From Haloprofundus salilacus (GTDB taxonomy: Archaea > Halobacteriota > Halobacteria > Halobacteriales > Haloferacaceae), in contig NZ_CP083724.1 of NCBI RefSeq assembly GCF_020150815.1, positions 1 through 64,000 on the forward strand: 64,000 nt of DNA, read 5' to 3'. Below, piece by piece: positions 1 to 64,000 of this stretch (positions are counted from its first letter, which is position 1; each line of letters opens with the position of its first letter). Both the position numbers and the translations under genes were made by a program. The notes under the pieces were generated by a model. That model did no database searches. It was not told where the DNA came from and saw only the letters and a list, made by a program, of their open reading frames with translations.

Positions 1-201
1 GTTCATCAATTACCTTCACTGCAAATGTTCAGTACCTAAATTCGGTGTTTTCAGGGCTTAGAACACGTCTATCTTGAGATCAAGGTTCGTGTCGATCCAG
101 TAGTCGTACAGCTACAAAGGGCCCCAACCAAGTCATCCAGCGATTGCGGCCGCTACTGATGTTCATTGGGAGTATTCATTAGGTGTGTTCACTACATTCA
201 T

Positions 202-220
202 CAATGAGGTTCACTCATTG
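202..220. promoter_or_regulatory. Inverted repeat upstream of parA (possible operator or centromere element)
   Basis: Perfect 7-bp arms CAATGAG and CTCATTG are separated by GTTCA, 47 bp before the parA start. The surrounding 200 bp repeats TTCAT/TTCACT words many times (for example positions 1-10 and 161-200). Parti­tion loci are commonly autoregulated or carry their centromere here, so an operator or parS role is inferred only from place and symmetry. Confidence 0.4.
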
Positions 221-266
221 GTGCGTCTGACGTACATTCAAGAGGGATGCCACGCATGTCGGGTAC

Positions 267-1142
267 ATGTTAGCGTACTCGACGTACAGCGAGGCTGGCG
301 GGGTGGGTAAAACCACGACCGCAGCGAATTTGGCAGTCGCGCACGCGCGCGCGGGACTCAAACCCCTTGTCGTTCCGCTCGACCCCCAAGACGGCGACCT
401 CTCTCGGCTATTCGGCGTCGACGACGAGCGAACCGACCCCGTCGACAATCTCGTTCGGCACATGATTCGCCGGCCGAAAGGGGAGTTCGAGGATCTGATT
501 CGGACGGTCGAAGGCGTCGATATCGTCCCCGAACACAACATGCTCTCGGACCTCTCGGAGTACCTCCAGCGCGAGAAAGACCAGGCAGAAGCGATGGGCG
601 AAGCCTTCGGCGTGCACGCGCAGCTCCTTCGCGTCCTTCGGGAGGCAAACGTTCCGGACGAGTACGACGTTCTCATCTGCGACCCGCCCGCAACCGAAGG
701 ACCGCACCTCTACAACGCGATCCACGCCACCCGGTCGCTCGTCATCCCCGTCGAACCGAGTGCGAAAGGTCGAGCAGCAGTGGAAGGACTGGAAGCACTC
801 GTGGCAGGGTTCGAAGAGCAGTTAGAGATCGACGTCGGGGTGCTCGCGGCCATCCCCGTCGGGTTCAAAAACACCCGAGACCAGCGGACGATCCTCGAAG
901 AGATCAACTACGCCATTCCGGAGATCATCGGTGAGCGCGCATCGCTGATGGAAGGGTGCTGGATGCAGCAGTGCTCGGCGTTCACGTACGTCCGTGAACA
1001 CCGCGACCGCCACCGCGACTACGAACTGGAGACCCTCGCACAGTTCGACCGGATCGCACGACATCTGGAAGCGGAAGTGGGTCTCGAAGCACCAAACCCC
1101 CCGGAGCCGGGTGACCTGAACCACGAGGTGCCGATTCCATGA
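267..1142 (+). CDS. parA: ParA-family partition ATPase
   Basis: The 291-aa protein opens with a deviant Walker A, GGVGKTTTAANLA (residues ~11-23), followed by the switch-type stretch VPLDPQDGDLSRL and a Walker B-like VLICDPPATEGPH near residue 140. These mark a ParA/Soj-type ATPase that segregates plasmids or chromosomes by dimerising on DNA with ATP. The haloarchaeal form binds no recognisable ParB homologue here; instead it overlaps a small downstream gene by 4 bp (ATGA). It lies about 2 kb from orc1/cdc6, which supports a replication-partition module of a secondary replicon. The ATG at 267 is chosen because it sits just before the conserved AYSTYSEAGGVGKT start seen in this group. The promoter region has an inverted repeat. 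Confidence 0.9.
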   Translation: MLAYSTYSEAGGVGKTTTAANLAVAHARAGLKPLVVPLDPQDGDLSRLFGVDDERTDPVDNLVRHMIRRPKGEFEDLIRTVEGVDIVPEHNMLSDLSEYLQREKDQAEAMGEAFGVHAQLLRVLREANVPDEYDVLICDPPATEGPHLYNAIHATRSLVIPVEPSAKGRAAVEGLEALVAGFEEQLEIDVGVLAAIPVGFKNTRDQRTILEEINYAIPEIIGERASLMEGCWMQQCSAFTYVREHRDRHRDYELETLAQFDRIARHLEAEVGLEAPNPPEPGDLNHEVPIP

Positions 1143-1549
1143 CGGGGATGAAAGAGGGTGCCGGTGAAGACCCCTTTGCGGAGGATACTGAGACAGGAGA
1201 ATCCGATGATAAAGCGTTTAATGCGATATCAGATTCCGATGCGGGGGTAGAATCGGACGAGAACGCAGAATCGTCGACACGAGAACGATCGACACACCAG
1301 CAGGCGATACAGATTCCGTACAAATTCCGCCGCGACGGCGTACAGGACGGAAGAACCCGGGTGCCGCTGTTCCTCCAACCTGAAACGAAGAACGCCGAGC
1401 GCGACGCGCTCCGCGAGATGGAAGAACGATTCAACGACGGCGTGTCGTTGACCGACCTCCGGGAGGCGCTGATGAAAGTCGGACTCGAGCATCTGGACGA
1501 AGCCGAAGACCACCTCGAGGAGTGGGGCTACGGGATGACGTTCGAATGA
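1139..1549 (+). CDS. Small acidic partner protein of ParA
   Basis: A 136-aa protein starting inside the parA stop codon (ATGA overlap), so the two are almost certainly co-translated. The first 60 residues are acidic, low-complexity and probably disordered. The C-terminal half (KFRRDGVQDGRTRVPLFLQ and the helical stretch to the end, with NDGVSLTDLREALMKVGLEHL) looks like a compact folded domain. Position after parA is where a ParB-like or centromere-binding adaptor would be, but I see no ParB motif. Function is inferred from context only. Haloarchaeal parA genes often carry such a short downstream gene. Confidence 0.75.
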   Translation: MTGMKEGAGEDPFAEDTETGESDDKAFNAISDSDAGVESDENAESSTRERSTHQQAIQIPYKFRRDGVQDGRTRVPLFLQPETKNAERDALREMEERFNDGVSLTDLREALMKVGLEHLDEAEDHLEEWGYGMTFE

Positions 1550-1556
1550 CATCCTT

Positions 1557-1574
1557 CTCGCCGTGAACGGCGAG
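1557..1574. repeat. Hairpin at the right end of a tnpB relic
   Basis: Arms CTCGCCGT and ACGGCGAG enclose a GA loop, directly past the 3' end of the decayed minus-strand tnpB. IS200/IS605-group elements end in such subterminal hairpins, which also form the 3' part of the guide (omega) RNA. Confidence 0.5.
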
Positions 1575-1597
1575 GTTTCCTCATGCTGGGGTATCGC

Positions 1598-2525
1598 TTA
1601 CCGGCCCACGGAGGCAACTTGCGGGTTTGTATGTTCCTCGTTGGGTCGGTGAGAGCGTGGTGACTCCGACCAGTTGTGGTCATCCCACTTGAGGCAAACA
1701 GGCTGTGCCATCGACCGTGTTACCGTTGTCTGCCGCCGAAGGAACGTCTCAGACGCGGTGAGGTCTGCGTGTCCCTCGAATCCACACGGACACGTCAGCG
1801 TATCTCTGTGCCGCGTTGTATTCTCTGTTGAACCGCAGTTCGGACACTCCTGACTTGTCCACGCTTCAGACCGAACTTCCACCGACATACCGTACTCTTC
1901 AGCGGTACACGCCAGTCAATTCACGAACGCTCGGAACGCCCAGAAATTGTGCGTCTTCTCGTTCGCCTCCACCGACCAGTGCGTTGAGAGTACGTCCGTG
2001 AGTGCCCCGACGTACACCGTCGAAACACCCTCATCGTACAGACGCTCGATGAGGTCACGGGCAAGTGCCTCTTGGGCGTGGTCGCACCGTTTGGTTCGTC
2101 GGTCGTGCAAGCGTCGGATGCGGTGGCTACTGTATCGACCCTCCTCTAAAGATAACAGCGAGAGTTCCACGGGTCACCTGACCCGTGGTCGTTTACGAGC
2201 GATTGGAGACGGGCGATTTCTCGCGTTGAGTCTCGGAATCGCTCGAACAGGTCGCGTCCTTCGTACAGGAATTGCTTATCAGTCCTGGCCGTGCAGGCGA
2301 CGAGATTGTTCGCACCGATGTCCAGCGCGGCTTCTTCTGAAGCCAGTGGGTGTGCCAGTCGAGAATCATCAACGGTAACTGGCTGAAAGGTCCCGAACGT
2401 TTGTGCTTGCTCGTCGTAGTACAGTTCCAACCGACCCTGTTTGTCGTACACTTTCCAGTTGGGCTCGCCCCGGACTTCGAGGCGGAGCGTTCGCGGTATC
2501 CCAGTCCGTACTCGTCTTTCAGGAG
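1598..2525 (-). pseudogene. tnpB: Decayed IS605-group tnpB
   Basis: The reverse strand encodes pieces of a TnpB RNA-guided nuclease in several frames. From the 5' end these are [17 protein letters not shown] and [11 protein letters not shown] (RuvC-I aspartate, ~2350), then a frame change near 2165 into [17 protein letters not shown] and [10 protein letters not shown]. After a stop at 1916 the zinc-ribbon and RuvC-III part follows, [12 protein letters not shown] and [18 protein letters not shown]. The gene lacks an intact N-terminus and has at least two disruptions, so it is inactive. No tnpA is present nearby. It is one of five tnpB relics in the window. Confidence 0.85.
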
Positions 2526-2644
2526 GCGATCGCTAGCTTTAGAATTCAGAATCAAGAACCTTCGTTCACCCTCCACCACTCTACCAATTCCGGAGTAATT
2601 ACTCGAATAACCTCCTATACCCCGCAAATTCACGAGATAACGTT

Positions 2645-3127
2645 GCTACGGAAATAGTGGTCTACCGGAGGGCGCATCTCACAATGTGTGAGAGTCTCTA
2701 TCAATCTATTAAACGTTATGATTTGTGGTCGGACCACACCACCAGTTCCGAAGCTTTCGAGGAACAGATGGAGATCGGACACCCTCACTCCACTGTTTCC
2801 GAAGCTATCTCCTCCGAAGGAAGGAAACCCTCGGAAGTTCAGGCACGTTTTGCCGTGGCTTCGACGGGCAAATTCGAAGACGAATTGTGCGCGTTATTAT
2901 TCTCAGATTAATTATAAACCATTAGAAAACACTACGGGTATGGTTTCTTACTCATTCATTTATAACTTCCCATTATATATAACCCGTTCAGCGAGGGGTG
3001 GCTCCCTGAATACGATAGCTTCGGAAATAGTGGAGTGAGAGGGTGTTATAAACGACCGGGGCTTCGGAAGTGGTGGTGGGGGGTGGGTATTAATATTTGG
3101 AAGCTCCGGACGCTCCGGAAACGGTGG
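2645..3127. other. Predicted replication origin, left ORB-like repeat cluster
   Basis: Six copies of a 16-bp repeat, consensus GCTTCGGAAATAGTGG, surround an AT-rich stretch upstream of orc1/cdc6. Forward copies are at 2645-2660, 3018-3033, 3061-3076 and 3112-3127; inverted copies are at 2739-2754 and 2790-2805. The copies at 2790 and 3018 share an extension (AGTGAG) and face each other across the AT-rich DNA at about 2884-2995. This layout (initiator gene, inverted origin recognition boxes, an easily melted segment) is the usual haloarchaeal origin. The repeat differs from the chromosomal ORB consensus, as expected for an initiator with its own specificity. Origin activity itself is inferred. 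Confidence 0.8.
2884..2995. other. AT-rich putative DNA unwinding element
   Basis: This stretch is far richer in A and T than the rest of the window (for example ATTATTCTCAGATTAATTAT and CCCATTATATATAACCC). It lies between the oppositely oriented initiator-type repeats at 2790-2805 and 3018-3033. The location fits a duplex unwinding element. Confidence 0.55.
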
Positions 3128-3161
3128 TTTTATTCCTCGATAACCTATGTGGCCATCTATC

Positions 3162-4418
3162 ATGGGAATGTTCGAGCGGGACCGTCTCGTCTTCGCCAAC
3201 GCCGAACCGTTGGACGACTCATACGAACCGGAGGATATCCGCGAGCGAGATAAAGAGCTTGCAAAGTATCAGCGCGCACTTCAACCGATAATCGACAACC
3301 GTCCGACCTCGAATATCTTTCTCTACGGAAAAACGGGGACGGGAAAGACCGTTGCGACCAAGTTCATGCTCTCACACCTCGAACGTGACGCCGAGAAGTA
3401 CGACGACATCGATCTCTCGACGGTCTGGGTCGGCTGCGAGAATCTCTCCTCGTCGTATCAGGTCGCAGTCGCCCTCGTGAACGAACTCCGGCTGGAAAAG
3501 GGCAAAGAGCGGATCAGCACCACGGGCTATTCTCAACAACGTATCTTCGATATTCTCTACGCCGAACTCGACACCTTCGGTGATACGGTCGTTATCGTCC
3601 TCGACGAGATCGACAACATCGGCGATTCCGACGACATCCTCTACGGACTGCCCCGCGCTCGCTCGAACGGGTATGTCGAAAACGTCCAACCCGTCATCGT
3701 CGGCATCAGCAACGACTTCCAGTTTCGAGATAGTCTCTCGCCGAAGGTGAAAGATACGCTTGCGGAGAAGGAAATCCTCTTTCCACCGTACGATGCGAAC
3801 CAACTCCGCTCGATTCTCGAACCCCGCGCCAAAAAGGCGTTTCACGAAGGGGTACTCGAGGACGATGTCGTTCCACTCTGTGCGGCGCTCTCTGCACAAG
3901 ATACAGGATCTGCTCGTCAAGCGATTCGGCTCCTTCGAGAAGCGGGCGAGCTCGCGCAGGCAGAACACGTCGATGCCGTGACCGATGAGCACGTTCGCGG
4001 TGCCCAAGACGAAATCGAGAAAAATCAGCTCTACGAAGGGATGCAGGAGCTGACGACGCAGGGGCACGTCGTCTTGTGTGCGCTCGCGTACCACGAAGCA
4101 CGTGACGAGGTTCCGGTGCGCTCTCGCGATCTTTACGATCGGTACGTGACCATCTGTAACCAACTCGATGCCGACAGTGTCAGCGGCCGACGGGTTCGAG
4201 ACCACCTCTCCGATTTGAATATGTTGGGGTTGATTAACGTCTACGAGCGAAACGAGGGCCTCTCTGCCGGTCGGTACCACGAGTACGAACTCAACCTTCC
4301 GCTGGATGCAGTGCTCAACGTCTTGCTCTCGGTATCTCGGTTCGAAGAAATCGCCAACTCGATTCAGTCAAACGCGAGCCAAAACAATTTACTTCAATCT
4401 GATATCTCCGATTACTGA
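3162..4418 (+). CDS. orc1/cdc6: Orc1/Cdc6-type replication initiator
   Basis: A 418-aa AAA+ ATPase with Walker A GKTGTGKT (about residue 57), Walker B VIVLDEIDNIGD (about 145), a sensor region with GISNDFQFRD, and a C-terminal winged helix (about 300-400). Archaeal Orc1/Cdc6 proteins bind origin recognition boxes and load the MCM helicase. The gene is bracketed by GCTTCGGAAATAGTGG repeats on both sides, which are its likely binding sites; one copy ends 34 bp before the start and may also serve autoregulation. An in-frame ATG at 3147 would add five residues; 3162 is preferred because MGMFERDRLVF resembles family N-termini. Its presence beside parA argues for an independently replicating element. 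Confidence 0.93.
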   Translation: MGMFERDRLVFANAEPLDDSYEPEDIRERDKELAKYQRALQPIIDNRPTSNIFLYGKTGTGKTVATKFMLSHLERDAEKYDDIDLSTVWVGCENLSSSYQVAVALVNELRLEKGKERISTTGYSQQRIFDILYAELDTFGDTVVIVLDEIDNIGDSDDILYGLPRARSNGYVENVQPVIVGISNDFQFRDSLSPKVKDTLAEKEILFPPYDANQLRSILEPRAKKAFHEGVLEDDVVPLCAALSAQDTGSARQAIRLLREAGELAQAEHVDAVTDEHVRGAQDEIEKNQLYEGMQELTTQGHVVLCALAYHEARDEVPVRSRDLYDRYVTICNQLDADSVSGRRVRDHLSDLNMLGLINVYERNEGLSAGRYHEYELNLPLDAVLNVLLSVSRFEEIANSIQSNASQNNLLQSDISDY

Positions 4419-4472
4419 ATTTCGACCGCGTCTCTTTTTGGACCGTCCAAGCAGCCAGATTCCCTGTGTGAA

Positions 4473-4615
4473 GCTTCGGAAATAGTGGCGTCTCCGCTTG
4501 TTTCGCCGAATGAGAAAATCCGAAAATAGCGTGCGATTGAGAATACACTCGATAATAGCTTCGGAAATGGTGGAGTGAGGGCGCCCTATTACCACGGAAG
4601 CTACGGAAATCGTGG
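4473..4615. repeat. Right ORB-like repeat cluster
   Basis: Three forward copies of the initiator-type repeat lie downstream of orc1/cdc6: 4473-4488 (perfect consensus), 4558-4573 (one change, with the AGTGAGG extension) and 4600-4615 (GCTACGGAAATCGTGG). A weak degenerate copy (ATCCGAAAATAGCG) is near 4518. Together with the left cluster they frame the gene. Confidence 0.75.
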
Positions 4616-4697
4616 TGTTTCTTTCATCGCAGAACTGTTCTCTCTGTCTTAGAAAAATCAAACCCCCCCGTAAACGTCACAGACACCTTTCAGTACT

Positions 4698-4877
4698 ATG
4701 ATTAATCTCGCCGGATTTCAGCGGAACCTGCTGACTGTTGTGGCGGGTGAGCTAGCAGGCTCTTCAGGGCGTGACGCTCAGCGGGAGCTTCCGTTCTACC
4801 CATCGAGGGCAGTAGACAAACAGTCGGTATCCACGTTCACCCTCCTACTCTTCCGGTACACGCCTACGGTTAATTGA
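4698..4877 (+). pseudogene. PadR-like regulator fragment
   Basis: The open frame begins MINLAGFQRNLLTVVAGEL and continues SSGRDAQREL, matching the start of haloarchaeal PadR-type winged-helix proteins (compare DLSGFQRDLLYVI in the next entry). After about 35 residues the resemblance stops and the frame ends at 4875-4877 without the DNA-binding wing. It therefore looks like a 5' fragment of a regulator. It is tail to tail with a second broken PadR gene. Confidence 0.5.
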
Positions 4878-4886
4878 CCACTTCAC

Positions 4887-5168
4887 CTACGCTGTTAGTG
4901 CGACGTACTGGTCTTCCCATTCGCGGCGCTCCCGCATCGACTCTCTGCCTTTCTCGGTGATTGTGTAGTAATTCGTCCGACGGTCGATCGGTCCCTTCTC
5001 GACGTACTCTTTGTTTACGAGAGTGTCGAGATTCGGGTACAACTGGCCGTGGTTGATCTCCCCGTCGACGTACTGTTCGAGTTCTTCCTTGACGTCCTAA
5101 CCTGACGGTTGACTGAAACCCGAAATCACGTACAGGAGGTCGCGTTGAAACCCGCTTAAGTCGTGCAC
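4887..5168 (-). pseudogene. PadR-like regulator with in-frame TAG
   Basis: Read from a GTG at 5168 the frame gives VHDLSGFQRDLLYVISGF, then a TAG at 5099-5097, then DVKEELEQYVDGEINHGQLY and PNLDTLVNKEYVEKG down to a stop at 4887-4889. Both halves are in one frame, and the residue before DVKEEL is usually glutamine in relatives, so a CAG to TAG change explains the stop. Apart from it, the winged-helix domain (about 90 residues) is complete. PadR-like proteins repress neighbouring genes; this copy is probably inactive unless the stop is suppressed. Confidence 0.75.
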
Positions 5169-5602
5169 ATGCCATTCCGAACGACTCTGTATATAATCAT
5201 TCTCAACATCATAATTTCTGTCATCTTCGTGCGTAGTGGTTCGAGATGGTAAATTATCTCTTCGTCGCCCGAAACGACACAATACGCGGTTGTTGAACGA
5301 TTTCGGCGAGCGAGCGCACGTCTTTCAATCCTCCCCCGAGAAACGCATCGTATCGAATGTTGAACCGTCCCCTGAGGTTTGTGGCCTCGCCAAAATACTT
5401 ATATTCTTGACAGATGATTCTACTCACGAGCTTTTGCTATAATACCTAGATACGAACGGATGTCACCGCACAGACGCGATCCCAGGAAAGTAAAGGAGAT
5501 GTGTTCTCTGACGTAGGGCGGCACTCGACTTGGATTCGCCACGCTCCCTTCCTTCCTCAACGTCGCGTTTGGTTTGTGCGAACTTGGTCGAACGACAGTC
5601 AG
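5169..5602. other. Gene-free stretch
   Basis: No convincing gene in either strand. A TATA-like AATACTTATATTC occurs around 5391-5405 but no gene follows it on the plus strand. The long plus-strand open frame starting at 5501 is the mirror of the oxygenase gene that follows. Confidence 0.4.
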
Positions 5603-6613
5603 CTACGAGTTGTATGCGTCTTGAGCGAGGCGGTGGAACTTGTGGACGGTGTGTTCGTTAGGGCCAAGCTGTGCTTGCGCGAGCGCGCCCGTCTTCAGTC
5701 CATCCCACTGCCGTTCGACCAGTTCGAAGTCCTCTTCTTGGAGTTGACGACTCGTCCGGATGAACTCACGTTCCTCCTCGGAGAGGTCACTGTCGCGGAA
5801 GTAGTAGTCTGCGATGAGTTGGAAGCGGTCGGTATCGACAGGGTCGATGATGTACGTACCGTAGCCGTCGGCGGTGCCGTACATGTTCACCGTGAAATTC
5901 GGCCAGAGGTAGTGGAACTGCGCCTCGTGTTCATCGTGGATACGCATCTCGTCTTCGACATCCTCCTCGTGGGTGTAGTGGAGCACCCAATGGTAGTCGT
6001 TGACTTCGAGTTCCGACTCATCCAACGAGATGCCCTTGATCCAGTCTTGGTGGTTCGCCTGGCAGTGGTCGCATTCAGAGTAGTTGCTTGCGAACACCTT
6101 CCAATTACACTCAACCTCCGAGACGATACGACAGGCGTGTTCGTACTCGCCAAGCGGAAGCGCCTCCAATCGGTCTTTCATCACGCCCGCCTGCTCGGAC
6201 AACGGCATCGGGTCGTCGGCCAGATTCACGAAGACGAGCGGTCCGATACTGTCCACGTGGACGCTCTCTAGGTCAGTGAATTCGTCCGGGTCAATGTATC
6301 CCGGATCTGACATCGGTGTCTCGTCGACGATTGGTGCGCCATCGCGAGCCGAGAAGTTCTTGACGCTGCGGATGTCTCCGTCGGCGGTCCGAACCAGAAT
6401 GAGAGTCTGGTTGCCGACGGTCCGGGTGAAGAACTGCCACGGTTCAGAGATACTGTTTGCGTGACCTGCGTAAATCCAGTACTGGCCGAACACTTTCTCT
6501 TTCTCCATCTCGAAGAACTCCGGCTCGGTGAAGTACTTTGCAGGCAGTGCGTTCGATCGATCGGTGATGTCGGGGCTCACTGGCTTCGCTTGAGCGCGTT
6601 CCCACTGCGTCAT
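5603..6613 (-). CDS. GbcA-like oxygenase paralogue lacking the Rieske cluster
   Basis: A 336-aa protein almost identical to the full-length oxygenase at 7302-8435 from residue ~120 onward. It keeps the catalytic mononuclear-iron region (ECDHCQANH). In the N-terminal domain the first Rieske pair CAHRG is changed (NFSARDGAP), and the segment carrying the second pair (CPYHLW) is deleted, shortening the protein by 41 residues. It therefore cannot bind a [2Fe-2S] cluster. The reading frame is intact and the promoter keeps a motif shared with the intact copy (ATATCACTGG, 39 bp from the ATG). It may be a subunit partner, a regulatory decoy or a recent non-functional duplicate; nothing here decides which. 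Confidence 0.85.
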   Translation of the reverse strand: MTQWERAQAKPVSPDITDRSNALPAKYFTEPEFFEMEKEKVFGQYWIYAGHANSISEPWQFFTRTVGNQTLILVRTADGDIRSVKNFSARDGAPIVDETPMSDPGYIDPDEFTDLESVHVDSIGPLVFVNLADDPMPLSEQAGVMKDRLEALPLGEYEHACRIVSEVECNWKVFASNYSECDHCQANHQDWIKGISLDESELEVNDYHWVLHYTHEEDVEDEMRIHDEHEAQFHYLWPNFTVNMYGTADGYGTYIIDPVDTDRFQLIADYYFRDSDLSEEEREFIRTSRQLQEEDFELVERQWDGLKTGALAQAQLGPNEHTVHKFHRLAQDAYNS

Positions 6614-6651
6614 ACAGTAGCATAGTTACGGCGTATCGTAAAAAGAATTAG

Positions 6652-6661
6652 CCAGTGATAT
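6652..6661 (-). promoter_or_regulatory. Shared promoter motif of the Rieske-less oxygenase
   Basis: ATATCACTGG (minus strand) ends 39 bp before the start codon, just downstream of a TATA-like TTATAATA (about 6667-6675). The same ten bases stand at exactly the same distance before the intact oxygenase gene, although the DNA around them differs. It resembles half of the palindrome at 9952-9975. Confidence 0.5.
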
Positions 6662-6842
6662 AGAAGACTATTATAAGGGTTTATCACCCAGATTGGAGTG
6701 TCGTTGGGATGAGCCTGCGGCCGAGACACTGTCAGGCTAGCAAGCACACGCTCACGAATCCGAGACGATACTCTGTCGCTGCTGAAGAAGGATAAGCCGA
6801 GGATGGCGACTGACGCACTACGACGTCAAACGCACCCACGGT

Positions 6843-7199
6843 TCAGAATGCACCAAGGTAATTATCCCGTGGTTCGTAGAGACCGCCGGTCATCCGGACT
6901 TCGTGAATCTTGTCCAACGTTTCGCCGATCGTGAGACCGTGTTCGTTCATCACGGCCGCGACGACGCCGATGGGGACGCCGTTTTCGTACTGCTCTTCGA
7001 GTTGGCGAACGACACCCTTGATATCAGTGCTGGTTACCTCCTCGAAATTTAGCTCTGTACGTTCCAGTTTCACGTCGTGACCGGTGACGCGGTAGTGTCG
7101 TCGGTGGAACGCGACGATTTCGTTCGGCTCGTCCGTCTGCAGGTCGACGTCGCATTCGGGACAGACCGCGACGTACGACGCCTGTTCTTGCGTACTCAT
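6843..7199 (-). CDS. Small zinc-ribbon protein between the oxygenase paralogues
   Basis: A 118-aa protein. Residues ~10-25 hold CPECDVDLQTDEPNE, half of a zinc ribbon, followed by FHRRHYRVTGHDV, where His residues could complete the site. The C-terminal half (VVRQLEEQYENGVPIGVVAA and GETLDKIHEV) is helical and looks like a winged-helix element in which a tail helps choose a DNA site. The start at 7199 (MSTQEQASY) is preferred over an upstream in-frame ATG at 7292 because the extra N-terminus is basic and unlike haloarchaeal proteins. Sitting between two oxygenase genes of one orientation, it may be a regulator or metal-handling accessory. I do not recognise the family. Confidence 0.7.
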   Translation of the reverse strand: MSTQEQASYVAVCPECDVDLQTDEPNEIVAFHRRHYRVTGHDVKLERTELNFEEVTSTDIKGVVRQLEEQYENGVPIGVVAAVMNEHGLTIGETLDKIHEVRMTGGLYEPRDNYLGAF

Positions 7200-7301
7200 G
7201 ATTCGGTTTCTGTGTCTTGGTGAGGGTTTGTCAGTTCTTCGGGAGTCTCCGCCCCACGATCGACCAACCGCAGATCGGAGGCGTTGCATCACCCGAGGAC
7301 A

Positions 7302-8435
7302 TTACGAGTTGTAGGCATCCTGAGCGAGGCGGTGGAACTTGTGGACGGTGTGTTCGTTAGGACCAAGTTGCGCCTGCGCGAGCGCACCCGTCTTCAGCCC
7401 ATCCCACTGCCGTTCGACCAGTTCGAAATCCTCTTCTTGGAGTTGGCGACTCGTCCGGATGAACTCACGCTCTTCCTCGGAGAGGTCGCTGTCGCGGAAG
7501 TAGTAGTCTGCGATAAGCTGGAAGCGGTCAGTATCAATAGGGTCGATGATGTACGTGCCGTAGCCGTCGGCAGTGCCGTACATATTCACTGTAAAGTTCG
7601 GCCAGAGGTAGTGAAATTGTGCTTCGTGTTCATCGTGGATACGCATCTCGTCTTCGACGTCTTCCTCGTGAGTGTAGTGGAGTACCCAATGGTAGTCGTT
7701 GACCTCGAGCTCTGATTCGTCCAGCGAGATGCCTTTAATCCAGTCTTGGTGGTTCGCCTGGCAGTGGTCGCACTCCGAGTAGTTGCTTGCAAACACCTTC
7801 CAGTTACACTCGACCTCCGAGACGATGCGACAGGCGTGTTCGTATTCGCCGAGGGGGAGCGCCTCTAATCGGTCTTTCATCACACCTGCCTGGTCGGACA
7901 ACGGCATCGGATCGTCGGCCAGATTCACGAAGACGAGCGGTCCGATGCTGTCTACGTGGACGTCGTTCAATCCGTTCTCCTTGCAATCGAACTCCTGTAC
8001 GTCTTCATCGTCAAGGTCTGGATTGAGGCTCGCCTCCTCGAAGCTCTTAGGGGTACTCTGGAGATTGCCCTCCAGGTCGTAGGTCCAAAGGTGGTACGGA
8101 CACCGGATTCGATTCGCCTCCTCAGGTTCGGTCATCGGCGTATCTTCCACCATCTTCGACCCTCGGTGAGCGCAGACGTTGTCGAATGCTTTGATCTCAC
8201 CGTCGTGGCCTCGGACGACGATCAGTTGGCGGTTGCCGACATTTCTAGTGAAGAACTGTCCTGGCTCGGAGATACTATTTGCGTGACCTGCGTAAATCCA
8301 GTACTGGCTGAACACCTTCTCTTTCTCCATCTCGAAGATTTCAGGTTCGATGAAGTATTTCGCAGGTAGTGCGTTCGATTTCTCCGTGATGTCGGAACTC
8401 ACTTCCTGAGTTTGTGAGTCGTTCCACTGTGTCAT
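7302..8435 (-). CDS. Rieske non-heme iron oxygenase, GbcA-like
   Basis: A 377-aa ring-hydroxylating-type oxygenase alpha subunit. The Rieske [2Fe-2S] ligands are CAHRG (residues ~88-92) and CPYHLW (~112-117); the mononuclear-iron ligands lie in SNYSECDHCQANH (~205-217) with an acidic ligand expected near EEDFELVERQ. In the GbcA branch, enzymes demethylate glycine betaine to dimethylglycine and release formaldehyde; related branches act on carnitine or stachydrine. Two dimethylglycine/sarcosine dehydrogenase-like genes, a BCCT transporter and folate enzymes follow, which favours betaine. No reductase (GbcB-like) gene is visible in the window, so electrons must come from elsewhere. Confidence 0.88.
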   Translation of the reverse strand: MTQWNDSQTQEVSSDITEKSNALPAKYFIEPEIFEMEKEKVFSQYWIYAGHANSISEPGQFFTRNVGNRQLIVVRGHDGEIKAFDNVCAHRGSKMVEDTPMTEPEEANRIRCPYHLWTYDLEGNLQSTPKSFEEASLNPDLDDEDVQEFDCKENGLNDVHVDSIGPLVFVNLADDPMPLSDQAGVMKDRLEALPLGEYEHACRIVSEVECNWKVFASNYSECDHCQANHQDWIKGISLDESELEVNDYHWVLHYTHEEDVEDEMRIHDEHEAQFHYLWPNFTVNMYGTADGYGTYIIDPIDTDRFQLIADYYFRDSDLSEEEREFIRTSRQLQEEDFELVERQWDGLKTGALAQAQLGPNEHTVHKFHRLAQDAYNS

Positions 8436-8473
8436 ACGATACCATCAATACAACCGTCCCTCAAAGCCGTTCA

Positions 8474-8500
8474 CCAGTGATATTCCACATAAATATATAC
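8474..8500 (-). promoter_or_regulatory. Promoter of the GbcA-like oxygenase with TATA box and half-operator
   Basis: On the minus strand a strong TATA box (TATATATTTATG, about 8486-8498) is followed immediately by ATATCACTGG (8483-8474), 39 bp before the start codon. The latter resembles half of the large palindrome at 9952-9975. A protein bound there would block the start site, so repression is the likelier mode. Confidence 0.5.
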
Positions 8501-8591
8501 ACCCCGCTGTTTGTATCAACCAAGGAGAATTCTCGTGCGTCGCCCGAGGGGGGTGATTCTCAATCGAGAACAAACCGACCGGGGTTGACCA

Positions 8592-9689
8592 TCAATGGAT
8601 CGGGGCGACGCTTCCTCGGACTCGATTGGCAATTTCGTCGCGGCTGGGGGGATGTTCAGGATCCTCTGTTCCGTAGACTCGCTTCACGACAAGGTCGATG
8701 AGGTTCAATTTCTCCAGAAGCTCGCGGGTTTGCCGCTGGTCAAGTCCCAGTTGTCGTTGGACGTCGTAGAGTGTCATCGACGACTGGACCGCATCTATTA
8801 ATTCCTCGAGTTCAACGTCATTCGGCAATCCAATTCCGTCGGCGATGAGTGGCTTTTGAGGTTCACCTTCGTCTGTCTCGTCGGTTCCTATCGGCTCAAC
8901 TGAGGGTTCTCTCTCGACAGTCGGTGCTTCAACGTACTGATGGTCACCTTTCCGTGTGGGCGTCTTGTTGCTCTCGGTCGATGATTGGTCGTCTTCGGAC
9001 CGACTCTCGGTTTCGTCGCTGGTGTCGTACGTGGTCGGCTGATGGACGCCGGCGTCTATCATGTACCGACGGACAGTTTCGGACGCGACGTCCATTTCGA
9101 GGGCGTCCGCCATCGCAGTGAATGTGTCGAACGAGTCGTACAGACACTGTAAGTACTCGGTGTCCTCGTAGGGAGGAACGTCTTCGTTCCGCGTGTCCGC
9201 GAGTATCCGTTCGATATCGGTCGCTGGAGCAGTCTCCGATTCGGTGTCTGGTCGCGAACTCGTCATGTTCAAGTTGTCACCGCCGACCCTGCTCTCGTCT
9301 TCGGACGATGAACTCGGGGATGTTTCGACGATAAAGTCGAGAGTAAATCCAACGAGTACAGTACCGTTCGCCGTCACGTCAGCCCCTGTTCGGTTCACCG
9401 ACACGTTTTCCGGCGTGTGTTCCTCCAGCGCCGGAACTACCGCCGGCGAAAACTCGACCTGAACGCCGCCGTCATCTCGAAGCGTCGCCGCCTCCGGTGC
9501 GGTATCGACGTTCCTCCGATTGGTCGAAGAGTCGCTCACTGGCAACTCGACATCTACCTCGACAGATGCAGCCGCCCCCTCGTTTCGGGAGTCTCTGACT
9601 TCCGCGTCAACGCGGTGGACCGACCCCCCTGCCGCCTCGTACCGTTCGATGATTTGCGAGAGGTTATCAATCGTGTCACTTACTCCCAT
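8592..9689 (-). CDS. Haloarchaeal protein with two predicted HTH segments
   Basis: A 365-aa acidic protein. The first ~115 residues (to VLVGFTLDFIVE) form a compact beta-rich unit. A Ser/Asp-rich linker follows, then a helical segment TFTAMADALEMDVASETV with RRYMIDAGVHQ that looks like a helix-turn-helix (about residues 175-205). After another acidic linker, a C-terminal segment LYDVQRQLGLDQRQTREL looks like a second one. It lies upstream of and divergent from the first dehydrogenase gene, with a 24-bp palindrome in between, so it is a candidate regulator of the island. I cannot assign it to a named family. Confidence 0.7.
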   Translation of the reverse strand: MGVSDTIDNLSQIIERYEAAGGSVHRVDAEVRDSRNEGAAASVEVDVELPVSDSSTNRRNVDTAPEAATLRDDGGVQVEFSPAVVPALEEHTPENVSVNRTGADVTANGTVLVGFTLDFIVETSPSSSSEDESRVGGDNLNMTSSRPDTESETAPATDIERILADTRNEDVPPYEDTEYLQCLYDSFDTFTAMADALEMDVASETVRRYMIDAGVHQPTTYDTSDETESRSEDDQSSTESNKTPTRKGDHQYVEAPTVEREPSVEPIGTDETDEGEPQKPLIADGIGLPNDVELEELIDAVQSSMTLYDVQRQLGLDQRQTRELLEKLNLIDLVVKRVYGTEDPEHPPSRDEIANRVRGSVAPIH

Positions 9690-9728
9690 ATCACTACCCG
9701 TCCAGCAGACGGCATAAGAATACGTGAG

Positions 9729-9745
9729 GAATAGTTCACCTATTC
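9729..9745. promoter_or_regulatory. Inverted repeat in the promoter of the putative regulator
   Basis: GAATAG and CTATTC are separated by TTCAC, about 40 bp upstream of the start at 9689. This is where TFB/TBP or an autoregulatory protein would bind. Confidence 0.35.
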
Positions 9746-9951
9746 ATAAGGAAGCTACTATGCCCCCGATTTGGACGGGAACTATCGTACTCCAGTAAAT
9801 TTGACCCCAAAGGTATTCGTAGCTAGTTGTCACGAGAGTACCTCTTCGGGGGAGACCAGCAGGCGTACGGAACGGATAGATCGTCACCTCCGAGGGTCGA
9901 CCGACGGAACGGTGCGTTGCATCGCCGAGGAAGGACTCCGTTCCGCGTTCG

Positions 9952-9975
9952 AATAACAACGATATCATTGTTATT
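9952..9975. promoter_or_regulatory. 24-bp near-perfect palindrome, candidate operator of the betaine island
   Basis: Arms AATAACAA and TTGTTATT flank the core CGATATCA; 22 of 24 positions are self-complementary. It sits in the 372-bp region between the divergent regulator (8592-9689) and the first dehydrogenase (10062). A related palindrome (ACAG, core CGATATCA, CTGT) recurs at 21302-21317, and half-sites ATATCACTGG stand in both oxygenase promoters. A dimeric repressor or activator site is inferred. The rest of the 372-bp region holds only a TATA-like AACTATAT near 10038. Confidence 0.6.
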
Positions 9976-10061
9976 TCCCTCGAAACTCGACTCATCAACA
10001 CGTTGAATCGTTGTTGGCGATTTCTCGCTGAACGATAACTATATCCGTCCGTCTTGGGGAT

Positions 10062-12674
10062 ATGGCAGTGTCAGATATGAACACGCACGACAGCTTGCCG
10101 ACCGAAGCGGATACTGTTGTTGTCGGTGCTGGTATCGTTGGGTGTAGTACGGCGTATCACCTCACCGAGCTGGGTCGCGACAACGTGGTCGTCGTTGACC
10201 AGGGTCCGCTCCCGACGACCGGCGGATCGTCCAGCCACGCCCCCGGTATCATGTTTCAGACGGCCGAGGAGAAGGTCCTTACCAAGTTCGCGATGTACAG
10301 TCGTGAACTCTACTCACAGTTCGAAGATGAGGACGGGAAACCGCTCTACAACCAAGTCGGCGGAATCGAAGTCGCACGTTCGGACGAACGGATGGACTTC
10401 CTGCAGCGCCGCGTGGAGTGGGGAAAATCGTGGGGACTACCGAACCCTCAGCTCCTCTCGCCCGAAGAGGTGGAGGAGAAGCTTCCGCTCGTCGACAGCG
10501 ACGTGATAAAAGGGGGGTACTACTCACCCACCGACGGACAGGTCTCGGGAGTGAAGGCGTGTGCGGCGCTCGCAGAGGCGGCGATGGAACAAGGAGCGAC
10601 GTTCATTCCTCATACGAGGACCAAGAATGTGTCCGTCGAGGACGGCGAGGTACGCTCGGTCGTCACCGAGAACGGCGAGATCGAGTGCAACGAGATCGTC
10701 ATCGCGACGAATATCTGGGCGCGTCAGCTCGGAGAGAAACTGGGTGTTCACCTGCCGGTGACGCCGGTGGAACACCAGTACACGATCACCGAGCCGCTCG
10801 AAGAGCTCGCGGAGAGTCGAGAGGATGTCAGCAACCATCCGGTGTACGAGAATTACCGAGACGTTTCCGGAGAGAAAGCCGATAGACTTCTCGTCGGTCC
10901 CGACCGACCCATCCTCCGCGATCAGGACAACGCGATGTACTTCCGGACGCACGGGGACGCCTACGGACTCGGATCGTACAACCACGAGCCCATCGTCCCC
11001 GACCCGCAGGAACTCGGCGGCAACGAGGAAGACGGCGAGCAGGGTTCGATTCACGAGTTCTCCGAGTATCACATGAACAACGCGACTCACCCTGACCGCC
11101 CGGATAAAGCTCCCCGGAAGGCGAGTGACGAACTGCTGCCCGCGACAGAGGGGAAGATACTCGAACACAGGTACAACGGCATGTTCGCGGAGTCGCCGAA
11201 CGGCCTTCCCGTGATGGGGCCGGTACAGGAGTACGACGGGCTCTGGTCTGCGGCCGCGATCTGGGTAACTCACGCCGGCGGTGCAGGGAAAGCGCTCGCC
11301 GAGTGGATGGAGAACGGCGTGCCGAGCCTTCCCGAAGGGCCAATCGACCTGCGCCACTGCGACGTCAACCGATTTCAGCCCCACGAGGGGAGCTGGGACT
11401 TCGCTCGCGACATCGGTGGCGAGGAGTACCGTATCGTCTACAATATCGTCCATCCGAAGTGGACCTGGACCGATCACCAACGTGACATCCGCCGGAGCTC
11501 GGTCTACCACAAGCTCCAGGAACTCGACGCCGAACTCTGGGCGGAGGCGGGCTGGGAGGAGGCTCACTGGTTCGACTCCAACGCCGACCTGCTAGCGCGG
11601 TATGGCGACCAGGTTCCTGATCGGGACGGCTGGGAGGCGAAGTATTGGTCGCCCATCGAGGGCGCAGAGGCCCTGCATGTGCGTAATGCGGTCGGGCTCC
11701 ACGACATGACCTCCTTCAACAAGATGGAGATCAGCGGGACAGGAGCCGGTGAGTTCGTCCAGTACCTCTGTACGAACGATATGGACATCGACATCGGACA
11801 GGTCCGATACACGCTCATGTGTAATGAGGAGGGCGGCGTGCGTGCGGACATCACCGTCACGCGCGTCGACGACGACCGGTATCTAGTGCTCACAACCGGG
11901 CGCGAGGTCGGACAGAATCACCTCGCGTGGATTCGCCAGCACGCACCTGACGGCGTCGTCGTCCGCGATGTGACATCAACGCTCTCGTCGTTCGTCCTCA
12001 CAGGTCCGAACGCCCGAAAGGTGCTTCGGAAGATTACCCGTGCAGACCTAACGAACGACGCGTTCCCCTACTTCTCGTCGCAGCAGCTGTTCGTCGAAAA
12101 CGTTCCGGTCACCGCACTGCGCGTCTCCTACGCCGGTGAACTCGGCTGGGAACTGTACACCCCCACCGAGTACGGCGAACAGCTCTGGGAGATTCTCTGG
12201 GAGGCTGGACAGGAGTACGACCTCAGGCCGTATGGGAACGGTGCTCTCGATTCGCTTCGTATCGAAAAGGGGTTCCGTCTATGGGGTGAGGACCTCCACA
12301 CCGAGCATAACCCGTACGAAGCCGGACTCGGCTTTGCCGTCGATTTAGAGACCGAGTTCATCGGCAAGGATGTCGTCGCCGAGGCTGCAGACGGCAACCG
12401 AATCCGCCACAAAGTTGCCTGTCTTACGCTCGACGACGAGGAGGCCGTTATCTTCTCCGACCGTCCCGTTCTCGACGAAGATGAGACGCTGGGCTACGTC
12501 CACAGCGCAGAGTACGGCTACACCGTCGGCGCTTGTATCGCCTATGCGTATCTCCCCCCGGAGTACGCCGAACCGGGAACCGAGGTAGAAATCCTCCACG
12601 AGGGCGAGCGTTACAGCGCGACGGTTCGCGAGGAGCCGCTCTTCGACCCTGAACGCGAACGCGTACGCTCGTAA
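10062..12674 (+). CDS. FAD/GcvT-domain dehydrogenase (dimethylglycine or sarcosine dehydrogenase-like), copy 1
   Basis: An 870-aa two-part protein. The N-terminal FAD oxidoreductase (about 1-430) begins with VVVGAGIVGCSTAYHL and has SSSHAPGIMF, where a His may bind flavin covalently. A linker domain follows, then a C-terminal aminomethyltransferase (GcvT) domain (about 480-870) with LTTGREVGQNHLAW and RIEKGFRLWGEDL. Enzymes of this build oxidise N-methyl groups of dimethylglycine or sarcosine and pass the carbon to tetrahydrofolate as methylene-THF. It fits directly after the GbcA-like step. ATG 10062 is taken as start; an ATG at 10077 is also possible. About half of its residues match copy 2 by eye, so the two probably take different substrates. 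Confidence 0.9.
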   Translation: MAVSDMNTHDSLPTEADTVVVGAGIVGCSTAYHLTELGRDNVVVVDQGPLPTTGGSSSHAPGIMFQTAEEKVLTKFAMYSRELYSQFEDEDGKPLYNQVGGIEVARSDERMDFLQRRVEWGKSWGLPNPQLLSPEEVEEKLPLVDSDVIKGGYYSPTDGQVSGVKACAALAEAAMEQGATFIPHTRTKNVSVEDGEVRSVVTENGEIECNEIVIATNIWARQLGEKLGVHLPVTPVEHQYTITEPLEELAESREDVSNHPVYENYRDVSGEKADRLLVGPDRPILRDQDNAMYFRTHGDAYGLGSYNHEPIVPDPQELGGNEEDGEQGSIHEFSEYHMNNATHPDRPDKAPRKASDELLPATEGKILEHRYNGMFAESPNGLPVMGPVQEYDGLWSAAAIWVTHAGGAGKALAEWMENGVPSLPEGPIDLRHCDVNRFQPHEGSWDFARDIGGEEYRIVYNIVHPKWTWTDHQRDIRRSSVYHKLQELDAELWAEAGWEEAHWFDSNADLLARYGDQVPDRDGWEAKYWSPIEGAEALHVRNAVGLHDMTSFNKMEISGTGAGEFVQYLCTNDMDIDIGQVRYTLMCNEEGGVRADITVTRVDDDRYLVLTTGREVGQNHLAWIRQHAPDGVVVRDVTSTLSSFVLTGPNARKVLRKITRADLTNDAFPYFSSQQLFVENVPVTALRVSYAGELGWELYTPTEYGEQLWEILWEAGQEYDLRPYGNGALDSLRIEKGFRLWGEDLHTEHNPYEAGLGFAVDLETEFIGKDVVAEAADGNRIRHKVACLTLDDEEAVIFSDRPVLDEDETLGYVHSAEYGYTVGACIAYAYLPPEYAEPGTEVEILHEGERYSATVREEPLFDPERERVRS

Positions 12675-12782
12675 CCTACCAAACCTCGTTTTACTCTCAA
12701 GTCCGCGAACCGTGTTCTCGCTTGTTGTCATAGCGAATTGTCGGATCGGGCTTAGGCCGAGGGTCCATTATCGAAGTTGGAC

Positions 12783-13335
12783 GGCCTTGTTTAGACGCGG
12801 AACAAAAGTCTACTGTTTCGCAGTCTACCAATGCTGTCATCTTGATTGATCTGAAGGTGAGTATGTCCAATTTGCGCAGTGATGGCTGGCCGAATAGCGG
12901 TCGAAGCCAATTGCATAGATAGCCTGCACGTCTCCGGTATCGTGAAGATTAGCGGAAAGTCGCAGGAGAGTTCGCCAGACCGCCATCTTGAGCTGCTGCT
13001 TCCGTGAGTATACGGTCGTGAAGTCCGGCAGCTCGCTCGGTTTAAGATTCATTTTCTTGACAATCTCGCGCATCTCGTGAAGAACATCGAGGAGCTGTCG
13101 ATATGGAAGGTCAAGGTATTCGCGGAGACCGTAAATCACAACGATTACCCAGTCAGCGTAGCCGCCGTCACTCTTCTTGACCGCTGGTGAAGAATCGCCA
13201 GAGACAGCGCGTTTCGCCAATGTTTCGAGGCGATCTGTAAAGCGCAAGAGACGAGAGGGCACACTACTCGGGTCTGACTCAGAGGTCAGTTAGTTCGCCG
13301 GAGTGAGTGGTTCTCTACAACGTCTAAACAAGCCC
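12783..13335. mobile_element. Internally deleted IS5-group insertion sequence
   Basis: Terminal inverted repeats GGCCTTGTTTAGACG (12783-12797) and CGTCTAAACAAGCCC (13321-13335) match at 14 of 15 positions. They enclose only ~550 bp with the 5' part of a transposase, so the copy is deleted and immobile by itself. No target duplication is obvious. A 141-bp element at 52468-52608 has nearly the same ends. It separates the two dehydrogenase genes. Confidence 0.75.
12837..13262 (-). pseudogene. Truncated IS5-group transposase
   Basis: The 141-aa product starts MPSRLLRFTDRLETLAKRAV and continues SDGGYADWVIVVIYGLREY and IYAIGFDRYSASHHCANW, which matches the N-terminal half of haloarchaeal IS5-type transposases. 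The first catalytic Asp would lie near IGFD. The DDE domain after this is missing, and the frame ends in SPSDQSR. Inactive. Confidence 0.8.
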
Positions 13336-13491
13336 CTCAGATATCATATCGCCTCCTCTCAGAAACGTTCGACATCCTATCACGTTGTGGATTCGACGTC
13401 GTCTATCTCGTGTCGACAGACGTTCACTCCGCGCTTTGACTTAAATGACCGGTGGACTTATGCGACAGACTGTGTCACTGGTATGTGTCAT

Positions 13492-16041
13492 ATGAGCACA
13501 GAGACTCTCCCGTCGCGAGCCGACACGGTGATCGTCGGCGCCGGGGCCGTCGGGTGTAGCGTTGCATATCACCTGACCGAACTCGGCGCCGACGACGTAA
13601 TCGTCGTTGACCAAGGACCGCTCCCGGTCACAGGTGGTTCGTCGACGCACGCGCCGGGAATCATGTTTCAGACGTCTCCCTCGAAGATTCAGACCAAGAC
13701 CGCTCACTACACGAGCCGACTGCTTAACGACGCGGGCGTCTACACGGAGGTCGGCGGCATCGAACTCGCGCGGTCGGAAGCCCGGATGGACTTCCTCCAG
13801 CGACGCGTCGAGTGGGCGACGTCGTACGGTTTGCCGGAGCCGCAGCTCCTCGAATCAGCGGAAGTCGCCGATAGGCTCCCCTTGGTCAATGAAGACGAGA
13901 TTCTGGGTGGCTACTACTCACCGACCGACGGACAGGTCGCGGGTACCGACGCACTCCAGTGGTATATCGAATCCTCGTCGGCTCGGTTTTTCGGCCATAC
14001 GGAACTGACGGACATTGAGATCGATGGTGGCGAAATTCAGGCCATTGTCACCGACCGGGGTCGCATCGAGTGTGAGCGGTGCGTCCTCGCGACGAACAAC
14101 TGGGCGTACCAGACCGGTCAGATGGCCGGTCTCGACTTACCGATAACGCCCGTCGAGCACCAGTACGTCGTCACCGAACCACTCGACGAACTCCGAGATG
14201 GGAGAGCCGTCGGCTCCGCCACCGACGGTCTGGAGGTGCCCGGTGACCGCCGCCTCACCGAGTTCATGGCTCAGCCCCCAGACCGCCCGGTCGGGCGCGA
14301 CCAAGACAACTCGCTGTACTTCCGCACCCACGGTGACGGCTACGGACTCGGGTCGTACAACCACGAACCGCTGGTTGTCGACCCAGAGGAGATGGGGAAG
14401 AACGACGAGGAGAGTCAGGCGTCGGTTCACAGCTTCACGGAGAAACACTGGACGGAGCCGACGCATCCGAACCGAGAGAAGTCGGCCCAGCAAGCGTTCG
14501 ACGAACTCCTCCCGGCGACCCAGGGCAAGGCGTTCCGCGTGACGGAGAACGGCATCTTCGTCTACACGCCGGATGGAATGCCGGTGCTCGGCGAGACGTC
14601 CGCGGTCGACGGTCTCTGGACCGGTCTGGCCATCTGGTGGACTCACTCCGGGGGGTACGGCCGGATTCTCGCAGAGTGGATGGAGAACGGCGTCCCGCGA
14701 CTCCCCTCGGGACCGGTCGACACGAGCGGGATTCATGTCAATCGGTTCGAACCGCACGCAGGGAGTAAGGACTACTTCACGGACCGCGGCGGCCTGCGGT
14801 ACCAGCAGGTGTACAGCATCGTCGAACCGCGGTGGCAACCCGACGACCACCGCGGCCTACGGGTGAGTCCGTTCTACCACCACCAGCAGGAACTCGGAGC
14901 CGAGTTCTTCCAAAGCGGCGGTTGGGAGGTGCCGCAGTGGTACGAACACAACACGGACCTCCTCTCGAAGTATAGCGAACAGATTCCGGAACAGGAGGGG
15001 TGGCAGGCCATCAACCGCTCGCCGATAACGGGCGCCGAGCACCTCCACACCCGAGATAACGTCTCAATGTTCGATATGACCACGTTCAGCTCGATACGGG
15101 TTACGGGCGCGAATGCCGGCGAGTTCCTCCAACAGTACTGTACCAACGACATGGAACTCGACGTCGGCCAGGTGCGGTACACGACGATGCTGAACCACGG
15201 CGGGACGATTCTCGCCGACCTCACCGTCGCCCGTCTCGACGAGAACGAGTACATGGTGACCACCGGTGGTGGTAACTCTCCGGGGATACACGGGTCATGG
15301 CTCGAAAAACACGCTCCCGAGACTGTCTCCGTGACTGTCGAAGAGTCTGCGAAGTGTACCGTCGGCCTCTGGGGTCCGAACTCGCGGCTCCTGCTCCAGC
15401 GCGTCACCAACGCGGACGTCTCCAACGCCGGGTTCCCGTACTTCAGCTGCAAGCGAATCTACGTCGGAGATGTACCGATTATTGCGCTTCGGGTCTCGTA
15501 CGTCGGCGAACTCGGCTGGGAACTGTGGGCACCGTCGGAGTACGGCCAGAAGCTCTGGCGCACGCTCTGGGAGGCCGGCCGTGACCTCGACATCAGGCCC
15601 ATGGGCGCGGGCGCGCTCGAATCGATGCGCTTAGAAAAGGGGTTCCGACTCTGGGGGACGGACATCGACACGGACGTCGACCCCCTCACCGCTGGACTCC
15701 CGTTCGCGGTCGACTTTGACACGGAGTTCGTCGGCAAAGAGGCACTCGTCGATATCAGGGAAAGTGGCGTCGACAACCGCATCGTTCCCCTGACACTCGA
15801 CGAATCGACGGACATCCTCTCGAGCGGCCGCCCAGTCCACGTAAACGATGAGGTCGGCGGATACGTGCAGGCCGCCGACTACGGCTACAGTGTCGGAGAG
15901 TCGATAGCGTATACCTACCTACCGAGCGAACACGCTGATCCTGGGACCGCAGTCCGGATAACGTGCGAGGGCGAGACATACGATGCGACCGTTCGTGACG
16001 AACCGCTCTTCGATTCCAGCCGCGAGAAAATTATCCGATGA
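13492..16041 (+). CDS. FAD/GcvT-domain dehydrogenase (dimethylglycine or sarcosine dehydrogenase-like), copy 2
   Basis: An 849-aa homologue of the protein at 10062-12674 with the same order: FAD domain with VIVGAGAVGCSVAYHL and SSTHAPGIMF, linker, and GcvT domain with VSYVGELGWELW and RLEKGFRLWGTD. With two such enzymes one may act on dimethylglycine and the other on sarcosine. The open frame extends upstream to 13303, but the extra part overlaps IS sequence; ATG 13492 gives the family-typical MSTETLPSRADTVIVGAG (13483 would add three residues). The IS remnant now separates it from copy 1, so it needs its own promoter. Likely followed by the ammonia-lyase as an operon (34-bp gap). Confidence 0.9.
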   Translation: MSTETLPSRADTVIVGAGAVGCSVAYHLTELGADDVIVVDQGPLPVTGGSSTHAPGIMFQTSPSKIQTKTAHYTSRLLNDAGVYTEVGGIELARSEARMDFLQRRVEWATSYGLPEPQLLESAEVADRLPLVNEDEILGGYYSPTDGQVAGTDALQWYIESSSARFFGHTELTDIEIDGGEIQAIVTDRGRIECERCVLATNNWAYQTGQMAGLDLPITPVEHQYVVTEPLDELRDGRAVGSATDGLEVPGDRRLTEFMAQPPDRPVGRDQDNSLYFRTHGDGYGLGSYNHEPLVVDPEEMGKNDEESQASVHSFTEKHWTEPTHPNREKSAQQAFDELLPATQGKAFRVTENGIFVYTPDGMPVLGETSAVDGLWTGLAIWWTHSGGYGRILAEWMENGVPRLPSGPVDTSGIHVNRFEPHAGSKDYFTDRGGLRYQQVYSIVEPRWQPDDHRGLRVSPFYHHQQELGAEFFQSGGWEVPQWYEHNTDLLSKYSEQIPEQEGWQAINRSPITGAEHLHTRDNVSMFDMTTFSSIRVTGANAGEFLQQYCTNDMELDVGQVRYTTMLNHGGTILADLTVARLDENEYMVTTGGGNSPGIHGSWLEKHAPETVSVTVEESAKCTVGLWGPNSRLLLQRVTNADVSNAGFPYFSCKRIYVGDVPIIALRVSYVGELGWELWAPSEYGQKLWRTLWEAGRDLDIRPMGAGALESMRLEKGFRLWGTDIDTDVDPLTAGLPFAVDFDTEFVGKEALVDIRESGVDNRIVPLTLDESTDILSSGRPVHVNDEVGGYVQAADYGYSVGESIAYTYLPSEHADPGTAVRITCEGETYDATVRDEPLFDSSREKIIR

Positions 16042-16075
16042 ACAGCGCCGACGAGTGAACACCCCATCTAAACTC

Positions 16076-17332
16076 ATGAGCGAATCACGGGAAGACGAGC
16101 CGTTGATACGGTACACAGACGTTGAACAGGCAGCCGAACAGTTGACCGACGAGACGGTGGTCAAACGGACGCCAGTCGAGCGAAGCACGTCGCTCGGGGA
16201 ACTGGTCGACGCGGAGGTGTATCTCAAGATGGAGCATCTCCAGTGGACGGGCTCGTTCAAGACGCGGGGCGCCTATAACAAGATCAGCCGTGCCGTTGAC
16301 GCTGGGGCGGACGAGTTCGTCGCCGCCAGTGCGGGAAACCACGCTCAAGGGGTGGCACTGGCGGCGACGCGGTGTGGTGCGAATTCGACTATCGTCATGC
16401 CGAAACACGCACCGCAGGCAAAGATCGACGCGACACGGGGGTACGGAGCGACGGTCGAACTCGTCGGACAAAACTTTCAGGAGGCGATGGAGTATGCCCA
16501 GTCGTACGCCGCCGAGCAGGATGTCGAATTCGTCCATGCGTACGATGACCCGCACATCGTCGCCGGACAGGGAACACTCGGAATCGAGATGTACGAAGAT
16601 TGTCCCGACGTGGACACGGTCATCGTCCCCATCGGCGGTGGCGGACTAATAAGCGGCATCGCCACCGCACTCAGCCACCTCTCTCCGGAGATACGGGTGG
16701 TCGGCGTGCAGGCTGAGGGTGCGGCGACCGTCCACGAGAGCCTTAACAAGGGACTTCCAGTTACACTTGACGAGGTGGACACGATCGCCGACGGTATCGC
16801 GACCGGCGGCATCTCAGAACTGACGCTGAACCTCATCGAGCGACACGTCGACGAGGTTGTCACCGTCACCGACTCCCAGATAGCCAACGCCATCCTGTTG
16901 CTGCTCGAACGGGCGAAGCAGGTCGTCGAAGGCGCGGCCGCGGCGTCGGTCGCGGCGCTCCTGAGCGAAGACCTCAACGTTCACGGCGAGACAGTCATGC
17001 CGCTACTCTGTGGTGGGAACCTCGATATGACAATGCTACAGACAATCTTGATTCACGCGCTCACGGAGCGAGGACAGATTCTCCGCCTGCGTGTGAAGAT
17101 CAATGATATGCCGGGAAAGATGAACGCGATCTCCGGTATCATCGCTGAGCACGGCGCAAACATCCAAACCGTCAGACACGACCGCGCCGTCGAGGAACTT
17201 GAAGTCGGCGAAGCGTATCTCGTCTTCCAGATAGAGACGAGCGGGGCCGAACACGTAGCCTCGATAATTCAGGCACTCGAGTCGGAGGGCTATAGTGTCG
17301 AGGACGTCAACCAAAACAAGACAAATAGTTGA
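16076..17332 (+). CDS. Serine/threonine ammonia-lyase with ACT domain
   Basis: A 418-aa fold-type II PLP enzyme. The PLP lysine is in SFKTRGAYNKISRA (about residue 60), the glycine-rich phosphate loop is GGGGLISGIA (~185), and SAGNHAQGVA (~85) is the substrate loop. The last ~85 residues (LRLRVKINDMPGKMNAISG onward) are an ACT domain for allosteric control. Family members deaminate threonine to 2-oxobutyrate or serine to pyruvate. In this island, after glycine and serine-forming steps, serine dehydration to pyruvate is the likely job, and RidA nearby would hydrolyse the aminoacrylate released. The start at 16076 replaces a longer frame overlapping the upstream gene. Confidence 0.88.
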   Translation: MSESREDEPLIRYTDVEQAAEQLTDETVVKRTPVERSTSLGELVDAEVYLKMEHLQWTGSFKTRGAYNKISRAVDAGADEFVAASAGNHAQGVALAATRCGANSTIVMPKHAPQAKIDATRGYGATVELVGQNFQEAMEYAQSYAAEQDVEFVHAYDDPHIVAGQGTLGIEMYEDCPDVDTVIVPIGGGGLISGIATALSHLSPEIRVVGVQAEGAATVHESLNKGLPVTLDEVDTIADGIATGGISELTLNLIERHVDEVVTVTDSQIANAILLLLERAKQVVEGAAAASVAALLSEDLNVHGETVMPLLCGGNLDMTMLQTILIHALTERGQILRLRVKINDMPGKMNAISGIIAEHGANIQTVRHDRAVEELEVGEAYLVFQIETSGAEHVASIIQALESEGYSVEDVNQNKTNS

Positions 17333-17444
17333 TAACAGAGGTCGTTCGCGGTCGACCCCGACGGAGGCGGGCGATTTCTGCGCCAACGTCCGGTGAAACA
17401 GTTCCTGCATTAGTTATGTTTATATGCGAGAACAGAGACTGACC

Positions 17445-17606
17445 ATGAGAGACAGTGACTACCGATGTCCAGGCGAACTAACGAGCAGACAGAGACGCGG
17501 TGCATTGCTCAAGCAAGAGAGAGAGCACGTCGAACAGGCCCGTCAGGCGGCGGTTACACTCCGTTCGCCGCCGAAGGCCCCAACGGGAGTGAGTAAGTAT
17601 GGCTAA
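17445..17606 (+). CDS. Possible small basic protein before the BCCT transporter gene
   Basis: A 53-codon frame from ATG 17445 (or 60 from 17424) encodes MRDSDYRCPGELTSRQRRGA and a charged helix (KQEREHVEQARQAAVTL) and ends 8 bp inside the transporter gene, a spacing typical of translational coupling. No homologue is recognised and it is basic, unlike most neighbours. It fills the only gap between the lyase and the transporter. Low certainty; it could be a leader. Confidence 0.35.
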   Translation: MRDSDYRCPGELTSRQRRGALLKQEREHVEQARQAAVTLRSPPKAPTGVSKYG

Positions 17607-19233
17607 CTCGGAATCAAACGGTCCGATCGGCCGGTTCACTGAGGAACTCGACCTAGTGGTGTTCACGGTCGGATTCGTCGTGTCAGCGGCCGCGGTAATC
17701 GCGTTCGTCTTCAGACCAGAGGCGATGTCGGGGTACATGACCAACGTGAACAACTTCCTGTGGACGGACGTCGGCTGGTGGTACTTGATCGCCATGTTCT
17801 TCCTGGTCGCCTTCGTCACGTTTCTCATATTTTCCCCGTGGGGGAATATCAAACTCGGAGCGAAGGAAGACGAGCCCGAATTCTCCTTCCTCGCGTACTT
17901 CGCGATGCTGTACTCGGCCGGCATTGCCGCTGGAATCGTCTTCTGGGGGCCGGCAGAAGCGATTTTCCACTACGACTCCGTCTCGCCGTTCGTCGGCGCG
18001 GAAGCACAATCGGCAGAGGCGGCCGTCGGCGCTATTCAGTACACGTTCTTCCATTGGGGACTTTCGGCGTGGACGGCGTACGTGGTGATGGCGCTGCCCA
18101 TCGCATATTTCGCCTATCGGCACGACGCGCCGTTACGCATCTCGACGGTCATCGCACCGTGGATTGGAATCGAGAATCTCGACAGACCGATAGCGAAACT
18201 CATCGATATCCTCGCCGTCTTCGCGACTATCGGTGGTGTTGCGACGACACTTGGTCTCGTCGGCCGTCAGTTCTTGGTCGGTGTTGAGTGGATGTCCGGC
18301 ATAAGCGTCGGCGATACTGGGACCATCCTCGTGATTACCGGACTGACCGTCGCGTTCACACTCTCGGTCGCGCTCGGCGTCGAGAAGGGGATTCGGCGAA
18401 TCTCGTACTTCAACATGGTACTGTTCGCTATCGTGACCGTGGCGACGTTCGTTCTCGGACCGACGACGTACATCGTCTCCATCGGGACTGAGGCGCTCGG
18501 TGCCTACATCAATGATTTCATCACAATGAGCTTCTACACCGGCGCCACGGAGAGCATCGGTGGCGGTGTCGGCGCGTGGGTCGGCGGCTGGACCATCTTC
18601 TACTGGGCGTGGTGGTTCTCTTGGACGCCGTTCGTCGGCTTATTTATCGCGCGTATTTCACGCGGGCGAACGGTCAGACAGGTCGCCGTCACGGGCGTCA
18701 TCGCCTCGACTGGCGTCACGATTCCGTGGTTCGCCACCATGGGCGGTACTGCCATCTTGCTCCAAGAGACCGGCCGAGCCGACATCCTCGCTGTCGTCGG
18801 CGAACTCGGAGAGGCCGGATCGGGCTACCCACTCTTCGAAGCGTTGCCGCTCGGCGGCCTCCTGACCGTCCTCTTCCTCGTTCTCGTGACGACATTCCTC
18901 ATCACCTCCGCCGACTCTTCGACGCTCGCGCTGGGGATGCTCACTACTGGCGGCACCGAGAGACCGTCGACTATCAATCGCGTCGTCTGGGGATTCCTTA
19001 TCGGCTCTCTTGCGTCGCTGCTGATGGTGACCGGCGGCGTCGACGCTCTGCAGCAGGCTGCCATCATCACCGGGGGACCGTTTTCGATTATCACTGTTCT
19101 CGCGGTCGCGGCGATGATTGTCTCCTTCGGCGATCACAGGCCGCTATTCCTCCGCGAGGAGGATGGGGTCTCGTTGCCGTCGCTCAGAAGCGAATCGTCT
19201 GAACCGGAGACGGCCGACCCCTCCGACGACTGA
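17599..19233 (+). CDS. BCCT-family transporter (betaine/choline/carnitine type)
   Basis: A 544-aa membrane protein with about 12 predicted hydrophobic segments. It carries the BCCT signatures GWWYL, WGPAEAIFHY, FFHWGLSAWTAYV and the tryptophan-rich FYWAWWFSWTPFVGLFIARI, followed by SRGRTVR. BCCT carriers import quaternary ammonium compounds with Na+ or protons. Position within a betaine-degrading island indicates uptake of glycine betaine for food as well as osmoprotection. The start at 17599 gives a short hydrophilic N-terminus. The C-terminal tail (FLREEDGVSLPSLRSESSEP) is short, without the long osmosensing extension of BetP-like proteins. Confidence 0.92.
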   Translation: MANSESNGPIGRFTEELDLVVFTVGFVVSAAAVIAFVFRPEAMSGYMTNVNNFLWTDVGWWYLIAMFFLVAFVTFLIFSPWGNIKLGAKEDEPEFSFLAYFAMLYSAGIAAGIVFWGPAEAIFHYDSVSPFVGAEAQSAEAAVGAIQYTFFHWGLSAWTAYVVMALPIAYFAYRHDAPLRISTVIAPWIGIENLDRPIAKLIDILAVFATIGGVATTLGLVGRQFLVGVEWMSGISVGDTGTILVITGLTVAFTLSVALGVEKGIRRISYFNMVLFAIVTVATFVLGPTTYIVSIGTEALGAYINDFITMSFYTGATESIGGGVGAWVGGWTIFYWAWWFSWTPFVGLFIARISRGRTVRQVAVTGVIASTGVTIPWFATMGGTAILLQETGRADILAVVGELGEAGSGYPLFEALPLGGLLTVLFLVLVTTFLITSADSSTLALGMLTTGGTERPSTINRVVWGFLIGSLASLLMVTGGVDALQQAAIITGGPFSIITVLAVAAMIVSFGDHRPLFLREEDGVSLPSLRSESSEPETADPSDD

Positions 19234-19424
19234 ACCGCGATTCGCCCGCTCCCTCGCCTCCCCCTTCGGACGCCGTGCGACTAGTATCCGTTCTTTCCGG
19301 ACCGTCCTCGGAGTCAGCTTTGACCGCATCTCAGTCGGTCTACACTGCCGTGCTTCGAAAATAGAGCATACTCTCCAGAAGTCCGTTTAAAATCGATTCG
19401 GACATCGTGTTCGAGGAATCCCTC

Positions 19425-20675
19425 TCACTCGTATATCGGGAACTCCTCGCAGAGCTCGTCGACAGTGCTTGTGACGCGGTCGCGGACGCGGTCGTCGTCG
19501 GGGGAGTCGAGTACGTCAACGATGAGGTCGGCGACGGTTTCCATCTCCGTGCCACCGAATCCGCGGGTCGTGAGCGCGGGTGTGCCGACGCGGATACCGC
19601 TCGTTACCATCGGCGACCGCGTCTCCCCGGGCACGGTGTTCTTGTTGACGATAATACCGACGTCGTTCAACGCCGATTCGGCCGCTTTCCCCGTCAGTTC
19701 GGGGTGCGAGTCACGGAGGTCGACGAGCATGAGATGTTTGTCGGTGCCACCGCTGACTAGCGAGAGCCCACCCGCTTCGAATCGTGACGCGAGTCGCTTC
19801 GCATTCGAGACAACCTGCTCGGCGTATGCCTCGAACTCGGCCGTCTGCGCCTCCGCGAATCCGGCTGCCTTACCGGCGATATTGTGCATCAGCGGTCCTC
19901 CCTGCGCGCCGGGGAAGATGGCCGAGTCAACGTCGTCTGCGAATTTCTCATCACAGATGATGAGTCCGCCCCGGCCTGCGCGAATCGTCTTGTGCGTACT
20001 TCCGGTAACGAACTCCGCGTGTTCGACCGGTGATGCGTGGATACCGGCCGCGATGAGTCCGGTGACGTGGGCGATGTCGGCGAGATGGTAGGCGTCGACC
20101 TCGTGGGCAATCTCCCCGATGCGCTCGAAGTCGAACTCGCGGGGGTATGCCGACGAGCCGCTGACGATGATGTCGGGGTCGACGTCGAGTGCCTGCGCCG
20201 CCAGTTCGTCATAGTCGATGTATCCCGTCTCAGGGTCGACCTCGTACTGTTCGACGTCGTAGAGCTGCCCTGAGAAGTTAACTGTGTGTCCGTGCGAGAG
20301 GTGTCCGCCGTGCGAGAGTGCCAGCGAGAGGATGGTGTCGCCGGGTTCTAGGGCGGCGAAGTAGACGCCCATGTTAGCCTGGGTTCCGCTATGCGGCTGA
20401 ACGTTGACGTGCTCCGCGTCGAAAAGTTCCGTTGCACGGTCGATGGCGAGTTGCTCGACAGTGTCGACGTGCTGGCATCCTCCGTAGTAGCGGTTTCCGG
20501 GGTAGCCCTCGGCATACTTGTTCGTCAGAACGCTTCCCTGCGCCTCGAGGACGGCTTTCGAGACGTGATTCTCCGAAGCAATCATTCCGAGCGTCGACTC
20601 CTGCCGGTCACGTTCACGAGTGACGGCCTCGGACACGCTCGGAGCTATCTGGCTGAGTGACTGTTCGAACGCCAT
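19425..20675 (-). CDS. glyA: Serine hydroxymethyltransferase
   Basis: A 416-aa PLP enzyme with family signatures: IASENHVSKAVLEAQGSVLT, NKYAEGYPGNRYYGGCQ, and the PLP lysine in GSTHKTIRAGRGG (about residue 226). It interconverts serine and glycine plus 5,10-methylene-THF. In this island it can condense glycine (from betaine) with the one-carbon unit released by the dehydrogenases, giving serine for the ammonia-lyase. ATG 20675 (MAFEQSLSQIAPSV) is chosen over an upstream in-frame ATG at 20732. It is convergent with the transporter gene and divergent from ridA, with about 140 bp in which I see no clear operator. Confidence 0.95.
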   Translation of the reverse strand: MAFEQSLSQIAPSVSEAVTRERDRQESTLGMIASENHVSKAVLEAQGSVLTNKYAEGYPGNRYYGGCQHVDTVEQLAIDRATELFDAEHVNVQPHSGTQANMGVYFAALEPGDTILSLALSHGGHLSHGHTVNFSGQLYDVEQYEVDPETGYIDYDELAAQALDVDPDIIVSGSSAYPREFDFERIGEIAHEVDAYHLADIAHVTGLIAAGIHASPVEHAEFVTGSTHKTIRAGRGGLIICDEKFADDVDSAIFPGAQGGPLMHNIAGKAAGFAEAQTAEFEAYAEQVVSNAKRLASRFEAGGLSLVSGGTDKHLMLVDLRDSHPELTGKAAESALNDVGIIVNKNTVPGETRSPMVTSGIRVGTPALTTRGFGGTEMETVADLIVDVLDSPDDDRVRDRVTSTVDELCEEFPIYE

Positions 20676-20812
20676 AATCAACCTCGAACGGATGTGTGTA
20701 AGTATCTTGCGAGAGCTGTGGGATGAACACAACCTGTAACGAGAGAGGAAGGCTGTGGACCGAGCGCGCTAAGAACAGGGATTTATGACGACTGAGAGGT
20801 TACTCTCACTCG

Positions 20813-21190
20813 ATGCGAACTATTAGCACCGACGACGCGCCGACAGCCGTCGGAGCGTACAGTCAGGCGACGACAAACGGCGAAATCCTCTTCACCGCAG
20901 GACAGCTCCCGATGACGGTTGATGGGGAACTTCTAGACGACGCCACCGTCGGCGAGCAGACGAGGCAGTGTCTGAAGAACGTTGAGGCGATTCTCGAAGC
21001 CGAGGGACTGTCGATAGACGACGTGCTCAAGACAACCGTCTTCCTTGACGATATCGACGACTTCGATGCGTTCAACGAGGCCTATAGCGAGTTCTTCGGC
21101 GGCGAACCGCCCGCTCGTAGTGCCGTCGAAGTCGCAAACGTTCCGAAGGGTGCAGCAGTCGAGATCGAAGCGGTCTCGGTCGCTGACTGA
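20813..21190 (+). CDS. ridA: RidA-family enamine/imine deaminase
   Basis: A 125-aa RidA/YjgF/UK114 protein with the conserved active-site Arg in PPARSAVEVANVPKGAAVEI and the N-terminal AVGAYSQATTNGEILFTAGQ. RidA hydrolyses 2-aminoacrylate and similar reactive enamines made by PLP serine/threonine dehydratases, protecting other PLP enzymes such as SHMT. Both kinds of enzyme are encoded close by, so the role is strongly supported by context. It is divergent from glyA. Confidence 0.92.
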   Translation: MRTISTDDAPTAVGAYSQATTNGEILFTAGQLPMTVDGELLDDATVGEQTRQCLKNVEAILEAEGLSIDDVLKTTVFLDDIDDFDAFNEAYSEFFGGEPPARSAVEVANVPKGAAVEIEAVSVAD

Positions 21191-21301
21191 CGCGGTTTTG
21201 CTGCGGTCGCCTGTGGCCGGCAATCGGCCCCGGATGACGTTTATACGGCCCGGATTCGAGTCGTGTCGACATAGCAACAAGAGGGAACGGGCTGTATTTC
21301 A

Positions 21302-21317
21302 CAGCGATATCACTGTT
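21302..21317. promoter_or_regulatory. Second copy of the CGATATCA palindrome
   Basis: ACAG and CTGT flank the same core CGATATCA as the 24-bp palindrome at 9952-9975, and TTATT follows as in that copy. It lies between the convergent ends of ridA and purU, so it is not an obvious promoter site. It could be a distant binding site or chance. Confidence 0.35.
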
Positions 21318-21393
21318 ATTCGCGGGGAGACAGATGCGGCGGAGGGTGCTCGTAGAAGTCTTCGATCGGGACCGTCGACCAGCGGGAACGCCG

Positions 21394-22371
21394 TCAGTCG
21401 TCCGCTACGGCCGTCGTCTCACCGTCACTGACGGCGCTCTCCTCGTGTCTGTCCCTCGGAGCGTCAGGGTTCGCATGGTCCAGCTCCTCGGGAGCGCCGA
21501 GCTGTACGTCGACACGGTCGGGCTCTTCGACTTCCGTTCGGCCCTGCTGAACCGTGAGTTGGTCATCGAGGTGGAGCTGTACCGCCTCGATTAGCGCCTC
21601 GGCCTCGAGTGGCTGTCCGCGAGTCTTGAGCTCTGCCTCCGTCGCGTCAGCGGGGACGTTGAACGCTCGTTGAGTGATAATCGGCCCTTGGTCGAGGTCC
21701 GTCGTCACGTAGTGGGCAGTAACGCCGGCGACGCGGACACCTTCCTCCTTCGCCTGCCGGTAGGCGGCCGCACCGGGGAAGGAGGGGAGCAGACTCGGGT
21801 GAACGTTGATGATGCGCTGTTCGTACCGGAAGACGACTTCGGGCGAGAGAATCCGGATGTAGCGGGCCAGCGCAATGAGGTCGACGTCATACTCGGCGAG
21901 GTAGTCGAGTAACTCCTCCTCGTTTGGCGCACCATTCTCGTCACCGATGTCGTGGAACGGGACGTCGTATTCGGCCGCCAGCGGCTCCAGCGCGTCGTGG
22001 TTCCCGATGACAACTTCGATGTCGGCTCCGAGTTCGCCGTCGTGCCACCGTTCGAGAAGCGCTTCGAGACAGTGGCTCTCTTTCGTAACGAGGACGGCGA
22101 TAGATTGGTTCTCGCAGTTAGACGGGAATCGGACCTGCACGTCGACGTCGAACTCGTCACCCAGTTCGTGCAGTTTCTCTCGGAACGTCTCCCGGCCAAC
22201 TATCATCTCAGAGATATCGACGTTCATCGTCATCCGGAAGGTCCCATCTCGAACCGCCTGGTCGAGGTCGGTGATGTTGACGCCGTGGTCGAACAGGAGT
22301 GCGGTGATATCGGCGATGAGTCCCGAATCGTCGTCGCCGACGACCGTTATCTCGGTCGACTCGCGGGTCAT
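21394..22371 (-). CDS. purU: Formyltetrahydrofolate deformylase
   Basis: A 325-aa protein with an N-terminal ACT domain (TEITVVGDDDSGLIADITAL) and a C-terminal formyltransferase-type catalytic domain. The latter contains NHDALEPLAAEYDVPFHDIG, INVHPSLLPSFPGAAAYRQA and GVTAHYVTTDLDQGPII, with the catalytic Asn/His/Asp set expected in these blocks. PurU hydrolyses 10-formyl-THF to formate and free THF. In a pathway that pours methyl carbons into folate, it restores THF. The protein has an acidic tail of about 50 residues beyond the usual end. The start at 22371 (MTRESTEITV) is selected over an upstream frame start at 22437. Confidence 0.9.
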   Translation of the reverse strand: MTRESTEITVVGDDDSGLIADITALLFDHGVNITDLDQAVRDGTFRMTMNVDISEMIVGRETFREKLHELGDEFDVDVQVRFPSNCENQSIAVLVTKESHCLEALLERWHDGELGADIEVVIGNHDALEPLAAEYDVPFHDIGDENGAPNEEELLDYLAEYDVDLIALARYIRILSPEVVFRYEQRIINVHPSLLPSFPGAAAYRQAKEEGVRVAGVTAHYVTTDLDQGPIITQRAFNVPADATEAELKTRGQPLEAEALIEAVQLHLDDQLTVQQGRTEVEEPDRVDVQLGAPEELDHANPDAPRDRHEESAVSDGETTAVADD

Positions 22372-22698
22372 CGTCCCCACCGCGTCATTTCGTTTGCGGA
22401 ACCGTTCGTCGCCTGTCGTCGGGCGGCAGTTCGACACACGCGTTCCTGCCGCTGCCGCCGCAGTGGCGGCTCACTCTCTTGAGGTAGCATCCAATCGATA
22501 CGTTCCAGACCACCGGTAATGAACGTTGGTTCTCGTAGTACCAGGCAGATACGATGTGTTTCCACACCACGTCGTATATTTCATCTGTTACTATGAAAAG
22601 TGATCTGCCGACCTTGCCAGACGCCGTCTCCGATGCCGTTGAGATATCCAAGTGCCCTCGGCGACAATTTGATGTCACCACCGAGAGGGACAGATGAT

Positions 22699-25125
22699 AT
22701 GGAGTATCACGAGTCAGTTGAGTACTTAGAATCGTTACAGCGGTCTCGACCCAAGCTCGGGACGGAGACGACTCGAAGGCTTCTCTCGGAGCTCGGGTCC
22801 CCTCACCGCGACGTCGACTGCGTCCAGATTGCGGGGTCCAACGGAAAGGGAAGCACCGCATGCATGCTCGAACGAGTTCTCCGCGAGGCGGGCCTCGACG
22901 TTGGCCTCTACACATCGCCGGATCTGAACGATCTGCGCGAGCGCATTCGGGTGAACGGTCGTACGATTCCGAGAGCACGTGTCAGCGAATTCGTCGAGGA
23001 GGTGGCTGACGCTATTGAGCAGCTCCGCGCCGAGAACGATGCGCCGACCTACTTCGAGGTGCTCACCGCCATGGCGTTCTCCCACTTCGATTCGGAGGCC
23101 GTCGATGTCGCCGTCCTTGAGGTCGGAATCGGGGGGCGGTACGACGCAACGAGCGTCATCGACCCCGTCGCCAGCGCCGTCACCAACGTCACGCTCGAAC
23201 ATACGGATATCCTCGGCGACACCGTCGAAGAGATTGCCCGCGATAAGGCGCAGGTCGCGCCATCGGAGGCACCGCTAGTTACCGGTGCGAAGGGGCCAAC
23301 ACTCGAGACCATTCGAGCGGAGACGGACGTCATCACCGTTGGTGCCGACGGCACGGACGTCATCGCCCGCGAGGAGGGTCTCGTCTCCGAGATCGAGAGC
23401 GCCGTCTCCATCTCGACGCCAAAGTGGTCGGTCGAGACGAAGGTTCCACTCCCCGGCCAGCACCAGGCGACGAACGCCGGTATCGCGGCGGCGTTGGCCG
23501 AGCAGGTGGCGGGCGTCGAACCGGAGACGCTCGCGCGCGGCCTCCGGAGCGCGCACTGGCCCGGTCGCTTCGAGATTATGTCGACGCAGCCGCTCGTCGT
23601 CCTTGACGGCGCACACAACCCAGGTGCCTGCGAGACGATTGCAACGCTCGTCGACCGCTATGAGTTCGACGACCTTCACCTCGTCTTTGGCGCGATGCGA
23701 GAGAAGGACCACGAGGCCATGGCGGAGGCGCTGACGCCCGCTGAAACAGCGATCCTCTGCGAGCCAGCCGTCGACCGAGCCGAGGATGCCGATGCGCTCG
23801 CGACGGTATTCGACGGCCGCGCTCGGCGCGTCGACCGCGTCGACCGCGTCGACTCCGTCCTCGAGGCGATTCATCGAGCACTGTCGAGGGCCGACCACGA
23901 CGACTGCGTGCTCGTCACGGGGTCGCTGTACGTTGTGGCCGAAGCACGCGACCGGTGGACCAGCCGCCCGATTCCGATCGGAACTCGCCCATCTAGATAT
24001 TCCAATCTGAGAGAGACATGTAGCGATGTCGGGGACAGTATCGCAGCGATCATCGCCGAATCAGCGGACAGTCGGACGTTGAAAGTGCCGCTGCGCGAAC
24101 TGCAGGCCGAGCACGTAAAGCACACTTTCGAATCGGTCGGTGGCTCGTGTCTGCTCTCGACGCAGGGGCGGTCTGGCCGACGCGTTACGGCTATCCTCTC
24201 CGGGACAGTCTCTCAGTTTCGCGCGCTCGTCGATGCGTTGCCGAACGACAAACTCGGGTTAGCGGCCGTCTCGACTCAGCTCGCTCGCGCCGTCGACGGC
24301 AGCAGTCAGGGCCAACAGCGGTGGAGCAGCGGAACAGCGGTGATGGGCGTTCTCAACGTCACTCCAGACAGCTTCTACGATGGGGGCGTCTACGACCAAG
24401 TTTCGGCGGCCGTCGAGCGAGCCAACGAGATGGTCGCCGCGGGCGCAGATATCGTCGATATTGGCGGCGAGAGCACGCGCCCTGGGGCCGATCCGATTAC
24501 GGTCGCCGAGGAGATCGACCGCGTCGTGCCGGTCATCGAACGCCTCAGCGGCCTCAACGTCCCCATCTCGGTCGATACACGAAAGGCGGCTATCGCAGAC
24601 GCGGCCCTCGAGGCAGGTGCGGATATCGTCAACGACGTCTCCGGACTCGACGACCCCGAGATGCGATTCGTCGCGGCCGACCACGATGCGTCGCTCGTCA
24701 TTACGCACAGCCTCGACGCACCCGTCGCACCCGACCGCCGCGTCGAGTACGACGATGTCGTCGAAGACGTACGTTCGGAGCTCCAGGAGACCCTCCTGCT
24801 CGCCGAACGGGCAGGTCTCGACCGTAGCCAACTCATCGTCGACCCCGGGTTCGGGTTTGGGAAGCGTCCTGACGAGTGTTTTGAACTGCTGGACAGGATG
24901 GACGAGTTCCGGGCGCTCGACTGCCCGATACTGGTCGGTCACTCGCGGAAATCGATGTTCGAACGCGTCGGCTCTGCCCCCGACGACCGCCTGCCGCCGA
25001 CGCTGGCGGTAACTACGATGGCGGCCGAACGCGGTGTGGACGTGATCAGAGTCCACGATGTCGCCGAGAACGTTGCTGCGCTACGGACGGTCCGTGCGAC
25101 GCTCGGCCAGGGGATGTCGACGTAA
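22699..25125 (+). CDS. folCP: Bifunctional folylpolyglutamate synthase / dihydropteroate synthase
   Basis: An 808-aa fusion. The N-terminal FolC ligase (about 1-415) has QIAGSNGKGSTACMLERVL (P-loop), VLEVGIGGRYDATSVI and VLDGAHNPGACET. A linker domain of ~110 residues follows. The C-terminal FolP dihydropteroate synthase (about 540-808) has MGVLNVTPDSFYDGGVY, DIGGESTRPGADPI and DPGFGFGKRPDECF. FolP joins pterin to p-aminobenzoate and FolC adds glutamates. Such fusions are known in haloarchaea. Its place here supplies the THF acceptor for the demethylation steps. ATG 22699 (MEYHESVEYLESL) is the family-like start. It is divergent from purU across about 330 bp. Confidence 0.92.
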   Translation: MEYHESVEYLESLQRSRPKLGTETTRRLLSELGSPHRDVDCVQIAGSNGKGSTACMLERVLREAGLDVGLYTSPDLNDLRERIRVNGRTIPRARVSEFVEEVADAIEQLRAENDAPTYFEVLTAMAFSHFDSEAVDVAVLEVGIGGRYDATSVIDPVASAVTNVTLEHTDILGDTVEEIARDKAQVAPSEAPLVTGAKGPTLETIRAETDVITVGADGTDVIAREEGLVSEIESAVSISTPKWSVETKVPLPGQHQATNAGIAAALAEQVAGVEPETLARGLRSAHWPGRFEIMSTQPLVVLDGAHNPGACETIATLVDRYEFDDLHLVFGAMREKDHEAMAEALTPAETAILCEPAVDRAEDADALATVFDGRARRVDRVDRVDSVLEAIHRALSRADHDDCVLVTGSLYVVAEARDRWTSRPIPIGTRPSRYSNLRETCSDVGDSIAAIIAESADSRTLKVPLRELQAEHVKHTFESVGGSCLLSTQGRSGRRVTAILSGTVSQFRALVDALPNDKLGLAAVSTQLARAVDGSSQGQQRWSSGTAVMGVLNVTPDSFYDGGVYDQVSAAVERANEMVAAGADIVDIGGESTRPGADPITVAEEIDRVVPVIERLSGLNVPISVDTRKAAIADAALEAGADIVNDVSGLDDPEMRFVAADHDASLVITHSLDAPVAPDRRVEYDDVVEDVRSELQETLLLAERAGLDRSQLIVDPGFGFGKRPDECFELLDRMDEFRALDCPILVGHSRKSMFERVGSAPDDRLPPTLAVTTMAAERGVDVIRVHDVAENVAALRTVRATLGQGMST

Positions 25126-25183
25126 TCCGTCTTAGTTTCGAAAACGAGAGAACGGTCGCACACTACGCGTCGGTGGTCGTCGA

Positions 25184-27121
25184 CTACGACTCGGCGGCAA
25201 ACGTCGCCGTCGAAATGGTCGGATAGGTCTCAGCGAGTTCCGTTGCCTCCTCGGGAAGGACGGCGGCGATGACGTACTCGGCGTGCATCTCGAAGTAGTC
25301 CAGTAGTCCCTGAATTCGCTCGGCGTCAAGCATCTCGACAGCATCGACGACGACGATTGGGAGTTCGCTCGCGACGTCGTGAGCGAGATAGCCCGCGAAG
25401 GCGACGACGAGACCGATGACCTCACGTTCACTCTTGCTTAGACTCTCGACCGTGTCCTCGTAGGCGGCGCCATCCTCGCTGGTTCGGACGACGTGGAGTT
25501 CGAACTCCGTCTCCGATGGTGTTTCGTCGCTCCCCGTGAGTCGTTCGATCCAGACGCGTTCGACGTTCTCGTAGTCCAGCCTGTCGAGCACTCGTTGCAT
25601 CGCTTCGTTGAACGTCGTGACCAGTTCACGTTCGAGTGACTCTATCCGCTCTCGCTGTTCTCGAAGTCGGGTCGCGACGGAGTCTCGCTCGTCTTCGACG
25701 TCGTCCCGCCGTTCGAGATTCGACTCGAGGCGTTCAATCTCCGCCTCGATGTCTGCGAGTTCGTTCTCCCGCTGTCCCCGCTCGTACTCTAGGTCGGCGA
25801 CATCGTCGTATCGGTCGAGCAGTGCGTCGTCACGCCCGTCGACCGTCTTCGCCTCCTCGGTGAGGCGGCCAACTTCGTCATCGAGGGCTGTCTTCCGTTC
25901 GCGAAGCTCGGACAGCAGTCCCTCTCGACGTTCGATCTCGGCTTCGAGGGACTGTTCGTCGGCTGCGAGCTCTTCTCGCTCCGCCTCTCGTTGCTCGACC
26001 TCTCGCTTCTGCTCTTCGAGTGTCCGAATTTGTTCGGTGAGTACTTCCCGCTGATCGCGCTTTTCCTGCAGTATCTCGCGGACGGTACTAACCTGCTTGG
26101 CAATTTCCCCCTGTTCGACGGCGGTACCGCATGTCCAGCAGGTTACCGTCCGTGAGGTCGGGTCGAGTTCAGCGACAATCTCGTCGGACTTCATCTCTCT
26201 GGGGATTTCCTCTCCGTCGTCCAACAGCTGCGTGTTCATCTCGACGATCGGACTCAACGCGTTGATGGTGGTCGTTAGCTGCTGTTTCTGGTGGTGTAAC
26301 TGCTCTATTTCGGTGCCGAGCGATTCGACGTCTGTTTCCGAGTTGGCCGGGTCAAACTGCGCTTTTTGGGTAATCACCTCCTCCAATTCGGTCTTGAGCG
26401 ATCGAACTGCTTCCTGTTGTGTTCGTATTTGGTCTCGTACCCGCTCTCGCTTCGCGCGCGTCTCGTTGAGTTCATCGAACACGTCGTCTTCACCGGACGC
26501 CGGCTCCTGCGATTCGATCTCCGACCGTACCTCCCGTAGCGACGCCTCGATGTCCTCTAGTTCGGCTCGAACGTTCTCCGCGCGCGCCTGAATTCCCGGA
26601 AGCCGGTCCTCCATCTTGTCGAACTCGGAGAGCTGTCCGTCGAGTTCGCGTTTCCGCTCGCTGAGACGTTCGATATTCTCCTCGATTTCTGCGGTATCGA
26701 CCGGACGCATCAGCAGTTCGTAGAGGTCACCGTCTGCGAGGATACTTCGCCGAATCGGGTTCGTCTCACCCAGCGCGACAAACAGTTCGCAGAGATTCGA
26801 GCTCTCTGACACACGGTTCGCGCCCGTAACCACGTTTCTTCCGTCTCGGTTTTCGACCTCCAGATAGTACTCTTCGTCGTCGCTGCGGAGCGTGACGGTC
26901 CCGCGCTCGGCGTCGCTCTTGACGGGGGGTGTCGGACCACCGAGCACGCCGACAACTCCGCGGAGGAACGACGACTTATTTGATGCGTTCGACCCCGAGA
27001 TAATAGTCACACCTGGCGAGAAAACCATCTCTCCTTGAGAGATTCCGCCGAGATTCCGAACTGTGACGTGTAACTCCCCGAGCGAGTGCTCGATGTCGGA
27101 ATTAGAGTTATGCAGTGACAT
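25184..27121 (-). CDS. Archaea-specific SMC-related ATPase (Sph3-like)
   Basis: A 645-aa SMC/Rad50-like protein. The N-terminal ATPase half has a degenerate P-loop, GSNASNKSSFLRG (about residue 43). Two long coiled-coil stretches (about 145-290 and 345-520) flank a zinc-hook-like CWTCG at about 328-332. The C-terminal half has a signature-like VESLSKSEREVIGLVVAF and a Walker B-like PIVVVDAVEMLDAERI. Only one Cys pair is present, so dimerisation by zinc as in Rad50 is plausible. It is 115 bp downstream of rdfA on the same strand, the arrangement known for the haloarchaeal RdfA/Sph3 pair that affects rod shape. Confidence 0.82.
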   Translation of the reverse strand: MSLHNSNSDIEHSLGELHVTVRNLGGISQGEMVFSPGVTIISGSNASNKSSFLRGVVGVLGGPTPPVKSDAERGTVTLRSDDEEYYLEVENRDGRNVVTGANRVSESSNLCELFVALGETNPIRRSILADGDLYELLMRPVDTAEIEENIERLSERKRELDGQLSEFDKMEDRLPGIQARAENVRAELEDIEASLREVRSEIESQEPASGEDDVFDELNETRAKRERVRDQIRTQQEAVRSLKTELEEVITQKAQFDPANSETDVESLGTEIEQLHHQKQQLTTTINALSPIVEMNTQLLDDGEEIPREMKSDEIVAELDPTSRTVTCWTCGTAVEQGEIAKQVSTVREILQEKRDQREVLTEQIRTLEEQKREVEQREAEREELAADEQSLEAEIERREGLLSELRERKTALDDEVGRLTEEAKTVDGRDDALLDRYDDVADLEYERGQRENELADIEAEIERLESNLERRDDVEDERDSVATRLREQRERIESLERELVTTFNEAMQRVLDRLDYENVERVWIERLTGSDETPSETEFELHVVRTSEDGAAYEDTVESLSKSEREVIGLVVAFAGYLAHDVASELPIVVVDAVEMLDAERIQGLLDYFEMHAEYVIAAVLPEEATELAETYPTISTATFAAES

Positions 27122-27236
27122 GGTATCGAGAGCGCCTTCGCGGGCGATTCATCGTTCATTTGTCTCGGTGGTATTTAACCTTGTATCACTTCTGCTCAGT
27201 TGCTGGTTCGCGGCGGTACCGGCGGTACTGGCGGCC

Positions 27237-27833
27237 TCACTGCTCTTGGCACGAGCAGCGGCCGCGGTCCACCAACCGAGCGAACGTGTACTCCTCTCCG
27301 CACGCTGAGCAGGCGACCCGCAGACTAAGCGTCACGTCGGGAGCACCAATCGTCAGTTCTCCGGCGTTAGAGAGTCGTTCGATGGTCCGTCCAGTTATCG
27401 CTTCCGTCCGGGAGAGGAGCTTGAACACCGTGTTCTTCGCCTCAGAGCGTTCGAGACCAGTCTCGCGGGCCGTCTCGACGCCCAGACAGTGGTTAAGGTG
27501 CGTTCGAATCGTTTGATAGCTCACGAAGTCGTCTACGACCGACTCGGGGTCGACTTCGTTCCGTTCGAGGCGTGAACGGACCTCGACTTTTGTTCCGGAG
27601 CTTACGTCTTCGTCGGTGTAGAGTCGGTAGATGTTTTCGACTTCTCCGTCGAGCGGGTCAACTCCAGCTTCCCGCATCGCCGCCTCGAGCACCTGCTGGT
27701 TGTAGTAGGACTCGAGATCGCGGAGGCTCGCCCCTGCCTTTCGCCGATCGAGAAGCGAATCGTCAAGCGAGGTGAGGTTCCACTTCCGAATTCCCGTGTC
27801 GACCTTGCAGGTCGATTCAGTCTCGTCCGGCAT
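27237..27833 (-). CDS. rdfA: RdfA-like rod-determining factor
   Basis: A 198-aa protein starting MPDETESTCKVDTGIRKWNL. It has SLLDRRKAGASLRDLESYYN in the first third, a helical middle, and a C-terminal zinc-binding tail with CSACGEEYTFARLVDRG and CSC. This matches haloarchaeal RdfA, a protein needed for rod formation and usually next to an SMC-like gene, which is the case here. Identification is from remembered family features and from that neighbour. The copy on this replicon could be an extra one beside a chromosomal set. Confidence 0.75.
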   Translation of the reverse strand: MPDETESTCKVDTGIRKWNLTSLDDSLLDRRKAGASLRDLESYYNQQVLEAAMREAGVDPLDGEVENIYRLYTDEDVSSGTKVEVRSRLERNEVDPESVVDDFVSYQTIRTHLNHCLGVETARETGLERSEAKNTVFKLLSRTEAITGRTIERLSNAGELTIGAPDVTLSLRVACSACGEEYTFARLVDRGRCSCQEQ

Positions 27834-28048
27834 TGACTCCGCTGTGAGCCGTGCTCACTTCTGATTCCTCCCGTATTGGACCATTACTAGCTAGCGCTTT
27901 ATTGCATCGGAACCATATATTTATGGCGGTCCCGAGAGAGCCATAGAGATATGTTCGACCAATCACAGGGATGGACGGCTTCGGGGGCGGACCGGCCGAC
28001 CGTTTCGGAACAGCCGACCGAGAGATTGCCACAAAACCCACCTGACAG

Positions 28049-28714
28049 ATGTCCATAACGGTCAAAGCCTACATCAAACACGACGAGCTCGCCCTCGTTC
28101 CGACGCTGCGACAGTCCGAGGACGTGTCCATCGAAGTATTAATGCAGGCGAACACCGACCCGGACTCCAACGTCTTTCCCTTCCTCATTAGACACGACAA
28201 CCGCCGCGAGCTCGAATCGTGTCTCGAGTCGGACCCCACCGTCGAAGATTATGAACTCGTCGACGAAGGCGACAGCGTACACACCTATTATATCAAGCAC
28301 ACGCCGGATACAGAACTCCTAAGCCCAATCGTGATGACTGCCAACGGGTTCATGCTACACGCGGAGACGAAATCCGACGGGTGGTTCATCAAACTCCAAC
28401 TCCCGGATAGAGAAGCGCTCAACACGGTCTGGAACTACACTGAGGAGCACGATATTCACTTCGACATCATCGAAGTATACGGTAATAGCGGTGGTGAGTC
28501 GGACGTCTCGTACGGACTGACGGACGAACAGACAGAGGCGATGAAGGTCGCGTTCAAGTGTGGCTACTTCAGTGAACCGCGGGAAATGACGCTCAGTGAG
28601 GTCGCCGACGAAATCGGCGTCTCCTCAACTGCGATGAGCGGCCGACTGCGGCGAGGAATGCGGAATCTAATATCCGCCGCGCTGATGGACGACGAAGAGT
28701 TCGAGTTTCGATAG
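28049..28714 (+). CDS. Bat-type HTH_10 transcriptional regulator
   Basis: A 221-aa protein. The N-terminal ~150 residues form the sensor part typical of bacterio-opsin-activator-like regulators (KHTPDTELLSPIVMTANG, then FIKLQLPDREALNTVW). The C-terminal HTH_10 domain has YGLTDEQTEAMKVAFKCGYF and EVADEIGVSSTAMSGRLRRG, the recognition helix. It is preceded by a TATA-like ATATATTTATG at about 27915. It lies 300 bp upstream of the HalOD1 and aldehyde oxidoreductase genes, so it may control them. No ligand-binding signature is visible. Confidence 0.88.
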   Translation: MSITVKAYIKHDELALVPTLRQSEDVSIEVLMQANTDPDSNVFPFLIRHDNRRELESCLESDPTVEDYELVDEGDSVHTYYIKHTPDTELLSPIVMTANGFMLHAETKSDGWFIKLQLPDREALNTVWNYTEEHDIHFDIIEVYGNSGGESDVSYGLTDEQTEAMKVAFKCGYFSEPREMTLSEVADEIGVSSTAMSGRLRRGMRNLISAALMDDEEFEFR

Positions 28715-29019
28715 CGGGCGACACTGAGAGGTTGAAACCCACTCTCCTCTCTCCATTCTGAACTCGTAAACGAAACAATAGTTTTCATCTAATTTCGGAC
28801 CATTTGTCAGAAACCAAATGTTCTTTTCTGGCGTTTGGGGGGCCTACAGTACAAACAATTACAACTGTAGTAATGTTTCGTACGCTGTCCCGAGCTCTGT
28901 TACGGTTGAACTCGATTTGCCGAAATTAACAGAATCGTGGACGTTATTTTGCCTCGGCTATTTATATATCTGGAATATTACCCCCAAATTGTCATAGCGA
29001 TGTTTTACCATGGTAGACC
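28715..29019. promoter_or_regulatory. Promoter region of the HalOD1/AOR operon
   Basis: AT-richer than its neighbours. A TATA box (TTTATATATC, 28971-28980) lies 40 bp before the start at 29020, giving a short or absent leader. Direct ACCATGGTAGACCATG symmetry occurs just before the start codon (about 29008-29023). No gene seen. Confidence 0.5.
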
Positions 29020-29310
29020 ATGAGTAGCACAGCCAATTCGCCGTCAGAACGGAAAACCCATCATCTACGCCACGAATGGGGCGTAGACGGACAAATCAGC
29101 GACAGAATCGTCCGAGCCATCGCGGAGTACAAAAACAATCAACCGGAGGACCTGCCCGGTCTGGAAACGTGTATCAATCCGGAAGCACTCAACACTGTCT
29201 TCGAAACCGAAGGAAGCGGCGGTTGCGGAGCAGGTTGCATCACGTTTTCGTACTGCGGATACACCGTCCTCGTCCAGAGCACCGGCCACGTTCTCATCAA
29301 GAAGAACTAA
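29020..29310 (+). CDS. HalOD1 output-domain protein
   Basis: A 96-aa protein consisting of one HalOD1 domain: LRHEWGVDGQISDRIVRAIA, LPGLETCINPEALNTVFETE and ITFSYCGYTVLVQSTGHVLI. HalOD1 is an archaeal domain found alone or attached to signalling proteins; its ligand is unknown. This copy carries four Cys within a short stretch (GGCGAGC and SYCG), unusual in a halophile protein and suggesting a redox or metal function. It ends 22 bp before the aldehyde:ferredoxin oxidoreductase gene and is probably in one operon with it. Confidence 0.85.
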   Translation: MSSTANSPSERKTHHLRHEWGVDGQISDRIVRAIAEYKNNQPEDLPGLETCINPEALNTVFETEGSGGCGAGCITFSYCGYTVLVQSTGHVLIKKN

Positions 29311-29332
29311 CGGAATCAACAACACCACAACA

Positions 29333-31273
29333 ATGACTGATATCGGCGGTTTCCAGGACCACATCGCACGAATTGACCTCGGTGCACGTGACATCACGTA
29401 CGATGGAATAGACGATGAAGACGCGAAAAAGTACATCGGGGCACGCGGCCTCGGCGTGAAGTATATCTTCGACGCTGGACCGGACGTCGATCCACTCGGA
29501 CCCGATAATCGATTGGCGTTCATGAACGGTCCACTGACGGGCACGCAAGTGACCATGAGTGGTCGCATCGCAGTCTGTACGAAGTCGCCGCTCACCGGCA
29601 CGGTGACCGACTCCCACCACGGCGGCTGGTCGGGGGCACGGCTGAAATGGGCTGGTTTCGACGGCTTACTGTTTGAGGGACAGGCTGAAGAGCCGGTCTA
29701 CGCCTACGTCGATGATGGCAAGGTCGAATTGCGCGACGCGGCTCACCTCTGGGGGAAAGGTGTCCACGAAACTCGGGATACTATTGATTCGGAACTCGAC
29801 GGCGAATTCGGGAAGAACCTCTCGATTATGGCTATCGGCCCCGGTGGTGAGAACGAGGTGCGCTACGCCTGCATTATGAATGAGGACGACCGCGCCTCGG
29901 GACGCGGCGGCACCGGCTGTGTGATGGGGTCGAAGAACCTGAAGGCGGTCGTTATCAAATCCGGCACGCGGATGCCGAAACCGAAGGACCCGGAGACGTT
30001 CCAGGAGGGTCACAAGCAGGCGATGAAGGCAATCACCGAGTCCGATGTCACCGCGCCGAACGAAGGCGGCCTCTCGATGTACGGGACGAACGTTCTGATG
30101 AACATCACCGAGGAGATGGACGGTCATCCGACCAAAAACGGCCGTTACACCTCCGGCGATGCGTACAACGAAGGCGAGAAAGACCGGCCACACGACCTTG
30201 ATGCCGAGAAGATCAGCGGTGAGAACGTCCGCGAGAACATCCTTGTCGACGAGCCGACGTGTCACTCCTGCCCGGTCGCTTGTAAGAAGGAGGTCGAAGC
30301 CAATGTGATGCACAAGGGCGAGGAGATGAACGTCCGCATGGAATCCTTCGAGTACGAGTCTGCCTGGGCGCTGGGGACGAACTCGGCGAACGACGACCGG
30401 GACCGCATCGCCGTCATGATCGATCGCTGTAACGACATGGGCGTCGACACCATCGAGATGGGCAACATGATGGCAATGGCGATGGACGCGACCGAGATGG
30501 GATATCTCGACCAACTAGACGATGGCCTCGAGTGGGGCGACGCCGAGACGATGATTGAGATGATAGAGCGCGTTGCCCACCGGAAGGACGAACTGGGCGA
30601 TCTTCTCGCCGGCGGTCAAAAACATGTCGCTGACGAACTCAACGCGCACGACTGTCGGCTCGACGTGAAGGGTCAGGCGATCGCGGCCTATGATCCGCGC
30701 TGCATGAAGGGGATGGGTATCGCCTACGCCACCTCCAACCGCGGGGCGTGTCACCTGCGAGGCTACACGCCGGCGGCCGAGATTCTCGGCATCCCCGAGA
30801 AGGTCGACCCTTACGAGTGGGAGGGAAAGGGCGAGCTCACCGCCACCTTCCAGGACCTCCACGCTATCTCCGACAGTTTCGACATCTGCAAGTTCAACGC
30901 CTTCGCGGAGGGCATCGAGGAGTATGTCCTTCAGTACAACGGCATGACGGGGCTGGAGTACAGCGAAGAGGAACTCCTGGAGGCGGGCGAGCGAATTTAC
31001 AATCTTGAACGCTACTACAATAACCTGGTTGGCTTTGACGGCTCTGACGACTCCCTGCCCGAAGTGTTCCTCGAATCGGGTGAAACGCCTGGACAGGGCG
31101 CTTCGGAGGGAGAGTACTGCGAACTAGAGATGATGAAGGAGGAGTACTACGAGCACCGTGGCTGGGTTGACGGTATTGTCCCGGACGAAAAACTCGACGA
31201 ACTCGATATCGATGTCGGCCCCGGAACGGGCGTATCGAGCGTCGACGGCAGTTCGGCGCCCGCCGACGACTGA
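29333..31273 (+). CDS. aor: Aldehyde:ferredoxin oxidoreductase
   Basis: A 646-aa tungsten/molybdopterin enzyme of the AOR family. The N-terminal pterin domain has GARGLGVKYIFDAGPDVDPL and FMNGPLTGTQVTMSGR. The 4Fe-4S ligands are CHSCPVAC (about residues 309-316) with a distal Cys likely in FDICKFNAF (~520). ASGRGGTGCVMGSKNLKAVV is also typical. AORs oxidise aldehydes to acids and reduce ferredoxin. It may clear aldehydes (possibly formaldehyde from nearby demethylation), but this is inference. It follows HalOD1 within 22 bp, and a Bat-type regulator stands upstream. Confidence 0.93.
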   Translation: MTDIGGFQDHIARIDLGARDITYDGIDDEDAKKYIGARGLGVKYIFDAGPDVDPLGPDNRLAFMNGPLTGTQVTMSGRIAVCTKSPLTGTVTDSHHGGWSGARLKWAGFDGLLFEGQAEEPVYAYVDDGKVELRDAAHLWGKGVHETRDTIDSELDGEFGKNLSIMAIGPGGENEVRYACIMNEDDRASGRGGTGCVMGSKNLKAVVIKSGTRMPKPKDPETFQEGHKQAMKAITESDVTAPNEGGLSMYGTNVLMNITEEMDGHPTKNGRYTSGDAYNEGEKDRPHDLDAEKISGENVRENILVDEPTCHSCPVACKKEVEANVMHKGEEMNVRMESFEYESAWALGTNSANDDRDRIAVMIDRCNDMGVDTIEMGNMMAMAMDATEMGYLDQLDDGLEWGDAETMIEMIERVAHRKDELGDLLAGGQKHVADELNAHDCRLDVKGQAIAAYDPRCMKGMGIAYATSNRGACHLRGYTPAAEILGIPEKVDPYEWEGKGELTATFQDLHAISDSFDICKFNAFAEGIEEYVLQYNGMTGLEYSEEELLEAGERIYNLERYYNNLVGFDGSDDSLPEVFLESGETPGQGASEGEYCELEMMKEEYYEHRGWVDGIVPDEKLDELDIDVGPGTGVSSVDGSSAPADD

Positions 31274-31399
31274 ACTGAAAGGGTACCCCTTCTTCGTGTA
31301 GGTTGAGCGGTTCGATACCCCCGACCGTTTTTCCGGGAATCAATTCTCCAAATCCATCGTCTTGCGTGCGTCTACGAGGGTTCTGGAACCTCTGTTAAA

Positions 31400-31624
31400 G
31401 TCGACCCGGAAGCGGGGACGAGTCAGACAGGCCACGAGTGTGGCGACTCCGACCCAACAGTTCGTCACATGGAGACACTGACGTGTCCGTGCGATTTCGA
31501 AAATCACTCACTCCTCCGGCATCAGAGACGTTCCTTCGAGATAACAGCGATTACGCAGTCAGGCCGATAGGAGAGTCGATGTAATTCGAGTGCGACGACC
31601 ACGACTGGGCGGAGAAACTATACT
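31400..31624 (+). pseudogene. tnpB: Short tnpB C-terminal relic
   Basis: The plus frame from 31400 reads [19 protein letters not shown] then [16 protein letters not shown], and, after stops, FECDDHDWAE near 31580. These align with the C-terminus of the tnpB relic at 1598-2525 ([40 protein letters not shown]). The zinc-finger cysteines are partly lost and stops are frequent. It lies in the 450-bp gap after the AOR gene; nothing else is seen there. Confidence 0.65.
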
Positions 31625-31728
31625 TTCGTGAAAGACCCAACGCAGTACGCCCAAGTCTGCAAGTTACATCCGTGGGCCAGTAGCCGAACCCCAAAGAGAG
31701 ATCTTCGTGGTTTAGTGCGGAGAGGATC

Positions 31729-32373
31729 TCAGAGATACTCGACGAACGCAGTTGCGAGCTTTTCTTCGGCGCGTCTGAGGTGGTGTTCTACCGTTCGGCG
31801 ACCGACGCCCACCGTGTCTGCGATTTCGCGGGTTGTCGTTTCACGAGGTATCTCGTAGTATCCGCGTTCGTACGCGGTGAGAAACACCTCTCGCTGACGA
31901 TTCGTGAGATTCGGAAGGAACGTACTGGCCGAGAGGACGGGTGTCTCCGATCTGACTGTCGTCAGCTTCTGCTTCGACTCGACCGTCAATTCGTGTTCCG
32001 CCGAGATATCGCTATACAAGGTAGAAAGGTTGGATGGGTCCAGTGCGAGTACGCGGACAACTTTCGCTCCGTGTTCGTATCGGAGGGGAGGTAACAGAAG
32101 ACATCCGTTGGCGGCGATGTGGAGTTCGATGTAGTCGTCTCTGTACTCTTTCAGACACGCCTCGGTGATAACGGTCTGGTCGCCTCCGTTTTCGATTCGT
32201 TCACGGACGCCGACTCTCGATTTGACGTGTTCTACGACTTCGTCCCGTTGGTCGCCTTCGATGTGGAGTAAATCACAGTGGTCGTTGCACCAGAGTTCGA
32301 TTCGGGTGTTGTTTTGGGCCGTCGAACTCGCGTACGGACTGTCGCTTTTGATCCGAAATACCGCCTTGTGCAT
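31729..32373 (-). CDS. Bat-type HTH_10 regulator, divergent from the hut operon
   Basis: A 214-aa protein (from ATG 32373, MHKAVFRIKSD). The N-terminal part is the Bat-like sensor domain; the C-terminus has the HTH_10 domain LTNRQREVFLTAYERGYYEI and TREIADTVGVGRRTVEHHLR. It is divergent from hutU with 87 bp in between, which holds an AT motif (TATTTAAA, 32395-32402). A regulator in this place probably senses histidine or urocanate and switches the hut genes. A longer start at 32394 is possible. Confidence 0.88.
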   Translation of the reverse strand: MHKAVFRIKSDSPYASSTAQNNTRIELWCNDHCDLLHIEGDQRDEVVEHVKSRVGVRERIENGGDQTVITEACLKEYRDDYIELHIAANGCLLLPPLRYEHGAKVVRVLALDPSNLSTLYSDISAEHELTVESKQKLTTVRSETPVLSASTFLPNLTNRQREVFLTAYERGYYEIPRETTTREIADTVGVGRRTVEHHLRRAEEKLATAFVEYL

Positions 32374-32460
32374 GGACCCTATCCCACTCGACACTATTTA
32401 AACCCCTTTCCACATGGAGAGTCCAAACTATGGTTTCGCTAGTCGGTGGTACACGTACGC
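32374..32460. promoter_or_regulatory. Divergent regulator/hutU promoter region
   Basis: The 87-bp spacer contains TATTTAAA (32395-32402), which can be read as a TATA box on both strands. It is 22 bp from the regulator start and 59 bp from the hutU start. No longer inverted repeat was found. Confidence 0.45.
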
Positions 32461-34206
32461 ATGGCCGAGCAACAAACTAGGGACGAATCTGTACACGAGA
32501 TCGAAAGCCCCTCATCGGAGTGGCTCGAATATCAGGGGTCGCCTACGGGAACGGAGATAGAGTGTGAAGGATGGCGACAGGAGGCCGCCCTCCGAATGCT
32601 CAACAACAACCTCGACCCGGAAGTCGGTGAGAAGCCGGAGAAGCTCGTGGTGTACGGCGGCACCGGCCGAGCGGCCCGAAGTTGGGATGCGTACGATAGT
32701 ATCCTGGCGGAGCTCCGAACGCTCGCCGACGACGAGACACTGCTCGTCCAATCCGGGAAGCCAGTCGGACGGTTCACGACCCACGAGCGTTCGCCACGGG
32801 TGTTGATCGCGAACTCGAACCTCGTGGGCGCCTGGGATAACTGGGAGCACTTCCACGAACTCGAGTCGAAAGGTCTCATCATGTACGGTCAGATGACCGC
32901 TGGTTCGTGGGCTTATATCGGAACGCAGGGCATCATCCAGGGAACGTTCGAGACGCTGGCCGAAGCGGCTCGTCAACATTTCCCCGACCGCGAAGGGCTC
33001 CGAGGGACGATTACGGTCACCGCCGGCCTCGGCGGTATGGGTGGGGCCCAACCGCTGGCGGTGACGATGAATCACGGTGTCTGCATCGCGGCCGAAGTCG
33101 ATGAAGACCGCATCGACCGACGGCTCGAAACGGACTACTGCATGGAGAAAACGAGTGATATCGACGAAGCCATCGATTTGGCCGAGGACGCCGCAGAGAA
33201 CGGAGAGCCGTTCTCGATCGCCCTCCACATGAACGCCGCGGAGATGTTCGAGGGAATGCTCGACCGCGACTTCGTCCCGGACCTCGTCACCGACCAGACG
33301 AGCGCTCACGACGAACTGGAAGGGTACTACCCGGCCGGTTACACTGTCGAAGAAGCCGACGCGCTCCGCGAGGAAGATCCCGACCGGTACGTCGAAGAGA
33401 GCCTCGACACGATGCAACGTCACGTCAAAGGTATCCTCGCCATGCAAGAGCGAGGGTCGGTGGCCTTCGAGTACGGAAACAACATCCGGGGACAGGTGCA
33501 GACGCATCGAGGGATGGCGAACGCGTTCGATTTCCCGGGGTTCGTTCCGGCGTACATCCGTCCACTGTTCTGCCGTGGGAAGGGGCCGTTCCGCTGGGTC
33601 GCCCTCTCTGGTTCAGAGGCTGACATCCACCGGACCGACCGAGCCGTGAAAGAGCTCTTTCCCGATAAGGAACAACTGCATCGCTGGATCGACCTCGCAC
33701 AGGAAGAGGTCTCGTTCCAGGGACTCCCGAGTCGCGTCTGCTGGCTGGGGTACGAGACTGACGAGGACGGCCTGACCGAACGTGCGCGGTTCGCCCTCCG
33801 AATCAACGAACTCGTCGCCGCCGACGAGATTACAGCGCCGGTCGTCGTCACGCGCGACCACCTCGATGCCGGTAGCGTCGCCAGTCCGAATCGGGAAACT
33901 GAGGCGATGCGGGACGGGTCGGACGCTGTTGCCGACTGGCCAATCCTCAACGCCTTGCTCAACTGTGCAGCCGGTGCCGATATCGTGAGCGTCCACGACG
34001 GCGGTGGCGTCGGAATCGGAAACTCCCTACACACCAACAATCACGTCGTGCTCGACGGGTCCGACCTCGCCGCCGAGAAGGCACAGCGCGTGTTCACCAC
34101 AGACCCGGGCATGGGAATCGTCCGCCACGTCGACGCCGGATACGAGGACGCACTTGAGGAGGCCACGGCGTCGGACGTCCACATCCCAATGCGGGAGGAC
34201 CAATGA
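32461..34206 (+). CDS. hutU: Urocanate hydratase
   Basis: A 581-aa urocanase: NAD-binding [18 protein letters not shown], the catalytic-Cys block [17 protein letters not shown], and the glycine-rich [16 protein letters not shown]. It hydrates urocanate to imidazolone propionate in the histidine degradation pathway and uses NAD+ as a bound electrophile. ATG 32461 ([11 protein letters not shown]) gives the usual length; an ATG at 32446 adds five residues. First gene of a four-gene operon whose members overlap. Confidence 0.96.
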
Positions 34207-35117
34207 GTGCCCTCACCGAACCAGTAGCCTGGACTGGGACATCGTCGGACCCCGTGGACGAACAGTTCGGCGACGTCGTCGACGAGGCCGATCTCGAAAG
34301 TGCAGACGAGTACGACGCAGTCCTCGTGGGCGAACCGTACGACGGAGCGGTTATCTCTCGTCGTGGTGCCGCGGAGGGTCCGTCGGCTATCAGAGAAGCA
34401 CTGGAAGCGGTGAAGACCCATCACTTCGATGCGGGACCTGTCGACGGTCTCGCCGACCTCGGCGACGTGAACGTTCCCACGGGATCAGTTGCAGACGTAC
34501 AGGATGCGATTCGGAACGTTACCGATTCCGTCCACGCACTCGATGCGCTTCCCGTGTTTCTCGGCGGCGACAACTCGTTGACCGTCCCGAACGTCGCACC
34601 GTTGCTCGAGGATGCGAGTGTCGGGGTTCTCAACGTCGATGCGCACCTGGACGTTCGGGAGGTACGAGACGGACCGACGAGCGGGACGCCCTATCGTCAG
34701 TTGCACGAGGCCGGACTCGACGGCTACGCCTGCATCGGCGCTCGACACTTCGAGACGAGTACGGCCTACCACGACTACGTCCGTGAGAACAGCGGAACAG
34801 TCGTGACAGCCGAGGAAGTCGCGGATGATCTCGTCGCGGCCGTCGACCGTGCACTCTCCGGTCTCGACACCGTCGACCGGCTCTATTGCAGCGTCGATAT
34901 CGACGTTCTCGATGCGAGCTACCCCGGTTGTAGCGCGCCGACGCCCGGTGGGTTGCTGCCGCGAGAACTGTTCCAACTCGTCCGCCTCGTCGCCGCTGAC
35001 GAACGAATCGCAGGCTTCGAACTCGTCGAGTGCGCGCCGCCGCTCGACGCCGAGGGTCGAACCGTCGACGCCGCCGCACGTACTGTCGCACACTTTCTTT
35101 CGGGGTGGTCTGCGTGA
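34203..35117 (+). CDS. hutG: Formimidoylglutamase
   Basis: A 304-aa ureohydrolase. Metal motifs are [12 protein letters not shown] (the usual GGDHS has Asn in place of His), [11 protein letters not shown] and [17 protein letters not shown]. It splits N-formimidoyl-glutamate into glutamate and formamide in the arginase-like branch of histidine degradation. It overlaps hutU by 4 bp (ATGA). The GGDNS variant occurs in some haloarchaeal copies, so loss of activity is not implied. Confidence 0.93.
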
Positions 35118-36331
35118 CTGACCTCGTCGTCCACGATGCAGCCCAGGTCGCGACTCCGACCGTCGACAGCGATTTGGAGACGATTCGAGACGGCGCTGTG
35201 GCAATCGAGGACAGTGTGGTCGTCGCGGTCGGACCGACCGACGAAGTCGTCCGAGAACACCCACCAGAGAACGCGACGGCCGCCATCGACGCCTCCGGGA
35301 AAACGGTGCTACCGGGATTCGTCGACTCGCATACACACGCCATGTTCGCGGGCGACCGTGCCGACGAGTTCACCGCGAAACTCAGAGGCGCAACCTACCA
35401 AGATATCCTCACGGAGGGCGGCGGCATCTTGCGGACCGTTCGAGCGACGCGCGAAGCCTCTCACGAACAACTCGTGGAGAACCTCCTCGGGCATCTCGAC
35501 GTGATGCTCGCCCACGGGACGACGACGGTTGAGGTGAAGTCCGGTTACGGACTCGACGTCGAAACGGAAGTGAAGATGCTCGAAGCCATCGCCGAAGCGG
35601 ACGAACGCCACTCGATGGACGTAGTACCGACGTTCATGGGTGCTCACGCTGTCCCGAAAGACACCGACGCCGACGCCTACGTTGACCGGGTAATCGAGGA
35701 ACAGATACCCGCAGTAGCGGCGGACGACCTCGCCGAGTTCTGTGACGTCTTCTGCGAGGCGGGCGTTTTTTCGGTCGAGCACTCTCGTCGCATCCTCAAA
35801 GCCGGACGAGAACACGGGTTGAAGCCGAAGATCCACGCCGACGAGTTCGAGCGACTCGGCGGCGCACAGGTGGCTGCCGAAGTCGGTGCCACGAGCGCCG
35901 ATCACCTCTTGCAGTCGACGGCTGAGGATATTACGGCGCTCGGTGACGCGGACGTAACGCCCGTTCTCCTCCCGGGGACTGCGTTCGCGCTCGCGACTGA
36001 GTATGCCGATGCGAAAGCCTTCGAGGCGGCGAACATCCCGGTCGCGATTGCGACAGATTTCAACCCGAACTGCTTCTCACAGAGTATGGAGTTCGCAATC
36101 GACCTCGCCTGCAACGGAATGCGGATGTCGCCCGCGTCGGCTATCCGCAGTGCGACGGCGACAGCTGCCGAGGCGATCGACCGGACAGACGGCACGGGCA
36201 CACTCCGAGAGGATTCGCCCGGTGACTTAGTCGTCGCCGACGTACCTGACTACGAGCACCTCCCGTACAATTTCGGCGTACAGAACGTGCAAACGGTCGT
36301 CAAGCGCGGGGAGGTGGTGCGCCGTGACTGA
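35114..36331 (+). CDS. hutI: Imidazolonepropionase
   Basis: A 405-aa amidohydrolase with [19 protein letters not shown] (metal His-X-His), [18 protein letters not shown] and [16 protein letters not shown]. It opens the imidazolone ring to give formimidoyl-glutamate. The start is GTG 35114, overlapping the hutG stop by 4 bp (GTGA). A longer upstream frame from 35030 is arginine-rich antiparallel-coding noise. Confidence 0.95.
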
Positions 36332-37898
36332 CGACCCGGTCGTCGTCGACGGCGAATCGCTCACGCCGGAAGCCGTCGAACGCGTCGCACGGGAGGGGGC
36401 GACCGTCCGTATCCCCGACGACGCACGTGAGCGCGTCCGCGAGTCACGCGAACGCATCGTCGACATCGTCGAATCGGGCCAGGCCGTCTACGGTGTGAAC
36501 ACCGGCTTCGGCGAACTCGTCCAGGAGCGCATTCCCGCAGACGACATCGAAGCGCTCCAGCAGAACCTCGTCCGGAGTCACGCTGCCGGAACGGGCCGAG
36601 AACTCGACGAAGAAGAGGTTCGTGCGATGCTCGTCACCCGTCTCAACGCGCTCGTAAAAGGATACAGCGGCATTCGAGAGCGAATCGTGGACCTCCTCGC
36701 GGGGATGTTGAACGAAGGAATTCATCCCGTCGTGAAGGCCAAAGGGAGCTTGGGCGCGAGCGGCGATCTCGCACCACTCGCTCACCTCGCTCTCGTCGTT
36801 ATCGGAGAGGGCGAAGCCACAGTCGATGGGGAGCGACTCCCCGGTGACGAGGCGCTGACCCGGAAGAATCTCGAACCGGTGACACTCCGTGCGAAGGAGG
36901 GATTGGCGCTCATCAATGGAACGCAACTGACCGTCGGACTGGCCTCGCTCGTCGTCTGTGACGCCGAACGAGCGATGCGTGCGGCGGATATCGCCGGTGC
37001 GATGACCACAGAGGCGACGATGGCTACGACGGCGAGTTCGCACGCCAGCATCCAGCGCGTTCGACCACACCGAGGGCAGGCCGAAAGTGCAGAAAATATA
37101 CGTCGACTCACCCAGAACTCCGAAATCGTCGAATCGCATCGGAACTGTGACCGGGTACAGGACGCGTACTCGCTTCGCTGTCTCCCGCAGGTTCACGGGG
37201 CGGTCCGGGACTCCATCCGACACCTCCGCGAGGCCGTCGAGACGGAACTCAATAGCGCGACGGATAATCCACTCGTGTTCGCCGCCGAAGAAGCAGACGA
37301 CCGCGCCAGCGGAACAGAGGGGGCTGCCGTCCTCTCCGGCGGGAACTTCCATGGGGAGCCGTTGGCGTTGCGGTTGGATTACGCCACGAGCGGTCTATCG
37401 GAACTGACCTCGATTTCGGAACGGCGGATAGATAGAATGCTCAATCCCAACGTCCAGGAAGAGTACCTCCCCCCGTTCTTGACCGAACGGAGCGGCCTTC
37501 GTTCGGGGTACATGATTGCGCAGTACACGGCCGCCGATCTCGTGAGCACGAACCGTTCGCAGGGACGGCCGTCAGTGGATAATATACCTGTCAGCGGGAA
37601 CCAAGAGGACCACGTCAGCATGAGCGCGCAGAGTGCGTACGTTGCGCGCGAGACCGTCGAATCCACGCTGTCCGTCGTCGGGATCGAACTGGCCTGTGCG
37701 GCGCAAGCGCTCGATTTCGTTGCGGGCCAAGCTCCGGGTGTCGGGACCGAGGCTGCCTATCAGACCATTCGAGATCGTCTCGCTCATCTCGACGACGACC
37801 GACCGATCCATCGAGATATGGAGGTGATGACAGAGATTCTTTGTTCCGATACCCTACTCGAAAACGTGGAGGCGGCACTCGGCGCGAAACTGGCATAA
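36324..37898 (+). CDS. hutH: Histidine ammonia-lyase
   Basis: A 524-aa member of the HAL/PAL family. The Ala-Ser-Gly triad that forms the MIO cofactor is in GSLGASGDLAPLAHLAL (about residue 140). Other blocks are VYGVNTGFGELVQ and QEDHVSMSAQSA. It converts histidine to urocanate, the first step of the pathway, although its gene is last. The start is GTG 36324, overlapping hutI by 8 bp. Gene order hutUGIH is the usual haloarchaeal one. Confidence 0.96.
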   Translation: MTDDPVVVDGESLTPEAVERVAREGATVRIPDDARERVRESRERIVDIVESGQAVYGVNTGFGELVQERIPADDIEALQQNLVRSHAAGTGRELDEEEVRAMLVTRLNALVKGYSGIRERIVDLLAGMLNEGIHPVVKAKGSLGASGDLAPLAHLALVVIGEGEATVDGERLPGDEALTRKNLEPVTLRAKEGLALINGTQLTVGLASLVVCDAERAMRAADIAGAMTTEATMATTASSHASIQRVRPHRGQAESAENIRRLTQNSEIVESHRNCDRVQDAYSLRCLPQVHGAVRDSIRHLREAVETELNSATDNPLVFAAEEADDRASGTEGAAVLSGGNFHGEPLALRLDYATSGLSELTSISERRIDRMLNPNVQEEYLPPFLTERSGLRSGYMIAQYTAADLVSTNRSQGRPSVDNIPVSGNQEDHVSMSAQSAYVARETVESTLSVVGIELACAAQALDFVAGQAPGVGTEAAYQTIRDRLAHLDDDRPIHRDMEVMTEILCSDTLLENVEAALGAKLA

Positions 37899-37945
37899 TG
37901 GATCCAATATGACCACCCCTTCCTTGCTCTCAGTCACCGTTTACA

Positions 37946-38048
37946 GTAGCTCGGATTTGTGCACGAGAGCGGCCGAATCCGCCGTTTGGGGTAGTTAGAA
38001 ACTCGAGCACGCGGTAGAGCGTTTTGTAGCTTTGTCAATCCGAGCTAC
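37946..38048. repeat. Inverted-repeat bounded segment (possible MITE)
   Basis: GTAGCTCGGATT (37946-37957) and AATCCGAGCTAC (38037-38048) are perfect 12-bp inverted repeats enclosing 79 bp without a gene. They may be the ends of a miniature element or a long-range hairpin at the 3' end of the hut operon. No clear target duplication. Confidence 0.4.
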
Positions 38049-38080
38049 AGTTTAGGATCGGTACTCACAGAGATGCAAGG

Positions 38081-38588
38081 AGGAAGCCCACGGCTAAAGC
38101 CGTGGGAGGAGTCCGACACGGCTCGAACCTATCCACGAGCGATAGCAGTCCGACTCCCCCGTGTCAATCTAAACTCTCATAAATAGCTAGTTCGATATGT
38201 GAACCACCGATGGAGGTGATTCGCACCGTCAAAGTCAAACTCGACGTACCCACAGAGCGATGCGACGACCTCCATCAAACCAAAGACCGGTTCCTCCACT
38301 GTGCGAACACCACCGCAGAGTGGGCGTGGAGACAAATCGGCGGTCAAAACACCAGTTCGTGTGTCAAAAGTACGAGTACGAACTGAATGCGGATTACAAC
38401 GCGAGCAAGAACATTGCTCGCAAACTCTTGAAGAGACTCCACTCGGGGCAGACGTCTTCGAGTGGAGGCGCACCCTGTCAGTGTGCGCTGACGTCAGGGA
38501 CGCTGAACCTGAACGGCGAGTTCTACGCCTACTCCGTAACGGAGGCCGAAGGGGAGTCCACTGACAAGCCCACAACTTCAGTCGTGGG
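38081..38588 (+). mobile_element. Internally deleted IS605-group element
   Basis: Begins with a strong hairpin (CCCACGGC, TAAA, GCCGTGGG, 38087-38106) and ends with another (CCCACAAC, TTCA, GTCGTGGG, 38569-38588). Inside, a tnpB N-terminus starts at ATG 38210 (MEVIRTVKVKLDVPTERCDD). It soon switches frame to a C-terminus (ELNADYNASKNIARKLLKRL, to 38595), so most of TnpB is missing. Both ends retained with the middle lost is what a non-autonomous, transposase-dependent derivative looks like. Confidence 0.7.
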
Positions 38589-38808
38589 TTACTGACACCT
38601 TCGAACGAGTCGTCCATCGGCCTGGGTATCACGTCGCCTCCCTCCTGCGATATCCTGGATGGGTATACGTCGAACACCCATAGTTGCTCGACCAGCGACC
38701 GAGGCTGTTCTTTTAAGTACCTTCTCCGGACAGATACGAATACATGGCAGAACCGCGCGGGGCAACTGAACGGAGTTCCTCGTACCTCCACATCAGGTTT
38801 GCCCTTGA

Positions 38809-39156
38809 ATGACGGATGGCAGCGATGTCCGGGCAGTTAGTGCCCTCCTCGAAGACGAGTACGCCCATGCGATCCTCATCCAGACGAGCAGACGGGAGAT
38901 GTCCGCGCCCGAACTGAGCGAGGCGTGTGACGCCTCCGTCTCAACCATCTATCGCCGAATCGAGCGACTTCAGGAGTACGACCTGCTCGACGAACGCCTC
39001 CAACTCGATCGAGACGGCCATCACTACAACACGTACAAAGCACGACTCGAGCGAATCGAAATAGAGCTCACAGACGGAGAGTTCGAGATCGAAGTCACGT
39101 ATCGGGAAGAAACCGCCGCCGACCGGTTTACCGATCTCTTCGAGGGATTACGCTAA
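38809..39156 (+). CDS. Winged-helix transcriptional regulator
   Basis: A 115-aa ArsR-like winged helix: ALLEDEYAHAILIQTSRREM, SAPELSEACDASVSTIYRRI with recognition helix, then a wing and a short C-terminus. Starts within 2 bp of the next gene's operon. Haloarchaeal genes of this type commonly precede one or two small membrane proteins, and here two follow (39158, 39553). It probably regulates its own operon. Confidence 0.85.
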   Translation: MTDGSDVRAVSALLEDEYAHAILIQTSRREMSAPELSEACDASVSTIYRRIERLQEYDLLDERLQLDRDGHHYNTYKARLERIEIELTDGEFEIEVTYREETAADRFTDLFEGLR

Positions 39157-39157
39157 G

Positions 39158-39556
39158 ATGTGGTCGCTCAGCCTTCTCCAGACGTCGACGGGCGGCTCAC
39201 CGGTTATCGTCGCACTCACCCTCCTCGGCCTGCTCGCAACGGTGCTTCTCTCCCTAGCCGTCGCCTATCTCGTGGTTCGCGGTTACAGGCGGAACCGAGA
39301 CCGTGCTCGGCTGTTCCTCGCAATCGGGCTTCTCTTCCTCACTACCGGCCCAATCGTTCTCCAGTTCGTCCTCACGAATGTCACCACGCTGTCGCCGGGT
39401 ATCCGGTCGGCTACTGCTAACGCGAGCAAGCTCGTCGGCCTCGCGTCGATACTCTACGCCATCTACGGTGGTACGCGACCACCGAAGAACCAACCCTCCA
39501 GCCATGACGAGGGGCGAGAACACGATCCTTCCCGGTCGGACGAGGTGGACTCATGA
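39158..39556 (+). CDS. Small membrane protein (DUF7521-like)
   Basis: A 132-aa protein with three predicted membrane helices (residues ~15-40, 50-70, 85-105) and a charged C-terminal tail (KNQPSSHDEGREHDPSRSDE). The motif YRRNRDRARLFLAIGLLFLT between helices resembles the haloarchaeal small membrane proteins listed from memory as DUF7521. Function unknown. It overlaps the following homologue by 4 bp. Confidence 0.8.
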   Translation: MWSLSLLQTSTGGSPVIVALTLLGLLATVLLSLAVAYLVVRGYRRNRDRARLFLAIGLLFLTTGPIVLQFVLTNVTTLSPGIRSATANASKLVGLASILYAIYGGTRPPKNQPSSHDEGREHDPSRSDEVDS

Positions 39557-39864
39557 TTCCAGTACTACTGGGAGTCGCGGCCGCTGTTGGGTCGGATAGT
39601 AGTCTGATAGCTGGCTTCGCAGCAGTGACTGCGATAGCGGGCTTCTTCGTCGCGACATTGGCTTTCCGTGGTTACCAACGAAACGCAAGTCGCCCGATGT
39701 TGTATCTCGCGCTTGGCATCGTCCTGCTCACTACCGTCCCTGTCAGCGTGGATTACGCCCTACAGGGAGTGACGGCTGCAACCGACGCGGAGATTCTTCT
39801 CGCCGTCACGGCTACGCATCTCGCCGGGATACTCGCAATTCTCTACGCTCTCACACGAGCGTAG
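39553..39864 (+). CDS. Small membrane protein, second homologue
   Basis: A 103-aa protein of three predicted membrane helices. FRGYQRNASRPMLYLALGIV parallels YRRNRDRARLFLAIG in its upstream neighbour, so the two are tandem paralogues and perhaps form a heteromer. Translationally coupled (ATGA). Confidence 0.8.
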   Translation: MIPVLLGVAAAVGSDSSLIAGFAAVTAIAGFFVATLAFRGYQRNASRPMLYLALGIVLLTTVPVSVDYALQGVTAATDAEILLAVTATHLAGILAILYALTRA

Positions 39865-39878
39865 GCGCCCGGTGGGTG

Positions 39879-40646
39879 TTACCGTCGAGCGAACGGATAC
39901 CAGGTCGGCGTCGTCCAGTAGCGTGGTGTCGTCAGCATTCGCTGTGCGTACTGGCCCCATAGTTGGGCGGCGACGTTGCTGAACAGGAGCGTCACGAACA
40001 GCAGACTAACCCCAAGCGCGGCGACGAGCACCGCACCGAAGAGTGAGCCGATCTGCCACGAACCGAGTTGGAACGTCGTCGTGAGCCCGATGAGAAGGGA
40101 GTCCCACCCAAACAGGATGTCGAGTGTGACGTCCGTGGTGGGAATCGGTCCATACGCAGTAACTGGTGCCTCCGTGTAATAGAAGGGGGCGAGCAGAAAG
40201 CTCATCGATGTAGCTCCCGCAGACGCGAGGAGGCCAAACACGAGGGTAGCATAGACGAACTCCGAAAGGAGATACACGATTGATTTCCACGTCTGGAGGG
40301 CGGTGACGAGTCGTTTGGTCCGCGTCCAGAGTGATCCGTCAGTTTTCGCGGTAGACGCTGGTGTCTCAACGCCGAGTAGGCTTTGAACCAGACGTCGTTC
40401 GAGTCTCGCCAGCTCGATAGCAAGCACGAAGAACGCCAAGACGATTGGAACCCCGATGCCGAGGGGAATCAGGGACACACCAGTTAGAAACCCCACCGTC
40501 AGCAGCATGAAATAGCAGTTCCCCAGTGGAAACATCAAGACGAGATACACGAGGTTTCGGTACGTCTGGGGCTGAAGTGGTGTGCGGAGAACCGTATCGA
40601 CTGGTGAGCCCGGTTCAGCGTCGTTCGAAGTCAGTGGAGTCGTCAT
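39879..40646 (-). CDS. Sensor-domain membrane protein
   Basis: A 255-aa protein with four to five membrane helices, including TYRNLVYLVLMFPLGNCYFM, VSLIPLGIGVPIVLAFFVLA and a C-terminal block VAAQLWGQYAQRMLTTPRYW. It matches the putative sensor domain often fused to histidine kinases in actinobacteria and haloarchaea, but stands alone here. Convergent with the membrane-protein pair. Probably part of a membrane-state response; partner kinase not seen. Confidence 0.72.
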   Translation of the reverse strand: MTTPLTSNDAEPGSPVDTVLRTPLQPQTYRNLVYLVLMFPLGNCYFMLLTVGFLTGVSLIPLGIGVPIVLAFFVLAIELARLERRLVQSLLGVETPASTAKTDGSLWTRTKRLVTALQTWKSIVYLLSEFVYATLVFGLLASAGATSMSFLLAPFYYTEAPVTAYGPIPTTDVTLDILFGWDSLLIGLTTTFQLGSWQIGSLFGAVLVAALGVSLLFVTLLFSNVAAQLWGQYAQRMLTTPRYWTTPTWYPFARR

Positions 40647-40870
40647 TGTCTTGATCTCGGGGTTGGGCGGCGAATCTCTCTGGCTATAGAACCCTGGTGG
40701 TCTTAATCAGCGGGGTGGTAACCGACGTATCGATGAGCATCTAGGGGTAACTGCGAGCTACGCTGTCACGATACTCAGCAGTGTCTCATCCTCTATATAT
40801 GCCTTGTGCACAAACGCTGTTCTGGCAGTTGTGCTATCCGCTCTATGGGTGGTCCGCGCTCAGGTGATGT

Positions 40871-41458
40871 ATGGACAAGCGTACGACCTCCAAGCATAAC
40901 AACTCGAACCAGGTCACAGACTCTCCGCCGGGACAGCCATCTGCTGACCGACCGACTGACCACTCTATTCACCGTACTGCATGTGATCGACGTCGATTCC
41001 TCAGTGCGGCGGGTAGCCTCGCACTCGTCGGTCTGCTCGGAGGTTGTACGAATACCGCAAACGACGGAGACTCCGGGTCGAATGGAGAAAGTGACCCAGC
41101 GAGCGTCGACGACTGGCTTTCGAATACCGGGAACTACGAGGGCGTCGTAGACACAACGGATGTGGATTCGGTGACCATCGAAGTCGGTGCTCGAGGGAAT
41201 AACGGCGCAAACGCGTTCGCGCCAGCTGCGATCGAGATCTCTCCCGGAACGACGGTGACGTGGGAGTGGGTCGACGGCTATCACAACGTCGTCGCCACGG
41301 AGGGGCAGTTCGATAGCGGTGAGGTCGAACAGAACGCGACCTTCGAACACACGTTCGATACGACTGGGACGGTGTACTACTACTGCGAGCCGCATCGCTC
41401 GATGGCCATGAAAGGTGCAATCGTCGTCTCAGATGGCGCCAGTGGGGGTTCGCCATGA
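40871..41458 (+). CDS. Halocyanin-type blue copper lipoprotein
   Basis: A 195-aa secreted protein. The N-terminus has a Tat lipoprotein signal, CDRRRFLSAAGSLALVGLLG followed by GC (lipid-anchored Cys). The mature part is a plastocyanin-like cupredoxin with copper ligands His in DGYHNVVA and Cys, His and Met in YYYCEPHRSMAMKG. It carries electrons at the outer face of the membrane. The next gene overlaps it by 4 bp and is a membrane protein, a likely partner. The exact start is uncertain because the Tat motif is 40 residues in. Confidence 0.9.
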   Translation: MDKRTTSKHNNSNQVTDSPPGQPSADRPTDHSIHRTACDRRRFLSAAGSLALVGLLGGCTNTANDGDSGSNGESDPASVDDWLSNTGNYEGVVDTTDVDSVTIEVGARGNNGANAFAPAAIEISPGTTVTWEWVDGYHNVVATEGQFDSGEVEQNATFEHTFDTTGTVYYYCEPHRSMAMKGAIVVSDGASGGSP

Positions 41459-42117
41459 CCTCTGGTGACTCTGAAACGCTCGCACAGAACGCGGGAACTC
41501 CCGCGTGGTGGACGCCGCGACGGAGAAAACTCGCGGGACTCTGTGGTCTCGTCGGTGGCGTCGGTGGCCTCCTCGTGAGCCTCGCGGGATTCGGTCTCGT
41601 TGGTTTTTCACTCGACGACACCGGAATCGGACTCACATCCAGGACTGTCATCATCTTCCTTCCCCTCTTGCATATCTTGTTAGCAGTCAGCCTGTTTGCG
41701 GCCGACGCGAGCTACGGTTCCAGTTACGGTCGTCGTGGCCGCACCGTCGCTCGATTGCTCGTACTGTCTTTATGTGGCGAAGCAGTCACCATTCTCGTCC
41801 TCATGATGGGGCCGTCCATGCTCGGCGGACTGCTGATTCCCATCGGGATTCTTCACGCCGCGATATACATGGCAATACGCCTCTTCGGGAGTCTCTACGG
41901 GCTCAGTCTCCGACGACACGAGAGTTCGAGTCGGTTGACTGTGGGCCTGTTCATCGTCCTCTTTCCGTCGATATTCGTCCTTGCACCGCTCACCCAAATC
42001 GGCTTTCCGAGCGCGTTCATCGGTGCACCGCTCGACCTGGCGTTCATCGCGCTCAGCTACGAACTCTGGACGACCGACACGGACGCGATCGGTAGCGAAA
42101 ATTCGGTGATAGGATGA
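41455..42117 (+). CDS. Membrane protein coupled to halocyanin
   Basis: A 220-aa protein with about six predicted membrane helices (first at about residues 28-48) and no recognised motif. It overlaps the halocyanin gene by 4 bp, so the two are made together. A role in anchoring or accepting electrons from the copper protein is only a guess; no heme ligand pattern stands out. Confidence 0.75.
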   Translation: MTSGDSETLAQNAGTPAWWTPRRRKLAGLCGLVGGVGGLLVSLAGFGLVGFSLDDTGIGLTSRTVIIFLPLLHILLAVSLFAADASYGSSYGRRGRTVARLLVLSLCGEAVTILVLMMGPSMLGGLLIPIGILHAAIYMAIRLFGSLYGLSLRRHESSSRLTVGLFIVLFPSIFVLAPLTQIGFPSAFIGAPLDLAFIALSYELWTTDTDAIGSENSVIG

Positions 42118-42198
42118 CTGGTTTACTACTTAGTGCGCTATCCCGATCTGTACATCGTCCATCGAGGACAATCAGTCCGATCGTCTCGCCGGTAAGCG

Positions 42199-42324
42199 GC
42201 TGTGATCGTTGGCACGGCTTCCGGGAGTGAAGCCATCGCCAGTGAGGCTATCGGGGCTGAGGTTACCGATCACGTCGCCGTGACGGAATCGACAGAACAG
42301 CTGGTTGAGGAGCTCTTGGACTGA
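42199..42324 (+). pseudogene. 3' fragment of an unidentified gene
   Basis: The frame reads AVIVGTASGSEAIASEAIG, AEVTDHVAVTESTEQLVEEL and LD, then stop; its acidic composition is typical of real haloarchaeal proteins. No start or upstream coding continues, so it is the tail of a lost gene. Family not recognised. Confidence 0.4.
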
Positions 42325-42675
42325 ACCGAACGAGCAGTTCGGTCCGCACATCGGACAGCTATCCAGTGAGAGCGCGCTCGGCAGTTCGCTGCAATCTTTA
42401 ACGACTCGCGGGTTCCACGTATACTGTATCGACAATCCTCGGAACTCGCCTAGGCGGCACTGCGGCACAAGAGCATCGAAACGACGCACCAGTCGTATTC
42501 GCACATCGTAGCGAGTGAGGTAAGCGAAGACGTCGGGATATCCTCGGTGATAAATGAACCAGCCACATTTGGCTGTTCTACCGACCAGCACAACCACGAT
42601 CGACGTCTCGTACGCCGAATCGAAAAGTGAATCATAACCCGAAGAGAAGCAATAACGAGCACGTCGGGTCTCTCC

Positions 42676-42795
42676 TTAGAGTTCCGCGAGATAGGCACGA
42701 CCTTCCTGACTAATTCGGTAGATTCCTTGGTCTTCGTTGTAGTATTCAACTAATTCGACTTCGAGCAGTTTTACTAGCTTGACGATGAGACATTG
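42676..42795 (-). pseudogene. Winged-helix C-terminal fragment
   Basis: The minus frame VKLVKLLEVELVEYYNEDQG then IYRISQEGRAYLAEL, stop at 42676, matches the wing and final helix of small haloarchaeal HTH proteins. The recognition helix is missing where it abuts the next open frame. Confidence 0.5.
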
Positions 42796-43098
42796 GGGGT
42801 TCTACTTCGACAAGACGCTCTTGACGATGCTGAAGACTTAGTAGAGATGGGTGTGAGTCGTTCCAGAGTTAAGGAACTAGCTCGTGGAGGCTTCCGAATC
42901 AAAAAGCACCTCACTGGTATCAAGATCATTCGGAATTCACCCTATACGGTAAAAGATCGCGACGATGTCGGTGAAATCTTAGCAGTAAAAACAGTACTCC
43001 TGAAACACCTCAACCCTGGCGATGAAATCTCACCCCCATCTCCTCAGAAAGGAGTCGATATTGTGTTCGAGAATGGGGCTACGAAAGTTCTGCTCTGA
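42793..43098 (+). CDS. Hypothetical protein, possibly partial
   Basis: A 101-aa frame (TTG start) encodes RQDALDDAEDLVEMGVSRSR, VKELARGGFRIKKHLTGIKI and a short C-terminus KGVDIVFENGATKVLL. Codon use is less GC-biased than the neighbours, suggesting transferred DNA. It abuts a broken winged-helix gene on the other strand, so its 5' end may be missing. Not recognised. Confidence 0.4.
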   Translation: MGVLLRQDALDDAEDLVEMGVSRSRVKELARGGFRIKKHLTGIKIIRNSPYTVKDRDDVGEILAVKTVLLKHLNPGDEISPPSPQKGVDIVFENGATKVLL

Positions 43099-43173
43099 TG
43101 CACTAGAATTCGGAGTACGCCCAGTCATCTATCGGAACTAAATTCAACCGGTCACCCATTTCTGCTCATAAAG

Positions 43174-43965
43174 GTGACACCTGACGGAATCTCCGAACGC
43201 CTCTCGATGCCGACCGTCGATGGTATCCTTACATCGTATCCTATCCATAAGTACGAGCGCGTCAATAACAAGATTCGACACAAGCGAGAGCAGTTAGTCC
43301 ACGAGGTGGCGAACCAAACTCTTGCGCTCGCCTTCGTGTACAACGTTGATGCGATTGTTCACGAAGACCTGCGAAGCCTCAGTCCGCCTCGGGGTGAAGG
43401 GCAGTTGTCGTGGGAACTCTCGTCGTGTGCACGTCGTGAGATCATCGAGAAAATCGAGTACCGGGCGGACATCGCCGGATTGCACGTGAAGCGGGTGCAT
43501 CCGGGCAATACGTCACGCTCCTGTCCTCGGTGTGGTTCGACAGGCCACACTACGAAGTCCCCTGATCACTCCTTTGAAGTGTGGTGGGGCGGACACTTCC
43601 GCTGTGAGAACGCTCGATGTGGCTACCAAGCTGACCGAGACTATGTTGGCGCGGTGAACGTGGCTCGCGTGTTCTTCAGCGACTCGGCTTCACTGGAACA
43701 CGATTTTATGTCTTCCTATACGGGGGACTGTGAAATCGTGCCAGCTGACCGTTCCGCTGGCCCGCGTCTCGCGTTCGGTAACGCTCCTGTAGCGTATCTC
43801 GGACAGTCGGATGAAGATGTGACTGCTGGTGGTGGGTCGTGCTTGATAGCGCCCGCTGTCACCCCGACAGAGACGAAAAACAACAGTAGCAACACTGCAT
43901 CAAGCCCAGCGATGTTTGGAGTGACCAGTTTTAACCGAGTCACTACCAATTGCTACCGAAAATAG
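43174..43965 (+). pseudogene. tnpB: 5'-truncated tnpB
   Basis: The 263-aa open frame holds the C-terminal half of TnpB: HEDLRSLSPPRGEGQLSWEL (RuvC-II Glu), SCPRCGSTGHTTKSP and CENARCGYQADRDYVGAVN (zinc ribbon and RuvC-III Asp). The N-terminal half with the RuvC-I Asp is absent, and an unusual 90-residue Ser/Thr-rich tail follows. No hairpin end was clearly seen. It cannot be a working nuclease. Confidence 0.8.
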
Positions 43966-44106
43966 GAACGGTCGCCGCATCGATTAGTGATATGCCGTTT
44001 CTCAGCTTTTGAATATCCCGATTGGAGTATTGTACTCAACCCCGGGAGATCATGTACAATTCTTGAGATAAAGTTATGCATTCGAGCATCGTTACTAGTT
44101 CCTGCT

Positions 44107-45345
44107 ATGCTACATGGTACCACTCGTCGGGATTTCCTTGTCGGTGCCGGGACGGCAGCGATTGGCCTCACCGGTGCTACAGGAACCGTCAGCGGGCAGC
44201 AGCAACAACAGCAGATCAGGGTTGGCGTCCTCCTCCCAGTGACCGGCGATCTGGCGTCAGTCGGCGTTCCGATGCGCAACGCCGCCTTGTTACCGGAAAG
44301 GCAGTTGAACAACGCAGACACCGACTATCAGATCGTCACCCAGGCCGAGGACACGCAGACTGACCCACAGGCCGGAATCAGTGCGGCACAGGCGCTCGTC
44401 GATGCCGGGTTTCCGGCGATCACCGGCGCAGCCTCCTCGGAAGTGACTATCCAAGTCGCGTTGAACGCCCTCGTTCCGAACCAGGTCGTCGGGTGCTCAC
44501 CTGCGAGCACGTCACCGGAGATCACGGGGCTTCGAGACAACGGCTTCATCTGGCGGACATGTCCAAGTGACGTAATCCAGGGTCGGGTGTTGGCCCAGAT
44601 TGCCACCAATCGGGTGAACATCTCGTCGGTGTCGGTTATGTACGTCAACAACTCGTACGGGCAATCGCTCGCGAACAGCTTCGTGCAGTCGTTCAATGGT
44701 GAGGTTCCGGCACAGGTCGCCTTCGAGCAGGCGCAATCGTCGTACGCCGCACAGCTGCAGGAGGCGATGGCGAGCCAACCTGAAGGGTTACTCGTCATCG
44801 CTTACCCCGAAAGTGGTAATCAGCTGTTCCGAGACTACTACTCGAGTTACAGTCGTCAGACCCAAATCCTCGTAACTGACGGGCTCCGTGACCCCGCCCT
44901 ACCCGGAAACGTCGGGCAACCCCTGACGAACGTTATCGGAACGGCCCCCGCGGCCGCGGGACCAGCCCGGCAGTTCTTCGCCCAGCAGTTCCGGAACGCG
45001 TACGGCTCTGAGCCGGGTGTGTTTACCGCTCAGGCGTACGACGCCACCGCGCTACTCATCCTCGCTAACATCGCCGGTGGAGCGCGGAACGCCGGGCCCG
45101 CCGTCCGGGACAACTTACAGACAATCGCGAACCCGCCGGGACAGAACATCGGACCAGAGAACCTCGCCGATGCGGTGACGCTGGTCACCGACGGGCAGGA
45201 GGTCAACTACCAGGGCGCATCGAGCAGCGTCTCGTTCGCCGACACCGGCGACATCACCACGGCTACATACGAGATCTTCACCTTCACCGAGAACGGACAG
45301 CTCAGACAACTCGATGTCGTCGAGTTCCAAATCGATCAGGGCTAG
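44107..45345 (+). CDS. ABC transporter substrate-binding protein, branched-chain amino-acid type
   Basis: A 412-aa periplasmic-binding-type protein. The Tat signal MLHGTTRRDFLVGAGTAAIG ends near GTVSG and a glutamine run; no lipobox Cys follows. The mature part begins IRVGVLLPVTGDLASVG and has the two-lobed LivK-type fold (GAASSEVTIQVALNALVPN, RQTQILVTDGLRDPALPG). Ligands of the family include branched-chain amino acids, urea and amides. It is convergent with the four-gene livFGMH-like operon, with 90 bp between. The ATG at 44107 is chosen over an upstream frame extension. Confidence 0.88.
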   Translation: MLHGTTRRDFLVGAGTAAIGLTGATGTVSGQQQQQQIRVGVLLPVTGDLASVGVPMRNAALLPERQLNNADTDYQIVTQAEDTQTDPQAGISAAQALVDAGFPAITGAASSEVTIQVALNALVPNQVVGCSPASTSPEITGLRDNGFIWRTCPSDVIQGRVLAQIATNRVNISSVSVMYVNNSYGQSLANSFVQSFNGEVPAQVAFEQAQSSYAAQLQEAMASQPEGLLVIAYPESGNQLFRDYYSSYSRQTQILVTDGLRDPALPGNVGQPLTNVIGTAPAAAGPARQFFAQQFRNAYGSEPGVFTAQAYDATALLILANIAGGARNAGPAVRDNLQTIANPPGQNIGPENLADAVTLVTDGQEVNYQGASSSVSFADTGDITTATYEIFTFTENGQLRQLDVVEFQIDQG

Positions 45346-45434
45346 GGCGGAAAACACCCACCAAAATCTTCGGTCGGTGCGCCGAGATTCCGGGGTGGAC
45401 CAGTTACAGTTACTACGACCTGTCGTGACGCTTC

Positions 45435-46235
45435 TCAGCCGCCGAGGAACTCCCGGCGAACCTGCTCGTTGACGAGTAACGCTTCGCCGGTGTCGCTGAA
45501 GCGGTTCTGCCCGTTGACGAGGACGTAGCCGCGGTCGGAGCGGCGCAGCGCCTCCTTGGCGTTCTGTTCGACCACGAGAACGGCCGTGCCGGCCGCGTTG
45601 ATCGCATCGATGCTGTCGAACATCTCGTCGACGAGATCGGGTGCGAGGCCGGCCGAGGGCTCATCCAAGAGCAGTAATTTTGGGTCCAGCATGAGCGCCC
45701 GTCCCATCGCGAGCATCTGTTGTTGTCCACCAGACAAGTTCGCTGCGCGCTGTGACTGGCGCTCTTCCAGCACCGGAAAGCGGTCGAACACGTCCCGGAG
45801 CGCGTCCTGGGGCACCTCATCGAGGATGTACGCCCCCATCTCGAGGTTCTCTCGGACCGTCAGCGATGAGAACACGTTGTCCGTCTGGGGAACGTAGCTG
45901 ATTCCGCGTCGAATCACCGCTTCGGGCGGGAGACCGTTGATCGCCTCGCTGTCGAAAGTGATCGTCCCGCCCATGTAGGTGGTAAGCCCAAAGACCGACT
46001 TCAACACCGTCGACTTACCGGCCCCGTTCGGGCCGACGACGGCGACGTACTCGCCGTCAGTCATAGAGAGATCGATGTCGTTGAGGATCTGCAGGTCCCC
46101 GTACCCCGCATCGAGACTCTCGATGACGAGCAGGCCATCCCCCTCACGGTCGATTGTGCGCTGGCCGTCGACACTCTGGTTTCGGCTGTCGGCGTGGAGG
46201 TGGTCGTCGGTGGGGTGAGTCCTGTTCGAGTTCAT
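45435..46235 (-). CDS. livF: ABC transporter ATP-binding protein, LivF type
   Basis: A 266-aa ATPase with Walker A VVGPNGAGKSTVLKSVFG (about residue 65), signature LSGGQQQMLAMGRALM and Walker B KLLLLDEPSAGLAP. LivF-type proteins energise uptake together with LivG. Its start overlaps livG by 4 bp. A 38-residue hydrophilic N-terminus precedes the family domain. Confidence 0.93.
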   Translation of the reverse strand: MNSNRTHPTDDHLHADSRNQSVDGQRTIDREGDGLLVIESLDAGYGDLQILNDIDLSMTDGEYVAVVGPNGAGKSTVLKSVFGLTTYMGGTITFDSEAINGLPPEAVIRRGISYVPQTDNVFSSLTVRENLEMGAYILDEVPQDALRDVFDRFPVLEERQSQRAANLSGGQQQMLAMGRALMLDPKLLLLDEPSAGLAPDLVDEMFDSIDAINAAGTAVLVVEQNAKEALRRSDRGYVLVNGQNRFSDTGEALLVNEQVRREFLGG

Positions 46236-47089
46236 ACGTTCGCCCCCAGATACGCGTCGATCACACGCTCGTCCTCCATGATCACTGCAGGTGTGTCGTC
46301 CGCAATGATTCGCCCCTGGTGCATCACGATGACGCGCTCGCAGTTTTTCATGATCACGTCCATGTCGTGCTCGACGAGCAGGAACGTGTACCCCTGCTCA
46401 CGGAGGTCGTGGATTCTATCGAGCAATTTCTGCTCCAGCACAGGGTTCACGCCAGCGAGCGGTTCGTCCAACAGGAGCACCTCTGGATCGGTCTGTAGCG
46501 CCCGCGCCAACTCGAGCAGCTTCCGCTGGCCGCCGGAGAGGTTACCGGCGTACTCATCGGCGAGGTGATCGATCTCGAAGAACTCGAGCGTCTCCCACGC
46601 ACGGTCGCGGAGGCCACGCTCCTGTTCGACGACCGCTTGTCGAGCTCCCGGCAGCACCGCCCGCCAGAGCTTTTCGCCGCGCTGGCCCTTTGGCGCGAGC
46701 ATCATGTTCTCCAAGACTGTCATCTCTGAGAGTTCACGGGCGATCTGGAACGTGCGGACGAGCCCGCGATTGGCGATCTCGTACGGCCGCATCCCGGTGA
46801 TCTCCTCGTCGTAGAGGTAGACTGTCCCACCGTCCGGGCGGTGGATACCCGTGATGCAGTCGAACGTCGTCGACTTGCCCGCGCCGTTCGGTCCGATGAG
46901 CCCCGTGAGCGACCCAGCCGCTACGTCGAAGCTCGCGTTATCGACTGCGACGAGCCCGCCGAACTGCTTCACCAGGTTCTTCACTTGAAGCGGATGATCC
47001 GCGGGCGTCTCCTGATCCAGTGCCTGGCTCGGCTCCTCGACGGTCGCCTCTTGGTCGACGGTCGTCCGCTCCGCATCTGGCTCGTTCAT
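46232..47089 (-). CDS. livG: ABC transporter ATP-binding protein, LivG type
   Basis: A 285-aa ATPase: Walker A LIGPNGAGKSTTFDCITG, signature LSGGQRKLLELARAL, Walker B EVLLLDEPLAGVNP. Has the LivG-type insertion (TFQIARELSEMTVLENMMLA) and C-terminal motif. Overlaps both neighbours by 4 bp, so the operon is tightly coupled. Confidence 0.93.
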   Translation of the reverse strand: MNEPDAERTTVDQEATVEEPSQALDQETPADHPLQVKNLVKQFGGLVAVDNASFDVAAGSLTGLIGPNGAGKSTTFDCITGIHRPDGGTVYLYDEEITGMRPYEIANRGLVRTFQIARELSEMTVLENMMLAPKGQRGEKLWRAVLPGARQAVVEQERGLRDRAWETLEFFEIDHLADEYAGNLSGGQRKLLELARALQTDPEVLLLDEPLAGVNPVLEQKLLDRIHDLREQGYTFLLVEHDMDVIMKNCERVIVMHQGRIIADDTPAVIMEDERVIDAYLGANV

Positions 47090-48432
47090 CGGCTCTCACC
47101 ACCGTTCGAATCCGACGGCGATCGTTTCTCATCGGTCCTCGCGGCCGGCGACGATGACTGAGAGAGGTCGACGCTAGCTGCAATCTCCTTGCGGTGGCCG
47201 AGTAGCCCCTTGGGCCTGCGTTGCATGAAGTAGACGAGGACCAGTCCCACGAGTACGAACCGGAGGAAGGCGATGTTCGACATCGAGTATGCGAGCAACG
47301 GGGTGATGTTGAAGGAGGCGAGCGGAGCGACGGCAGCGACGAACGTATTCGGTGCATCACCGAGTGCGACCGTCTGTTCGACGACGCGTCGGACGAACGT
47401 CGGTCCCTCGAACAGGAGACCGACGAACAGCGCGCCACCGATTACGCTGCCGGTGTTCGATCCCGACCCGCCAATGATGAGCGTGATGAAGATGTAGAAC
47501 GTCAGAATCGGCAAGAAGCTGCTCGGGCTGGTGTACGCCTGACTCCCCTGCCAGAGGATTCCACCGAGACCCATGAGCGCGCAACCGAGCATGAACGCCT
47601 TGATCTTGAATAGACCGGTGTTCTTCCCGAGCGCGCTCGTGACGAGTTCGTCCTCTCGGATGGCCTTCAGCACCCGACCGAAGGGAGAGTTACCAACGCG
47701 GGTGAGGATCAGGTAGAACAACCCTACGAACGCGACGAGTACGAGCGTGTACGCCCAGTCAACGATGGTCGTATACTCCACACCGAGGGTCCGGAAGAGG
47801 CCGAACACCGCCTCTCCGAACGGAGTCGGCGGCGACGCCGGACTCGCCGGATTGCTGTAGAACAGCCAGTAAATCGGATTCCTCGGAAGCGGCATCCCCT
47901 GAGAGCCTCCGGTGCCCAGGTTGACGCCCTCAACCGAGAACGACTGCAGGGTCGTCGAATTGTACGTGAGGCGGATTATCTCCGACAGTGCGAGCGTGAC
48001 AATCGCGAGGTAGTCGGCCTTTAGTCGGAGCGCAGGCAACGCCGCGAGCGCACCAACTAGCGCCGCCGCGAGCATCCCACCGACGATGCCGACGGCGAGG
48101 GGCTGTCCGAGGCCAGGAATCCCCCCGGGTGGGGGGTTCACGGGGGCGGTGAGAATCGCCATCGTGTAGACGCCGACGGCCATGAAACCGGCCACACCGA
48201 TGTTGAACAGGCCGGCGTAGCCCCACTGGAGGTTAAGCGCGAGTGCCAACAGCGCGTAGACCGCTGCGAAGAAGGTGATCCGCTGGAGAGTGCTCGCTAG
48301 TCCGTCGGCATCGAGTCCGAGGGCCACACCGAGCAGCGTGAATCCAACGTACAGTCCGAGGAAAACGACGAGAATCAATCCGACGTCGCCACCGGGCAGC
48401 CGATTCGATCGGCGTTCGGTCTGGCTGCTCAT
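47086..48432 (-). CDS. livM: ABC transporter permease, LivM type
   Basis: A 448-aa permease with about ten membrane helices. Conserved blocks are NLQWGYAGLFNIGVAGFMAV, ALRLKADYLAIVTLALSEII and RVGNSPFGRVLKAIREDELV (the contact loop for the ATPases). The hydrophilic C-terminus is about 40 residues long. Follows livH with a 64-bp gap. Confidence 0.93.
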   Translation of the reverse strand: MSSQTERRSNRLPGGDVGLILVVFLGLYVGFTLLGVALGLDADGLASTLQRITFFAAVYALLALALNLQWGYAGLFNIGVAGFMAVGVYTMAILTAPVNPPPGGIPGLGQPLAVGIVGGMLAAALVGALAALPALRLKADYLAIVTLALSEIIRLTYNSTTLQSFSVEGVNLGTGGSQGMPLPRNPIYWLFYSNPASPASPPTPFGEAVFGLFRTLGVEYTTIVDWAYTLVLVAFVGLFYLILTRVGNSPFGRVLKAIREDELVTSALGKNTGLFKIKAFMLGCALMGLGGILWQGSQAYTSPSSFLPILTFYIFITLIIGGSGSNTGSVIGGALFVGLLFEGPTFVRRVVEQTVALGDAPNTFVAAVAPLASFNITPLLAYSMSNIAFLRFVLVGLVLVYFMQRRPKGLLGHRKEIAASVDLSQSSSPAARTDEKRSPSDSNGGESR

Positions 48433-48496
48433 TGAAGACCACCTCGTGTATCACGCCTGAATGGTCGGCTGTGTCCGTTTCGAGAATCGTACACGG

Positions 48497-49600
48497 TCAT
48501 GCGGTGGTCACCCCGCTGAAGAGCCCTGCCGGTTTCGTCAGGAGGATTATGATCATCACGCCGAAGGCGGCGGCGTAGGTGAACTCAGAGGGGAGCCAAA
48601 TCAACGACATTGTACTCGAGATACCGATAGTGAGCCCCCCGAGGATTGCCCCGTAAACCGAACCGATTCCGCCGAGAATGACCGCCGCGAAGATCAACAG
48701 GAGCAGCGTCCACCCGTAGTCGAACGAAATCGTCCCGGTCTCAAGCACGACGAGGAAACCAGCGGCACCCGTCAGTCCCCCGCCGACGATCCAGGTCGAG
48801 CGGATTACCCGCTCTGTTGGGATGCCCGTGATGAGCGCGAGTTCGGTGTTGTCGGCCATCGCCCGCATCGCCTTGCCGAGTTTCGTTCGCGAAAGCAACA
48901 GGTGAACGCCGCCCATCATCGCGAGGGCAGCAGTCACCAAGGTGAGTTCGTGGCTACTGACGATGAGGTTTATCCCGGGCACGGTGTACGTCGACAGCAT
49001 CCCGCCGGTGATCCCCGTACGGCTCGTCCCGAAAACGAACGCGATGAGATATCGAAGCATGAGCGCGACACCGATACTCGCGATGAGCAAGGCAATCGCG
49101 CCCTGACCCCGCATGGGTCGATAGACGATGCGATCGATTACGAGTGAGAGCACGATACCGAACGTGACCGCGACAACGAATCCGACGAGAACCGCGATCG
49201 GCGTCGAGATGACGCTCGCGCCGACGGTACCCGCACTTGCACCACCGCTGACGCCCAGTAGGAACAGATCGCCAGCGCTGACCGTACCGGATCCGGCGAC
49301 GAGATACGCCGCTATCCAGCCGGCGAAGGCGCCGCTCGTGAGATAGTCGCCGTGGGCAAAGTTCGCGAAGTTCAGGATACTGTACGTCATCGAGAGTCCG
49401 ATTCCGGCGAGTCCGATCACGAGGCCGATGATGATTCCGTCTTTGAGAAAGAGAGAAAGCGTCAGGGCCGTCACCTCTCCTCTCGACATCAGCGAGGCTA
49501 AATCGAGAACTAATGCTACGACGACCACCCAAACGATGATATCGATCCACCGTCCGGTGATGTACCGCTTCCCTCGTGCGTACTGGTCTGCTGTTCCCAT
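48497..49600 (-). CDS. livH: ABC transporter permease, LivH type
   Basis: A 367-aa permease with about eight helices. LAGIGLSMTYSILNFANFAH, GDYLTSGAFAGW and RTKLGKAMRAMADNTELALI are family blocks. ATG 49600 (MGTADQYARGKRY) is chosen over a frame start at 49717. First gene of the operon livH-M-G-F; a promoter is expected within 49601-49720. Confidence 0.9.
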   Translation of the reverse strand: MGTADQYARGKRYITGRWIDIIVWVVVVALVLDLASLMSRGEVTALTLSLFLKDGIIIGLVIGLAGIGLSMTYSILNFANFAHGDYLTSGAFAGWIAAYLVAGSGTVSAGDLFLLGVSGGASAGTVGASVISTPIAVLVGFVVAVTFGIVLSLVIDRIVYRPMRGQGAIALLIASIGVALMLRYLIAFVFGTSRTGITGGMLSTYTVPGINLIVSSHELTLVTAALAMMGGVHLLLSRTKLGKAMRAMADNTELALITGIPTERVIRSTWIVGGGLTGAAGFLVVLETGTISFDYGWTLLLLIFAAVILGGIGSVYGAILGGLTIGISSTMSLIWLPSEFTYAAAFGVMIIILLTKPAGLFSGVTTA

Positions 49601-50005
49601 TGTTACCACCCCACAAAGAGAGGTGTCGTGGAGCGACAAATATATTCGCTCAAACAGGAATTCTAATTCCACGTATTGTCCTTTCTCATAGCGGTGAGAG
49701 TCATGTGACACGACCAATATACCAATAAATTTACCAATGGCCGAGGAGGTATCGCAGAACTGTCCTGGCGGAGCAACGTCGGGTCAGAGACGACCGGCCA
49801 CAGAAGTGGACGGCGAGAGCGACCTCTGAGACTGCGGGTACGAGCCGAGCGTGAACTCTCCTCCAGCACTGGCGTCACACTCACAGCACCGACGGCACGC
49901 TCGCGTTTCTTGTGAGAAACCAGACGTTGAGCTCCCCTCAAGTGTCATCCGGAACGGCGAGTTGGTTCGACGGCGCGTTCGCCGCCCCAAACGCATCCGC
50001 CGGCG
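49601..50005. other. Gene-free stretch
   Basis: Contains the livH upstream region (AT-rich AATATACCAATAAATTTACC near 49720) and GC-rich sequence without a convincing gene. The break into the primase fragment lies near 50005. Confidence 0.4.
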
Positions 50006-50797
50006 ATTCTTTTCACAGTGACAGGCAAGTACGTGGGTGGCACGCCGTTGGAGGTGAAGTGGCGGCAGGATGCCTTAGCGGGAATTCATCGGGAGTATAT
50101 TTCGGATGTGAGTGAGTCGCAATCACAGAACGGCCCTAAGACTGTAACTGACACTGAGACTGAAAGTTCAGTGAAACGAGGTGGGCTTTCGGATTCAGAA
50201 GTGATTGAGAAGGCAGTGGGGGCGTCGAATGGCGCGAAGTTCGAGCGACTCTGGAATGGGAATACAAGCGGCTACGACAGCAATTCGGAGGCGGATATGG
50301 CGTTGTCTTGTTTGTTGGCGTTTTGGAGTGGGGGCAATAAGGCTCAGATGGATCGGCTCTTCCGACGGTCAGGCTTACTACGTGGGAAATGGGATGACGT
50401 CCATTACGCGGATGGGTCGACGTATGGAGAGAAGACGATAGAGCGAGCAGTACAGACGACGTCTGAGTTCTATACGCCGTCGCAGAAAGAGACGACTAAG
50501 TCTGTCTCAGAGCCATCGGAGTCATCTACTGCTTCTGAAAGCCACAGTGACGCGTACCTAACTGAGAAGAATCGATTGTTGGCAGAGCGTGTGAAGACAC
50601 TGGAGACGCGTATCAAGCGGAAAGAAAAGCGGATTGAGTGGCTTGAAGCGGAGGTCCAGCGACTGGAGTCGAAGCTCTCAGACGACGATACTGAGTCAGT
50701 GAGCCAAGAGGAGAGTCGAGAGGCGAGTAACGATGGGGAATCGGAGTCAGCGTCGTTGAGGGGGCGGACGAAGCGACTCTTTGGAAGTGGAGAGTAA
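50006..50797 (+). pseudogene. C-terminal fragment of a plasmid/virus primase-polymerase
   Basis: The frame reads ILFTVTGKYVGGTPLEVKWR then LSDSEVIEKAVGASNGAKFE, LWNGNTSGYDSNSEADMALS and a coiled coil (TEKNRLLAERVKTLETRIKR). This corresponds to the C-terminal region of NrS-1-type primase-polymerases found in haloarchaeal plasmids and viruses. The catalytic domain upstream is gone, as coding resemblance starts just before the GTG at 50018. A shortened gene might still be expressed from that GTG (259 aa). Confidence 0.6.
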
Positions 50798-50859
50798 CTC
50801 TAACACAGATATTTGAGCTAGAGACAACATATGTGTGTTTGGGTCGCGAAGATGAGTCT

Positions 50860-51387
50860 ATGACCGAGGAGAGACCGTCTGAAGATGGGGCACGTGGGCA
50901 GTGGCAGAAGAATCGGACGACGTTTCAGCGTGTCTACGACGTCCTCGTTGGGACGTACGAATCTGGGTCTGCGAAAGAGTTCGCTGAGTGGGCAGATTGT
51001 TCGGAGAATGGTGCTCGAGAAGCGCTCTCGCAACTCGTCGAAATGGGGATTGCAGAGAAAACTGACACGCGGCCTGCTGGCTACAGGCGAAATCCGTCGT
51101 ACTTTCGGTGGAAGCGCATCGAAGAACTCGCTGGTGAATACAGCGCCAGTGAGTTGCGGCGTCGGGTTGACGAACTAATTGAGGAAGACCGCCAATTCCA
51201 AGATGAATATGGTGTTCCAAGCCCAGATGCAGTCGTCGAACCCGACGATGTAGAGGCTGATCATGAGTCGGTGCATGAGCGGTGGGATGATTTGAGTGAG
51301 TGGCGGACGGTTCGTCGTGACATTTCGGTGTTGAAGCAGGCGGTTCAGCGAGCCGAATCGACGCATGACGACCGGGCGCGAGCATAA
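50860..51387 (+). CDS. DUF7342-like winged-helix protein
   Basis: A 175-aa protein with a winged-helix DNA-binding part (RVYDVLVGTYESGSAKEFAE, then CSENGAREALSQLVEMGIAE) and a helical C-terminus ending in DISVLKQAVQRAE. It matches haloarchaeal DUF7342 proteins, which occur in plasmids and in pairs with a short following gene; such a gene starts 1 bp later here. ATG 50860 is the typical start (MTEERPSEDG). Confidence 0.75.
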   Translation: MTEERPSEDGARGQWQKNRTTFQRVYDVLVGTYESGSAKEFAEWADCSENGAREALSQLVEMGIAEKTDTRPAGYRRNPSYFRWKRIEELAGEYSASELRRRVDELIEEDRQFQDEYGVPSPDAVVEPDDVEADHESVHERWDDLSEWRTVRRDISVLKQAVQRAESTHDDRARA

Positions 51388-51388
51388 C

Positions 51389-51670
51389 ATGGGCGACCGA
51401 TCTGAAGGTCCGAGCGGGCCACTTGATGTGACAACATTGGAGTTGCTGGCGCAGCGAGCCGCAACCCATCCGCTGGTTTGTGCGTGGGAGTTTCGACCCG
51501 ACTTGCTCTCACCGCGTGTGCTTGAACTCCAGATTGATTCTGAACAGTATCCGGCGTCAGTCACTAACGTGCGGCTTGATATCCGGTGGTTCGAAGGCAG
51601 TGCGTATTCACTAGTCCCTCCGTCGCACAGCTACTCGGTTTCTGGCTCTGTTGAAACCCTCAGTTATTGA
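51389..51670 (+). CDS. Truncated partner of the DUF7342-like gene
   Basis: A 93-aa frame. The first ~70 residues (DVTTLELLAQRAATHPLVCA, WEFRPDLLSPRVLELQID, VTNVRLDIRWFE) look like the conserved start of the small partner. The tail LVPPSHSYSVSGSVETLSY no longer fits. The DNA at 51644-51660 (GGCTCTGTTGAAACCC) resembles an IS6-type end, so an insertion or deletion probably replaced the 3' part. Confidence 0.55.
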   Translation: MGDRSEGPSGPLDVTTLELLAQRAATHPLVCAWEFRPDLLSPRVLELQIDSEQYPASVTNVRLDIRWFEGSAYSLVPPSHSYSVSGSVETLSY

Positions 51671-51717
51671 TAATTCGCTGAAGCCGTGCTGAATACAGTG
51701 CGCGAATGCAGCACGAC

Positions 51718-52296
51718 CTACGGTACACGCCCGGCAGCAAAGGTGATTGCTATCGCGACACCGACCAGTAGCGTGAAGATACCGCCCCTAGCCACCTCCC
51801 GTCGAGACATATTTACACCCACGTACGGGAATCGATCGGACCACGTTCCGTACACTTGGACGACTTGCGTGATGCCGACGAGCAGGGTTCCACCCACGCC
51901 GACAAAGCCGCCGAGAAACGCTACGAACCAGAGTGTGGTGAACGGATCTCGAAAACCCAACGCAATTCCTGCGACGATTGCCGTGAGCCAGGGTGACATG
52001 AGCAAGAGCGCACAGCTAAGTGCGACGAGGCGCTGCGTCCACGAAAGACGAAGTACCCGATTTCGGTGAAGTACCGACTGATTCGAAAGGGCGAGTCCGA
52101 GGACAACCAGCGCGAGCCCAAACTGAACGGTCGACCAGTCGTACAACTCCGCCGAAACGGCATCTAGCGGGACCGTCTCTAACTGTGGTGTCAGGGGAAA
52201 GAGCTGCTGAGCGTAAACTAAGGAAAGTTGGTAGCCGACGAAAACGAGCGGCAGTTGAATTTCGTTTGGATACTGGTTCACGAGCGACCGAATCAT
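51718..52296 (-). CDS. Membrane protein of unknown function
   Basis: A 192-aa protein with five predicted membrane helices (e.g. QFGLALVVLGLALSNQSVLH, QRLVALSCALLLMSPWLTAI, LWFVAFLGGFVGVGGTLLVG). No known motif. It is convergent with the truncated gene before it. Confidence 0.65.
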   Translation of the reverse strand: MIRSLVNQYPNEIQLPLVFVGYQLSLVYAQQLFPLTPQLETVPLDAVSAELYDWSTVQFGLALVVLGLALSNQSVLHRNRVLRLSWTQRLVALSCALLLMSPWLTAIVAGIALGFRDPFTTLWFVAFLGGFVGVGGTLLVGITQVVQVYGTWSDRFPYVGVNMSRREVARGGIFTLLVGVAIAITFAAGRVP

Positions 52297-52467
52297 ATTC
52301 GGTCGTTGAAGAGAGGTATTAAATAACCTCTGGCCTCCGACGGATGGCTGGTCTTCCTTGATACTCTAAGTCGAAGTTTCAGGTCATATCTCAACGGCCA
52401 GGATGAGAGTCACAATGGAGATTTTCAATACGTTTGTTAGCACTCGCCCCGATGAATACATCCTCTG

Positions 52468-52608
52468 GGCCTTGTTTTGACGCGGTGAAGTTCGTCCTCT
52501 ACGGCCTTTTGCCAACCGACAAAATGGGTGAGAGAGGATCTCTCGGATGGATTCTGATCACCCAACAGAGCCACCAACCGACGCTATCTAGAGCGTCTAA
52601 ACAAGGCT
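52468..52608. mobile_element. 141-bp MITE with IS5-type ends and 9-bp target duplication
   Basis: Ends GGCCTTGTTTTGACG (52468-52482) and CGTCTAAACAAGGCT (52594-52608) are inverted and nearly match the IS at 12783-13335. The direct repeat CATCCTCTG flanks them (52459-52467 and 52609-52617). The inside has no gene. This is a non-autonomous element that could be moved by the matching transposase. Confidence 0.75.
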
Positions 52609-52654
52609 CATCCTCTGTATTCAGCAGGCCGTTTGTGTCACCTCCAGAGTATTT

Positions 52655-52741
52655 TCAGCAGAGCTCAGTTTCTTGCAGTAGCGCTCGTACGGTACGCCCG
52701 CTCGCCGTCTCCGGCGGCCGGCCGCAGTGGTCGCAGTTCAT
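52655..52741 (-). pseudogene. Possible small zinc-finger fragment
   Basis: A 28-codon frame, MNCDHCGRPPETASGRTVRA then LLQETELC, overlaps the preceding fragment by ATGA. Only one CxxC is present; a second pair is expected and missing. Likely a remnant. Confidence 0.3.
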
Positions 52742-52892
52742 TGCCGCTCGGCTTGTTCGTCCCAACGCTTCTTATCCAACCATTTCGAAAGTTCGTCCCG
52801 TTCGGCCGTCTCGCCCTCGAGCGCCTCGTACTCGGCTTCCGCACGGTCGAGAAGCGTCTGTTCAATGTCGGGGTCCGTAGAACCCGTGGTCG
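52738..52892 (-). pseudogene. Helical acidic fragment
   Basis: The minus frame DIEQTLLDRAEAEYEALEGE, TAERDELSKWLDKKRWDEQA then stop reads like real haloarchaeal sequence, but no start is found before an upstream stop. It is the 3' part of a lost gene next to the 28-codon frame. Confidence 0.35.
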
Positions 52893-52900
52893 TTCACCGT

Positions 52901-54075
52901 TCAATTGACCGCTTTGGATAACTCAGCGCCGGCTTTGAATTTCACGTCGTTCGAGAGGGCAGCAGCCTCAACGAGATGGAATACCGGAGCGTCTAACGCC
53001 ATCATGACACTCGTACCGGTCACTTTCCCTCTATCTACATCCGCATTGTCGCCAGTTTGAGTCCGTGACACGTCCGATTTCGCTCTATAGTAGTCGTACC
53101 CCTTCTCACTCCCGGATGACGTCCGGAGTGCTTCCGGGAGGTAGTCGGCGTCCGGGTCGTGCACCCCACTGAACACCATCGTTCCATATCGACTGCGAGC
53201 ACGTGAGAGTCGACGGCTGATGAGGTCACCGTACCCGTCACCGTCGACGTCGCCAGCGGAAACACCAACGACCTCCGTCGGGCCCTCACTGATTAGGAGG
53301 GTCAGTGTATTCTCGTAGAGTGCACCGTCGTCGATCAGCCAGCCACCGGTGTAGAGGTACTGATTGTCGTGCTTGCACCGCCGGGCGTAGAACAACGAGG
53401 GCATCGGGCACGGACAATCCGCCGGCGTCGCCAGCACGGGGCAGACGAGCGTCGGCGTCACGGCGACGCCGTCTTCTACTGTTTCTTCACCCCACTAGTC
53501 GAGGGAATCGGGTGAGTATGCGACGCCATCGTACAGCTTCGGTGTCGCCTTGTCCTCCGCGACATACAGCATCTCTTCGGCACCGTCGGTATCCGGTGGT
53601 ACACCCGTGACGCAGACGCCGCCGCGCGTCGCGAAGGCGGCGACGCCTCGGCTGCCTTTGTAGGCCTGTTCGTCGAGCCGCGCGGAAAGGAGATTTCGGC
53701 ACGCAATGTGTCGGTGTATTCCGACAGCCCCGTCTCGTTCGCTCCCTTCGCACCGGTCGCTGCTCCGCTCGCCGGTGAAGTAGTTTATCAGCCGTCTCGG
53801 TGTGAGTTCGTCGGCCAGCGCACCACGGTCGCCCGGCAGACGAGCGTCGGGCAGACAGACGGTGAACCGCTCCCCGATGGTCGGCTCGTCGTCGAGGTAC
53901 TCGTACAGCGCCTCGACTTCGTCAGGAACGCCGTCACCGTCGTCGTCCGCGTCGTCTATCCAGTCTGGGGCCTGTATCGTAGCTCTGTTGCTCCGCGAGT
54001 TGTTGTAGTTGGCACGGGCTTCTTCCAACCGCACGATATCACCTTCGACGATCTCCCGTACCTCTCCGAGTAGTC
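52901..54075 (-). pseudogene. Large broken gene with Asp-rich repeats
   Basis: One minus frame runs from about 54075 to 52901 with an in-frame TAG at 53497-53495 (SPDSLD, stop, WGEETVEDGV). It has a coiled-coil start (VRLEEARANYNNSRSNRA), a calcium-binding-like DDADDDGDGVPDEVEALYEY, and a later GVSAGDVDGDGYGDLISRRL, like FG-GAP repeats. The 5' end is lost where a tnpB relic begins. It may be a plasmid surface or adhesion protein; not recognised. The two halves are 179 and 186 residues. Confidence 0.6.
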
Positions 54076-54090
54076 TGTCCGACTCGCAAC

Positions 54091-54330
54091 GACTTCCGGT
54101 GTGTGAAGTGCGGGTCTGAAGCGAACGCGGATTATAACGCGGCGAAGAACTTCGGGATGCGGTATGTCCGTCGAGGTCAACAGTCGTCTCGGCGGACGGG
54201 CAACAGTCAGCTTGCCCTAAAGTCTGGAACGGTGACCCCGAGTGGCGGATTTACCGCCCACCCGGAAGGGTTCGAGGCCGAGTTCATGGACAAGCCCCAC
54301 CCTCAACGAGCGAACTCGTCAGGGTGAGGT
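54091..54330 (+). pseudogene. tnpB: tnpB 3' relic with terminal hairpin
   Basis: The plus frame DFRCVKCGSEANADYNAAKN then FGMRYVRRGQQSSRRTGNSQ matches the last RuvC-III part of IS605-type TnpB. It ends with hairpin arms CACCCTCAACGAG and CTCGTCAGGGTG (54298-54326), the expected right end. Everything before it is lost, and its left boundary cuts the large gene on the opposite strand. Confidence 0.75.
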
Positions 54331-54723
54331 CGGTGACTTGTCCGGATCGCGATTGACGCCTCGGTGAAGTTCGTGGACCGACACGCGTCCACTTCCCAAC
54401 TCCGACGCTTTGTCTTTCAGCCGCTGGATGAGACTCTCGTTTATGTGGCCATACACGTCGATGGTTTCGAGGTCGATGAACTCGCCGATTGGAGGGAACT
54501 TCGGGCCCCCAACCTGCATGTGAAACTCCAATGAGGCTTGATCGGCGTGCATGTGCATCACGGTCATCCGATCCTCGTCGGCGCTGAAGTAGACATCGTA
54601 CGCCAGTATCTCCGGCTCGTTGGCCTCGACGAACTCCACTAACTCCGCCATCGCCGGTTTGAGTTCCTCCAACTTCCCGTCACGCACCACGGACCGGTCG
54701 ATGTACACGATGAAGTCAGTCAT
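54319..54723 (-). CDS. Dabb/ABM-like small protein (quinol monooxygenase type)
   Basis: A 134-aa protein. The N-terminal ~90 residues (TDFIVYIDRSVVRDGKLEEL, LAYDVYFSADEDRMTVMHMH, GEFIDLETIDVYGHINESLI) have the ferredoxin-like antibiotic-biosynthesis-monooxygenase pattern. These act as cofactor-free oxygenases or stress proteins. The C-terminal tail ends in the tnpB relic's terminal hairpin, so its last residues may be altered. Confidence 0.65.
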   Translation of the reverse strand: MTDFIVYIDRSVVRDGKLEELKPAMAELVEFVEANEPEILAYDVYFSADEDRMTVMHMHADQASLEFHMQVGGPKFPPIGEFIDLETIDVYGHINESLIQRLKDKASELGSGRVSVHELHRGVNRDPDKSPTSP

Positions 54724-55051
54724 CTCGCCCCCTGCGTTTGACGCTGCAACCGCGTTGTACCGCTTCCGTGTTGGTCGTTAATGGTGTTGTCAAAGGATCA
54801 CTCCCGTCGCTGCACCCAGCACAACAGAACGGCCTTGAGTACCGAGACGGCGGAGCAGGCGCTACTATTCGCTACGTCGCGTATCACGTTAGCTGTTACC
54901 GTGTACAAAGTGGCGGAGGGAACCTCGGATACGTTCGACCAAATCACATCCGCTACCGCCGAAACGGATTTAGAGAAATCATGAGGTTCAGAAGATAGTC
55001 TACTGTTCGGACTTCGACCGTTCCTCCCGAACTATTCCGGTAGTTGGTGGG
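54724..55051. other. Gene-free stretch
   Basis: No convincing gene. Short frames on the plus strand have poor composition. Contains the promoter region of the gene ending at 54723 and the downstream end of the TauE gene. Confidence 0.35.
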
Positions 55052-56032
55052 TCAGTAGCGATCCACGCTCTCGATTTCACTGAGTGCAGCAATCGACGTG
55101 CGGACGATCGTACCACTGACCAAGACTACGGTTCCAAAGATGAGGACTGTACTCACGGTTTCAAGCATCTCAACGCCGTACACAATACTCACCTGCTTAC
55201 TTGCGGTGGCGACACCCCCCGAGAGCAGCATCACTGCGAAGTAACCCTTGATGTCAGTCTCGTTTACCAGCCGCGTCGCACTCACACCGATGCGAGCGCC
55301 GAGCGCGCTCCCGCCGAGTAACGCGGCGACAACGGGAATATTGACGGCGTTCGACTGGGCGTAGACGAACGCACCGAACGCACCGGAAACCGAGATCTGG
55401 AGGATGCTGGTCCCAGCAGCGATTGCAATAGGAACGCCGAACCCGTAGACCATGACGGGGAGCAGAAGAAATCCCCCACCGACGCCGAGACATCCAGAGA
55501 GAATGCCGATGGCCGACCCAACGACAAGGATAACCCACACCGAGACGGTCGCACCGCCAGGTAGCGACACCATCGGTGGGAGCTTGATGGCATGAACCTT
55601 GGTAGCGACTCGGCCCGTTCTCGCATCTGTACCGTCAGTGCGGGCATCTCGGAGGACAGAGAGGCCGACGGCACCAAGAAGTCCGACGTACACTACGCTG
55701 ATGACGGCGTCAGCGCTGCCGAGATCCGCAAGCAAGAACACGACCCGAGTGCCGACCTCGATACCGAACGTCATTCCGAGAATCATCACCGCCGCCAGTG
55801 TGTAGCTGACCTGGCCGTGATCGAGGTGTCTGAGCGCACCGATGACACTGGTGCCGAAGACGAACGCGAGTCCGCTCCCAACGGCCACCGGTGCCGGATA
55901 TCCGACCACCAACAGTGCTGGCGTCACGAGGAACGACCCGCCCATCCCGAAGAAGCCGAAGAGAATGCCGATGAGCAGGCCGAATCCGACGAAGAGACCG
56001 ATCATCGAGATACCGAGGCCAAGAAGTTCCAC
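55052..56032 (-). CDS. TauE/SafE-family anion exporter
   Basis: A 326-aa protein with about eight membrane helices in two repeated halves. The signature glycine-rich blocks are GFFGMGGSFLVTPALLVVG and GCLGVGGGFLLLPVMVYGFG. The family exports sulfite, sulfoacetate or related anions; the substrate here is unknown. It is 2 bp from a small membrane protein and forms an operon with the flavoprotein upstream. Confidence 0.88.
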   Translation of the reverse strand: MELLGLGISMIGLFVGFGLLIGILFGFFGMGGSFLVTPALLVVGYPAPVAVGSGLAFVFGTSVIGALRHLDHGQVSYTLAAVMILGMTFGIEVGTRVVFLLADLGSADAVISVVYVGLLGAVGLSVLRDARTDGTDARTGRVATKVHAIKLPPMVSLPGGATVSVWVILVVGSAIGILSGCLGVGGGFLLLPVMVYGFGVPIAIAAGTSILQISVSGAFGAFVYAQSNAVNIPVVAALLGGSALGARIGVSATRLVNETDIKGYFAVMLLSGGVATASKQVSIVYGVEMLETVSTVLIFGTVVLVSGTIVRTSIAALSEIESVDRY

Positions 56033-56034
56033 GG

Positions 56035-56277
56035 TCAGGTGCTCACGAGTATTTTACGGGCGGCCGGGCTAGCAATCCGCACCAGCGCCCCGTATCCGAC
56101 GTACAACACGAGTGCCTCCGCCAGAACGAAACCAACCGTGGCAGCAGCCTGTCCGGACTCACTGAACACGGGAGCGACTAACAGGAGGCTCAGCGACACC
56201 GCTAGTAGACTCATCAGCACGATCCAGCCTGTCGATACCTGCCAGACTGCCGTACATTCGGTGTCTAGATCACTCAT
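56035..56277 (-). CDS. Small membrane protein (DUF7512-like)
   Basis: An 80-aa protein with two predicted helices; the second (VGFVLAEALVLYVGYGALVR) is like the haloarchaeal small proteins often next to TauE genes (DUF7512, from memory). It overlaps the flavoprotein gene by 8 bp and lies 2 bp before the exporter, so it is probably its partner. Confidence 0.72.
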   Translation of the reverse strand: MSDLDTECTAVWQVSTGWIVLMSLLAVSLSLLLVAPVFSESGQAAATVGFVLAEALVLYVGYGALVRIASPAARKILVST

Positions 56278-57703
56278 GGCATTCCCTGCCGTCGGCTTGA
56301 GCGTTTTCGGACGGTGTGATATTCTGATTGAGGCGGAACAGGTTTGTCGGATCGTACTCGTCCTTTAGCGCGATTAACCGCTTGTACTTCGGTCCGAACG
56401 TGGACCGCATCATGTCGTCGCCCTCTTCGAGGAATCCCGGGAAGTTCAGGTATACCGAGCCATCCGAGAACTGGCGCATGTCGTCGAGACAGTCGCGCAC
56501 CCACTCGACGTTGGCGTCGTCGTCCTCCGGGCGTTCCCAGTTCGCTTCGACGCCCAGCAGGAAGGGCGCGTGTCGCCCCGCGAACGCACTGTCCTCGACG
56601 CCAACCTGGGCGATTGCGCCACCCAACTGCCAGACATCCACTGTCGAGAGCGGTGAAGGTGCCACATCGGACCAGTAGACGATTCGATCGATGGCGGACT
56701 CCGATAGGCCGTCGAGGTACAGCGACTTCCAGTAGTAGCGCATCCCGGCGGGGTAATCCTCGTCGAAGAGTTGCTGAAACTCTACGTACGGCATCGGCCC
56801 GCTGAAGTCGGCGATCGGCTCAGCGATTTCTCGCAAGGGTGCCAGTGCGCGTTCGCCGTCGGCGACCGAGCCCGCGTAACAGCCCGCGATTGCGATCTTG
56901 AGTTCGTCCACCGTGTCCGCCGGGAAGATTTCCTCGTCGGGAATCACACCTGACAAGGTGAGCAAGCTAACTTCCGGGGGCGCATCCGCGACGTAGTCGA
57001 GGTAGGCTTCCAACACCTCGACCATCCGGTCACCCGAATAGAACACGAGGCAAATCGCCACGTCCGTGCCGACCGGGTGGAGGTCGAACTCGAAGTCGGT
57101 GACCACCCCGAAATTTCCGCCGCCGCCACGGAGTCCCCAGAATAGGACCGGGTTCTCGTCCTCGCTGGCAGTCAGGTAATCGCCGTCCGCCGTGACCAGA
57201 TTTACGGATGCGAGGTTGTCACAGGTCAAGCCGTACTTGCAGCGGAGATGACCGATGCCTCCACCGAGCGTCAGTCCGGCGACCCCCGTCTCTGAGACGG
57301 CCCCACCAGGCGTTGCCAGCCCGAAGGCCTGGGTTTCGTGGTCCACGTCTGCCCACGTGGCACCGGCCTGGACCCACGCTGTCCGTGCATCAGGGTCTAC
57401 CCGTACACTTCGCATCTCGGAGAGATCGATGACGAGTCCGTCGTCGCAGACAGCGGTTCCGGCGACGTTGTGGCCACCGCCACGTACCGCGACCAGGAGA
57501 TCATTCTCTCGCGCGGAATCAACCGCGCTGATGACATCTTTGACGCCTCGACATCGGGCAATCAGGGCCGGACGCTTGTCGATTATCCCGTTCCACACCA
57601 AGCGCGCATTGTCGTAGTCAGCGTCACCGACACGAATCAGATCGCCGTGGAATTCTGCTTCGAACTGTTCGAGTTGCTCGGCGGAGATAGCTTGTTGTGC
57701 CAT
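56270..57703 (-). CDS. FAD-linked oxidase, berberine-bridge-enzyme-like
   Basis: A 477-aa flavoprotein of the VAO/BBE family. FAD-binding blocks are VAVRGGGHNVAGTAVCDDG (His of the bicovalent or 8-alpha linkage), TPGGAVSETGVAGLTLGGGI and RCKYGLTCDNLASVNLVT; the BBE tail KDEYDPTNLFRLNQNITP ends it. These enzymes oxidise alcohols or sugars with oxygen. The start at 57703 is chosen (MAQQAISAEQ) over 57742. Divergent from a regulator gene. Confidence 0.85.
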   Translation of the reverse strand: MAQQAISAEQLEQFEAEFHGDLIRVGDADYDNARLVWNGIIDKRPALIARCRGVKDVISAVDSARENDLLVAVRGGGHNVAGTAVCDDGLVIDLSEMRSVRVDPDARTAWVQAGATWADVDHETQAFGLATPGGAVSETGVAGLTLGGGIGHLRCKYGLTCDNLASVNLVTADGDYLTASEDENPVLFWGLRGGGGNFGVVTDFEFDLHPVGTDVAICLVFYSGDRMVEVLEAYLDYVADAPPEVSLLTLSGVIPDEEIFPADTVDELKIAIAGCYAGSVADGERALAPLREIAEPIADFSGPMPYVEFQQLFDEDYPAGMRYYWKSLYLDGLSESAIDRIVYWSDVAPSPLSTVDVWQLGGAIAQVGVEDSAFAGRHAPFLLGVEANWERPEDDDANVEWVRDCLDDMRQFSDGSVYLNFPGFLEEGDDMMRSTFGPKYKRLIALKDEYDPTNLFRLNQNITPSENAQADGRECHE

Positions 57704-57852
57704 ACAGAAGTGGACGACAGCGCGGGTGTTGGACTCACCCATCGAATAGGGTTCGGTGTCAAGAGTACCGTTTCAGGCAGTGAGACGAATTCCGGAGCGC
57801 GTACGGGATAGAGTTACTATCAATGACAGCCTCTATCTAGGGAGTGAGTCAC

Positions 57853-58755
57853 ATGGGGCCTAACCAAGACGACCGATTGGATGACGATGGCCGTCCGCCA
57901 CCTGGCTCGCCGGTCCTGGAAGCGATCCTGGAAAACGAACGGAACCGCCGCTATCTCGGCGAGCGTCTGGACGCCGCGGGCGGTCGCGTCGATACGGGCC
58001 TGCTTTGCGACATCGTCCGGCACGGCCCGGTCCTCGAAGTACTGTTGGAGGAACCGCTTGATCGCCGGGAAATCGAAGCGTTCCTTGACGTCTCGCGGGC
58101 GACGAGTCACCGCTACACGCAGTGGCTCGACGAGCAGGGATTCGTTGAGAAGGTCGATGGCCGATTTCAGTTAACCTGGCGCGGCGCAGCCATCGCCGAG
58201 GAGGTCCTCCGGTTCGAGGCGAACGTGCGGACCGCACACAGAATGACGCCGCTTCTGGATGCGGTCTGTGAGGATCACCGGGACTTCGTCCTCGAACCGT
58301 TCGTGGACGCAACGATCACCGTCGCGGAACCGGACGATCCCTACAAGCCGATCGAGCGATTCATCGCGCTTGTCAGCGAATCAGACACCTTCCGGGGATT
58401 CAATACAACGCACATGGCTCCGCTGATTCTCGGTGGGTTTCACCAGCAAGTGTTCGAGGAAACCGACACCGAGATCGTCTACCTCCCGAACATCGTGGAG
58501 AAACTCTTCGAGACGTACCCCGAACGTGCACAAGAAGCGATCGATAGTGGACACCTGACCCTCCGGACGCGTGATGAACTGCCGTACGGTCTCGCTCTCT
58601 TCGACGAACGCGTCGGGATCGGAGGCTACGACGAAACCACAGGTCTCATGCAGGTGTTCGTCGATACGGATGCACCGATCGCATGGGAATGGGCTGAGCG
58701 CGTCTATGCGTCAGTGAGAGCCGATTCCAATCCACTCGACGAGAAGCCAGACTGA
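57853..58755 (+). CDS. HTH transcriptional regulator, FilR1-like
   Basis: A 300-aa protein with an N-terminal winged helix (PLDRREIEAFLDVSRATSHR, QWLDEQGFVEKVDGRFQLTW) and a C-terminal sensory region (HMAPLILGGFHQQVFEETDT, GIGGYDETTGLMQVFVDTDA) like the FilR1 middle domain of archaeal regulators. Divergent from the flavoprotein operon by 150 bp, so it is its probable regulator. ATG 57853 is preferred to a GTG at 57844. Confidence 0.82.
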   Translation: MGPNQDDRLDDDGRPPPGSPVLEAILENERNRRYLGERLDAAGGRVDTGLLCDIVRHGPVLEVLLEEPLDRREIEAFLDVSRATSHRYTQWLDEQGFVEKVDGRFQLTWRGAAIAEEVLRFEANVRTAHRMTPLLDAVCEDHRDFVLEPFVDATITVAEPDDPYKPIERFIALVSESDTFRGFNTTHMAPLILGGFHQQVFEETDTEIVYLPNIVEKLFETYPERAQEAIDSGHLTLRTRDELPYGLALFDERVGIGGYDETTGLMQVFVDTDAPIAWEWAERVYASVRADSNPLDEKPD

Positions 58756-59034
58756 GTCGGTGATACGGACTCGATGTGACGGAAACACTTGACGAACATC
58801 TCCGTCATATCACAAGGGCTGCTCTGAAATTCCTACAATCAGAGACGTGATTTGATGCACCCAGCGAAGTAGATAACGTGACTACCATTCTCTCGTTGAT
58901 ACCTGCATTTAGTACGCATTTTGTCCACCGACTGCTCGACTCAAGGCGGGTCGTGCTTCCCGTTCAGACCGTGGGGATTTTTCACGAGATGACTCTATGT
59001 GATTGAGTCTCATAGAGGGCGGGGGTGAACCACC

Positions 59035-59868
59035 ATGGCAGAAGCAACACCACCAGACACGAGTAGAGACATGGGAACAGTCACGTCCGCAGACGGGACT
59101 AAGATTGCCTTCAAACAGACGGGGAGCGGGCCACCGCTCGTGCTCGTCCATGGAGGTGTCTGTGACCACAGGTTCTGGGAGTTATCCGATGTTCGTGCCA
59201 CCTTCGCGGACTACTGCACGGTCTATGCGATAGATTGTCGTGGTGTCGGTGAGAGCGGTGACGCCGACGAGTACAACTTGGAACGGGAGTTTGAGGATGT
59301 GGCTGCGGTCGTCGAGACGATCAACGAACCTGTAACCCTCCTTGGGCACTCATCGGGAGCACTCTTATCGCTTGAGGCGGCCCTGCGAACCGATAACCTA
59401 CACAAACTCATCCTGTACGAGCCTCCCATTACGTTCGATGATCAGGAACTCTACTCCGATGAGGTGCTCGCAGAAATGAAACGGCTGCTGGACAACGGTG
59501 AAAACGAGCAGGTGCTTGTCCTGTTCCTCCAAGAAATCGCCCAATCCACGCCGGAGGAAATCGACGCGCAACGCTCAGCCCCGGACTGGCAGGACCTCGT
59601 GGACGCGGCGCACGTCTGGCCCCGTAGCTTAGCAGCGGTCGGCGAGTACGAGTTCGATGCAGCCCGGTTCGCTGATATGACGACGCCAACGTTGCTGTTG
59701 TCCGGTAGCGAGAGCCCTCCACTCTTGAAAGATGCGACGGATCCGGTCAACGACGTGCTCCCAAACAGCCGGATCGTTACCTTCGATGGGCACGCACACG
59801 AGGCGATGCTCACCGGGCCGGACCGCTTCCTCGAAGAGGTACTTGCATTCATCCGTGAAGAAAACTAA
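59035..59868 (+). CDS. Alpha/beta hydrolase
   Basis: A 277-aa hydrolase. VLVHGGVCDHRFWELSDV is the oxyanion region, LLGHSSGALLSLEAAL holds the nucleophile Ser (about residue 105), and FDGHAHEAMLTGPDR holds the catalytic His. The Asp may be in LLLSGSESPP (about residue 222). Substrate unknown. It stands alone before an NmrA-like gene in the same orientation. Confidence 0.87.
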   Translation: MAEATPPDTSRDMGTVTSADGTKIAFKQTGSGPPLVLVHGGVCDHRFWELSDVRATFADYCTVYAIDCRGVGESGDADEYNLEREFEDVAAVVETINEPVTLLGHSSGALLSLEAALRTDNLHKLILYEPPITFDDQELYSDEVLAEMKRLLDNGENEQVLVLFLQEIAQSTPEEIDAQRSAPDWQDLVDAAHVWPRSLAAVGEYEFDAARFADMTTPTLLLSGSESPPLLKDATDPVNDVLPNSRIVTFDGHAHEAMLTGPDRFLEEVLAFIREEN

Positions 59869-60072
59869 CGACTGGTGATTGGTTACACTATCATTTTCCG
59901 GCGTCCGTTCAATGCGCAGTCGTACGCAACGGCTGATACAGATATTCAACTCCGGATAGAGCACTCTCAAGCGCGAGCCAGAAGGCGAGCAGTAGGGTGG
60001 GGTAGTTCACTCGCCACAGGATATGACCCGTAAGGGATGGGAATTTTGCCTGTCGAGTCTGGTCGTATATGT

Positions 60073-60933
60073 ATGAGTGATTCAGTTCTCGTTATCGGAG
60101 CCACCGGGACACAGGGAGGGGCGGTTGCCAATCATCTTCTGGAAAATCAAGTCACCGTCTACGCGCTGTCGCGCAATCCCGAGAGTGATGCAGCGCGCTC
60201 GCTCGAAGAGAACGGTGCAGAGGTCATCGAGGGGAATCTCACCGAGACCGATGCACTCGAGGCAGCCATGGAAGCGGTGGATGGAGTCTTCTGTGTCACC
60301 AATTTCTGGGAACACGGCTACGAGATCGAAGTTCAACACGGCAAGAACGCTGTCGATGCCGCTGTCAACGCCGAGGTTGACCACTTCGTGTTCAGTTCCG
60401 TCGGTGGAGCCGAACGCGACACTGGAATCTCTCACTTCGACTCCAAGTGGGAAATCGAACAGTACCTCGAGGAATCTGGCCTGAACGCGACCGTCGTCCG
60501 CCCCGTGTTCTTCATGCAAAATCTGGAAGCCAATCGCGAGGATATCATGCAAGGGACGCTTGCGCTCGCGATGGAACGACATGTCCCGTTGCAGATGCTC
60601 GACGTCGACGACCTCGGAGCGTTTGTTGTCAAGGTGTTCGCTGACCCTGAGCGTTACATCGGTGAGACGTTTGAACTGGCGAGCGACGAACTCACACTTA
60701 CTGCAACAGCGATCCGAATGGCCGACGTTACTGGTGTCGACGTGACTGCCCAACACGTCGCGCCTGCCGACCTAGAAGAGATGATGGAGCAAGGAGGAGA
60801 AGAGTATCGTGTGATGTTTGAGTGGTTCAACGAGCATGGCTATGAGTCGCCAATCGACAAGCTCCAGGCCGACCACGGGCTCTCCTTCTCCCGGCTAACG
60901 GCGTATCTCGAACGGGCCGGCTGGAATCAATAA
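60073..60933 (+). CDS. NmrA-family NAD(P)-binding protein
   Basis: A 286-aa Rossmann protein. VLVIGATGTQGGAVANHLL binds the dinucleotide; VDHFVFSSVGGAERDTGISH and FDSKWEIEQYLEESGLNATV are typical of NmrA/HSCARG-like atypical SDRs. These sense NAD(P) or act as quinone reductases. ATG 60073 gives a clean start; an extension to 60037 is unlikely. Confidence 0.87.
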   Translation: MSDSVLVIGATGTQGGAVANHLLENQVTVYALSRNPESDAARSLEENGAEVIEGNLTETDALEAAMEAVDGVFCVTNFWEHGYEIEVQHGKNAVDAAVNAEVDHFVFSSVGGAERDTGISHFDSKWEIEQYLEESGLNATVVRPVFFMQNLEANREDIMQGTLALAMERHVPLQMLDVDDLGAFVVKVFADPERYIGETFELASDELTLTATAIRMADVTGVDVTAQHVAPADLEEMMEQGGEEYRVMFEWFNEHGYESPIDKLQADHGLSFSRLTAYLERAGWNQ

Positions 60934-61123
60934 CTGAGGTCCCACTGTCGTCAGCAGCACCTCTACGAACTACCAAGGTTCAGTCAAAAACGCCATGCGA
61001 AATACAGAGAATGCATTCAGCAACGTGGTATCTACAAGCGGTGTAGCTCTCGAAGAATTCGTCATCGATTGTCCTGTGACAACCGGATGAGCCAAGGAGC
61101 GATTCATCTACCTCTGTCGCCGC

Positions 61124-61750
61124 CTACAAGATGAACTCCTTGATAATCCGACCTTCAGCTCGATGGAGGACACCACTAACCGCCGATTGATTGACCCCCA
61201 ATGTTTCTGCAAGTTCAACGAGCGTACAGCCGCGAGGGCTGTCGTAATAGCCCCGTTCAATCGCTTCAGTGATGACCTCCCGTTGGCGCTCGGTCAGAAC
61301 TCCGTTCGAGTCATATGATTGGGTTAACGACAGTATCTCGTACGGAATGTGAGCCGCCGCTAACTCGGTAGTTAACTCCGACAACTGCGCCTGTGAGGTA
61401 GTTTGTTCACCGGATGCCCACCCGTCTCGGATGATGATAGGAAATCGCGGAAGGATCCCCATCGAACGCCTCGCCTCATACGTTGACGGCATCGGGAACA
61501 CCAACTGGATCAGTACCATCCCGTCGTCGGAATGGAGCACTTCGTACGAGCGCACCTCCGGTGCGTCGTCGAACCGGCGAACGATAGCGTCCCCATCCGA
61601 TGTCGTTACTTCGATCAGTTCGAGCACGCCATCGTCTACGGGCTGGCTCGTCAGGATCTTGAACTCGGCGTCCGAGAAGTCGGTCGAGACACCAGCCAGC
61701 CAGTTGTCGTCGTCTGCCCCGATCTCGACCTTCAGGTGTACACGGACCAT
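61124..61750 (-). CDS. Bat-type HTH_10 regulator
   Basis: A 208-aa protein, third of its kind in the window. The N-terminal sensor part has VLHSDDGMVLIQLVFPMPS; the C-terminal HTH_10 domain is LTERQREVITEAIERGYYDS and LAETLGVNQSAVSGVLHRAE. It is divergent from the DoxX-like gene (177 bp) and may regulate it. Confidence 0.88.
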   Translation of the reverse strand: MVRVHLKVEIGADDDNWLAGVSTDFSDAEFKILTSQPVDDGVLELIEVTTSDGDAIVRRFDDAPEVRSYEVLHSDDGMVLIQLVFPMPSTYEARRSMGILPRFPIIIRDGWASGEQTTSQAQLSELTTELAAAHIPYEILSLTQSYDSNGVLTERQREVITEAIERGYYDSPRGCTLVELAETLGVNQSAVSGVLHRAEGRIIKEFIL

Positions 61751-61927
61751 ACCACCGGAGTTGGCCGGCGAGTAGCTTAACAGACTTCCTAGCGGCTTAA
61801 AAAGGTGAATATATTCACGGGGAAATCCGTAGTCTCAACAAGCGTAGCAGACCCATGCCTCTCGTCGGAGACAGGGATGGAACGTTATGAATGAACACCC
61901 GTTCGAATCGCGTAAGAATAGTAGACT

Positions 61928-62296
61928 ATGAGCACAATTGTAACGGCCATCCCCCTCGTGCAAGGGCTGCTCGGACTCATCATGCTGGCTGCGGGCATTG
62001 CGAAGCTAATCGGCATTGACCTGGTGGTAGAGGATTTCGACCGGTACGGCTATCCAGCGTGGTTCCGATTCGTTACTGGTGGCATCGAGGCTTTTGGAGG
62101 TCTCGGCTTGCTCGTCGGTCTCGTGTTCGCGCCAATTCTCGCTGTTCTCGGCGGACTGTTAATCGTCGCCACGATGGCCGGGGCCATCCTGACACATCTC
62201 TTCCGGGTCGACGATCCGCTCTGGAGATTTGTCGGGCCAGCGATCTATCTCACCGCCGGACTCCTCGTGACGAGATTCCACCTGCTGTCGTTCTAG
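61928..62296 (+). CDS. DoxX-like membrane protein
   Basis: A 122-aa protein with four predicted helices: LGLIMLAAGIAKLIGIDLVV, FVTGGIEAFGGLGLLVGLVF, VLGGLLIVATMAGAILTHLF and VGPAIYLTAGLLVTRFHLLS. This is the DoxX/DoxD-like pattern of small quinone-linked or redox membrane proteins. A Bat-type regulator is divergently encoded. Confidence 0.82.
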   Translation: MSTIVTAIPLVQGLLGLIMLAAGIAKLIGIDLVVEDFDRYGYPAWFRFVTGGIEAFGGLGLLVGLVFAPILAVLGGLLIVATMAGAILTHLFRVDDPLWRFVGPAIYLTAGLLVTRFHLLSF

Positions 62297-62754
62297 CCAT
62301 CGAAGTACGAGCAGCAGTACTTGCCCCGGTTTCGGTAGGGATGGGAGTCGTAGGCACGATTCAAGTGGGATGGTCGCCCTCAATAACTATGCGGGCGTAG
62401 ATATCGGTGGGTTCGTTATGGCTTCGGATACAAGATACGCGTCCTGTAGTCAGCACAGTCGCTGAAAGCTATTCAAATACTGGCAGAAGCGACGTGCTGA
62501 CTACAGAGAGTGTATCGATCATCTTGCTTTGGCAGTTTGACTCCAGTGATGGCCACCCCCGAAAGGGGCTCAGACGGGAAACCAGACTCCAAAATCGTTG
62601 AATAGAATTCTCAGTAGGTTTGGGCAGAGAGCGAGACCCCCTCTTTAACTTCGGAAGAGGGATCAGACAGGCACCTCTTGTTGTTTGTTCGAGGACTGAT
62701 CTTGGAACTGGTAGAGTCACAATAGACTTATCCAATGTAGCCCATCACAATGGC
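62297..62754. other. Gene-poor region before the sensor gene
   Basis: No gene supported. It contains a strong inverted repeat (62444-62506) and degenerate sequence that may be IS residue. TATA-like sequence for the sensor gene is weak (AATAGACTTATCC near 62721). Confidence 0.35.
62444..62506. repeat. 13-bp perfect inverted repeat
   Basis: CTGTAGTCAGCAC (62444-62456) and GTGCTGACTACAG (62494-62506) are perfectly complementary, and AGTCGCT/AGCGAC extend the pairing with one bulge. It resembles abutted ends of an insertion sequence or a very stable hairpin. No gene inside. Confidence 0.5.
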
Positions 62755-64000
62755 ATGAGCGATTTAGGGGACATTACAGAAGATGACTATTTATCAGACC
62801 CCTATTTCGTCGAAGGAATCGTCGAGACCAATCCGGTCGGAATTGCGGTCGTCGATGCCGACGGGACCGTGTCGTTCGCCAATGAGCGTGCAGAGGAGAT
62901 CTACGGGCGTTCCCGCCAGGAGATCTCAGACTTCTCTCACGACGACCCACGCTGGGATCTCGTCGACAGGGAGGGCGATCCGCTCGCGGACGGAGAGGCT
63001 CCCTTCGACTACGTCGTCGCCGAGGAGAAGGAAATTCACAACCAAGTCCTCGGCCTCCGACGCCCCAGCGGGGAACGCGTCTGGCTGTCGGTGAACGGCG
63101 CTCCGCAGTGGAGCGAGGACGGCGAGCTGGCCGGAGCCGTCTTCGCTTTCGAGGACATCACCGAGCAACGGCAGCGCGAGCAGGAGCTTCAGAAGAAAGA
63201 GCGGCGCTATCAGGCTGTCTTCGAGGATCCAAACATTCTCGTGGGGTTGCTCGAACCCAACGGAACGGTCATTGACATCAACCAGACGGCGATGGAGTAT
63301 GTCGACCTGGATCTCGAAGACGTGACCGGCGAGCCGTTCTGGGAGACGCCCTGGTGGGGTAACGATGACGGGATACAGTCAGAGGTGAGGGAGTGGATTG
63401 AGCGAGCGGCAAGCGGTGATTACGTCGACTTTGAAGCCGATCTTACCCAGCCAACTGGAGAGAATTACACAGTGAGTGGATATTTCCGGCCCGTCATCGA
63501 CGATGGCGAGGTTGTCTCGATCATCGTCTCGGACCGCGATATCACAGAGCAGAAGGAGCGCGAGCGTGCTCTCCGCGACGCCAAGGCGCAGCTCGAAGCG
63601 GCAACTGAGGCAGCTGCCGTTGGCACCTGGGAGTGGCACGTTCAGGAGGACATGATGGTCATGGGGCCCTCGTTCGCTACGAGGTTCGGAATCGATCCAG
63701 ACGACGCACGAGAGGGGATATCGCTTGATCGATATGTCTCCGCCATCCACGAAGACGACCGCGAGCGAGTCGAGGCGATGGTCGACGAGGCTCTGGCATC
63801 GTGTGGGGAGTACGAGGAGGAGTATCGCGTCTGGAACGACGAGGGAGAACTCCGGTGGGTTGTCGCCCGCGGCCGCGTCGAGTGCGATGAGGACGGAAAT
63901 CCACTCACATTTCCCGGCGCTGTGACTGACATCACCGAACGCAAGGAGTATCAACACAAACTCGAGGAGTCGAACGAGCGCCTCGAACAGTTCGCATACG
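62755..64000 (+). CDS. Multi-PAS sensor protein, partial (runs off the window)
   Basis: An open frame of 415 codons with no stop before the window end. PAS domain 1 (about 18-130) has NPVGIAVVDADGTVSFANER and AVFAFEDITEQRQREQEL; PAS 2 (about 145-265) has EPNGTVIDINQTAMEYVDLD and SIIVSDRDITEQKERERAL; PAS 3 (about 283-400) has ATEAAAVGTWEWHVQEDMMV and WVVARGRVECDEDGNPLTFP. The last residues (LEESNERLEQFAY) are the usual entry to a histidine kinase domain. A haloarchaeal sensor histidine kinase is therefore likely. The ATG at 62755 (MSDLGDITEDDY) is the best start. Confidence 0.88.
   Translation, partial: MSDLGDITEDDYLSDPYFVEGIVETNPVGIAVVDADGTVSFANERAEEIYGRSRQEISDFSHDDPRWDLVDREGDPLADGEAPFDYVVAEEKEIHNQVLGLRRPSGERVWLSVNGAPQWSEDGELAGAVFAFEDITEQRQREQELQKKERRYQAVFEDPNILVGLLEPNGTVIDINQTAMEYVDLDLEDVTGEPFWETPWWGNDDGIQSEVREWIERAASGDYVDFEADLTQPTGENYTVSGYFRPVIDDGEVVSIIVSDRDITEQKERERALRDAKAQLEAATEAAAVGTWEWHVQEDMMVMGPSFATRFGIDPDDAREGISLDRYVSAIHEDDRERVEAMVDEALASCGEYEEEYRVWNDEGELRWVVARGRVECDEDGNPLTFPGAVTDITERKEYQHKLEESNERLEQFAY

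Follow-up and report, generated by a model that had tools for sequence, protein, structure and literature searches.

A haloarchaeal Rieske oxygenase subunit without Rieske ligands and the sister chain that probably supplies its electrons

Close to one end of the window (the whole stretch of 64,000 nucleotides of Haloprofundus salilacus DNA analysed here) lies a gene for an oxygenase alpha-type subunit that lacks all ligands of a Rieske cluster, next to a complete sister gene. This locus raises the question whether the Rieske-less protein, called S in the following, is a relic or a working subunit and, in the latter case, from where its iron would receive electrons. The parts of S and its complete partner L are:

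5603..6613, minus strand: S, 336 aa, alpha-type subunit of a Group V Rieske oxygenase without Rieske ligands; ORF unbroken from ATG to stop
6299..6418, minus strand: diverged Rieske-domain remnant, S residues 66-105, a single clade of all S orthologues (SH-aLRT 99.3)
6344..6352, minus strand: SAR, codons 88-90 of S, where L has CAH (first Rieske ligand pair)
5606..6268, minus strand: catalytic domain of S, residues 116-336, 98-99% identical to L and gene-converted with it
6050..6085, minus strand: iron motif NYSECDHCQANH of S, with Y178, bridging E180, C181, H183, C184 and H188
5729..5731, minus strand: codon of D295 of S, third iron ligand according to the alignment with CntA
7302..8435, minus strand: L, complete partner, 377 aa, Rieske ligands C88/H90/C112/H115, iron site E221/H224/H229/D336, 688 bp from S

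A sequence-only reading of this DNA had described an open frame in which both Rieske ligand pairs are gone and the catalytic part stays near-identical to an intact paralogue 700 bp away. The alignment with L confirms this, the exact distance being 688 bp. CAH of L (residues 88-90) is aligned to SAR in S, and 41 residues including CPYH (112-115 of L, the second ligand pair) are deleted just after the remnant, leaving none of the four ligands of C-x-H and C-x2-H. The 2-His-1-Asp iron site is present in the alignment (H183, H188, D295), together with the Group V Cys pair (C181, C184). Pfam finds only PF00848 in S, but PF00355 plus PF00848 in L. The best-scoring NCBIfam model for both proteins is the GbcA model NF058607, but with 141.8 bits for L and 72.6 bits for S neither reaches the curated cut-off of 670 bits. 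The public records examined have so far named S only 'SRPBCC family protein', an annotation that can now be corrected.

The search for Rieske-less copies in other haloarchaea, which had been proposed as a check, found many of them. Such an S is present in 16 of 391 sampled haloarchaeal genomes and is kept in at least 20 haloarchaeal genomes from several families, with examples on plasmid pHTUR02 of Haloterrigena turkmenica and in Haloprofundus salinisoli, Halocatena salina, Natrinema versiforme, Halegenticoccus soli, Halogranum amylolyticum, Haladaptatus halobius and Natronococcus species. All 20 aligned full-length S orthologues lack each of the four Rieske ligands and share a common gap, an agreement far too great for chance, and in the same 20 proteins Y178, the bridging E180, H183, H188 and D295 are invariant. 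The four ligands are present in all L and reference proteins and in all proteins of a further type, P, which is described below. S is accompanied by L or P in every S genome of the class sample; in genome G191, which has S, L is visible only as two pieces at contig ends. Haloarcula amylovorans possesses L and no S. The loss of the Rieske ligands is old, inherited and family-wide, and not local to the window.

Three kinds of sequence were left out of the trees, namely hit L081 (a 225-aa frame matching over 58 residues), a Haloterrigena salina contig with repeated segments within its ORFs, and LUM.53, a divergent protein of a MAG. The internal repeats on the Haloterrigena salina contig occur in S and L frames (L075, L074, L049) and are probably an assembly error at near-identical, gene-converted paralogues. 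In Natrinema versiforme (L035/L045) the C-terminal 30 residues are tandemly repeated in both S and L, which is probably an assembly artefact as well.

A different partner was found in six Natronococcus-type genomes, where S is adjoined by P instead of L. The ligand table shows the Rieske C/H/C/H set of P kept in all six proteins. Its iron site is damaged in all six: one His has gone with a shared 4-residue deletion, Glu or Arg stands in place of the other, and in four of the six the third iron ligand is missing too. Whole-genome searches for a complete enzyme of the GbcA-type family found none in the six S+P genomes, the closest thing being a distant 34% protein in one of them. S, with only the iron site, and P, with only the Rieske cluster, are therefore the sole pieces left in these six genomes. 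They meet the definition of a complementary two-chain type, with one iron-only and one Rieske-only chain, which the window does not meet because its L is complete. The other Natronococcus genomes differ: a seventh, Natronococcus sp. CG52, has S and a complete L, an eighth the canonical enzyme only, and a ninth none of these.

The ratio of synonymous to non-synonymous changes between the two copies had been suggested as a further check. Over 214 codons of the catalytic domain, S and L of the window show 53 synonymous differences against 6 non-synonymous ones (pN/pS 0.031), a strongly purifying and not a neutral pattern. Neither of the two conditions named beforehand as refuting, the absence of such copies elsewhere and neutral substitution, is thus fulfilled. 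Faster evolution is seen in the Rieske remnant of S (pN/pS 0.3-0.48). The Natronococcus S proteins have a catalytic-domain pN/pS of 0.10 against 0.30 for the remnant; with P the order is reversed, 0.50 for the catalytic and 0.06-0.10 for the Rieske domain. These contrasts were examined by Fisher test in three independent Natronococcus species pairs. For P, 43 synonymous and 13 non-synonymous changes in the Rieske region stand against 86 and 101 in the catalytic region (p 6e-5); the catalytic domains of P and S differ with p 5e-4, and the contrasts that involve the Rieske remnant are weaker (p 0.03-0.04). Judged by substitution patterns, constraint is mirrored in the two chains, lying in the catalytic domain of S and in the Rieske domain of P.

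Different parts of S have different histories. In genomes with S and L the catalytic domain of S clusters with its own L, or that of the nearest relative, mostly with 91-100% support, and a single clade of all S is rejected for this domain (AU p 4e-7, with lnL lower by 705). Such a clade is what the Rieske-remnant segment does give (SH-aLRT 99.3 without P), although in the maximum likelihood tree of these 120 nt with P included the monophyly of S receives only 68% ultrafast bootstrap. At fourfold sites, S and its own L diverge by as little as 1/33 at some places of the catalytic domain; for the remnant the value is in most cases half or more. The tree conflict and the fourfold sites together indicate that the catalytic parts of S and L have been made alike by repeated gene conversion without an end to the Rieske-less state. 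Therefore the low dN of S in these genomes cannot by itself count as proof of selection, for which the independent evidence comes from Natronococcus. The sequence-only reading was right about the loss, which is supported much more strongly than it could know, but it has to be corrected in that the loss is inherited by a family and the near-identity of S and L is partly a product of repeated conversion.

S and L also share a promoter motif, as had been noticed before:

6640..6660, minus strand: motif TATCACTGG...AA..TTTT upstream of S, about -47 from ATG
8462..8482, minus strand: motif TATCACTGG...AA..TTTT upstream of L, about -47 from ATG

Within the window the motif TATCACTGGYKAAYNNNTTTK is found upstream of these two genes and nowhere else, with 0.01 chance matches expected. 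Across genomes the element TATMACTGGYKAAC, whose first base lies about 47 bases ahead of the ATG, precedes, if up to two mismatches are allowed, 18 of 20 S, 14 of 15 L and 6 of 6 P genes, compared with none of 10 canonical homologues and 4 of 2000 shuffles.

An AlphaFold (AF2) model of S reached a pLDDT of 70 and a pTM of 0.74, with low values at residues 178-183. Superposed with carnitine monooxygenase CntA over both domains, it gives a TM score of 0.71 (Z 25.7, 268 aligned, rmsd 2.7). S is accordingly predicted to meet the overall two-domain alpha fold, and in the model the sandwich of the Rieske domain seems to be retained minus the cluster-binding lobes. The model of L, built with 19 sequences, had a pLDDT of 40 and was left unused; hence there is no interface model. 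Y178, E180, H183, H188 and D295 of S align to Y203, E205, H208, H213 and the Asp ligand of CntA, where the roles of the cation-pi residue Y203, of E205 and of the 2-His-1-Asp triad are described (PMC7948474, PMC10952381). The distance from cluster to iron in CntA is 44 A within a chain and 12.2 A across neighbouring subunits, bridged by E205 (PMC7948474). By analogy with CntA we infer that S has kept the acceptor side and lost the donor side of this transfer, and P the reverse.

The genes around S and L in the window include:

6843..7199, minus strand: small HVO_B0008-like protein with PF25214/PF25215, encoded between L and S; 14 of 20 S loci have a member of its family
8592..9689, minus strand: 365-aa protein adjoining L, no Pfam match; family beside L or P in 15 of 20 S loci
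10062..12674, plus strand: dimethylglycine/sarcosine oxidase or dehydrogenase-like protein (DAO + FAO_M + GCV_T + GCV_T_C)
13303..16041, plus strand: second dimethylglycine/sarcosine oxidase or dehydrogenase-like protein
15983..17332, plus strand: threonine/serine ammonia-lyase (TIGR01127 above cut-off; true start probably later)
17599..19233, plus strand: BCCT betaine/carnitine/choline transporter
19425..20732, minus strand: serine hydroxymethyltransferase (SHMT)
21394..22437, minus strand: formyltetrahydrofolate deformylase-like protein

This neighbourhood fits a catabolic route from betaine via glycine to serine and C1 units, and at other S loci there is in addition a gene of the alcohol-dehydrogenase type whose annotation reads glutathione-independent formaldehyde dehydrogenase. 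The substrate of the oxygenase is probably glycine betaine, which is inferred from gene context, the GbcA model not having been passed. The HVO_B0008-like protein could be a regulator or assembly factor, and the 365-aa protein may, as a guess, be a regulator that reads the shared promoter motif. As electron donor of the oxygenase a ferredoxin seems likely. A domain search of the window's own genome found no PF00175 reductase domain; other Rieske-domain proteins are encoded there. With a ParA-like gene (267-1142) and a Cdc6/Orc1-like gene (3147-4418) at the contig start, the cluster appears to sit on a plasmid-like replicon, as in several relatives. Downstream of it an aldehyde ferredoxin oxidoreductase family protein is encoded (29333-31273), and in Haloterrigena turkmenica, too, the annotation has such a gene close to S.

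From these data the following mechanism can be proposed. S would be a functional, catalysis-only alpha-prime subunit of a haloarchaeal betaine-type Rieske oxygenase, joined head-to-tail with a chain that carries the Rieske cluster (L in the window, P in Natronococcus). Electrons would pass from the [2Fe-2S] cluster of the partner across the interface, via the bridging E180, and reach the mononuclear iron held by H183, H188 and D295 of S. This iron would oxidatively demethylate a quaternary amine, probably glycine betaine to dimethylglycine and formaldehyde. By arithmetic, a head-to-tail S/P trimer of any mixed composition would have exactly one productive junction, and mixed S/L trimers one or two. 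L would still be self-sufficient in the S+L genomes, while in the Natronococcus lineage the iron site of the partner would then have disappeared, so that the enzyme came to depend on both genes. Such a ratchet, in which a tolerated Rieske-less subunit permits the later loss of the iron site in its partner, would fit the Natronococcus series.

We consider it likely that S acts in hetero-oligomers in which the Rieske cluster of a neighbour reduces its iron, although the hetero-oligomers, the electron transfer in trans and the substrate are inferred. What the sequences themselves show is which ligands are lost and kept, that the losses of S and P are complementary with no complete enzyme beside them, the mirrored constraint, the concerted evolution, the common promoter motif and the pathway genes nearby. 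That S and its partner form one enzyme with electrons crossing between subunits is very probable, assembly and activity again being inferences. With somewhat more reserve we also think that Natronococcus contains an obligate heteromer of two sister alpha chains, one Rieske-only and one iron-only, and that S with a complete L in the window is a living intermediate of this split, with conversion keeping the shared assembly and catalytic parts alike and the Rieske-less state preserved. The earlier idea of mixed trimers has gained independent support in its general form, as the Natronococcus partner shows a complementary loss without any complete enzyme, but the trimers themselves remain without direct proof. 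Some points speak against the hetero-oligomer: a mixed S/L trimer should have fewer productive junctions than L3, Haloarcula amylovorans manages L without S, gene conversion alone could keep the catalytic domain of S functional-looking in S+L genomes, and the model of S is only moderate (pLDDT 70), with no protein, complex or activity data.

Other roles for S are conceivable. As a catalytically silent regulatory or structural subunit it could reduce the number of electron-fed sites in L trimers and act as a brake on formaldehyde or peroxide, for which one may cite the missing self-sufficient electron path in S, the completeness of the window's L, which can occur without S, and the common promoter motif. 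A silent subunit, however, needs neither Y178 nor the bridging Glu nor the iron triad, yet all 20 S have them unchanged; the six Natronococcus-type S keep the iron site without a complete L to convert from, and their genomes hold no other iron-competent member of the family, so that we regard this role as unlikely. It is also rather improbable that S works independently of the Rieske domain of L or P, either with a separate ferredoxin or reductase feed or as an H2O2 peroxygenase, perhaps via the adjacent flavin oxidases. NdmC is indeed a Rieske-less oxygenase fed by NdmD (PMC4408171), CntA is capable of a peroxide shunt (PMC10952381), and other Rieske-domain proteins exist in the window's genome, but the bridging Glu is invariant, the Rieske domain of P is strongly constrained with no iron of its own to feed, the domain search of that genome yielded no PF00175 reductase, and S is always found with L or P.

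The remaining doubts concern decay. Simple pseudogene decay, already disputed by the sequence-only reading, is rejected by the widespread orthologues, the purifying selection on the catalytic domain and the invariant iron ligands. A decaying S whose frame is kept open by conversion from L could draw on the repeated conversion of the catalytic domains and on the faster remnant, but a single in-frame deletion has been inherited in at least 20 genomes of several families with the promoter motif nearly always present, and in Natronococcus, where a complete donor is missing, the catalytic pN/pS of S is still 0.10; we find this scarcely credible. Hardly better is the case for S and P of Natronococcus as relics after the loss of betaine oxidation. 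Neither is complete alone and the catalytic domain of P is fast (pN/pS 0.50), but each is constrained exactly in its retained half, and both keep open frames, the promoter motif and the linkage to dimethylglycine-type oxidase genes, which makes this very unlikely. Neofunctionalisation of S towards another substrate was likewise considered and dropped, given the ongoing homogenisation of the two catalytic domains.

The hetero-oligomer can be compared with several known enzymes. The closest solved structure to L and S is the Group V carnitine monooxygenase CntA/YeaW (PDB 6Y8J, 6Y8S, 6Y9D), with which they have in common the N-Y-x-E-C-x-H-C-x3-H motif, Asp as third ligand and the quaternary-amine Tyr. 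Intersubunit electron transfer occurs in CntA and is proposed for S/L; CntA is a homotrimer with both metal centres on one polypeptide, whereas the Rieske ligands are missing from S. The glycine betaine monooxygenase GbcA of bacteria is alike in inferred reaction and pathway neighbours, but S and L score far under the curated cut-off of its model. In the caffeine N7-demethylase NdmC with NdmD/NdmE, a Rieske-less catalytic subunit works with a Rieske cluster on another polypeptide (PMC4408171). S does not belong to this type, in which the whole Rieske domain is absent and the cluster comes from a reductase fusion: the Rieske of NdmD is fused to a reductase, while S according to its model keeps a ligand-free Rieske scaffold and its proposed donor is a sister alpha subunit.

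The division of Rieske cluster and iron in Natronococcus S+P resembles that of CAO1/CAO2, the chlorophyllide a oxygenase of the alga Micromonas, an enzyme with a chlorophyll substrate. One of these chains keeps the Rieske cluster and the other the iron site. To our knowledge no intermediate of the Micromonas split is known, unlike in the haloarchaea, where the intermediate (S with complete L) and the completed split (S+P) are both present. That the catalytic system of Micromonas is spread over two polypeptides is stated in PMC9615114, which cites Kunugi (2013). NdmC/NdmD and Micromonas CAO are thus precedents for a Rieske cluster in trans; literature searches on haloarchaeal Rieske betaine oxygenases found no papers.

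Because Rieske oxygenases pass electrons between neighbouring subunits, their trimer should tolerate subunits with a single metal centre. The haloarchaeal genes look like natural proof of this tolerance at two stages: at one the Rieske-less chain accompanies a complete enzyme, at the other the reciprocal split is finished. They also look like a clear case of a homomer turning into an obligate heteromer. With them, simple gene deletions can put intersubunit electron transfer to the test in vivo, and spectroscopy gains natural single-centre subunits. New in comparison with the precedents are the two sister alpha chains, the visible intermediate, the concerted evolution and the archaeal host.
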